Assembly (NCBI GenBank): GCA_020346225.1
Contig: CP070777.1
Coordinates: 193,423-227,413 of the forward strand
Length of the DNA: 33,991 nucleotides
Direction: 5' to 3'
From: Candidatus Zixiibacteriota bacterium
GTDB lineage: Bacteria > Zixibacteria > MSB-5A5 > GN15 > FEB-12
Position 1 is the first letter of the stretch. Every line of letters starts with the position of its first letter. The position numbers and the translations under genes were made by a program. Below, piece after piece: positions 1-33,991 of this stretch. The notes under the pieces are model-generated. The model did no database searches. It saw only the letters and a list, made by a program, of their open reading frames with translations, and was not told the origin of the DNA.

Positions 1-561
1 GTCCGCTCCCAGCCGGGCGTGCACGCGCATCCAGCTATCGAACGGCAGGCCGTCATCGTTCTTCCAGCTTATGAACCGCTCCATGGGCGTGAGCGGATAG
101 CGGCTTTTCATGGAGGGGCGAACCGGGGCAATCATGGCCCCGAGTCCGTGGGCTTTGCCGATGGATGTCATTGTTCGCACGGCCTGAAAGCTGACTCCTT
201 TGCCCTTGAAATCAGAGGCAACGACGACCTGGAGGGCACATAATACGGTGGGCCGGCGGGCGGTCTCGAAATCCTTGATGCCTTTTTCCATGGCCCAGTC
301 CCAGCCGGTATCGGGCAGGTCGGCGGGACGGCCGTCCCAGGCCAGCGGGATGCTGTTGCCCATAGCCATCCAGGTATCCGACCCCTTTTGCACCAGAGCG
401 AACTGGAACTGCGGCAAATGCCGGTACAGACTGTTGAAGTATTCGGCCAGCGGGTCATGTAACATGAACTCCGGCCAGGCGGCCCCGGTAAGCTTGACGG
501 TGGCCGCGGCAAAATCCGGATGGTCGGTGCCGGTGATAACAGTGTATTCAGGTACTGCCAT
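1..561 (-). CDS. GNAT-type N-acetyltransferase-like protein (partial, C-terminus outside window)
   Basis: This is the first 187 residues of a protein whose 3' end lies beyond base 1; the frame is open from the ATG at 561 to the window edge. The start MAVPEYTVITG fits the good promoter just upstream (597-626). The middle part carries a basic-glycine segment (SDFKGKGVS) like the acetyl-CoA pyrophosphate loop of GNAT enzymes. It is followed by a stretch with APVRPS and YPLTPMERF that I associate with a family annotated as GNAT acetyltransferases. The substrate cannot be told. The gene is divergent from the DDAH-like gene at 698. The family call is from memory of the motif pattern. The missing C-terminus prevents a length check. 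Confidence 0.65.
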   Translation of the reverse strand, partial: MAVPEYTVITGTDHPDFAAATVKLTGAAWPEFMLHDPLAEYFNSLYRHLPQFQFALVQKGSDTWMAMGNSIPLAWDGRPADLPDTGWDWAMEKGIKDFETARRPTVLCALQVVVASDFKGKGVSFQAVRTMTSIGKAHGLGAMIAPVRPSMKSRYPLTPMERFISWKNDDGLPFDSWMRVHARLGAD

Positions 562-596
562 TCGCGCCGCTTTCTTCTGCTCGGGTGGTCGACAGT

Positions 597-626
597 ATTT
601 TAGTCCACCGGGGCGGGAGCTGTCAA
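597..626 (-). promoter_or_regulatory. sigma70-like promoter of the acetyltransferase-like gene
   Basis: Reading the minus strand, a perfect TTGACA (complement of 621-626) is followed after 18 bases by TAAAAT (complement of 597-602). This would start transcription about 30 bases upstream of the ATG at 561. Seen in sequence; activity is inferred. Confidence 0.6.
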
Positions 627-649
627 CAACTGGATGTACGCCCGGGGGC

Positions 650-678
650 TTGACCTTTGGTTTCGTCCTCTTTACTTT
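650..678 (+). promoter_or_regulatory. weak candidate promoter before the DDAH-like gene
   Basis: TTGACC at 650-655 and TACTTT at 673-678 are separated by 17 bases, but the -10 is poor. The implied transcription start (about 685) falls inside the likely ribosome-binding site AAGAAGG (682-688) of the gene at 698. Listed only as a candidate. Confidence 0.25.
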
Positions 679-697
679 CGAAAGAAGGTTCAGTGAT

Positions 698-1576
698 ATG
701 AATGTCAACGGTCAGTCAGAGATCGGAGAAATCCGAAGCATCCTTCTCAAACATCCCCGGGATGCGTTTCTTTCGCAGGAGAGCGTGAACGCGCAGTGGC
801 GGAAGCTGGGCTATACGGCGCCGCCCGACTTTGACCGGGCTCTGCGGGAGTACGATAATTTCGTTGATTTGCTCGGCCGGGTGGTATCGGATTTTCATTA
901 TCTGCCCGCCGGCGAGGAGACCGGGCCCGACTCGGTGTATCTGCACGACCCGGTCATCATCACCAGGGCGGGGGCTATTCTATGCAACATGGGTAAAGTC
1001 GAGCGCGGGGGAGAGCCGTCGGCCTGCGGTGATTATCTAAAGCGGATGGGGGTGCCGGTACTGGGCGCAATCAGCGGCGGCGCCCGGCTGGAAGGGGGGG
1101 ATGTGGTCTGGCTTGACGAGAAGACGCTGGCAGTCGGGCAGGGCTACCGCACCAATGCCGAAGGTATCCGGCAACTGAAAGAACTGACCGAAGACCTGGT
1201 CGAGCATTTTACGGTAGTGCCTTTGCCGCACTGGCGGGGGCCGGAGGATGTGTTTCATCTGATGTCGATAATCAGCCCGATCGATACTGATCTGGCCCTG
1301 GTGTATTCGCCGCTGATGCCGGTGCCGTTTCGGCAATGGCTGATCGACCGGGGGATGGAACTGCTGGAAGTTCCCGCCGCAGAGTTTCCGACCATGGGGT
1401 GCAACGTGCTGGCGCTGGCGCCGCGTCGTTGCCTCATGCTGGCGGGTAATCCGCTGACGAAGAAGCTGCTCGAATCGAAAGGTGTTGAAGTGTGGGAGTA
1501 CGAAGGCGGCGAGATTTCGGTGAAGGGCGCCGGGGGTCCAACCTGTCTGACGCGGCCGCTCCTGCGAATGGCTTAG
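698..1576 (+). CDS. Dimethylarginine dimethylaminohydrolase / arginine deiminase-family amidinohydrolase
   Basis: A 292-residue protein of the guanidino-group-modifying superfamily (DDAH, arginine deiminase, amidinotransferase), a usual length for DDAH-type enzymes. Visible landmarks are the acidic loop RLEGGDVVW in the middle, His187 in the motif VFHLMS followed by SPID, and the nucleophile Cys283 in GGPTCLTRPLLR close to the C-terminus. These form the Cys-His-acid catalytic set. It should hydrolyse a guanidino compound (methylarginine or arginine) to citrulline plus amine or ammonia in the cytoplasm; which substrate is not decided by sequence alone. The frame stays open upstream to about base 200, but the ATG at 698 has the Shine-Dalgarno AAGAAGG and begins exactly where family homology starts. 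A small gene follows after 9 bases, so the two are probably co-transcribed. Confidence 0.85.
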   Translation: MNVNGQSEIGEIRSILLKHPRDAFLSQESVNAQWRKLGYTAPPDFDRALREYDNFVDLLGRVVSDFHYLPAGEETGPDSVYLHDPVIITRAGAILCNMGKVERGGEPSACGDYLKRMGVPVLGAISGGARLEGGDVVWLDEKTLAVGQGYRTNAEGIRQLKELTEDLVEHFTVVPLPHWRGPEDVFHLMSIISPIDTDLALVYSPLMPVPFRQWLIDRGMELLEVPAAEFPTMGCNVLALAPRRCLMLAGNPLTKKLLESKGVEVWEYEGGEISVKGAGGPTCLTRPLLRMA

Positions 1577-1585
1577 GGAGTTTTT

Positions 1586-1945
1586 ATGACAGGCATCGAT
1601 TACAATGACAAGTATTTCGTAGGCGTGATGAATTATGACGACGGCGACCTCACCAGGGACACTGTTTACCACTACCGGCAGAAGGGGGATATTGTCTGGG
1701 GCAGTTTCGAGGGCGGCAATTGCCGGCACGGCAACTTCGTGGCCAGGGTGCTGGACGACGGGAACCTGGATATGGTCTGGCAATACCTGAACAAGGAGGG
1801 TAAGCTGGTGAGCGGCGGTTGTCGGTCGACGCCCGAGATGCTGCCGGACGGGCGGATCCGTTTGCATGAATCGTGGCACGTGCACGGCACCGAGGTCAGC
1901 GGGACCTCGGCCGTAGAGCAGGTAGCGGGTGTAGAAAGAGGTTGA
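1586..1945 (+). CDS. Small beta-rich protein of the family often labelled 'n-acetylglutamate synthase'
   Basis: A 119-residue protein with no signal peptide or membrane segment. It is built of short repeated beta-strand units (Asp/Gly turns, GSFEGG, HGNFVARV, MLPDGRIRLHE). The pattern matches a family of about 110-residue proteins common in Bacteroidota and Bacillota. Many entries carry the name n-acetylglutamate synthase, although the protein has no acetyltransferase fold and I would not trust that function. The ATG at 1586 lies 9 bases after the DDAH-like stop with a GGGAG-like ribosome site (1575-1579), so it is probably translated from the same mRNA. Co-location with an arginine-related enzyme may be chance. 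Function unknown. Confidence 0.75.
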   Translation: MTGIDYNDKYFVGVMNYDDGDLTRDTVYHYRQKGDIVWGSFEGGNCRHGNFVARVLDDGNLDMVWQYLNKEGKLVSGGCRSTPEMLPDGRIRLHESWHVHGTEVSGTSAVEQVAGVERG

Positions 1946-2049
1946 CGGGCGGCGGCGGTCTTTGTATTTTCTCGATGTGTTAGCAATATCCCATCACTGG
2001 GTTTTCAAGGATTTCCTGGTTGATCAATTCTGGCACATAAAACAATCCA

Positions 2050-2119
2050 TATAAAATGACACCAAGGGTGTCGGACGCTTGACATCGTGTCCGTGACGGC
2101 CTTTGCCTGTGCGAAGGCC
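2050..2119 (+). promoter_or_regulatory. leader of the RNA-binding protein gene: -10-like box and hairpin
   Basis: TATAAAAT at 2050-2057 is a strong -10-like element, though I find no convincing -35. The following ~95-base leader has an inverted repeat GGCCTT (2098-2103) / AAGGCC (2114-2119) and a shorter CGGAC/GTCCG pair upstream. Single-RRM genes are often cold- or autoregulated through their leaders, so these hairpins are candidate control elements. That is inference. Confidence 0.3.
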
Positions 2120-2151
2120 GGGGGCATGGCAGAGCAGAGTTGGAGAGATCG

Positions 2152-2427
2152 ATGAACATCTATGTTGGCAACCTGTCGTACGATACGACGGAGGAAGAAC
2201 TTCGCCAGGCCTTTGAGGACTTCGGCGAGGTGACCAGTGTAAGCGTAATCAAGGACAAATACACCGGTCGGTCGCGCGGCTTCGGTTTCGTGGAGATGGC
2301 CTCCCAGGAGGCGGGCGAAGCGGCCATCGCCGGTCTTAACGAAAAGGAGCTCGGCGGGCGCAAGCTCAACGTCAATCAAGCCCGTCCGCGCGCCGACAGC
2401 GGCGGTGATTTCGGCGGCTCGCGCTGA
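2152..2427 (+). CDS. Single-RRM RNA-binding protein
   Basis: A 91-residue protein consisting of one RNA recognition motif followed by a short Gly/Arg/Ser-rich tail. RNP2 (IYVGNL) is at residues 3-8 and RNP1 (RGFGFVEM) about 40 residues later, both with the aromatic residues that stack on RNA bases. This is the bacterial RRM family typical of cyanobacteria and FCB-group bacteria, acting as a cytoplasmic RNA chaperone, often induced in the cold. An in-frame TTG at 2140 would add four residues, but the ATG at 2152 sits directly at the conserved MNIYVGNL start and has GGAGAG upstream (2142-2147). It is a single-gene unit, closed by the strong terminator at 2478. Confidence 0.93.
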   Translation: MNIYVGNLSYDTTEEELRQAFEDFGEVTSVSVIKDKYTGRSRGFGFVEMASQEAGEAAIAGLNEKELGGRKLNVNQARPRADSGGDFGGSR

Positions 2428-2477
2428 AAACGACAACATGATCGTCGCCTAGCGAGTCGATCCCATATACAGTCAAG

Positions 2478-2509
2478 GGGGCTGCGAGCAGTGCAGCCCC
2501 TCTTCTTTT
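2478..2509 (+). terminator. rho-independent terminator after the RRM gene
   Basis: Perfect 8-bp stem GGGGCTGC (2478-2485) / GCAGCCCC (2493-2500), 7-base loop, then TCTTCTTTT. Its core strongly resembles the terminator at 28420. Confidence 0.9.
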
Positions 2510-2599
2510 CGGGGTGTTCGGGGCGCCGGCCCGGGTGCATATCTCATGGCAGACGGGGAGGAAGTCGTCTGGTTGTGTCGAGCGGCCGGCCGTTGTTGC

Positions 2600-2628
2600 T
2601 TGACGAAACGTGGGTTGAGTGGTATATT
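2600..2628 (+). promoter_or_regulatory. sigma70-like promoter of the large secreted protein gene
   Basis: TTGACG (2600-2605), 17-base spacer, TATATT (2623-2628), in an intergenic region directly ahead of the gene at 2719. Transcription would start near 2635, giving a leader of about 84 bases. Confidence 0.65.
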
Positions 2629-2718
2629 ATATTCAAGTCGCCTTACACCTTCGGCATATCCGACCTTTCACCGTCTTTATAAATGAGGGGAACCTTTCAA
2701 CTGGAGGGATTTACCGTG

Positions 2719-5199
2719 ATGAGAAGACCCTGGCGCAGATATTCAGCCGTGCTGATATGTCTGATTTGCATTCAACCGGTAATGGGACGAGATGCCGCCG
2801 GGACCGTCCAGACGGCTCAATTGGCCGGCTCGGGCGATCCCGCTTACTGTATTGCGGCGCACAGGATTGGGAGGATTTCGCTGTCGGTCAACAACAACGC
2901 CAATCTGGGCAGCGGTTTCCCGGCCGGGGGCAGCAGTCTCGACTGTTTCACTGGCGAGGTGGTGCCTTCCTGTGAATACCCCATGGGCTCTGATGTTGAG
3001 CACCTGTTCGCGGCCTCGCTGTGGATAGGCGCGATTATTGGCAGTGATACCGTCGTTTCCACCGGCGCGGACGGCTGGTCGCGCATAGGCGGTGAGTATC
3101 GTCCGGAGGAATCTCCCTGGGGGGACATGATTTATCGCTCGACTTTGTACCCGGAGGACCCCGAGCTCTACGCCGACGCGGTATCCGAGGAAGACTACAT
3201 TGCGACGTACACCGACTCGTTTCCTTATGACGATCCTTATGGCGGGTGGATGGGCGAGCAGCATGTTCCGCTTGATATTGAAGTGACCCAGAGCTCGTAT
3301 GCCTGGTCCTACAGTCATACCGAGGACTTCATCATCATTGACTACCGGGTGAAGAATGTCGGCAGTCAGGTGCTCGAGGATGTTTGTGCGGGCCTGTGGG
3401 TTGATGGTGATGTCGGCCACTTGAGCCAGGGATACTACCATACAGATGATATCGCCGGTTTCGCCGGGTCCTATCTCAATTCTGCCTTCGGGCCTGATTG
3501 TCAGTACACCGATACAATCAATCTGGCCTGGATCGCCGACAATGACGGTGACCCTTCAGGCGGCGTTTTTGCCGACCAGTCCTGCCCTCATGTTACGGGT
3601 GTCAGTTTTCTCTACATCCCGAGTGCCGGATTCCCGTATCCGCGATACGCGACTTTCAACTGGTGGGTCAGCAGTTCCGATGTTGCCGAGGATTTTGGTC
3701 CGCGGGAGAGAGACGGCGCAGGCGAGTGGCCGGAGGATTTTCGAGATTTCGGCACGGGCGGACTCGGCACGCCGGAAGGCGACCATAACAAGTACTATCA
3801 GCTGCGCAACCAGGAAGTGGATTACGACCAGGCGTTTACCGGCGTCATTTCCGACGATGACCCGACATGGATGTATCCCAATCAGGAGAGCGCGGATGAC
3901 ATCGCCAACGGCAACGACACAAAATACCTGCTTTCCTTCGGGCCGGTTGGAGATCTGAACCCGGGGCAGTCGATGCCGTTTTGCGTAGCGTATGTGGCGG
4001 GAGAAAATCTGCATCTGGACGCGCTCAATATCAACAACCTCCTGGATAACCCGGAACAGTATTATGCCAACCTGGGCTTCTCCGACCTGTTTGCCAACGC
4101 CACTATGGCGTCGTGGGTCTATGACAATCCGGGGGTTGATACCGACGGCGACGGGTGGTCAGGGTCGATGAAAGTATGCGGTGATGATTCGATCTGGATA
4201 CAGGGAGACTACATACCCGACTTCAAGCCCATCTTTCCGGTCCCGGTGGCACCTCCCTGGCCGCGTGTCTGGATTGACTGGCCCAATGGTGATACTCTGA
4301 TGGTCAGGTGGAACGGGCTACGATCGGAGACAGCCCTGGGGTTTGCCGGATTTGCCTCTGACTTTGAAGGATATAACGTTTACCTGTCGACGGATGGCAG
4401 TCCGGGTTCGTTTATGCTGATAGGCTCCTATGACCGTGAGGACTATCTCAAGTACGTCTGGGATGATAACCAGGCCGAATGGGTGATCCACGATCGGCCC
4501 CTGACCCTGGAAGAGCTGCGCTGTCTTTACGGGGCATCTTGCGACGATGCAACCTTCGATCCGCTCGATTACCCCAGCAATTCGCCATACGTGGCCGGAG
4601 ATTCGATATTCTACTTTGCTGCGTACGGTAACAACACGTCCGAGTTCGGGGTGACCACGCCTGTCATCAAAACGTATCCGGCGCAGCCTTATCCCAGCAG
4701 TCTTGACCCGAACCAGGCCGATCCCTCGGAACTCACGGACGACGGATATTTCAAGTACTTCGAGTACCACCTGAAAGATCCCGACCTGAATCCCGCTATG
4801 TGCTACTACGTGAGTGTTACCGCTTTTGACTATGGCTGGCCCCCCAGCGGAACGCCGGCCCTGGAGAGCGACATAGAGGGAAACGCCGAACTGATTTGTT
4901 TCACCGATGTGGCCGAGGACCAGGTCGGACTTCCGAAGGCCTATGCGCTTTTGCAGAACCATCCCAACCCGTTCAACGCCACGACCGAGATAAGCCTGGC
5001 GCTTCCCGCGGCTTCGCACGTTCGGCTGGAGATATTCAATATCGTCGGTCAGAGAGTGGCGACGCTGGTTGACGGCCGTCTCAAGGCCGGGCACCACACT
5101 TTTTCGTGGGACGGTGGCGATGCCTCCACCGGCGTCTACATTTACAGGCTCCAGGCGGGTGATTTCACCGAAACGAGGAAGATGGTCCTGCTGAAGTGA
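2719..5199 (+). CDS. Large secreted protein with C-terminal FlgD-like / type IX-style sorting domain
   Basis: An 826-residue exported protein. A basic n-region (MRRPWRRY) and hydrophobic core (SAVLICLICI) form a signal peptide, with probable cleavage near residue 20. The long body is rich in Asp, Gly, Tyr and Trp with no catalytic motif that I recognise; a fibronectin-like segment may lie around residues 520-590. The last ~85 residues start with LLQNHPNPFNATTEI and end in GVYIYRLQAG plus a Lys-rich tail. This is the FlgD-Ig-like / T9SS type A sorting domain found on surface proteins of FCB bacteria. GGAGGG (2703-2708) serves either GTG 2716 or ATG 2719; I chose the ATG. The gene is flanked by its own promoter and terminator. 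The neighbouring pilin operon suggests a cell-surface role, but the function is unknown. Confidence 0.88.
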   Translation: MRRPWRRYSAVLICLICIQPVMGRDAAGTVQTAQLAGSGDPAYCIAAHRIGRISLSVNNNANLGSGFPAGGSSLDCFTGEVVPSCEYPMGSDVEHLFAASLWIGAIIGSDTVVSTGADGWSRIGGEYRPEESPWGDMIYRSTLYPEDPELYADAVSEEDYIATYTDSFPYDDPYGGWMGEQHVPLDIEVTQSSYAWSYSHTEDFIIIDYRVKNVGSQVLEDVCAGLWVDGDVGHLSQGYYHTDDIAGFAGSYLNSAFGPDCQYTDTINLAWIADNDGDPSGGVFADQSCPHVTGVSFLYIPSAGFPYPRYATFNWWVSSSDVAEDFGPRERDGAGEWPEDFRDFGTGGLGTPEGDHNKYYQLRNQEVDYDQAFTGVISDDDPTWMYPNQESADDIANGNDTKYLLSFGPVGDLNPGQSMPFCVAYVAGENLHLDALNINNLLDNPEQYYANLGFSDLFANATMASWVYDNPGVDTDGDGWSGSMKVCGDDSIWIQGDYIPDFKPIFPVPVAPPWPRVWIDWPNGDTLMVRWNGLRSETALGFAGFASDFEGYNVYLSTDGSPGSFMLIGSYDREDYLKYVWDDNQAEWVIHDRPLTLEELRCLYGASCDDATFDPLDYPSNSPYVAGDSIFYFAAYGNNTSEFGVTTPVIKTYPAQPYPSSLDPNQADPSELTDDGYFKYFEYHLKDPDLNPAMCYYVSVTAFDYGWPPSGTPALESDIEGNAELICFTDVAEDQVGLPKAYALLQNHPNPFNATTEISLALPAASHVRLEIFNIVGQRVATLVDGRLKAGHHTFSWDGGDASTGVYIYRLQAGDFTETRKMVLLK

Positions 5200-5225
5200 C
5201 CTGACGGAGGATATAGTTTTCTTTA

Positions 5226-5252
5226 AGGCAGGCCGGGCGGCCTGTCTTTTTT
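5226..5252 (+). terminator. rho-independent terminator after the secreted protein gene
   Basis: Nine-pair stem AGGCAGGCC (5226-5234) / GGCCTGTCT (5239-5247) with one G-U pair, 4-base loop, and a run of T to 5252. Confidence 0.9.
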
Positions 5253-5507
5253 ATCACGAAAAGGCTCTTGAATCGCCGGGATTGCAGCTCTCCGGGACCG
5301 CCGTGGTTTCGCTGCCCGGCTCAACACAGTATTGGGCGTTCCCCATACTCAGCTCCCGTGAAGGTCCATTTTCTGAACAGGACCGACCTGATAAGTCTGT
5401 GCTTACCAATAAGATAATGATTGTCGAGAGCGTGGAGAAAAACGGGCACACCAGTTGCCAACAGTTAGGTACGGAGTAAGGGAATTCTGATTAGAGGTAG
5501 ATGGATT
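5253..5507. other. intergenic leader of the minor-pilin operon
   Basis: 255 bases without a credible gene. It holds a distant inverted repeat GCCGGG (5275-5280) / CCCGGC (5315-5320) and an A/T-rich patch with AAGATAAT (5411-5418) that could be a -10. No matching -35, sigma54 site or known riboswitch was recognised. Confidence 0.4.
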
Positions 5508-5888
5508 ATGAATAACGATAAGGGACTAAGCCTGCTCGAGGTTCTGGTGGCCATGATCATCCTGAGTCTCGGCATCCTCGGCATGGCTCCCATGGTGGTA
5601 ATGTCGATCGAGGGCAACAATATCTCGCGCGACGTGCTGGTGGTTTCCAGTCTGGCGGCCGAGAAGATGGAGCTCTATGAATCGCTGGAAGTACTGCCGC
5701 CGGTACCGTACACCGAGATGGAGCACGGTCTCGAGGGCGGCTACAACCGGAAAACCGTCATCAGGGATAGCACCGTCGATCCCACGATCCCGGAGGGTGT
5801 CTATCAGATCGACGTAACGATCAGCTGGACGGACAAAACGGGCGTCAACCGCTCCACCACCTACTCAACCCTGGTGATGGAAGGGTAA
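5508..5888 (+). CDS. Type IV pilus minor pilin, PilV-like
   Basis: A 126-residue prepilin with a short basic leader ending in Gly6 followed by LSLLEVLVAMIILSLGILG. This is the class III signal: cleavage after Gly and N-methylation of the next residue by prepilin peptidase, with Glu at mature position 5. The hydrophobic N-terminal helix is followed by MAPMV, typical of PilV-type minor pilins, and a short beta-rich C-terminal domain with TISWTDKTG. It would sit in the inner membrane before assembly at a pilus or type II secretion pseudopilus tip. The ATG at 5508 has AGAGG upstream. It is the first gene of a three-gene operon. No major pilin or assembly ATPase lies in this window. Confidence 0.88.
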   Translation: MNNDKGLSLLEVLVAMIILSLGILGMAPMVVMSIEGNNISRDVLVVSSLAAEKMELYESLEVLPPVPYTEMEHGLEGGYNRKTVIRDSTVDPTIPEGVYQIDVTISWTDKTGVNRSTTYSTLVMEG

Positions 5889-5894
5889 GATGTT

Positions 5895-6497
5895 ATGAAG
5901 AAAACGAAGACCAACAGATGGCGCAATTGCCGCGGTTTTACGGTGCTCGAGGTTTTGATCGCCGCGCTGATCACCGGCATTCTGGCGGTGGCGAGTTTCA
6001 GGTTCTACACGTCGATGCACCAGCAAACCGAAACGCAGATCGAGGTATCCGACGTGCAGCATCTGTGTCGGTCCAGTGTTCATGAGATCAAAAAGACGCT
6101 GCGGCTGGCGGGGTTCAAGCTGGACCCGGCGGTGCACGCGCCATATGAAGTCAAGGGCGACAGTCTGGCGATCTATTACAGCGGCACGCAGCCGGTCGAC
6201 ACCGTCCTTTACTATCTCGAGGAGTTCGCGGAATGGGAGTACTGGCGGGTGCCCGACCTTCGCGGCGAGGTGACGCTTTACCGGCTTATGCGGAAGCAGA
6301 ACTCCCTGCCGGGCGAAGCCTGTGCCGATTTTATCCGCGATGTCGATTTCCAGCTCGTGGACAGTCTGGACAGTCGAACGATGAGCATAACGGTCACCGC
6401 TCAGGTAACCAAAAGGGATGACAGCTACGCCGAGAACAAGGGTTATCGGGTCTGGTCCCTGGACGAGCAGGTGACACTCAGAAACGTCAACTTATAG
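5895..6497 (+). CDS. Type IV pilus minor pilin, PilW/GspJ-like
   Basis: A 200-residue prepilin with a 14-residue basic leader. The processing site is CRG followed by FTVLEVLIAALITGILAVA, with Phe at +1 and Glu at +5 as prepilin peptidase requires. The globular part contains YDEV-type beta strands, YYSGTQPVDTVLYYLEE and a C-terminal AQVTKRD segment. That layout is usual for PilW, or for GspJ pseudopilins that cap the filament. The gene begins 6 bases after the PilV-like stop, so the two are translated from one message. Together with its neighbours it should prime filament assembly or decorate the tip. The PilW or GspJ name is a best match, not proven. Confidence 0.85.
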   Translation: MKKTKTNRWRNCRGFTVLEVLIAALITGILAVASFRFYTSMHQQTETQIEVSDVQHLCRSSVHEIKKTLRLAGFKLDPAVHAPYEVKGDSLAIYYSGTQPVDTVLYYLEEFAEWEYWRVPDLRGEVTLYRLMRKQNSLPGEACADFIRDVDFQLVDSLDSRTMSITVTAQVTKRDDSYAENKGYRVWSLDEQVTLRNVNL

Positions 6498-6516
6498 GAA
6501 GAGAGGGATATTGATT

Positions 6517-7686
6517 ATGACAGCTCTTACGAATGACCGGGGCGGCGCTTTGATGATCGCGCTGGCGCTGATGGCGATGCTTACGGTGATTGCGGTGATG
6601 GCCCTCAATCGCTCGAACACCGATGTTGATCTTTCATTCAACCAGCTGCATGACGAGCAGGCCTTTTACGCCGCCGAGGCGGGCGTGGAAAGAGCCCTGG
6701 CCAAGCTGAACACCAACCGCAGCTGGGATTCGGGTTTCGTCAGCCAGCCCCTGGGTGACCGGGCTTTCTATACGGTGTCGGTAACCGACAGTACGGCCAT
6801 GCCGGTCCTTTTCGATACCGTCATAATTAAGTCAAGCGGCAGATACGACCGGGCCGAAGCCGAAGTCGAGGCGTGGGTTGTGCCGGAGAAATTTCATCCT
6901 TTCGATTTCGCTCTTTTCGGTGACACCACCCTTGAGATGACCAACTCGTCGTGCACCGACTCTTATAACTCCGACTCGGGCTCGTACGGAGCCACCCTGG
7001 ACCATACCGATGCAACGATTGGCTCCAACGGTGAGGTTATACTGGGGAACATCGCGTCGGTGGGGGGCGATGCGGTAAGCGCTATTGAAGGCGGTATCTC
7101 GATATTGAACGAAGCCCTGGTCCGGGGCGATACTATAACCGGTGTTGATTCGATTCCGATTGACGATATTGTTCCCCCCGAGGAGTACGACTGGGCGCAG
7201 GAGAACAGTGTGGCCGAAACCGGCATTTCCGGCACGTATACTTACGACCCGGTGACATACTCGCTCAATGTCGGAGCCAGGGAGACAGCTGTTTTGTCCA
7301 GTGGTGTCTACTACTTCTCCGATATCGAAGTCGAGCAGAACGGCACTATCGTTATCGAGCCGGGAGCGGAGGTGATCATATACATGACCGGTGATCTAAC
7401 CCTTCGGAACTTCTCGAATGTCAACGCCGACGGTACGCCGGCGCAGCTTATCATATACTCTTCAGGAGACCTGTTGACCCTTGATAACAACACGTCGCTG
7501 ACGGCGGCCTTCTTCGGACCCGATGTGACTTTCGAACTCAGGAACTATACCGACTTCTTCGGTTCCGTGGTAGCCGATGAGATCATCTTTGCCAACAACG
7601 TATGCTTCCACTACGACCGCTACCTGAGCCAGATCGAGAAAGGTGAAACGGGCCGGATGATAGTGGTGGCCTGGCGAGAAATGTAA
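6517..7686 (+). CDS. PilX-like pilus assembly protein with large C-terminal beta-helix-like domain
   Basis: A 389-residue protein. The N-terminus carries RGGALMIALALMAMLTVIAVMALNR, a hydrophobic helix followed by NQLHDEQAFYAAEAGVERAL; this AEAG segment is the hallmark of PilX N-terminal domains. Residues after about 130 form a long repetitive beta-rich domain with many Asn/Ser/Gly turns (YYFSDIEV, IVIEPGAEVIIYMTGDLTL, AFFGPDVTF). It resembles the polymer-forming or right-handed beta-helix domains seen behind PilX in anaerobes. TTG 6511 is possible, but ATG 6517 is better spaced from GAGAGGGA (6501-6508). Much longer than a classical PilX (about 160-200 residues). It is the last gene of the operon, followed by a strong terminator. 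Confidence 0.82.
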   Translation: MTALTNDRGGALMIALALMAMLTVIAVMALNRSNTDVDLSFNQLHDEQAFYAAEAGVERALAKLNTNRSWDSGFVSQPLGDRAFYTVSVTDSTAMPVLFDTVIIKSSGRYDRAEAEVEAWVVPEKFHPFDFALFGDTTLEMTNSSCTDSYNSDSGSYGATLDHTDATIGSNGEVILGNIASVGGDAVSAIEGGISILNEALVRGDTITGVDSIPIDDIVPPEEYDWAQENSVAETGISGTYTYDPVTYSLNVGARETAVLSSGVYYFSDIEVEQNGTIVIEPGAEVIIYMTGDLTLRNFSNVNADGTPAQLIIYSSGDLLTLDNNTSLTAAFFGPDVTFELRNYTDFFGSVVADEIIFANNVCFHYDRYLSQIEKGETGRMIVVAWREM

Positions 7687-7713
7687 AGAATCCTATCAAT
7701 CGAGAATTTCGGG

Positions 7714-7745
7714 CGGCGCGGACGACGGTTCGCGCCGTTTTTTTT
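7714..7745. terminator. strong hairpin terminator between convergent genes
   Basis: Ten-pair stem CGGCGCGGAC (7714-7723) / GTTCGCGCCG (7728-7737), loop GACG, then eight T. It ends the pilin operon. The stem could also slow transcripts arriving from the minus-strand glycosyltransferase, but no T-run serves that strand. Confidence 0.92.
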
Positions 7746-7783
7746 GGTGATTCTGTGGCTGCCAATTTCGGGTTGTCGGCCGG

Positions 7784-8839
7784 TCATGCGGAGAGGAGCC
7801 GGTCGTAAAGCGCCGTCATCATGTCGAGCGACTTCTGCCAGTCAAAGTTCTCTTTAACGAACCGGCGGCCGGCCAGCCCCAAAGCGAATCTCAAATCAAC
7901 GTCTTCGGCCAGCCGGTTGATCGCCTCCGCCAGGGGGTCGACTGCGCCGGCGGGTACCAGAAGGCCTGTCTTGCCGTCTTGCAGAACTTCGGGCACGCCA
8001 CCGACGTCGGAGGCAATCGCCGGTCTAGCACAGGCGGCTGTCTCGAGTACGGCGACGCCAAATGATTCGCTAAGTGACGGCATGACCATGAAATGGTGCC
8101 GCCCGATGAATGAGCTGATTTCGCTGTTGTCGATATATCCGACGAAGTTTACGTTCCGGCGAAGGCCGAGTTGATCGACCAGCCCCTTCAGCTGTCCTGT
8201 CATTTCGCCGCGGCCGGCCATGTTCAGCACTATATCCGGATGGCGTTTCTTTACAACGGCCAGCGCCTGAAGCAGAATGTCCGGGCCATAGACGGGACGA
8301 TGCGCTTTTATAAAACACATTTTGACGGGATGGGGCGGCGGCATTTCGTGCGCGGTGTCCGGCAGGGTGATTCCAAACGGGATGACCTCGATTTTGCCTT
8401 CGACTTTCGGCTGCAGCGCGGTGGTCATTTGCCGCAGCCAGCGGCTGGTCGCCGTCACACAGGTTGCTTTTCTGAGGACGCGCCTTACCAGAAAGCGGAA
8501 GAAGATCCGGCGCGGCAGGTCGGCGATATCGGAGCCCCATGCGGAGACTACCAGCGGTCGGCGGCCGGTCCTGACACCCCACAAACCCAGACCGCCGGCG
8601 TAATGGACGTGGACAATGTCCGGTTCGAATCCGGCGGCCTCGGCGGCGGCTTTGGACGCCAGTCTCAGGTACGACAGTTTCGAACCTCCGGGGAGGATTG
8701 TCGTCTTAATGCCGTCTATCGGCTCGCCCACGGGGGAAACCACTTTGACGTCGTAGCCGCGCTCGGTAAGTCCCCGGGCCCATCGCTCGACGTGGATGGA
8801 ACTGGCCCAGCCGAAGATCAGTACTTTTGTGCCGGCCAT
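7784..8839 (-). CDS. Glycosyltransferase family 4 protein
   Basis: A 351-residue GT-B fold retaining glycosyltransferase. The N-terminal Rossmann half begins KVLIFGWASSIHVERWARGL, with the glycine/histidine acceptor loop, and has HVHYAGG around residue 75. The C-terminal donor half shows NFVGYIDNSEISSFI and the GT4 E-x7-E signature within SLSESFGVAVLETAA. It transfers a sugar from a nucleotide donor to a glycan or lipid acceptor at the cytoplasmic face, probably for surface polysaccharide or lipopolysaccharide. The specific sugar is unknown. Starts at ATG 8839 with only a weak ribosome site. A possible own promoter lies at 8937-8966. No other polysaccharide gene is nearby. Confidence 0.9.
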   Translation of the reverse strand: MAGTKVLIFGWASSIHVERWARGLTERGYDVKVVSPVGEPIDGIKTTILPGGSKLSYLRLASKAAAEAAGFEPDIVHVHYAGGLGLWGVRTGRRPLVVSAWGSDIADLPRRIFFRFLVRRVLRKATCVTATSRWLRQMTTALQPKVEGKIEVIPFGITLPDTAHEMPPPHPVKMCFIKAHRPVYGPDILLQALAVVKKRHPDIVLNMAGRGEMTGQLKGLVDQLGLRRNVNFVGYIDNSEISSFIGRHHFMVMPSLSESFGVAVLETAACARPAIASDVGGVPEVLQDGKTGLLVPAGAVDPLAEAINRLAEDVDLRFALGLAGRRFVKENFDWQKSLDMMTALYDRLLSA

Positions 8840-8936
8840 GATGACTTGCTAAAGGTTCAGACCTTTCCCGGGAAAGTTACGGTGCGAGGCTCAACGGGAC
8901 GGACCTTTGTTGCCCGAAACACCCGGATTGACAAGC

Positions 8937-8966
8937 AATGTACGCACTTGTTCTCGGCAGTGTCAA
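8937..8966 (-). promoter_or_regulatory. candidate promoter of the glycosyltransferase gene
   Basis: On the minus strand, perfect TTGACA (complement of 8961-8966), 18-base spacer, TACATT (complement of 8937-8942). The leader to ATG 8839 would be about 90 bases. The -10 matches at only four of six positions. Confidence 0.4.
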
Positions 8967-9016
8967 GGGGCAATAGCCCGACAGGCACGGCGGCGGACGG
9001 GCTTACGCGCCCGGCT

Positions 9017-11365
9017 TCACTGGCAGTCGGCCGGCGGCGATCCACTGTTAAAGACGTAGTCGACGAGATATATCAGGTCCTGTACGTCGGTTTGCTCATC
9101 GCCATTCACGTCGGCTTCAGGCGGACAGGGGGACTCGGGGCCGCCGGAGAACAGCCACTCGGCGAACCAGATGATGTCGTTCACGTCGATTTGCTCCTCG
9201 GAATCGCCGTTGACGTTGCCCCGTATATCCTCGCAACAACCCCAGGTGACGAGGCCGGAATTCACCCACGGCTCGTAGCCGAGAAGGCTGCCGTGGAACA
9301 TGGGCAGGAAATCTTCGTACCCGTCGATGGCCACGAGGGTTGTCTGGCCCTCCTCGGCGGACGGGTCGATAGTGAAGTAGAGCCTGGCTATCAGACCGCT
9401 GCCGACCTCGACTTCAGGCTGTGATCCGTCCAAGGCCGTGCGCAGTCTGAGGGTGAACCGTTTGCTCCAGAAAACATCGTAATGCAGGTAATCCTGAATG
9501 GCGAAGTACTCGGTCCGGCATCCCGCCGTGGAAAAGGAATCGTATATAAGCGGCAGGTCGCCTCCGAACTCGACGGGCACCTTGAAGTAATCGACCGGGA
9601 AGTTATTGACGGCGGAGATTTTCATTTCAATGCTGCCGCCGGCAAAACCGCTCTCGTCGGTGCCGCTCAGGGTGTCGGCTATGACCTTGATCCAGTTGGC
9701 GTAGCCGCCCTGGTTCCAGCCTTCGTTCAAAAGGACATTGAGCGTGACGTTGAAAGGCCCCGGCTGTTCATAAACGTGCACCGGGTCTTTTGCGTCGGAA
9801 CTGTTGCCGTCACCGAATTCCCAGAGCCAGTCGCCGGCCTGGTAAGTGCTGTCGTAAAACTGCACCGGCAGCGGCGCATAGCCGACGCGCGGTTCGTCGG
9901 CATAAGGTCTCACCAGGTTGGCGCTGTTGGTGAAAGCCATGCTGTGCGTATCCCAGTTGGCCACCGTCAGGTCGTTAGCAGTAGAGTACTTGTAATACGC
10001 AACCACGCTGTCATTCGGTCTGGCCGCCAGTGATATCCACCCGGAAATAAGGTCATAGCAGTAGTCAGGATGCCCCAGTACGACGCCATCGACCAGCACC
10101 GAGTCAATCGAATACAAGGGATGATGGCGAAGATAGAAGAGCTTCCTGTGATCGTCGGCGTAGATGGTATCGGCAATTTCCCGACAATGGAATCCGTCAA
10201 TATCGACCCAGGCCAGTTCTTCTACGATGGTCACGGTGTCGGGCTGCCAGACCGGGTCGGTGGTAAAGGTGCTGCCGGTGTTTTCATAAATGAAAATCGG
10301 ATTGACCTCCCACTGTCCGGCCGCCAGGTCGTCGTCTCCGTCGTTGTCGTAATCACAGAGCGCCAGGGCCGAGCCGAAACCGGCCGTTGATGACTGCCAG
10401 CCCGGCAGAGTGTCGAGTATTCCCGTTCCGTCATTGAAGTAAGCGCGGAAGTAACCGCCGGGTGTGTGCTGAAAGTTGAAGGCCACGATGAGGTCGAGCC
10501 AGCCGTCGTTGTTGACGTCGCCGAAGATAAGGGTATTGGCTGACTGGCGCGGGCTGGCCTCCCAATCGGGCGACGTTTTGATCTGTCCGGCATTGTTGTA
10601 GTACAGGGCCGCACCCGTCACGTCATAGGCAAAAGCGAGATCGAGATCGCCGTCATTATCAACGTCGCCCCAGGTTACATCCATGGCGGCCGTGAGCGGT
10701 TTAGACATCCACGAGGGCAGGTCCTCCAGCATTCCATCGACGTTATAGTATATCCGGTCCGATTCATAATCGGGCACGTACTCGCTGCCGGTAGCGACCG
10801 CTAAATCGAGGTCGCCGTCATTGTCGGCGTCGCCCAGGGCGCAAGAAAAAGACCACAGGCCGTCGCCCGACAGCCAATCCGGGTCCCGGTTGGGGATTCC
10901 GTCCGGATTAAGATACATAGTCATCCGGCCGAGGTAGGCGTCGATGAAATTGGACACCGCGAAATCGGGATAGCCGTTATCATCGATGTCGCCCACGGCG
11001 CAATGGCCGCTTCGCTGACGGTCGGTCGAGGTCCACGATGCTTCGGGCGGAAGCGTTCCCTTGAATGTTAGATAGATGAAGTTGTTAACCCTGTAGATGT
11101 CGTTGCCGGCCGAGAAGAAAGCGTCAATGGAACCGTCGTTGTTGCAGTCTCTCCAGATCAAGCCGGTGGTGCAGTACAAGCCGCCTTCCGCCGAGGTCCA
11201 GAAGGGGTTTCTGTCGAGCGGTACTTCCATTCCGCTTTGAGTCGGCACCAGGGTGACTTTCTGCGTGCTGTCCCCTTTGGGCAAGTTATCGAGAAAGTGC
11301 TGAGCCGAGCCGGAAATGGGGGCCAGAATGAGGCCGCCTGCCAGAAGCAGATAAAGGTGCTTCAT
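9017..11365 (-). CDS. Secreted FG-GAP/VCBS-repeat protein with PKD and dockerin-like domains
   Basis: A 782-residue exported protein. Signal peptide MKHLYLLLAGGLILAPISGSA is followed by at least five FG-GAP repeats (about residues 65-390), each with a calcium-type loop such as DADNDGDLDLAV, DVDNDGDLDLAF and DYDNDGDDDLAA; these predict a seven-bladed propeller-like fold. A PKD-type domain follows (WLWEFGDGNSSDAKDPVHVYE, about 505-560). Next is a cohesin-like or beta-sandwich region (about 575-700). Last come two EF-hand-like dockerin repeats (GNVNGDSEEQIDVNDIIW and ADVNGDEQTDVQDLIYLVD). Dockerin-like pairs of this style are common in Zixibacteria-type secreted proteins and need not mean a cellulosome. 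The ribosome site GGGAGG precedes ATG 11365. Probably a surface adhesin or matrix protein; the ligand is unknown. Confidence 0.88.
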   Translation of the reverse strand: MKHLYLLLAGGLILAPISGSAQHFLDNLPKGDSTQKVTLVPTQSGMEVPLDRNPFWTSAEGGLYCTTGLIWRDCNNDGSIDAFFSAGNDIYRVNNFIYLTFKGTLPPEASWTSTDRQRSGHCAVGDIDDNGYPDFAVSNFIDAYLGRMTMYLNPDGIPNRDPDWLSGDGLWSFSCALGDADNDGDLDLAVATGSEYVPDYESDRIYYNVDGMLEDLPSWMSKPLTAAMDVTWGDVDNDGDLDLAFAYDVTGAALYYNNAGQIKTSPDWEASPRQSANTLIFGDVNNDGWLDLIVAFNFQHTPGGYFRAYFNDGTGILDTLPGWQSSTAGFGSALALCDYDNDGDDDLAAGQWEVNPIFIYENTGSTFTTDPVWQPDTVTIVEELAWVDIDGFHCREIADTIYADDHRKLFYLRHHPLYSIDSVLVDGVVLGHPDYCYDLISGWISLAARPNDSVVAYYKYSTANDLTVANWDTHSMAFTNSANLVRPYADEPRVGYAPLPVQFYDSTYQAGDWLWEFGDGNSSDAKDPVHVYEQPGPFNVTLNVLLNEGWNQGGYANWIKVIADTLSGTDESGFAGGSIEMKISAVNNFPVDYFKVPVEFGGDLPLIYDSFSTAGCRTEYFAIQDYLHYDVFWSKRFTLRLRTALDGSQPEVEVGSGLIARLYFTIDPSAEEGQTTLVAIDGYEDFLPMFHGSLLGYEPWVNSGLVTWGCCEDIRGNVNGDSEEQIDVNDIIWFAEWLFSGGPESPCPPEADVNGDEQTDVQDLIYLVDYVFNSGSPPADCQ

Positions 11366-11454
11366 AAATCCTCCCAGGTTTGCGGCAGGTGCAGGTTCTT
11401 CTTTATGTTCTTGGCCTATCGAGGTGAGGCGGCCGGGATCTTATACGGTCCGGT

Positions 11455-11907
11455 CTAATTCTCAGAAAGAATCTGATCGTCGTATTCTATCTCAAAACGC
11501 AGCTTGTGCTTTGCTTCTTCCTGGGCCAGGGCGAGAAAGAGGTCCTTCAGGGCGGCGTCATCGGTGGCCTGTGCCAGGTCATGATAGAGCTTGTAAGCGG
11601 CCTTCTCCGCTTTCATGGCGTAAATAAGGGCCTGCTGGTAGTCCAGATTGGATGACGGCTTAACGTCGGCGAGGTGTTCGCCTATTTTGAGATCGAAAAT
11701 CTTCTCTTTCGGCGCCAACGGCACGTCGCCGCGCTTCACATCCTCCAGCCTGGCTTTGTGCTGTTTCTCTTCGCCGGCGAACGATTCAAAGACTTTCTTC
11801 ATGTCCGGTCGGCTGAGAGTGGATGCCAGATCCCGGTAGAGTTCGAAGGCTTCCTGTTCCTTCTGTATAGCGTAATCAAGGATCTGGTCGGCGGAATCGA
11901 ACTTCAT
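11455..11907 (-). CDS. Rubrerythrin-type ferritin-like diiron protein (no rubredoxin domain)
   Basis: A 150-residue four-helix-bundle protein. Two ferritin-like half-repeats are visible: KEQEAFELYRDLA with EEKQH (first Glu...ExxH pair) and KAEKAAYKLYHDLA with EEAKH (second pair). These are the ligands of a diiron centre as in rubrerythrin and erythrin. The C-terminal rubredoxin CxxC pairs of classical rubrerythrin are absent, so electrons must come from another protein. The family reduces peroxide or senses oxygen in anaerobes. The frame is open upstream to 12078, but ATG 11907 with AGGAGG directly upstream and a good promoter (12003-12031) decide the start. It is divergent from the oxygen-sensitive hydrogenase operon, which suggests protection against oxidative stress. 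Confidence 0.9.
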   Translation of the reverse strand: MKFDSADQILDYAIQKEQEAFELYRDLASTLSRPDMKKVFESFAGEEKQHKARLEDVKRGDVPLAPKEKIFDLKIGEHLADVKPSSNLDYQQALIYAMKAEKAAYKLYHDLAQATDDAALKDLFLALAQEEAKHKLRFEIEYDDQILSEN

Positions 11908-12002
11908 GCAATCCTCCTGGTGCAAAGCGGCTATTTCCGTGTTTCGGTGTGTGGTCGGGCCCTGGCCGACCCCTGCGCTACCGGTCTTTCGGCTGCATTT
12001 TA

Positions 12003-12031
12003 AATATAACAAGCGGGGAGACATTTGACAA
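12003..12031 (-). promoter_or_regulatory. sigma70-like promoter of the rubrerythrin-type gene
   Basis: On the minus strand, TTGTCA (complement of 12026-12031), exactly 17-base spacer, TATATT (complement of 12003-12008); five of six matches in both boxes. Leader about 90 bases. Confidence 0.72.
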
Positions 12032-12115
12032 ACGAAATTTCCCGTGCCGGCGGCGTGATTGCCGGTTGCGGCGCTCATGTTCGGCCGCGGGCAAGGCGCC
12101 GGGGGAAATTTTTCC

Positions 12116-12144
12116 TTGTTCCCGGCAGCGGCCCTATTTATATT
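12116..12144 (+). promoter_or_regulatory. candidate promoter of the bifurcation operon
   Basis: TTGTTC (12116-12121), 17-base spacer, TATATT (12139-12144). The -10 is good and the -35 poor, so an activator may be needed. It would give a leader of roughly 240 bases before ATG 12391. Confidence 0.4.
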
Positions 12145-12390
12145 TCGCGCTGACCGGTTGACGTTTTCAGTTGTGCAGTTGTCTGTGCTCCGTTCAACCT
12201 ACCGTCGGTCCCGGAATCCGCTGCTTACAAGAGGCGATGTGTTGACCGCGATTCGAAAAACCGGTTGGGGTTTCTTCGGGTGTCGGCCGCCGACGGCGCG
12301 GGTGACGGCTGAAGCGATTGTGCCAGACCCGGAAACCGGGGGTTGCCGCCGACAGCGCACACGAATCAGATAACAGGGAGTAGATGGAAG

Positions 12391-12936
12391 ATGTCCGAGT
12401 GCCAGCACCGCTGGGAGATGGCCAATATTCAGTTCGGCTTTGTGGTTTTCGAGAAATGTTCACACTGCCACGGCCTGAGAACTTACTTTGCTCAGGATGA
12501 CACCTGGGACGAGTACCGCGAGGGCGATTGCCTGTGGAGTATCGTGGAGAACGCCCAGACCTTCCGGTTCGACCTGAAGTGCGTCAACTGCGGTCGGCTG
12601 GAGACGTTCGAGGAGCTGATGGGTCTTCTGTACTGCACCGGGTGTCTGCCGGACTGCGAGGTGGAAGTAATCCGGAAGCAGCAAATGGAGGAGCGCACTT
12701 TTGTGCTGGTGGCTTTCGGTTTTCTGCCGCAGGCTCGAACCCGGCCCATCGCGCAAAGCAAGCTGGACATCCTTACCGACTACTTCAACCAGCGCCGGGA
12801 CACTTCGCGGTCCCGGATCAAGATTATTTCCTTTAACCTGATTGAGGACCTCTCGCGGTGCCGGGGCGAGTTCATTCATGACGTTGGTATGCTGTCCGAG
12901 GAGCAGCCGCCGGCGGAGAGGAAACCGCTGTTTTGA
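12391..12936 (+). CDS. Cysteine-rich zinc-ribbon-like protein of unknown function
   Basis: A 181-residue soluble protein whose first half holds nine cysteines, including CSHC (23-26), CVNC (64-67) and CTGC (82-85), with further C4, C47 and C89. Two CxxC knuckles pair naturally as a zinc ribbon (or could hold an Fe-S cluster). The second half is helical and charged with a QMEERTFVLVAFGF strand and no motif I know. It is the first gene of the operon, 45 bases before the DRTGG gene. The frame extends upstream to 12343, but ATG 12391 fits the GGAG/GGAAG sites and the start of the Cys-rich domain. I do not recognise the family. Context suggests a regulator or assembly factor for the redox complex. 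Confidence 0.75.
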   Translation: MSECQHRWEMANIQFGFVVFEKCSHCHGLRTYFAQDDTWDEYREGDCLWSIVENAQTFRFDLKCVNCGRLETFEELMGLLYCTGCLPDCEVEVIRKQQMEERTFVLVAFGFLPQARTRPIAQSKLDILTDYFNQRRDTSRSRIKIISFNLIEDLSRCRGEFIHDVGMLSEEQPPAERKPLF

Positions 12937-12981
12937 CGTGAAGACCGTTTCGATTTCAGATAATCTGTCAGGAGAACTTTG

Positions 12982-13317
12982 ATGACGACGAAAGAAATAG
13001 TTGAAAAATTGGGACTGAAAGCTCTCAGCAAGTTCGAACACCGGGAAGTGGACGGCGTGTTCGTATCGGATATGCTCAGTGACGTCATGGCCGGGGCCAA
13101 ATCCGGTAACCTCTGGGTGACGGTGCAGACTCATAAGAGCATAGTACCTGCCGCCAATCTGGTCGATGTCGCCGCCGTGATAATCAGCAGCGGGAAGAAT
13201 GTCCCGCAGGACACCATCGACCTCGCCAATCAGCATAATATCGCAATACTTTCCAGCGACTTATCTTCCTTTGAGCTTGTCGGCAAGCTCTATGGCCTGG
13301 GGCTGGTTTCCAAGTGA
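12982..13317 (+). CDS. Stand-alone DRTGG-domain protein
   Basis: A 111-residue protein that is essentially one DRTGG-type domain. It opens with EIVEKLGLKALSKFEHREVDGVFVSDMLSDVMAGAK and continues with an alternating alpha/beta pattern ending in ILSSDLSSFELVGKLYGLGL. DRTGG domains occur beside CBS domains, in phosphotransacetylases and next to [FeFe] hydrogenase genes; the ligand is not established but is thought to be a small molecule. Start at ATG 12982 with AGGAGAA (12970-12976); the TTG three bases earlier is disregarded. It is a paralogue of the N-terminal half of the next gene (shared SDxLSDVxA pattern), pointing to tandem duplication. Probable sensory partner of the downstream HATPase protein. 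Confidence 0.82.
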   Translation: MTTKEIVEKLGLKALSKFEHREVDGVFVSDMLSDVMAGAKSGNLWVTVQTHKSIVPAANLVDVAAVIISSGKNVPQDTIDLANQHNIAILSSDLSSFELVGKLYGLGLVSK

Positions 13318-13362
13318 GCCGGCGGCGAGCCGCCAGCGGCCGGCGGGCAGTTTTTGTTAAGT

Positions 13363-14184
13363 ATGGGAAGTGTTAACAACGTAGTGAAGATAGAGACGAT
13401 AAAAGACGCGCTGGGTGCCAGTGTGCTGGAGGGAGGCGGAGATCTCGGTACGGAGGTGGAGCATATCTATGCCTCCGACCTGATGAGCGATGTTCTGGCT
13501 TTCGGTAAGCCGCATTCGCTGCTTTTGACCGGTCTGGCCACCCAGCAGGCGATCATCTCAGCCCACATGGCCGAATTCAAAGGCGTTGTGCTGATTCGGG
13601 GCAAGCGCCCGAAGGACGGAGCTGAGAAATTCGCGCGCGACAACAACTTGGTGCTCTTGTCTACGGAGCTCGACATGTACGACGCCTGTGTGCGGATTGC
13701 CGCAAAGGAAGGCAAGACGCAGGTCGGACCACTCGCTGACGCCGTGGCCGGAAAGAGCGATGAGCTTCTCCTGAGCCATCAGTTCACGATCGAGGGGAGT
13801 GATTTCAGCAAAGCGGGCATGGTGTCGACGGAAATCAAGTCCATTCTCAAGAAGATCGGTTTCGACCCGCAGATCGTGCGCCGGGTGGCCATCTCGACCT
13901 ACGAGGGCGAGATGAACGTGGTTATGCACGCCGTACGAGCCAACGTTTACCTGGCCGTGACGCCGAAGATCATCGAAGTTATCATTGACGACGTGGGCAA
14001 GGGGATCCCGGACGTGGAACAGGCCATGCAGGAGGGTTTCACCACCGCCACCGAGGAGATGCGGGCGATGGGTTTCGGTTCCGGGATGGGGCTGCCGAAC
14101 ATCAAGAAGAATTCCGATGAGCTCGAGGTGACCAGCGAGGTCGGCCGGGGGACGACGGTGCGGATGAAATTCTCGGCCGAGTGA
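13363..14184 (+). CDS. DRTGG domain fused to anti-sigma-type histidine-kinase-like ATPase (HATPase_c)
   Basis: A 273-residue fusion. Residues 1-115 are a DRTGG domain (IYASDLMSDVLAFG, VVLIRGKRP, VVLLSTELDMYDA). Residues 135-273 are an ATP-binding domain of the RsbW/serine-kinase type: N-box E181-x3-N185, G1 box DDVGKGIP (209-216), G2 box GSGMGLPNI (239-247) and the final GTTVRMKF. No phospho-acceptor His domain or membrane segment is present, so it is not a normal sensor kinase. Such proteins recur beside HydABC-type hydrogenases (for example the Thermotoga cluster), where they are thought to regulate. ATG 13363 has no good ribosome site; TTG 13354 is an alternative. It sits directly before the [FeFe]-like sensor candidate. 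Confidence 0.88.
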   Translation: MGSVNNVVKIETIKDALGASVLEGGGDLGTEVEHIYASDLMSDVLAFGKPHSLLLTGLATQQAIISAHMAEFKGVVLIRGKRPKDGAEKFARDNNLVLLSTELDMYDACVRIAAKEGKTQVGPLADAVAGKSDELLLSHQFTIEGSDFSKAGMVSTEIKSILKKIGFDPQIVRRVAISTYEGEMNVVMHAVRANVYLAVTPKIIEVIIDDVGKGIPDVEQAMQEGFTTATEEMRAMGFGSGMGLPNIKKNSDELEVTSEVGRGTTVRMKFSAE

Positions 14185-14214
14185 GGGCTGCGAGGTAAAA
14201 TCGAAAGGACTGAA

Positions 14215-15486
14215 TTGACACAGTTTTATCACGCCCACAGAGTGGACACCCAGAAGTGTCGGGGTCACATGACGTGCATGCGGCACTGTCCCACTCAGGC
14301 TATCCGGGTGCGGAACGGCAAGGCGGAGATAAACGAAGAACTTTGTGTCGATTGCGGACAGTGTATCTCGGTCTGTCCGGCCGGTGCGATCGAGCCTATC
14401 GCCGACCCGGTCAACGAGATTTCTCAATTCAAGTACAAGGTCGTGGTACCGTCGCCGGTGCTGTACTCGCAGTTCGAGTGGACCACCCATCCTTATATTA
14501 TCCACGCGGCCCTGAAGCAACTGGGGTTCGATGAGGTCATTGACCTGACGACGTCTTCGGCGGCGATGGCCCGCGCGCTGGCCAGGTATATAGAAGATTA
14601 TCGCGGCCGGTTGCCGTTGATAGCCTCGTTCTGCCCCTGCGTGGTACGTCTGATCCAGGTGAAGTATCCGGACCTGGCGGAACTGGTGGTGCCGCTCGAC
14701 GTGCCCCGCGAGGTCACGGCCCGCGAAATAAGGAAGAACCTTCCGGGCAAACTGGGGCTCAAGCCGGAGGAGATCGGCGTTTTCTACCTGGCCACCTGCC
14801 CGGCCAAGATAGTCTCCATCAAGCAGCCGGCCGAAAAGGCCCGGTCCCATTTTGACGGGGTGGTTTCGATCAAGGACGCCTATTCGGTGCTGCTGCCGCA
14901 CGTGGTGGACATCCGCGAAGAGTTTGAGGAGACCCAGTTGCCGGACAATTTCACTTTTCACCCGGGCTGGGTGACGACGGGGAGCATTACCCAGGCGGCC
15001 GAGATGGAAAACTGGCTGGCGGTGTCCGGCCTCGATCATGTCATGCAGATACTCGATGATATCGAGAATTCAAGGCTGCGTAATGTCGATTTCGTCGAGG
15101 CCCTGGCGCATATGCTGGGTTGTATTGGCGGGCCGTACAATGTCGAGAACCCCTACGTGGCCCGTTCGAACAGTATCAAGCAGCGCGGGCGGTACGAGAA
15201 GCTGGTCCAGCTGGATGACGATGATATACAGCGGAAGCTCAAGGAGGGTTACTACTTCCTGGAGCATCCCATAAAACCCCGGCCGACGGCGTACTTCGAC
15301 ACCGACCTGGCCACTTCGATCAAGAGGATGAAGGAGAAGGAGCGGGTTTACCGGAAGCTGAGGCAGACCGATTGCGGTTGCTGCGGGTCGCCTACCTGTA
15401 TGGCGTTTGCCGAGGACTTTGTTCGCGGCGACGTCAAGTTCACGGACTGCATTTTTCTTTCCGAGAAGAGCAGCGAAGAAGATTAG
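14215..15486 (+). CDS. [FeFe]-hydrogenase-like Fe-S protein with degenerate H-cluster site
   Basis: A 423-residue cytoplasmic Fe-S protein. Residues 10-60 form a two-cluster ferredoxin domain, in which the second Cys of the first motif is His18 (C15, H18, C21, C25; then C44, C47, C50, C54). Residues 75-325 resemble the [FeFe] hydrogenase large-subunit domain but the active site is altered. Motif 1 is SFCPC (C140 kept, the proton-transfer Cys is Phe139), motif 2 is ATCPAK (C195), and motif 3 is ALAHMLGCIGG (C303 kept, the other Cys is His299). The C-terminus (387-412) is a CGCCGSPTC...DC Fe-S domain. It is therefore unlikely to make H2 and fits the H-cluster-less, sensor-like relatives. TTG 14215 with AAAGGA is the start. 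Confidence 0.85.
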   Translation: MTQFYHAHRVDTQKCRGHMTCMRHCPTQAIRVRNGKAEINEELCVDCGQCISVCPAGAIEPIADPVNEISQFKYKVVVPSPVLYSQFEWTTHPYIIHAALKQLGFDEVIDLTTSSAAMARALARYIEDYRGRLPLIASFCPCVVRLIQVKYPDLAELVVPLDVPREVTAREIRKNLPGKLGLKPEEIGVFYLATCPAKIVSIKQPAEKARSHFDGVVSIKDAYSVLLPHVVDIREEFEETQLPDNFTFHPGWVTTGSITQAAEMENWLAVSGLDHVMQILDDIENSRLRNVDFVEALAHMLGCIGGPYNVENPYVARSNSIKQRGRYEKLVQLDDDDIQRKLKEGYYFLEHPIKPRPTAYFDTDLATSIKRMKEKERVYRKLRQTDCGCCGSPTCMAFAEDFVRGDVKFTDCIFLSEKSSEED

Positions 15487-15528
15487 CGTAAATTAGAACC
15501 ATTGCCAGAGTTCCAGGGAGAAGGTGGC

Positions 15529-15981
15529 GTGAAAGACAAAGACTACAGCCGGCTGTTCGCCGAATTCGAGGGGGTGGAGGCCGATCTGATACCGGTCCTG
15601 GTTCGGATTCAGGAGAGAGACGGCTATATATCGGAGGAGGCGGTCAGGCGAGTTTCCCGTTTTCTGCGTCTGTCCGAGAACCAGATTTACGGGGTGGCTT
15701 CGTTTTATCCCAAGTTTCGTTTCACCGAACCCGGAAAGAAATCCATAAAAGTGTGTATGGGCACGGCCTGTCACGTTCGGGGCGGCCTGTTTCTTTCGGA
15801 GGCGGTGGGCTGGCAGCTCGGGGTCGGCATCGGCCAGACCACCGCAGACAAGCGATTCGATTTTCAGCGGGCCGGATGTCTGGGATGCTGCACCCTGGCC
15901 CCGGTCGTGATGGTCAACGAGGATGTTCACAGTCGGATGTCGGTCATTCGCCTGAAGGAGATTTTGGAGAAAGATGATTAG
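15529..15981 (+). CDS. hydC: HydC/NuoE-like [2Fe-2S] thioredoxin-fold subunit
   Basis: A 150-residue subunit of the 24-kDa complex I / HydC / HndA family. An N-terminal helical bundle (DLIPVLVRIQERDGYISEEA, RVSRFL, ENQIYGVASFYPKF) precedes a thioredoxin fold binding one [2Fe-2S] cluster through C76 and C81 (VCMGTACHVRG) and C117 and C121 (GCLGCCTLAP). It relays electrons to or from the flavin subunit encoded next. GTG 15529 is chosen over TTG 15502 because AGGGAG (15515-15520) is ideally spaced and the family homology starts there. Its stop overlaps the next start by eight bases, so the two products are made together in fixed ratio. Confidence 0.93.
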   Translation: MKDKDYSRLFAEFEGVEADLIPVLVRIQERDGYISEEAVRRVSRFLRLSENQIYGVASFYPKFRFTEPGKKSIKVCMGTACHVRGGLFLSEAVGWQLGVGIGQTTADKRFDFQRAGCLGCCTLAPVVMVNEDVHSRMSVIRLKEILEKDD

Positions 15982-17863
15982 CTTCGAGACGAGACGCGAG
16001 AAAGCCAGGCGCAAGTGGGACCAGCTCGAGCACAGCAAGGCCCCGGTCATCTATATCGGTTCGGCCACCTGCGGCCGCTCGGCCGGTGCCCTGAAGGTGC
16101 TCCAGGCGGTAAAGGAAACGCTCAAGGAACACAAGCTGAACGCCAAGATCGTGCAGGTGGGGTGTATCGGTCCGTGCTATATGGAGCCGCTGATGGACAT
16201 CAGGCTGGCCGATTCACCGCGTATCTGTTACGCCAATGTCAATCCCCAGCGCGCCAGGAAAATAATCGAAAGTTATCTGCTGAAGGGGAATCCGCTGCCG
16301 GAGCTCGCGGTGGGGCACTTCGGGGAAAACGGGCACCCCGTCACCGAAGGGATCCCCAGGTTTTTCGAGATACCGATGCTCCAGCCGCAGGTCAGGCTGG
16401 TGCTGCGAAACTGCGGCATGATAGATCCCGAGGATATCGATCACTACCTGGCCAATGACGGTTATCAGGGGCTGCTGGACGTTCTGTCGCAAAAGCCGGA
16501 GGAAGTGATCGAAATCGTCAAAGAAGCCGGTCTTCGCGGACGCGGCGGGGCGGGCTTTCCGACTTACCGCAAGTGGGAAATTTGCCGCAGCGTCCCGGGC
16601 GACCAGAAGTACATGATTTGCAACGTGTCGGAGGGCGACCCCGGCGCCTTCATGAACCGGGCGCTGATCGAGGGCGACCCGCACTGTGTTCTCGAAGGGC
16701 TCATGATAGCATCCTACGCTATCGGGGCCTCTCACGGTTACGTGTACATCAATTCGGATTACCATCTGGCCATCCAGCGGCTGCGCCAGGCGGCCGAACA
16801 GATGCGGGAATACGGTCTGCTGGGGGAGAACATTTTAGGAACCGGCTTCGACTTCGAGCTGACCATCAAGGAGGGAGCCGGGGCTTTCGTGTGCGGCGAG
16901 GAAACGGCCCTGATCGGTTCGGTGGAAGGTCGGCGGGGCATGCCGCGCTCGCGCCCGCCGTTTCCGGCGGTGGAGGGACTTTTCGGCAAGCCCACGATCA
17001 TCAATAACGTCGAGACCCTGGGCACGCTTCCCAACATAATCAGAAACGGGGCGGCCTGGTATCGCGGGTACGGCGTGAAAGGCAACTACGGTACGAAAAC
17101 GTTCTCGCTGGTCGGTTCGGTTCGCCGGGGCGGCCTTATCGAGGTTCCGCTGGGCACCAAGCTGAGGAGGATAATCTACGACATCGGCGGCGGTTCGTGG
17201 AAGCCGTTCAAGGGCGTCCAGACGGGGGGGCCTTCGGGCGGTTGCCTTTCCGAGGAGTCTCTGGATATTCCCGTGGAATATGAATCGATGCAGGCGGCCG
17301 GTTCGATTATGGGTTCCGGCGGCATGATTATCATGGATGAAGATACCTGCGTGGTGGACCTGGCTTTGTATTTTCTGAATTTCACGCAGAAGGAATCCTG
17401 CGGGAAATGCTCGCCGTGCCGGGTGGGCACCTGGCACATGGTGACGATACTGGACCGGATCGCCAGGGGCGAAAGCGATGCCGACGATCTGGCCAAACTC
17501 CAGACGCTGGCGGAGACGGCGGCGCGGGCGTCGCTGTGCGGTCTGGGGCAGACGGCTCCCAACCCGGTGCTGACGACGCTGCGGCATTTCCGGGCCGAGT
17601 ATCTGTCGCACGTTCAGGACAAATACTGCCGGGCGGCCGTCTGCCGGGAGCTGGTCGAGTACGACATCGATCCCGAAAAGTGCAACGGCTGCCAGCGGTG
17701 CATCGAGATCTGTCCCACGGAAGCCATTTCGGGGGCCAAGTCGGAGCTGCACCGGATCGACCAGCTGCGCTGCATAAAGTGCAAGGCCTGTTACGAAGTC
17801 TGCCGCTATGATCCTCTGGCGTCCGACGCTATCGTCATCAGATCCCGACGGAGGGCGTCATGA
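15974..17863 (+). CDS. hydB: HydB/NuoF-like FMN and NAD(H)-binding subunit of bifurcating type
   Basis: A 629-residue flavoprotein with the long architecture of electron-bifurcating HydB rather than plain NuoF. Residues 1-105 are a thioredoxin-like [2Fe-2S] domain (C33, C64, C68, C85). Next is the 51-kDa core with the FMN loop GRGGAGFPTYRKW (189-201), NVSEGDPGAF and CGEETALI. An SLBB-type linker is followed by the [4Fe-4S] site ESCGKCSPCRVGT / LCGLGQ. The last ~65 residues hold two [4Fe-4S] ferredoxin motifs, CNGCQRCIEICP and CIKCKACYEVCR. In the HydABC and NiFe-HydABCSL family this subunit carries the bifurcating FMN and couples NAD and ferredoxin. It overlaps its neighbours on both sides (8 bases, then ATGA). 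Confidence 0.94.
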   Translation: MISFETRREKARRKWDQLEHSKAPVIYIGSATCGRSAGALKVLQAVKETLKEHKLNAKIVQVGCIGPCYMEPLMDIRLADSPRICYANVNPQRARKIIESYLLKGNPLPELAVGHFGENGHPVTEGIPRFFEIPMLQPQVRLVLRNCGMIDPEDIDHYLANDGYQGLLDVLSQKPEEVIEIVKEAGLRGRGGAGFPTYRKWEICRSVPGDQKYMICNVSEGDPGAFMNRALIEGDPHCVLEGLMIASYAIGASHGYVYINSDYHLAIQRLRQAAEQMREYGLLGENILGTGFDFELTIKEGAGAFVCGEETALIGSVEGRRGMPRSRPPFPAVEGLFGKPTIINNVETLGTLPNIIRNGAAWYRGYGVKGNYGTKTFSLVGSVRRGGLIEVPLGTKLRRIIYDIGGGSWKPFKGVQTGGPSGGCLSEESLDIPVEYESMQAAGSIMGSGGMIIMDEDTCVVDLALYFLNFTQKESCGKCSPCRVGTWHMVTILDRIARGESDADDLAKLQTLAETAARASLCGLGQTAPNPVLTTLRHFRAEYLSHVQDKYCRAAVCRELVEYDIDPEKCNGCQRCIEICPTEAISGAKSELHRIDQLRCIKCKACYEVCRYDPLASDAIVIRSRRRAS

Positions 17864-20379
17864 AAAAGAAGAACGGCGCCGTGACCATCACCATGGACAA
17901 CCAGACCTACCAGGTGGCCCCGGGAATAACAATTCTGGAGGCCGCCCAGCAGAACAACATCGAAATTCCCACTCTCTGCGCGCACAAAGACCTGACGCCC
18001 TACGGCGGCTGCCGCATGTGCATCGTCGAGGTCGAAGGTATGCGCAACCTGCCCACCGCCTGCACCACGCCGATTTCCGACGGGATGATTATCCGGACCA
18101 ACACGGCTCAGGTGCAGTCGGTGAGGATGGAGATTCTGCAGTTGTTTTTGAGCGAGCACACTTCCAGCTGCCTGATTTGCGAAGACAAAGACCGCTGCCG
18201 GGAGTACATGGGCACCATTCGCAAGGTCGGTGTCACCACCGGTTGTCGCTATTGCTCCAACGACGGTCAGTGCGAGCTGCAGGACGTCGTGGAAAAGATG
18301 GAAGTGAAAGAAATCAAATACCCCATATACTACCGGAACCTCCGGGTCGAGAAGGAAGACCCCTTCTATGAGCGCAACTACAATCTGTGTGTTCTCTGCG
18401 GCCGCTGCGTGCGCATGTGCCAGGAGGTCCGGGTGGCTCATGTTCTGGCCTTCAATCACCGCGGCCGCGAAACGGTAATCGGGCCGGCCTACGGCCGGAC
18501 GCATATCGAGGCCGGCTGCGAGTTCTGCGGGGCCTGCGTGTCGGTCTGTCCGACCGGTTCGCTCACGGAAAAGGCGCGGGCCTATGAAGGCAAACCGGAC
18601 CGGGAAGAGCTCACGACGTGTTCGTTCTGCGGGGTGGGTTGCCAGATGCGACTGCTGGTGAAAGGGGACCGCATCATCGGCAGTCTGCCGGCGGACGACG
18701 CTCCGGTGAACGGCGGTCAGCTGTGCGTTAAGGGACGTTTCTGCATTACCGAGCTGGTCAGCGGTCCCAAGCGGTTGCTCAGGCCGTATCGTTATTTTGA
18801 CGGCACGGAGGCCGAAGTCACGCGGGAGGCGGCCATTGCGACGGCGGCCGAGAAGCTATCCGACTGCGCCCCCGACGAGTTCGGCATGCTGGTCTCGCCC
18901 AACTGCACCAATGAGGACCTCTATGTAGCTCAGAAGTTCGCCCGGGCGGTAATGAACTCGCACAATGTCGATACTTCGGCCAGGAGCTATTACGGACGCG
19001 GATTCAACGCTTATCTCGATTTGATGCGGAAGGCGGCGCCGCTGTCGGCGGTGCGGGAGGCTTCGGTAATCCTGTGTGTGGGGCTTGACACTCGTTTCGG
19101 GCGCTCGGTGGTCGGGGTGGAGCTGCGCCGGGCGGTGCGGCGCGGAGCCAGAATCATCACGATCAACCCGCGCGAACACAATCTCACTCTTATCGCCGAG
19201 GACTGGATTCAGACCATTCCCGGTCAGAAGACGGAGGCCCTCCACAAGCTGGTGGAGTTGACCGGCAAGGGGGCATCGGGGGCGCGCAAGGGCCCCCGTG
19301 GTGTGAGCAAGGAACTGGTGCATGCCGCCGAGACCCTAGCTAAAGCCGAAAGCGCGGTTATCCTGGTTGGCTCGGAATTCCTCCAGTACGATTCGAGCGC
19401 CGAGATTCTGGAGAGTGTCAGGCAGCTGGCGCAGAACACCGGAGCGGGCGTGCTGCCCCTGCCGGCTCAAAACAACCTGTACGGATCGCTCATGATGGGC
19501 GCCTACCCGGAGCTGATTCCCGGCGGACATGCCGCGGCATCGACCAAAGCCTACGGGGCGTTGAAGAAAGCCTGGGGGCTGAAAGGCAAAACCGTTTCCG
19601 GCGGCTTCAACGCCGCCTCCCTCGGTTCGGGCAAGAAGCTGAAAGTTCTTTATCTGGTCGGCGAGAACTGCCCGGTTCCGGCCGGGGAAGCGGCCGACTT
19701 TATCATCTACCAGAACATATATCCGCCGGGCGAGCGTTTTCACGCCGACCTGGTCCTGCCGGCGGCCGCGTTCACCGAGTCGGACGGAACGTTCATTAAC
19801 GGTGAGGGCAGAGTTCAGCGGGTGCGCAGGGCGGTGGAGCCTCCGGGCGACGCCCTGCCCGACTGGCAGATCCTGTGTCTGATCGCCCGCAAGATGGGTG
19901 TTGAAGGTTTCGACTTCGCGAATGTAGAAAGCATCCACCGGGAAATGGCGGGCCTGGTGGACGGTTTCAAGAGCTTCAAAAAGCCCGCGCGTAAGCCGCA
20001 GGCGTACCGGTCGACGGTGGCGCTGGACGTTCCCGCGGGGAAGCTTCCGCCGGCCGGGCAGGTTAATCAGAAATATCCGTTCATGCTCAGCGCCTCGATA
20101 ACGGAACACTCACACCGCGGTTTTTCGCTGTCGGATTGGGTGGAGGGGACCAAGCCGTTATTCGCGGAGGAGCGGTTGAGTATCAGCCCCGCCGACGCCC
20201 GCAAGGCCCGCATCAGCGACGGCGACGAAGTGATAGTTACTTCGCGCGGTTTCGAGCGCGTCTGGCCGGCCCGCATAAGACCCGAGCAGGCCGAGGGAAC
20301 GCTGCATGTTACGCTGTATCAGGCCCAGGCCGTCAACCCCAACCCGCATCCGGTGAAAATGAGGAAAAAGAATGTTTAA
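17860..20379 (+). CDS. NuoG / formate dehydrogenase alpha-like Fe-S scaffold lacking the catalytic Cys/Sec
   Basis: An 839-residue protein. The N-terminus binds a [2Fe-2S] cluster (C40, C51, C54, C68) and a His-ligated [4Fe-4S] cluster (H100, C104, C107, C113). An extra CxxC-x5-C group follows (C129, C132, C138), then two ferredoxin clusters (C177-C187 and C220-C230) and a molybdopterin-oxidoreductase-type cluster (C254, C257, C261, C289). The rest resembles the molybdopterin-binding body of formate dehydrogenase. However, where active enzymes have the Cys/Sec-His of CHSP or UHAP, this protein has SARSYYGRGF, so formate oxidation is not expected. It probably acts as the HydA-like electron wire between HydBC and a hydrogenase. 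ATGA start-stop overlap with hydB; 8-base overlap with nfnA. Confidence 0.88.
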   Translation: MKKKNGAVTITMDNQTYQVAPGITILEAAQQNNIEIPTLCAHKDLTPYGGCRMCIVEVEGMRNLPTACTTPISDGMIIRTNTAQVQSVRMEILQLFLSEHTSSCLICEDKDRCREYMGTIRKVGVTTGCRYCSNDGQCELQDVVEKMEVKEIKYPIYYRNLRVEKEDPFYERNYNLCVLCGRCVRMCQEVRVAHVLAFNHRGRETVIGPAYGRTHIEAGCEFCGACVSVCPTGSLTEKARAYEGKPDREELTTCSFCGVGCQMRLLVKGDRIIGSLPADDAPVNGGQLCVKGRFCITELVSGPKRLLRPYRYFDGTEAEVTREAAIATAAEKLSDCAPDEFGMLVSPNCTNEDLYVAQKFARAVMNSHNVDTSARSYYGRGFNAYLDLMRKAAPLSAVREASVILCVGLDTRFGRSVVGVELRRAVRRGARIITINPREHNLTLIAEDWIQTIPGQKTEALHKLVELTGKGASGARKGPRGVSKELVHAAETLAKAESAVILVGSEFLQYDSSAEILESVRQLAQNTGAGVLPLPAQNNLYGSLMMGAYPELIPGGHAAASTKAYGALKKAWGLKGKTVSGGFNAASLGSGKKLKVLYLVGENCPVPAGEAADFIIYQNIYPPGERFHADLVLPAAAFTESDGTFINGEGRVQRVRRAVEPPGDALPDWQILCLIARKMGVEGFDFANVESIHREMAGLVDGFKSFKKPARKPQAYRSTVALDVPAGKLPPAGQVNQKYPFMLSASITEHSHRGFSLSDWVEGTKPLFAEERLSISPADARKARISDGDEVIVTSRGFERVWPARIRPEQAEGTLHVTLYQAQAVNPNPHPVKMRKKNV

Positions 20380-21223
20380 GGTTGTATCCTGCCGCATGAT
20401 TGTTCCCAACATCCACGTGCTGACAGTGGAGGCCCCGGCGGTGGCGCGGGAAGCCAAGCCGGGACAGTTCGTGATAATCCGCGCCGAGGAAGAAGGCGAA
20501 CGGGTACCGCTGTCGATTGCCGACTGGGATGAACAAATGGGAACGGTGACGGTGGTGCTGATGAATGTCGGCCGGACCACCGACCGACTGGCCTCGCTGG
20601 ATGAAGGCCAGGAGATTCCCACGGTGGTCGGTCCCCTGGGCAACGCCACCGATATCGAGAAGTACGGGACGGTGATGTGTATCGGCGGGTGCTACGGCAT
20701 CGGCAGTATTTTCCCTATCGCCCGCGCCCTGAAGGCCGCCGGAAATAAGGTCATCGCTCTTCTGGAGGCGCGCAGTTCCTATCTCTTTTACTGGGAAGAT
20801 CGTTATAAGGGCGTCGTGGACAGGGTGGTTCATATCACGCGTGACGGCAGTAAGGGCTACAAGGGCCATCTGGATCGACTTCCTGAAATAATGAAGGATA
20901 TCGGCGAACCGGTCGACCGGGTAATCGTGAACGGCTGCACCTACTGTGTCGCGCGGAGTTCCGAGGTTACGCGGCCGCTGGGTATCAGTACCTGGGTGAG
21001 CCTCAACCCGATTATGATCGACGGCACCGGCATGTGCGGCGTTTGCCGGGTGACGGTGGGTGATGCCACCCGCTTTGCCTGCGTCCACGGGCCGGATTTT
21101 GACGGTCACCAGGTTGACTGGGCGGAGCTTCTCCAGCGCCGCAAGACTTACATGATGGAAGAGGTGGTTCCGCTCAGGACCAGCAAATGTGAAGAGCATT
21201 CTCAAGACGTTCGGGGAACATAG
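20372..21223 (+). CDS. nfnA: NfnA: FAD/[2Fe-2S] small subunit of NADH-dependent ferredoxin:NADP oxidoreductase
   Basis: A 283-residue ferredoxin-reductase-family flavoprotein, the usual length of NfnA/SudB. The FAD-binding barrel shows GQFVIIRAEEEGERVPLSIAD and the NAD domain begins VMCIGGCYGIGSIFP, with catalytic-type Gly/Cys. The C-terminal [2Fe-2S] site is built from GTGMCGVCRVTVG and FACVHGPDFDGHQVDW, the signature that separates NfnA and sulfide dehydrogenase beta from plain ferredoxin reductases. With NfnB it interconverts NADH plus reduced ferredoxin and NADPH by flavin-based bifurcation. Sequence alone does not exclude a sulfide dehydrogenase role. Its start lies within the end of the NuoG-like gene, so translation is coupled to the electron-bifurcating scaffold. 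Confidence 0.93.
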   Translation: MFKVVSCRMIVPNIHVLTVEAPAVAREAKPGQFVIIRAEEEGERVPLSIADWDEQMGTVTVVLMNVGRTTDRLASLDEGQEIPTVVGPLGNATDIEKYGTVMCIGGCYGIGSIFPIARALKAAGNKVIALLEARSSYLFYWEDRYKGVVDRVVHITRDGSKGYKGHLDRLPEIMKDIGEPVDRVIVNGCTYCVARSSEVTRPLGISTWVSLNPIMIDGTGMCGVCRVTVGDATRFACVHGPDFDGHQVDWAELLQRRKTYMMEEVVPLRTSKCEEHSQDVRGT

Positions 21224-21225
21224 AA

Positions 21226-22635
21226 ATGGCAGAGCCGAAAAAGAAGAAGAAACAACTGGACCTAAACCGGCGCGAGATGCCCAAGCAGTTGCCGGAGATT
21301 CGGGCGCACAATTTCAACGAGGTGGCCCTGGGGTATGCGGCGGAAACGGCTATCGAAGAGGCGACCCGCTGCATCCAGTGCCCCAAGCCCAAATGCGTTG
21401 ACAACTGCCCGGTGGAGATCAACATTCCCGGTTTCATAAAGGCCATCGCCGAGAAGGATTTTCCGCGCGGCATTCGCATCCTGAAGGAGAAGAACTGCCT
21501 GCCCGCCATCTGCGGCCGGGTGTGCCCTCAGGAGGAGCAGTGCGAGGAAACCTGTGTTCTCTCGAAGAAGGGCGGTCAGATTGCCATCGGCCGGCTGGAA
21601 CGCTTCCTGGCCGACTGGGAAGCCGCCCAGGGCAAACTCGAGATGCCGCGGATACCCAAACGTACGGGCAAGAAGGTGGCCGTGGTGGGCGGCGGCCCGG
21701 CCGGACTGACCGTGGCCGGAGATCTGATCCTGCTGGGTCACGATGTCACTATCTACGAGGCCCTGCATAAGATGGGTGGCGTGCTGGTCTATGGCATCCC
21801 GGAGTTTCGTCTGCCCAAGGTCATCGTCAATCGCGAGGTCGATTATCTGAATAAACTCGGCGTGGAGATAGTCACCGACTTCGTGGTGGGCAAGACCAGA
21901 AAGGTCGACTCGATTTTAGAGGAATACGATGCCGTTTTTGTCGGTTCCGGGGCCGGCCTGCCGTGGTTTATGGAGATTCCGGGCGAAAACCTCAACGGCA
22001 TCTACTCGGCCAACGAGTACCTGACGCGTCTGAATCTCATGAAGGGCTTTTTGTTCCCCGAATATCATACGCCGGTGAAGTATCATAAGAAAGTGGCCGT
22101 GGTCGGCGGCGGCAACGTGGCCATGGACTGCGCCCGCAGCGCCCTGCGATTGGGAGCGGAGTCGCGCATCATATACCGCCGGTCGCGTGAAGAATTGCCG
22201 GCGCGGCTGGAAGAGGTCGAAAATGCCGAGGAGGAGGGTGTGATTTTCGAGTTTCTGACTCTGCCGCTTCGGTATATCGGCGACGAGAACGGATGGGTGA
22301 AACAGATGGAGATTATGCGCATGGAACTGGGCGAACCGGATTCGTCGGGGCGACGCCGGCCGGTGCCGATCGAAGGTTCCGAGACAATCGTCGATGTCGA
22401 CGCGGTGGTGTGCGCGATCGGCAACAGCCCCAACCCGCTTATTGCGTCCACGACGCCGGGACTCGAAGTGGGAAAGAAGGGCAATATTGTCGCCGACGAG
22501 GAAACGGGCAAAACCTCACGGGCCAAGATCTGGGCGGGGGGTGATGTCGTCACCGGGGCGGCGACGGTGATTCTGGCCATGGGTGCCGGCCGTAAGGCAG
22601 CCAAGTCTATCCACGAGTATCTGACGACTCAGTAG
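21226..22635 (+). CDS. nfnB: NfnB: FAD/[4Fe-4S] large subunit of NADH-dependent ferredoxin:NADP oxidoreductase
   Basis: A 469-residue glutamate-synthase-small-subunit-like flavoprotein. The N-terminal domain binds two [4Fe-4S] clusters through CIQCPKPKCVDNCP (49-61) and CGRVCPQEEQCEETC. It is followed by the FAD Rossmann motif VAVVGGGPAGLTVAG near residue 150 and the NADPH motif VAVVGGGNVAMDCARSALRL near residue 290, with the Arg-rich YRRSREELP typical of NADPH preference. No glutaminase/GltB gene is adjacent, while NfnA is two bases upstream, which decides for Nfn over glutamate synthase. This subunit carries the bifurcating FAD in the known Nfn enzyme. It is the last gene of the operon, with a terminator 34 bases beyond. 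Confidence 0.93.
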   Translation: MAEPKKKKKQLDLNRREMPKQLPEIRAHNFNEVALGYAAETAIEEATRCIQCPKPKCVDNCPVEINIPGFIKAIAEKDFPRGIRILKEKNCLPAICGRVCPQEEQCEETCVLSKKGGQIAIGRLERFLADWEAAQGKLEMPRIPKRTGKKVAVVGGGPAGLTVAGDLILLGHDVTIYEALHKMGGVLVYGIPEFRLPKVIVNREVDYLNKLGVEIVTDFVVGKTRKVDSILEEYDAVFVGSGAGLPWFMEIPGENLNGIYSANEYLTRLNLMKGFLFPEYHTPVKYHKKVAVVGGGNVAMDCARSALRLGAESRIIYRRSREELPARLEEVENAEEEGVIFEFLTLPLRYIGDENGWVKQMEIMRMELGEPDSSGRRRPVPIEGSETIVDVDAVVCAIGNSPNPLIASTTPGLEVGKKGNIVADEETGKTSRAKIWAGGDVVTGAATVILAMGAGRKAAKSIHEYLTTQ

Positions 22636-22668
22636 CGGTCATTGACCGTCTTTCAGTTATGAATTGTT

Positions 22669-22696
22669 GGCCGCCCGCCAGGGAGGGCGGCCTTTT
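22669..22696 (+). terminator. rho-independent terminator of the bifurcation operon
   Basis: Perfect 8-bp stem GGCCGCCC (22669-22676) / GGGCGGCC (22685-22692), 8-base loop, short TTTT tail. The tail is short, so read-through into the hydrogenase genes is possible. Confidence 0.75.
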
Positions 22697-23063
22697 CAAT
22701 TTCAGCAAAAGACATGTCAGCAAAGGCCTTCGGGTGCGCCGTCCGTCCGGACCCGGCCGGAACGGCGGAGTACGGTGTAGCTAAACAATTTAGGTGAAGG
22801 TGCCGACGTTATAGTTGACGGGAGATATAACCGGTATTATCGATTTAGAGGTCGCTAACTGGCTCTCTGGATCGCACTTTCAGCGGAGAGTTCAGTCATC
22901 CGGGTCAGTCGCCGCGCGCTTCATTCGTCGCCGGGATTTCAGACGACATGAGGTTTGCACTGTAGATGCGCGTGGGTCGCGTCGTTCATTTGGCGGTTTA
23001 TCAGGCCGATTAGCAGACATCTAACCGAATAGCTGCATTGCAAATCTAAACAGGAGTTCGGTC
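22697..23063 (+). promoter_or_regulatory. 367-bp non-coding region upstream of the [NiFe] hydrogenase genes
   Basis: No credible gene is visible. A possible promoter is TTGACG (22815-22820), 17 bases, TATCGA (22838-22843), with a weak -10. It is embedded in an inverted repeat GTTATA (22808-22813) / TATAAC (22826-22831) that could be an operator. The roughly 215 bases between this and ATG 23064 would be an untranslated leader. No FNR-type, NikR-type or sigma54 site was recognised with confidence. Confidence 0.4.
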
Positions 23064-24056
23064 ATGGGTTTGAGCCGAAGAGAGTTTCTGGAGTTGCTTG
23101 GCTGCACTACCTCGGCAGTGGTCCTGCCCCGATTTCTCGGGCTGGGTCAGATACCGGAGCCGATCAAAGTCGCCCTTGCCGAGCAGCAGAAGTATAACAA
23201 TATCCCGGTCATCTGGCTTCAGGGTCAATCGTGTGCCGGGTGTTCTGTTTCGACCATCAACACGGTTCACCCGGATATCGCCTCGGTTTTGACGGAGACC
23301 ATAAGTCTCCAGTTTCATCCCAATGTTATGGGCGGTACCGGTGATCTGGCGGTCGGCATGCTCGAGCATGCTATCGAGCATCTGAGCGGCGAGTTCGTGC
23401 TGGTGGTGGAAGGTTCGATACCTACCGCCGAAGCCGGGGCGTACTGCAAGACCGGTGAGAAGGATGGAAAAGCGGTCACGACGGAAGAGTGGGTGAAACG
23501 GTTGGGTTCGGCGGCCAAAGCCGTACTCGCGGTGGGAAGCTGCGCCGCTTTCGGCGGCATCCCGGCAGCCAGACCTGACGTTACCGGAGCAAAGCCGGTT
23601 TCAGAGATCGTGCCGGGGGCTACCATCGTTAATATCCCCGGCTGCCCGTCGCATCCGGACTGGCTGATCGGGACAGTGGCGCACGTTCTGCTTTTCGGTT
23701 TGCCGGAACTGGATGAGCACAAGCGTCCCACCATGTTCTTCGGCAAGCTGGTTCACGAGCAGTGCGAACGCCGGGCCGACTTCGAAAACGGTATTGCCGC
23801 GGAGGATTTCGGGGAGAAGGGCTGCCTTTTCAACCTGGGATGCAAAGGTGTTGAAACCTATTGTGATGTGTGCATTCGCGGTTGGAACAACAATGTCAAC
23901 TGGTGTATCCGCAGCGGCTCGCCGTGCATCGGTTGCACGCAGCCGGAATTTCCCGACTTCGCCGGTCAGGGAATCTACGCCAAACTGCCGGTTGAGAAAA
24001 CACACGGCATAAAATGGACGGGGCCATACGCCCCCAAAGCCGCCGTCAAGGGGTAA
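23064..24056 (+). CDS. [NiFe] hydrogenase small subunit with twin-arginine signal, predicted three [4Fe-4S] clusters
   Basis: A 330-residue electron-transfer subunit of group 1-type [NiFe] hydrogenase. The N-terminus LSRREFLELLG matches the twin-arginine motif and is followed by a modest hydrophobic stretch, with possible cleavage at ALA-EQQ near residue 40. The proximal cluster begins at C57 and C60 (QSCAGCS). Distal ligands are HEQC and CLFNLGCKG, and medial ligands end in SPCIGCTQPEF. Where classical enzymes have Pro in the NWPV motif (medial [3Fe-4S]), this one has NWCI, which predicts a [4Fe-4S] centre. There is no C-terminal membrane anchor. AGGAG (23052-23056) fits ATG 23064. The large subunit follows after 36 bases; no cytochrome b subunit is seen. 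Confidence 0.94.
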   Translation: MGLSRREFLELLGCTTSAVVLPRFLGLGQIPEPIKVALAEQQKYNNIPVIWLQGQSCAGCSVSTINTVHPDIASVLTETISLQFHPNVMGGTGDLAVGMLEHAIEHLSGEFVLVVEGSIPTAEAGAYCKTGEKDGKAVTTEEWVKRLGSAAKAVLAVGSCAAFGGIPAARPDVTGAKPVSEIVPGATIVNIPGCPSHPDWLIGTVAHVLLFGLPELDEHKRPTMFFGKLVHEQCERRADFENGIAAEDFGEKGCLFNLGCKGVETYCDVCIRGWNNNVNWCIRSGSPCIGCTQPEFPDFAGQGIYAKLPVEKTHGIKWTGPYAPKAAVKG

Positions 24057-24092
24057 CCCTCAGCGCCGGGTTGCCTGAATAAGGAGATAGTC

Positions 24093-25652
24093 ATGAGCAC
24101 GACCATAACACTCGACCCGATCACACGCATTGAGGGTCATCTCAAGGTGGAGATAGAGGTAGACGGCGGCGAGGTTACCGATGCCCGTTGCTCGGGCGAA
24201 ATGTTCCGGGGTCTGGAGAAGATTCTCATCGGTCGAAATCCGGTCGACGCCAACCAGATCACCCAGCGGATCTGCGGCGTCTGTCCAGCCGGCCACGCCC
24301 AGGCGTCCAGCCTCACGTTAGACAGCGCCTTTGGTGTTACGCCGCCGGAAAACGGCCGGCTGATACGAAACCTGGTGCTGGGTTCGAACTATCTGCAGTC
24401 GCATATTTTGCATTTTTACCATCTGGCCGCCCTGGACTTTGTTGACATAACGGCCATTCTCAATTACACCGGAAGCGATTCCGGCTTGAATCGGGTCAAA
24501 GATTGGGCCAAGTCCGAAGTGGACCTGGGGGTAAAGGGGTCGGTGGCGCCATTCTTGCCGCGGTACGAAGGTGACTATGCCACCGATGCGGAGTTCAACC
24601 TGGCGGCGATTTCCCATTACCTGAAGGCGCTGGAGATTCGAAGGAAAGCTCACGAGATGCTGGCCATATTCGGCGGGCGCATGCCGCACGCGGTGGCCAT
24701 CGTTCCCGGAGGGTGCTCGGAAAACGTTACGGTTAAGAAAATCCTCGCCTTTTCCTCCAGGCTCCGCGAGATCCAGGATTTTGTAGAGAATGTGTATATT
24801 CCCGATGTGCTCGCCGTTGCGGGCATGTACGCCTCGTACTTCGGCATAGGCAAGGGCTGCGGTAATCTGCTCGCCTACGGAGTGTTTGAAGAAAATGAAA
24901 GCGGCAGCACCAAGCTTCTGCCGCCGGGCACCTACATCAACGGAAAGGTTTCAGCCTTTTCCGAAGCCAAGATCGCGGAGCATGTAAAGCACTCCCGGTA
25001 TTCATCGACCAGCAAACTGCACCCCTCGAAGGGGGAGACGTCGCCCGACACGGCCAAGGGCAAAGCCTATTCGTGGCTGAAGGCGCCCCGCTACGACGGG
25101 CATGTCACGGAAGTCGGTTCACTGGCCCGGGTGGCGGTGGCTCATCTGACCGGCAGCAATACGGCGCTGTCGGAGATGGTGACAGGGACACTGGACAAGT
25201 TCAGTGCTCCGGTAACGGCTCTGTTCTCGGTGCTGGGCCGGCACGCAGCCAGAGCGCTGGAGAGCAAGCTTGTCGCCGACCGGTGTGCCGAGTGGGTCGG
25301 GCAGCTCAAGCCCGGCAAGCCGGTTCACACTGCCTATAAGGTGCCTAAAGAAAGCACCGGTGTTGGTCTGACCGAGGCCCCGCGCGGCGCGCTGGGGCAC
25401 TGGATCTCGATCAAGGGCAAGAGAATCGACCGGTATCAGTGTGTCGTGCCGACGACATGGAACGCCGGACCGCGTGACGATAAAGGCAACCCCGGACCCA
25501 TGGAGCAGGCTCTTATCGGGACGCCGATTGCCGACGCCGCCAATCCTATCGAGGCGGCCCGGGTGGTTCGCTCGTTCGATCCCTGTATCGCCTGCGCCGT
25601 GCATGTAATGACGCCGGACAGGAATCTGGTGTCGCAGTTTCGCGTCGTATAG
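24093..25652 (+). CDS. [NiFe] hydrogenase large (catalytic) subunit
   Basis: A 519-residue catalytic subunit, somewhat shorter than the ~550-600 of many group 1 enzymes. The Ni-Fe centre is held by RICGVCPAGH (C61, C64) near the N-terminus and DPCIACAVH (C498, C501, H504) at the C-terminus. Both Cys pairs are intact and no selenocysteine is needed. After His504 there are 15 residues that a maturation protease should remove; that protease is the next gene. The motif ITRIEGHLKVEIEVD at the start is standard. It oxidises or forms H2 and passes electrons to the small subunit. It has no signal peptide, so if exported it travels folded with the Tat-tagged small subunit. AAGGAG precedes ATG 24093. 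Confidence 0.96.
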   Translation: MSTTITLDPITRIEGHLKVEIEVDGGEVTDARCSGEMFRGLEKILIGRNPVDANQITQRICGVCPAGHAQASSLTLDSAFGVTPPENGRLIRNLVLGSNYLQSHILHFYHLAALDFVDITAILNYTGSDSGLNRVKDWAKSEVDLGVKGSVAPFLPRYEGDYATDAEFNLAAISHYLKALEIRRKAHEMLAIFGGRMPHAVAIVPGGCSENVTVKKILAFSSRLREIQDFVENVYIPDVLAVAGMYASYFGIGKGCGNLLAYGVFEENESGSTKLLPPGTYINGKVSAFSEAKIAEHVKHSRYSSTSKLHPSKGETSPDTAKGKAYSWLKAPRYDGHVTEVGSLARVAVAHLTGSNTALSEMVTGTLDKFSAPVTALFSVLGRHAARALESKLVADRCAEWVGQLKPGKPVHTAYKVPKESTGVGLTEAPRGALGHWISIKGKRIDRYQCVVPTTWNAGPRDDKGNPGPMEQALIGTPIADAANPIEAARVVRSFDPCIACAVHVMTPDRNLVSQFRVV

Positions 25653-25666
25653 GGGCCAAGCCGGCT

Positions 25667-26131
25667 GTGAAGAAAAAATCCAGAACCGTCATAATGGGCG
25701 CCGGTAACGTTCTCATGCGGGATGATGGTATCGGCGTCCATGTCGTTCGGGCCCTGTGCCACGAGGGACCTTTGCCCGAAGGTGTAGAAGTGCTCGATGC
25801 CGGGACGGCGGCAGCCGACTATCTGGCCGCCATGGGCGAAGTGAGTCGCCTGATTGTAGTCGATGCTCTCAGGGGAGGCGGCGAACCGGGGACTATCTAC
25901 CAGCTTTCGCCGCAGGAAATTCGTGAAAAGCCCTCGGCCCGGATGTCACTGCATCAGATGAGCCTGCTCGAGGCGCTCAGCCTCAGCCGGCTGACCGGCG
26001 GCGCTCCCGATGAGGTGATTATCATCGGTATCGAGCCAAAGACGATCACCGAGGGTGTGGCGCTATCGCCCGAGGTTGAAGAGAAGATACCGAAAGTCAT
26101 CAAAACGATTGTGGCCCTGGCCGGTGCCTGA
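25667..26131 (+). CDS. Hydrogenase maturation endopeptidase (HyaD/HybD/HycI family)
   Basis: A 154-residue nickel-sensing protease that trims the C-terminal tail of the large subunit after Ni insertion. The signature GAGNVLMRDDGIGVHVV (D19), VVDAL (D66) and SLHQMSL (H96) supplies the three nickel ligands known from HybD. The length is typical. It starts at GTG 25667, only 14 bases after the large-subunit stop and with a weak ribosome site, so it is probably translated through coupling. It ends the hydrogenase transcript. The HypABCDEF factors that build the Ni-Fe centre are not in this window and must be elsewhere. Confidence 0.92.
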   Translation: MKKKSRTVIMGAGNVLMRDDGIGVHVVRALCHEGPLPEGVEVLDAGTAAADYLAAMGEVSRLIVVDALRGGGEPGTIYQLSPQEIREKPSARMSLHQMSLLEALSLSRLTGGAPDEVIIIGIEPKTITEGVALSPEVEEKIPKVIKTIVALAGA

Positions 26132-26277
26132 GGCGGCCACCCGCGTTCGACAATCCATTCTGGCTGCCAGTCACCTTACTCTTCGTCGCATTATTAGCTG
26201 TTGCTCCCCGTCCCGATGCTTCTTATCTTGGGCCTGCAAGTTCACTTCCGCACATTATCTGGCTCAGGAGGATGTCT

Positions 26278-28386
26278 ATGCGTCAGCATTTGAGAACCCG
26301 GTGGTTTGCCGTCGCGGCGACCATTGCAATCCTGTTTATTCCCTTCGCGGTAGCGGCCGCGGAAAGTGTCCCGGCTCCGCCGGAGACCACCCCAAAACCG
26401 GTCGTCGATACGCTTCACGGTGTGGCCATCGAAGATCCCTATCGATGGCTCGAAGATCAGAACGGACCTGAAACACGCGCCTGGATCGAGGCTCAGAACA
26501 AGTATACGGAGTCGTTTTTCGCGCACTTCCCTAACAGTGAGGCCACCGAAAAGCGGCTGGAGGAACTACTGAGAATCGATGATATCTCCACCCCGCTTCA
26601 ATGCGGGGGCAGGTACTTTCTAATGAAACGTAATGCGGATCAGGAGCAGTACGTAATCTGCATGCGGGAAGGTCTTGACGGCCCCGATAAGGTGCTGGTG
26701 GACCCGGCCTCGATTTGTCCCGATCTCACCTGCAGCGTGGGTATGTACGATGTTACGGACGACGGCAAGTTGCTGGCCTACTCCGTCAGGCAGGGCGGCG
26801 AGGACCAGGTGGAGATCCATTTTTTGAATGTGGATTCCGGTGAGGAACTGGGCGATGTTCTGGTGCGCGGCCTTTATTTCGGTCTGTCAATCACCGCCGA
26901 CAAGAGCGGTATGTACTATGTCCTTACCGATTCCACCGGCGGCCGGTTATATCATCACCGTTTCGGCGATGATTTTGCCAATGATCCGATGCTGTTCGGT
27001 GAAGGTTACGGGCCCTCGGAGATCATCAGCGCCGGGCTTTCCGAGGATCGCCGTTATCTGCAGATCACGGTGTATTACGGTGCCGGGGCGAAAAAGTCCG
27101 ACGTGTTTGTGAAGAATGTCGCCGAGGACGGGCCAATCGAGCCGGTTATAACGGGGCTTAACGCGCTGTCCTGGGGGCAGATTTGCGGTGACGAGATGTA
27201 TGTCATGACCAACCACGAGGCGCCCAACTGGCGGATTCTGGTCTATGACCTGGCCTCGGCCAGCCTGGAAAACTCGCGTGAAATCATCCCGACCAGCGAT
27301 AAGGTGGTCATGGAGTTTTTCAGTACGGTCGGCGGCAGGCTTTATGTCAACTGTCTCGAAGATGTCACCTCTCACGTGAAGATATTCGAGCCCGACGGCA
27401 CTTATATCGGCGAGCTTGATCTGCCGTCGCTCGGTTCGGTAAGCTATGTCTCGGGCCGATGGGACGGCAAGGAAGCTTTCTACGGCTTCTCTTCCTTCCA
27501 TGTGCCACCGACCGTTTACCGACATGATCTGGAGTCCGACACCAGGGAGGTCTTCGAGAAGCCGAGCATTCCCATTGACGCCGATAACCTGACGCTCAAG
27601 CAGGTGTGGTACGAATCAAAGGATGGGACCAAAGTTCCGATGTTCGTTCTTCACCGTAAGGACCTGGTTCTGGACGGAAGCAATCATACTTACCTGACCG
27701 GTTACGGCGGGTTCAACAGCGCTTATACCCCTTATTTCAGTCAGATATTGGCTTTCTGGGCGGAGACCGGGGGTGTTGTGGCCGTGCCGAACCTTCGCGG
27801 AGGTGGTGAGTTCGGCGAAGCCTGGCACGAGGCGGGCATGCTGGAAAACAAACAGAATGTCTTCGATGATTTCGTCGCCGCCGCAGAATGGCTCATCGAA
27901 AACAGGTATACCTCGCCGGCCAAACTGGCGATACGCGGCGGCAGCAACGGCGGACTACTGGTGGGCGCCGTTATGAACCAGCGACCGGAGCTGTTCGGGG
28001 CGGTTATCTGTACCTATCCGCTTCTGGACATGCTGCGCTATCACGATCTGCTCATGGGCCCCTACTGGATCGGCGAGTACGGCAGCGCCGATGATCCTGA
28101 GCAGTTTGAATATATATACAAGTACTCGCCTTATCACAATGTGAATAAGACAGCCGATTACCCGGCCGTGATGTTCGTTACAGGTGACTCCGATACGCGG
28201 GTCGATCCCATGCACGCGCGGAAGATGACCGCCCTGCTGCAGACCGCGGTCGGTACGGATAGTCCCGTGCTTCTTTACTACGACACCAAGGCGGGACATT
28301 CGGGCGGCACGCCGATGACCAAGCGCATCAAGGATAACGCTGTCCAGCTCGGCTTTTTGTTCTGGCAACTGGGCGTGAGCCCGTAG
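26278..28386 (+). CDS. Exported prolyl oligopeptidase (S9A family)
   Basis: A 702-residue serine peptidase cutting after proline in short peptides. A signal peptide (basic MRQHLRTR, then AVAATIAILFIPFAVAA) precedes the family start RYPxx-like DPYRWLED. The middle ~400 residues form the beta-propeller that admits only oligopeptides. The C-terminal alpha/beta-hydrolase domain holds Ser556 (GGSNGG), Asp639 (GDSDTRVDP) and His674 (AGHSGG), so the triad is complete. AGGAGG (26266-26271) is spaced for ATG 26278; ATG 26272 sits too close. It converges with the hydroxyproline genes across a shared terminator, and an exported proline-specific peptidase fits digestion of collagen-like peptides. The exact location (periplasm or outside) is not determined. 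Confidence 0.93.
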   Translation: MRQHLRTRWFAVAATIAILFIPFAVAAAESVPAPPETTPKPVVDTLHGVAIEDPYRWLEDQNGPETRAWIEAQNKYTESFFAHFPNSEATEKRLEELLRIDDISTPLQCGGRYFLMKRNADQEQYVICMREGLDGPDKVLVDPASICPDLTCSVGMYDVTDDGKLLAYSVRQGGEDQVEIHFLNVDSGEELGDVLVRGLYFGLSITADKSGMYYVLTDSTGGRLYHHRFGDDFANDPMLFGEGYGPSEIISAGLSEDRRYLQITVYYGAGAKKSDVFVKNVAEDGPIEPVITGLNALSWGQICGDEMYVMTNHEAPNWRILVYDLASASLENSREIIPTSDKVVMEFFSTVGGRLYVNCLEDVTSHVKIFEPDGTYIGELDLPSLGSVSYVSGRWDGKEAFYGFSSFHVPPTVYRHDLESDTREVFEKPSIPIDADNLTLKQVWYESKDGTKVPMFVLHRKDLVLDGSNHTYLTGYGGFNSAYTPYFSQILAFWAETGGVVAVPNLRGGGEFGEAWHEAGMLENKQNVFDDFVAAAEWLIENRYTSPAKLAIRGGSNGGLLVGAVMNQRPELFGAVICTYPLLDMLRYHDLLMGPYWIGEYGSADDPEQFEYIYKYSPYHNVNKTADYPAVMFVTGDSDTRVDPMHARKMTALLQTAVGTDSPVLLYYDTKAGHSGGTPMTKRIKDNAVQLGFLFWQLGVSP

Positions 28387-28419
28387 CTGATAGTGAGATC
28401 TGCAAACGTGCGAAAACAT

Positions 28420-28449
28420 AAAGGGCTGCCAGTGCAGCCCTTTCGTTTG
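28420..28449. terminator. bidirectional terminator between convergent genes
   Basis: Perfect 10-bp stem AAAGGGCTGC (28420-28429) / GCAGCCCTTT (28434-28443), loop CAGT, with T-rich stretches on both strands. It serves the peptidase gene and the minus-strand hydroxyproline operon. Confidence 0.9.
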
Positions 28450-28466
28450 TAACTTTTCAAGCGCAT

Positions 28467-29522
28467 CTATCTCAGGATGAAACCGTCTTTGAAAGGATCA
28501 TCCGGATCCAGCACGAATTGGTGGCGGCCGGTGATGAAGGCGCGGCCCTCAACCTCGGGCACGACGGCCGCGTGCGGGCCAAAGGTGGTTTTTTCAACGA
28601 CGCGGCCGGTGAAGGTGCTGCCGATGATGCTCTCGATAACGATGGCCTGGCCGACGGTTATCTCGCGGCGGGCATAATGGATGGCCAGGCGGGCGCTCAC
28701 GCCGGTCCCGGTGGGACTGCGGTCAACCTCGCCCTCGGCGAAGATGCATACGTTGCGGCTGTGATTTTCCCCGGAAACGGGCGGCCCGACGAATATGGTT
28801 CCGTACAGGAAATTCAAGTCCGGTTCAAAGGGGTGCTCGATATTGCGGCCCTTCATCACGGCGCGTTTTATCTGCATGCCTTTTTCGATCAGCGGTCGGA
28901 AGTTGTCGGGAGTCAGTTTCAGGCCGACCTGTCCGGCGTCGACAAAGGCATAGTATGCTCCGCCGAAAGCGAGGTCGTAACGAATCGTGCCGAGTTCGGG
29001 CACATGAACTTCGGCGTCGAGAGCGGCGGCGTAGGACGCCACGTTGTGGAAGCGGACGCTGGTGACTTTGCCATCGGTTATCCTGGCGTGTGATGTTACC
29101 GGCCCGGCCGGGGTGTCGATTCTAACGGTGGTTTCCGGTTCGGTTATGGGAAGCAGGCCGATTTCCAGAACTACCCTGGTGACGGCGATGATGCCGTGTC
29201 CGCACATGGTGCTGAAGCCTTCGTTGTGCAGAAACAGCACGCCGAAGTCGGCTCCGGCGGTGACGGGCGGGACGAGGATGCACCCGTACATGTCGGCGTG
29301 GCCGCGCGGCTCCCACATGAGGGCGGTGCGCAGGTGATCTAGGTGCTCCTGCGCGTAGCGGCGGCGCTGGAGAATTGTGTCTCCGGGAATTTCGGGCAGG
29401 CCGCCCAGTATGACGCGAAGCGGTTCACCCTCGGTATGGGCGTCGATCGTAACGATTCTCGTTTTTTCTCCGTCGGGGGCACGGCCGAAAAGGTCTGACA
29501 GTTTCTTCGAAAAGGATTCCAT
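28467..29522 (-). CDS. Proline racemase-family enzyme with Cys/Thr site: trans-3-hydroxy-L-proline dehydratase-like
   Basis: A 351-residue member of the proline racemase superfamily. The first catalytic position is Cys107 in STMCGHGII. The second, Cys in racemases and 4-hydroxyproline epimerases (DRSPCGTG), is Thr271 here (DRSPTGTG). In known enzymes, including human L3HYPDH, the Cys/Thr pair marks trans-3-hydroxy-L-proline dehydratases, which make pyrroline-2-carboxylate. It starts at ATG 29522, 43 bases after the glycyl radical enzyme on the same strand, so it is probably the last gene of that operon. The pairing with a 4-hydroxyproline dehydratase supports a hydroxyproline substrate, both isomers being present in collagen. 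A pyrroline-carboxylate reductase is not in the window. Confidence 0.88.
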   Translation of the reverse strand: MESFSKKLSDLFGRAPDGEKTRIVTIDAHTEGEPLRVILGGLPEIPGDTILQRRRYAQEHLDHLRTALMWEPRGHADMYGCILVPPVTAGADFGVLFLHNEGFSTMCGHGIIAVTRVVLEIGLLPITEPETTVRIDTPAGPVTSHARITDGKVTSVRFHNVASYAAALDAEVHVPELGTIRYDLAFGGAYYAFVDAGQVGLKLTPDNFRPLIEKGMQIKRAVMKGRNIEHPFEPDLNFLYGTIFVGPPVSGENHSRNVCIFAEGEVDRSPTGTGVSARLAIHYARREITVGQAIVIESIIGSTFTGRVVEKTTFGPHAAVVPEVEGRAFITGRHQFVLDPDDPFKDGFILR

Positions 29523-29565
29523 ATGTGCTACCCAATCCCCTCGGCCCCGGGCGGTGACGGCACGG

Positions 29566-31929
29566 CTAGGCCAGGCCGTGTTCGGTGCGCCTGATTATCT
29601 CGTTTTGAAGGCTTTCGCCGAGATCGACAAAGTAGTCACTGTAGCCCGCCACCCGGACAATCAGGTCGCGGTACTGCTCCGGATTCTCCTGGGCTCTGCG
29701 GAGGGTGTCGGCGGTGACGACATTGAACTGGATGTGATGGCCGTCCATGGTAAAATAGGCCCTGACCAGGTGACGCAGTTTTTCGAGGCCGTCCTCGGAC
29801 TGAAGCACCTGCGGGGTGAATTTTTGGTTGAGAAGGGTGCCGCCGGTACGGACGTGGTCGATTTTGGCGGCCGATTTCAGAACGGCCGTGGGGCCTTTGC
29901 GGTCGGCCCCCTGGACCGGCGAGATGCCTTCCGACAGCGGCAAACGGCTCGTGCGGCCGTAGGGCAGGGCGCCGATAACGCTGCCGAAGTAAACGTGGCA
30001 GGTCGTCGGCAGAAGATTGATACGGAAATGACCGCCCCTGGTGTTGGGCCGGCCCTCCACCGACTCGAAGAAAGCTTCGAACACGTCGCGCATGATACCG
30101 TCAGCGTAATCGTCGTCGTTGCCGTAGCGCGGCGTTTCTTCCACGAGGCGCGTACGCAGATCGTCAAAACCCTCGAAATCGGCTTTCATGGCATCGAGAA
30201 GTTCAGTCATGGTAACACGCCTGTTGTCGAACACGTGATACCTGATAGCCGCCAGCGAGTCGGTAATACTGCCGAGCCCGACACCCTGGACATATGACGT
30301 GTTGTACCTGGCGCCGCCGTTATTGTAATCTTTGCCCGTCCTGATGCAGTCGTCGATAAGAATCGACATGAACGGCGCCGGCAGGTGCTCGGCCCACAGC
30401 CGTTCGATGACGATGTTGCCTTTAATTTTTATATCGATGAAGTGCTGAAGCTGTTTCTTGAAGGCCTCGAACAACTCCTCGAAGCTGCTGAATTTGTCGG
30501 CCTGGCCGGTGGCCAGGCCGATCTTCTTGCCGGTGCGCGGGTCGAGGCCGTTGTTGAGAGTGATTTCCAGCACCTTGGTCAGGTTGAAATAACCGGTGAG
30601 AATGTAGCTTTCCTTGCCGAAGGCTCCCGTTTCCACGCAGCCGCTGCAGCCGCCGTTGCGGGCATCCTGCACCGATTTGCCCTGGCGCAGCATTTCCTGA
30701 ACGAGCGCATCGGTATTGAACAGGGAGGGCTGTCCGTAGCCGGTTCTTATGATCTGCAGGGCGCGGTCCAGAAGGCGATTGGGGCTCTTCTTGCTTACCT
30801 GAACCATGGAGCTGGGCTGCACCAGGCGCATCTCTTCGATAACGTCGAGGAGGATGTAACTCATTTCGTTGGCGGCGTCCCGGCCGTTTTCATCGACGCC
30901 GCCGATGTTTATCAGGCAGAAATCGGTATAGGTATTGCTTTCTTCGGCGGTCACCTTAACCTTGGGCGGGGCCGGCTGATTGTTGAATTTGACCCAGAAG
31001 GCCTGCAGCAGTTCGCGGGCTCTTTCTTCGGTCAGCTTACCGGTTCGGATATCTTTCGTATAGAACGGCAGCAGGTGCCGGTCGAGTCTTCCGGGATTGA
31101 ACGAGTCCCAGGTGTTGAGTTCGGTGATGACGCCCAGGTGCACGAACCAGTAATACTGCAGAGCCTCCCAGAAGCTCGTCGGGGCGTGAGCCGGCACCCG
31201 GCGGCAGATTTCGGCCATCGACTCGAGCTCCGCTTTCCTGGCGGGGTCGCTCTCGGCGGCGGCCAGCTCCGTCAGTTTCTCGGCGTGACGCGCGGCGTAG
31301 AGCATTATGGCGTCGGCCGCAATAGACATGGCCTGCAGCTCTTCGCGCTTTTCGGACGCCTGCGGGTCGGTGTCGAAGTCGAGATTCTCCAGGCTGGCCC
31401 GGATATCCTTTTTGAAATCGATAAACCCCTTGCGGTAAATCTTATCGTCGAGGACGGTATGGCCGGGGGCACGCTGCTCCATGAATTCCGTGAACAGACC
31501 GGCCTCGTAAGCCTCGACCCACTCCGGGTCGACCTGGCTGAAGATCCGATCCCTGATGGAGTGTCCCGACCACTGGGGCATGATAGTCTCTTTCTGTTCC
31601 CTGCGGGCTTCGTCGGAGACGTCGAACGAGACTTTTTCCCGGGAGTTAAGGATATCAAAGTCCTGGAGAGTGTGGGTGCAGATTTCGGGATAGGTGGGTG
31701 TGGCCTTGGGGGCGGGACCCCGCTCGCCGACAATCAACTCGCCCCGGTTGATACAAAGCTCTTTGTTCTCCAGCAGGTACTTGAACGCCAGAGCCCGTGC
31801 CACCGGCACGGAAACGTGTTCGGCCTGCCCGGACCCGTAGAATTCCGTAAGCAGCCGGGCCCTTTCCATCGATATGCACGGCCGGGCCGACAGGCTTTGC
31901 TCACGAAGGGCTTTTATGCGCTCGTTCAC
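29566..31929 (-). CDS. hypD: Glycyl radical enzyme, trans-4-hydroxy-L-proline dehydratase type
   Basis: A 787-residue glycyl radical enzyme, nearly the same length as the Clostridioides difficile hydroxyproline dehydratase. The active-site loop GGCSGCVETGAFGKE places the thiyl Cys at 431 and the general base Glu at 433, and the radical loop RVAGYSDYFVDLG places the glycyl radical at Gly762. The GCSGCVE..GAFGKE sequence is what I know from hydroxyproline dehydratase rather than pyruvate formate-lyase or diol dehydratases. It should dehydrate trans-4-hydroxy-L-proline to pyrroline-5-carboxylate in the cytoplasm and is destroyed by oxygen. GTG 31929 has GGAGGA upstream and lies 6 bases after the activase stop. 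The symbol hypD here is unrelated to hydrogenase maturation HypD. Confidence 0.9.
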   Translation of the reverse strand: MNERIKALREQSLSARPCISMERARLLTEFYGSGQAEHVSVPVARALAFKYLLENKELCINRGELIVGERGPAPKATPTYPEICTHTLQDFDILNSREKVSFDVSDEARREQKETIMPQWSGHSIRDRIFSQVDPEWVEAYEAGLFTEFMEQRAPGHTVLDDKIYRKGFIDFKKDIRASLENLDFDTDPQASEKREELQAMSIAADAIMLYAARHAEKLTELAAAESDPARKAELESMAEICRRVPAHAPTSFWEALQYYWFVHLGVITELNTWDSFNPGRLDRHLLPFYTKDIRTGKLTEERARELLQAFWVKFNNQPAPPKVKVTAEESNTYTDFCLINIGGVDENGRDAANEMSYILLDVIEEMRLVQPSSMVQVSKKSPNRLLDRALQIIRTGYGQPSLFNTDALVQEMLRQGKSVQDARNGGCSGCVETGAFGKESYILTGYFNLTKVLEITLNNGLDPRTGKKIGLATGQADKFSSFEELFEAFKKQLQHFIDIKIKGNIVIERLWAEHLPAPFMSILIDDCIRTGKDYNNGGARYNTSYVQGVGLGSITDSLAAIRYHVFDNRRVTMTELLDAMKADFEGFDDLRTRLVEETPRYGNDDDYADGIMRDVFEAFFESVEGRPNTRGGHFRINLLPTTCHVYFGSVIGALPYGRTSRLPLSEGISPVQGADRKGPTAVLKSAAKIDHVRTGGTLLNQKFTPQVLQSEDGLEKLRHLVRAYFTMDGHHIQFNVVTADTLRRAQENPEQYRDLIVRVAGYSDYFVDLGESLQNEIIRRTEHGLA

Positions 31930-31935
31930 CGGGAG

Positions 31936-32706
31936 TCATCCTCCGATTTTGACATCGAAACCGTGAGACTTAAATCGCTCCGCCGCCGCTTCTATCTCGG
32001 TTTCGGACTGGTTGCGAACCCGTTCGAGCCGCACGGGGAGCTTATATCTTTTACGTTTATCCTCCCCGAATCGGTTGTAGGGCAGAAGGCTCACCCGTCG
32101 GACGGCCGGCAGGTCATCCAGAAATGACAGGATGGATTCGAGGTTGTCCTCGGTGTCGGTGATACCCGGTATCAGGGGGATACGTAGTTGTATTCTGCGC
32201 CCGCTGCGGGCCAGCAGCTTGAGGTTTTCCAGAACGGGGCCGTTGGAAACGCCGGTATACGTTCGGTGCCGCTCGTCATCCATAATTTTCAGGTCGTAGA
32301 GGAACAGGTCGACCAGGTCGGCAACTTTGTCGAAATCGCCCGGCGGCGCGTAACCGCAGGTATCGACCGCGGTGGCAATCTGTCGCCGCCGACATTCCTT
32401 AAGCAGGGCCACAAGAAACTCCGGCTGGGCCATTGGCTCGCCGCCGGAAAAAGTAGCGCCGCCCCCGGATTGATCGTAGAATACCCGGTCTTTCTCAATT
32501 TCTTCCATGACATGGGCCACTGTTACCCGGCGGGTTTTGGCGGTCGGATCGGTTGGCGCCTCGCCTCGACCTTCGGGATTGTGGCACCACCAGCAGTCCA
32601 TGGGGCAGCCGGTCAGAAAGACGGTGGTGCGGATTCCCGGGCCGTCATGGATAGCGAACTTCTTGATATCGAAAATAGCGCCTGTTTTGTCCTGCTGAGC
32701 GACCAT
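31936..32706 (-). CDS. Glycyl radical enzyme activase (radical SAM), short form
   Basis: A 256-residue radical SAM protein that installs the glycyl radical on the enzyme encoded next. The start AIFDIKKFAIHDGPGIRTTV and the cluster motif GCPMDCWWCHNPEG (Cx3Cx2C) are those of glycyl radical enzyme activases. SGGEP and later LRIPLIPGIT complete the SAM-binding barrel. The Cys-rich ferredoxin-like insert that many such activases carry after the radical SAM motif is missing; that stretch (EGRGEAPTDPTAKTRR) has no Cys. The open frame extends to 32970, but ATG 32706 matches the family start. It lies 6 bases upstream of the dehydratase gene, so the two are co-translated. Confidence 0.92.
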   Translation of the reverse strand: MVAQQDKTGAIFDIKKFAIHDGPGIRTTVFLTGCPMDCWWCHNPEGRGEAPTDPTAKTRRVTVAHVMEEIEKDRVFYDQSGGGATFSGGEPMAQPEFLVALLKECRRRQIATAVDTCGYAPPGDFDKVADLVDLFLYDLKIMDDERHRTYTGVSNGPVLENLKLLARSGRRIQLRIPLIPGITDTEDNLESILSFLDDLPAVRRVSLLPYNRFGEDKRKRYKLPVRLERVRNQSETEIEAAAERFKSHGFDVKIGG

Positions 32707-32821
32707 ATGAAGGCCCGCCCCATATGTCTGTTCATGTTGTTCCCGGTATGAATATAGCACATTCGGCCGGCGGCTGCCAGCGAACTTGTGGCGGGCGGCA
32801 TTACGGCGTCGGTCGCAGAGA

Positions 32822-33991
32822 TTAGTTCGAGGGGTCGCTGGTTGAGGCCGCGCCTTCCTGGAGGATGTATTCGGCCACCGCCATGAGCTGTTCGTCGCCC
32901 AGGTGGGCAAAGGAGGGCATGGGTGCGAATTCGGGCCGCTTTTTGCCGGGAGCTTTGGCCCAGGCGACAATGCCGGCCGGGTCGCCCAGGTAAATCGAGC
33001 TTATGTCCACCAGTGACGGGGCCGCGAGCACCCGGTCAAGGGCGTGGCAGGCGGCGCAGTTTTTGAAGATGTGTTTACCCGTAGGCGGCCCGCCCAGGGC
33101 ATCACCGGCGTCAAGACCGGCATCGACCCGCATCTGCGCGGCGACCGCGATGGACCGGAACCGGGCCGACTGCTCTTTGATCATCGTCCGGTGCCCGGCC
33201 AGACTCGTTTCGCGGTAGAGATGCCGTCCGGTCGCCATCGCCGCGACCACCACGGACAACAGCCCCCACAGCCAGATATAGTGTCCGCGCGACCGGCCGT
33301 CAGACTTGCGCACCACGCTGCCAAGCAACCACAGGAACGCGATTGCCACGGCGGCGCCGGAAAGAATGACTATCCAGAGCGCGGTGCTGAGGCCGCCGTG
33401 GGGGAGAGTGAAAAGCAGCAGCGGGCCGAAGATAAGCTGGGCCAGCGTGACATAGAAGGCTATGCGGAAAAACAGGCGGCGGAGCTCTCCGCGGGAAAAC
33501 CCGTCGGGCATCTTTTCGTCTGAAAGGCCCTTGCGGGTGAACCATCCGGCCAGAAACAGAGCGGTGACGGCGATCGAGGCCGCCAGGAAATGAAAGTATC
33601 GCGGGAACACATTACCGAGCGTCAGCGATGAAAAGAAGCCCCTGACATCCGTCCACCCGGCCGGAAACAACATCAGGTTGATGTTCGCCAGGAATATCAG
33701 AGGTACGCTCAGGAACAAAACGGCCGAGGCCACACCGATGAACGCGTGAAATCTCTTACCGTCGGTTCGCCAGGCGTCCCATTTGTACTTGTGCAGGTAA
33801 GAAAGAAGGAAGGCCAGTGTTACCAGCGGAACGACCGATATCCAGGCATAGCCGGTCATGGCGTTGGCCGCGTAGAAATGGGTTGTGTAGACGAGACTGA
33901 TGCATAGAAGCGGCCCCACTCCGAGCACCACGGCCAGGCTCTTGTTGACGGTAATGGTCGCCGCGATTTTTTCGGCGAGGCGGTCGTAGCG
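32822..33991 (-). CDS. Membrane protein with C-terminal cytochrome c domain (partial, N-terminus outside window)
   Basis: 390 residues are visible, and the frame remains open to base 33991, so the true start lies outside. About seven hydrophobic helices (for example LAVVLGVGPLLCISLVY, WISVVPLVTLAFLLSYL, FHFLAASIAVTALFLAGWF, LWIVILSGAAVAIAFLWLL) are followed by a ~100-residue monohaem cytochrome c domain. Its haem motif is NCAACHAL and the likely Met ligand is in FAPMPSFAHLG. Several helices hold His residues (THFY, RFHAF, YFHFLAAS), which may bind haem b. The pattern recalls CydA-like quinol-oxidising subunits fused to cytochrome c, but I cannot assign a family. It is probably involved in respiratory electron transfer and may not belong to the hydroxyproline operon 115 bases downstream. 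Confidence 0.75.
   Translation of the reverse strand, partial: RYDRLAEKIAATITVNKSLAVVLGVGPLLCISLVYTTHFYAANAMTGYAWISVVPLVTLAFLLSYLHKYKWDAWRTDGKRFHAFIGVASAVLFLSVPLIFLANINLMLFPAGWTDVRGFFSSLTLGNVFPRYFHFLAASIAVTALFLAGWFTRKGLSDEKMPDGFSRGELRRLFFRIAFYVTLAQLIFGPLLLFTLPHGGLSTALWIVILSGAAVAIAFLWLLGSVVRKSDGRSRGHYIWLWGLLSVVVAAMATGRHLYRETSLAGHRTMIKEQSARFRSIAVAAQMRVDAGLDAGDALGGPPTGKHIFKNCAACHALDRVLAAPSLVDISSIYLGDPAGIVAWAKAPGKKRPEFAPMPSFAHLGDEQLMAVAEYILQEGAASTSDPSN

Follow-up and report, generated by a model that had tools for sequence, protein, structure and literature searches.

A soluble, probably Tat-exported [NiFe] uptake hydrogenase encoded beside a separate cytoplasmic NuoEFG-like/Nfn operon in a Zixibacteria genome

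Introduction

The analyzed window is a 33,991-nucleotide stretch of the genome of a Candidatus Zixiibacteriota bacterium (contig CP070777.1). It encodes the small subunit of a [NiFe] hydrogenase, whose N-terminus carries a twin-arginine (Tat) motif, next to a set of genes for cytoplasmic redox proteins. The original prediction saw a conflict between this export signal and a cytoplasmic partner complex, and offered two ways out: either the hydrogenase leaves the cytoplasm and works with an unlinked partner, or the leader is a vestige and the enzyme stays inside. Our analysis makes it very probable that this is a soluble uptake hydrogenase of the HysAB/HynAB type, exported by Tat, served by an unlinked partner and independent of the neighbouring operon.

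Results and discussion

Hydrogenase structural genes and maturation protease

The small subunit gene (23064-24056, + strand) is an open reading frame of 330 amino acids (aa) with an ATG start codon, the first 43 codons of which span positions 23064-23192. The N-terminus of its product reads MGLSRREFLELLG / MGLSRREFLELLGCTTSAVVLPRFLGLGQIPEPIKVALAEQ / MGLSRREFLELLGCTTSAVVLPRFL. A profile search matched the protein to TIGR00391 with 260 bits, above the cut-off of 179.5, and both small-subunit Pfam domains, PF14720 and PF01058, are present, which assigns it to the small-subunit family with a C-terminal Fe-S domain. No C-terminal helix that could serve as a membrane anchor was found in the small subunit. 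Models of group 3 hydrogenases give scores of just 22-23 bits. In the cytoplasmic, NAD(P)-linked enzymes of that group, the HydD/FrhG-type small subunit lacks a leader and is accompanied by a dedicated diaphorase, whereas a leader is present here.

The large subunit (24093-25652, + strand), recognized by its motifs and family matches, has no leader. It contains the active-site motifs RICGVCPAGH and DPCIACAVH, in agreement with the patterns RxCGxCxxxH and DPCxxCxxH, and a C-terminal extension for processing, VMTPDRNLVSQFRVV. The third gene (25667-26131, + strand) encodes a maturation protease of the HyaD/HybD type (TIGR00072, PF01750). Among solved structures, both subunits are closest to the [NiFeSe] hydrogenases from the periplasm of Desulfomicrobium and Desulfovibrio, followed by periplasmic [NiFe] enzymes. 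We nevertheless did not file the enzyme as a [NiFeSe] hydrogenase, because the position of the selenocysteine is occupied by a cysteine of the DPCIAC motif, encoded by TGC and not by TGA; in addition, the scores do not reach the curated cut-offs of the models NF045520 and NF045518. Judged by its sequence, the segment 23064-26131 is predicted to encode an ordinary two-subunit periplasmic H2-oxidizing enzyme of a known family, together with its maturation protease. We found no paper with both Zixibacteria and hydrogenase in the title.

On the opposite strand, the hydrogenase genes are adjoined by genes (28467-32970) encoding a trans-4-hydroxyproline dehydratase, which belongs to the glycyl radical enzymes, as well as its activase and a hydroxyproline enzyme resembling proline racemase; this group stays together in congeners G002 and G003. 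The same strand also encodes a membrane protein (32822-33991) that has several passes and, at its C-terminus, a cytochrome c domain with a single haem; its gene is cut by the end of the window.

Comparison with known hydrogenases

The enzyme resembles HysAB of Desulfovibrio and Desulfomicrobium (1cc1, 2wpn, 4kl8) in having two soluble subunits with a Tat leader on the small one, a maturation protease, and a cysteine replacing proline before the medial Fe-S cluster (NWC). It differs from HysAB in the cysteine of the large subunit, where HysAB has selenocysteine, and in one presumed medial-cluster cysteine that is moved by two residues. Like Desulfovibrio HynAB (1yqw, 1h2r), it is predicted to be a soluble two-gene periplasmic uptake hydrogenase that lacks a membrane subunit of its own, although the similarity to HynAB is lower than to HysAB (about 198 versus 261 bits for the small subunit). 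HynAB has proline, not cysteine, before the medial cluster. With Escherichia coli hydrogenase 2 (HybOABC) it shares its place among group 1 enzymes with a Tat export signal, and HybA/HybB-like proteins are encoded in the genome and, in G018, next to a homologous small subunit. Here, however, no linkage exists between the HybA/HybB-like genes and the hydrogenase, whose small subunit has no C-terminal membrane anchor.

The apparently displaced medial-cluster cysteine lies in the region of C267 and C270 (23862-23873), either of which may bind the cluster. Cysteines stand at positions +7 and +10 after the cysteine of the GCKG motif, and there is none at the canonical position +9. The ninth-position cysteine is kept in 76 other small-subunit matches, while cysteine at +7 but not at +9 occurs in this enzyme and six relatives (L006, L043, L044, L045, L046 and L047), a small clade spread across Zixibacteria, Deltaproteobacteria and Syntrophomonas. 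Within this clade, the second cysteine at +10 is found in the members from Zixibacteria.

Twin-arginine leader of the small subunit

The leader region (23064-23180, + strand) consists of SRREFL at residues 4-9 and an uncharged stretch at residues 11-22, with a possible cleavage site, ALA, around residues 37-39. The original prediction named the motif SRREFLELLG, and this reading is confirmed. The twin-arginine motif is not a chance occurrence, since only 3 of 1731 other open reading frames (at least 150 aa, from 80 related loci) have [ST]RR.F[LMIV] within their first 60 residues; two of these three look like true Tat leaders. In addition, HysB of D. vulgaris (2wpn) aligns with the small subunit from residue 1, including the twin-arginine leader.

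The only NCBIfam family responding to the leader is TAT_signal_seq. As its score, 14.2 bits, falls just under the cut-off of 16.7, the leader is recognizable but not textbook. The uncharged stretch after the twin arginine has 12 residues, compared with 15-24 in the congeners, and an arginine (R23) is located in or after the hydrophobic stretch. LLGC (residues 11-14) was considered as a lipoprotein signal and rejected, because the hydrophobic stretch follows the cysteine instead of preceding it. The cysteine itself, Cys14 (in LLGC or LMGC; 23100-23108, residues 13-15), is found in all four congeners and is absent from the next relative, L045.

The leader has the consensus MxLSRREFLEL(L/M)GCT in all four species of the genus, in which overall small-subunit identity is 70-74%, and it is kept in every close relative. 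In a tree of 80 small-subunit homologues, based on the region after the leader only, 64 rows are Tat-bearing and 16 are Tat-less. The protein encoded in the window falls in a wholly Tat-bearing set, while the Tat-less rows form two distant clades, one clostridial and one composed of 33-35% identical proteins. The clostridial proteins (L080, L086, L087, L088, L090, L091, L092, L095 and L096) are nested among Tat-bearing relatives and possibly represent a cytoplasmic group 1-like hydrogenase. At the two loci examined, L091 and L096, the Tat-less small subunit is encoded together with a large subunit and a protease-like protein; L091 additionally has Hyp-like genes.

According to the second alternative of the original prediction, the leader is vestigial and the hydrogenase remains in the cytoplasm, where it feeds H2-derived electrons to the NuoEFG-like/Nfn complex. 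The sub-threshold TAT_signal_seq score is in line with this, and the clostridial clade indicates that Tat loss is possible in a related hydrogenase. A vestige would decay, however, and the strict conservation of the leader within the genus argues against it; we consider this alternative extremely unlikely. Since the leader is kept in the genus and in close relatives, and the genome encodes both TatC (E-value 2e-68) and TatA (E-value 9e-20), export by Tat is the expected fate of the hydrogenase.

The neighbouring NuoEFG-like/Nfn operon

The genes upstream of the hydrogenase (12979-22635, + strand) encode a DRTGG protein, a HATPase, an [FeFe]-hydrogenase-like scaffold, NuoE, NuoF, and NuoG-like, NfnA-like and NfnB-like proteins. 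The earlier observation that these redox proteins lack export signals holds, as read from their sequences. The scaffold is the only PF02906 protein of the genome. The NuoG-like subunit (17860-20379) joins HydA/NuoG-type Fe-S domains to a molybdopterin-type domain, apparently without the Cys/Sec of formate dehydrogenases.

Adjacency in the window, as well as nearness in two congeners, would fit a cytoplasmic hydrogenase working with this complex. The 429 bp between the end of the operon and the start of the hydrogenase genes nevertheless contain a strong predicted intrinsic terminator just 3' of the Nfn-like gene (22669-22692, + strand), a hairpin of 8 G-C pairs with a T-rich tail and a folding z-score of -3.6. 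A sigma-70 promoter scan of this gap gave no match, though sigma-70 may not be the type used by the host. A hairpin was also found after the Nfn-like gene in G003, but not in G001 and G002, where further genes follow. In the two latter genomes, the operon is separated from the hydrogenase by three genes, whose products are an isochorismatase-like protein (so named from sequence only), a flavin oxidoreductase and a radical-SAM-like protein.

The two units are within about 11 kb of each other in three of the four congeners, which is best read as one inherited arrangement. In G003 they are more than 1 Mb apart on a 3.27-Mb contig, with the hydrogenase at 2,228,404 and the scaffold gene at 76,208. 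The eight-gene operon, from the DRTGG to the NfnB-like gene, is complete in five genomes of other genera (G010, G012, G016, G028 and G056), none of which gave a match to the small subunit. Among 13 genomes from outside the genus that have a full-length scaffold homologue, only G018 has a match to the small subunit, on another contig. Given the predicted terminator, the unlinking in G003, the intervening genes in G001 and G002, and the full operon in hydrogenase-less genomes, the operon is a separate unit and the hydrogenase is not among its subunits. The supposed conflict between leader and partner complex is thus not borne out, and the same evidence speaks against a vestigial leader.

Electron partners

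The genome encodes many multihaem cytochromes. It also contains two unlinked modules (492-495 kb and 2.788-2.793 Mb), in each of which multihaem class III cytochromes are encoded together with a membrane protein of the NrfD family and a ferredoxin-like Fe-S protein that has a Tat leader. The NCBIfam models they match best are HmcB/HybA, HmcC/HybB and HmcA; because every match stays under its equivalog cut-off, we call the modules Hmc/HybAB-like. The earlier statement that no quinone-linked subunit is encoded here is correct for the window but not for the genome. At least one such module is present in each of the four congeners. In G018, which belongs to the same family, the gene of a homologous small subunit directly precedes an Fe-S/NrfD gene pair whose products are 57-59% identical to those of the 493-kb module. 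Hmc-like modules occur in relatives lacking the hydrogenase as well, so that their distribution does not discriminate and we only infer that they are the likely membrane partners of the enzyme. It is believed that the periplasmic hydrogenases of Desulfovibrio reduce cytochrome c3, which trades electrons with Hmc or Tmc (PMC4215793).

In the proposed pathway, the large subunit would be processed first, after which the folded heterodimer would be exported by Tat via the leader of the small subunit, with the large subunit presumably travelling as a passenger, as in the family. In the periplasm H2 would be oxidized, and the electrons would travel along three Fe-S clusters to c-type cytochromes with several haems and from there, probably, to the unlinked Hmc/HybAB-like modules.

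Electrons from the exported enzyme might instead cross back via an Hmc-like module and reach the NuoEFG-like/Nfn complex, a route that would make the neighbourhood one trans-membrane pathway. The closeness of the two units in three of four congeners and the presence of the modules are compatible with this, and the Hmc complex of Desulfovibrio is believed to trade electrons both with cytochrome c3 in the periplasm and with an unknown partner in the cytoplasm (PMC4215793). However, genera that lack the hydrogenase have the complete operon, the two units are unlinked in G003, and inspection of the sequence stretches retrieved around the modules showed no HmcE/F-like genes for cytoplasm-facing proteins. 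We regard such a pathway as unlikely. A more elaborate version, in which the Hmc-like modules join hydrogenase and operon so that electrons from H2 end up in NAD(P)H and ferredoxin, and the altered medial-cluster ligation tunes the relay, is very unlikely.

A dedicated cytoplasmic group 3b-like NAD(P)H hydrogenase, with relatives of HydB, HydG and HydD and a large subunit, is encoded at about 2.188-2.193 Mb, and HypD is encoded at 312 kb. As NAD(P)H chemistry can be left to the group 3b-like enzyme, the exported hydrogenase need not play a dual role; the presence of the group 3b-like enzyme also argues against a cytoplasmic role based on a vestigial leader.

Four observations count against a soluble, exported enzyme with an unlinked partner: the Tat score under the cut-off, R23, the nearness of the two units in three of four congeners, and the modules of hydrogenase-less relatives. 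Of the two ways out in the original prediction, export with an unlinked partner is nonetheless the one supported, by the conserved leader, TatA and TatC, and the Hmc/HybAB-like modules; retention of the leader in all four congeners and all close relatives does not favour a vestige. It had been anticipated that a Tat signal conserved in all homologues, together with a periplasmic electron acceptor, would point to simple export. This is largely what we found: candidate acceptors are encoded in the genome and the leader is kept in the genus and close relatives, though not in the two Tat-less clades.

The apparent paradox is thereby removed, and the case warns against taking an adjacent operon for a partner complex. 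The apparent displacement of a medial-cluster cysteine is a small structural variant, the one unusual feature of an otherwise known enzyme type. For Zixibacteria, the locus puts on record a soluble, probably periplasmic enzyme of H2 uptake whose likely partners are Hmc/HybAB-like modules.
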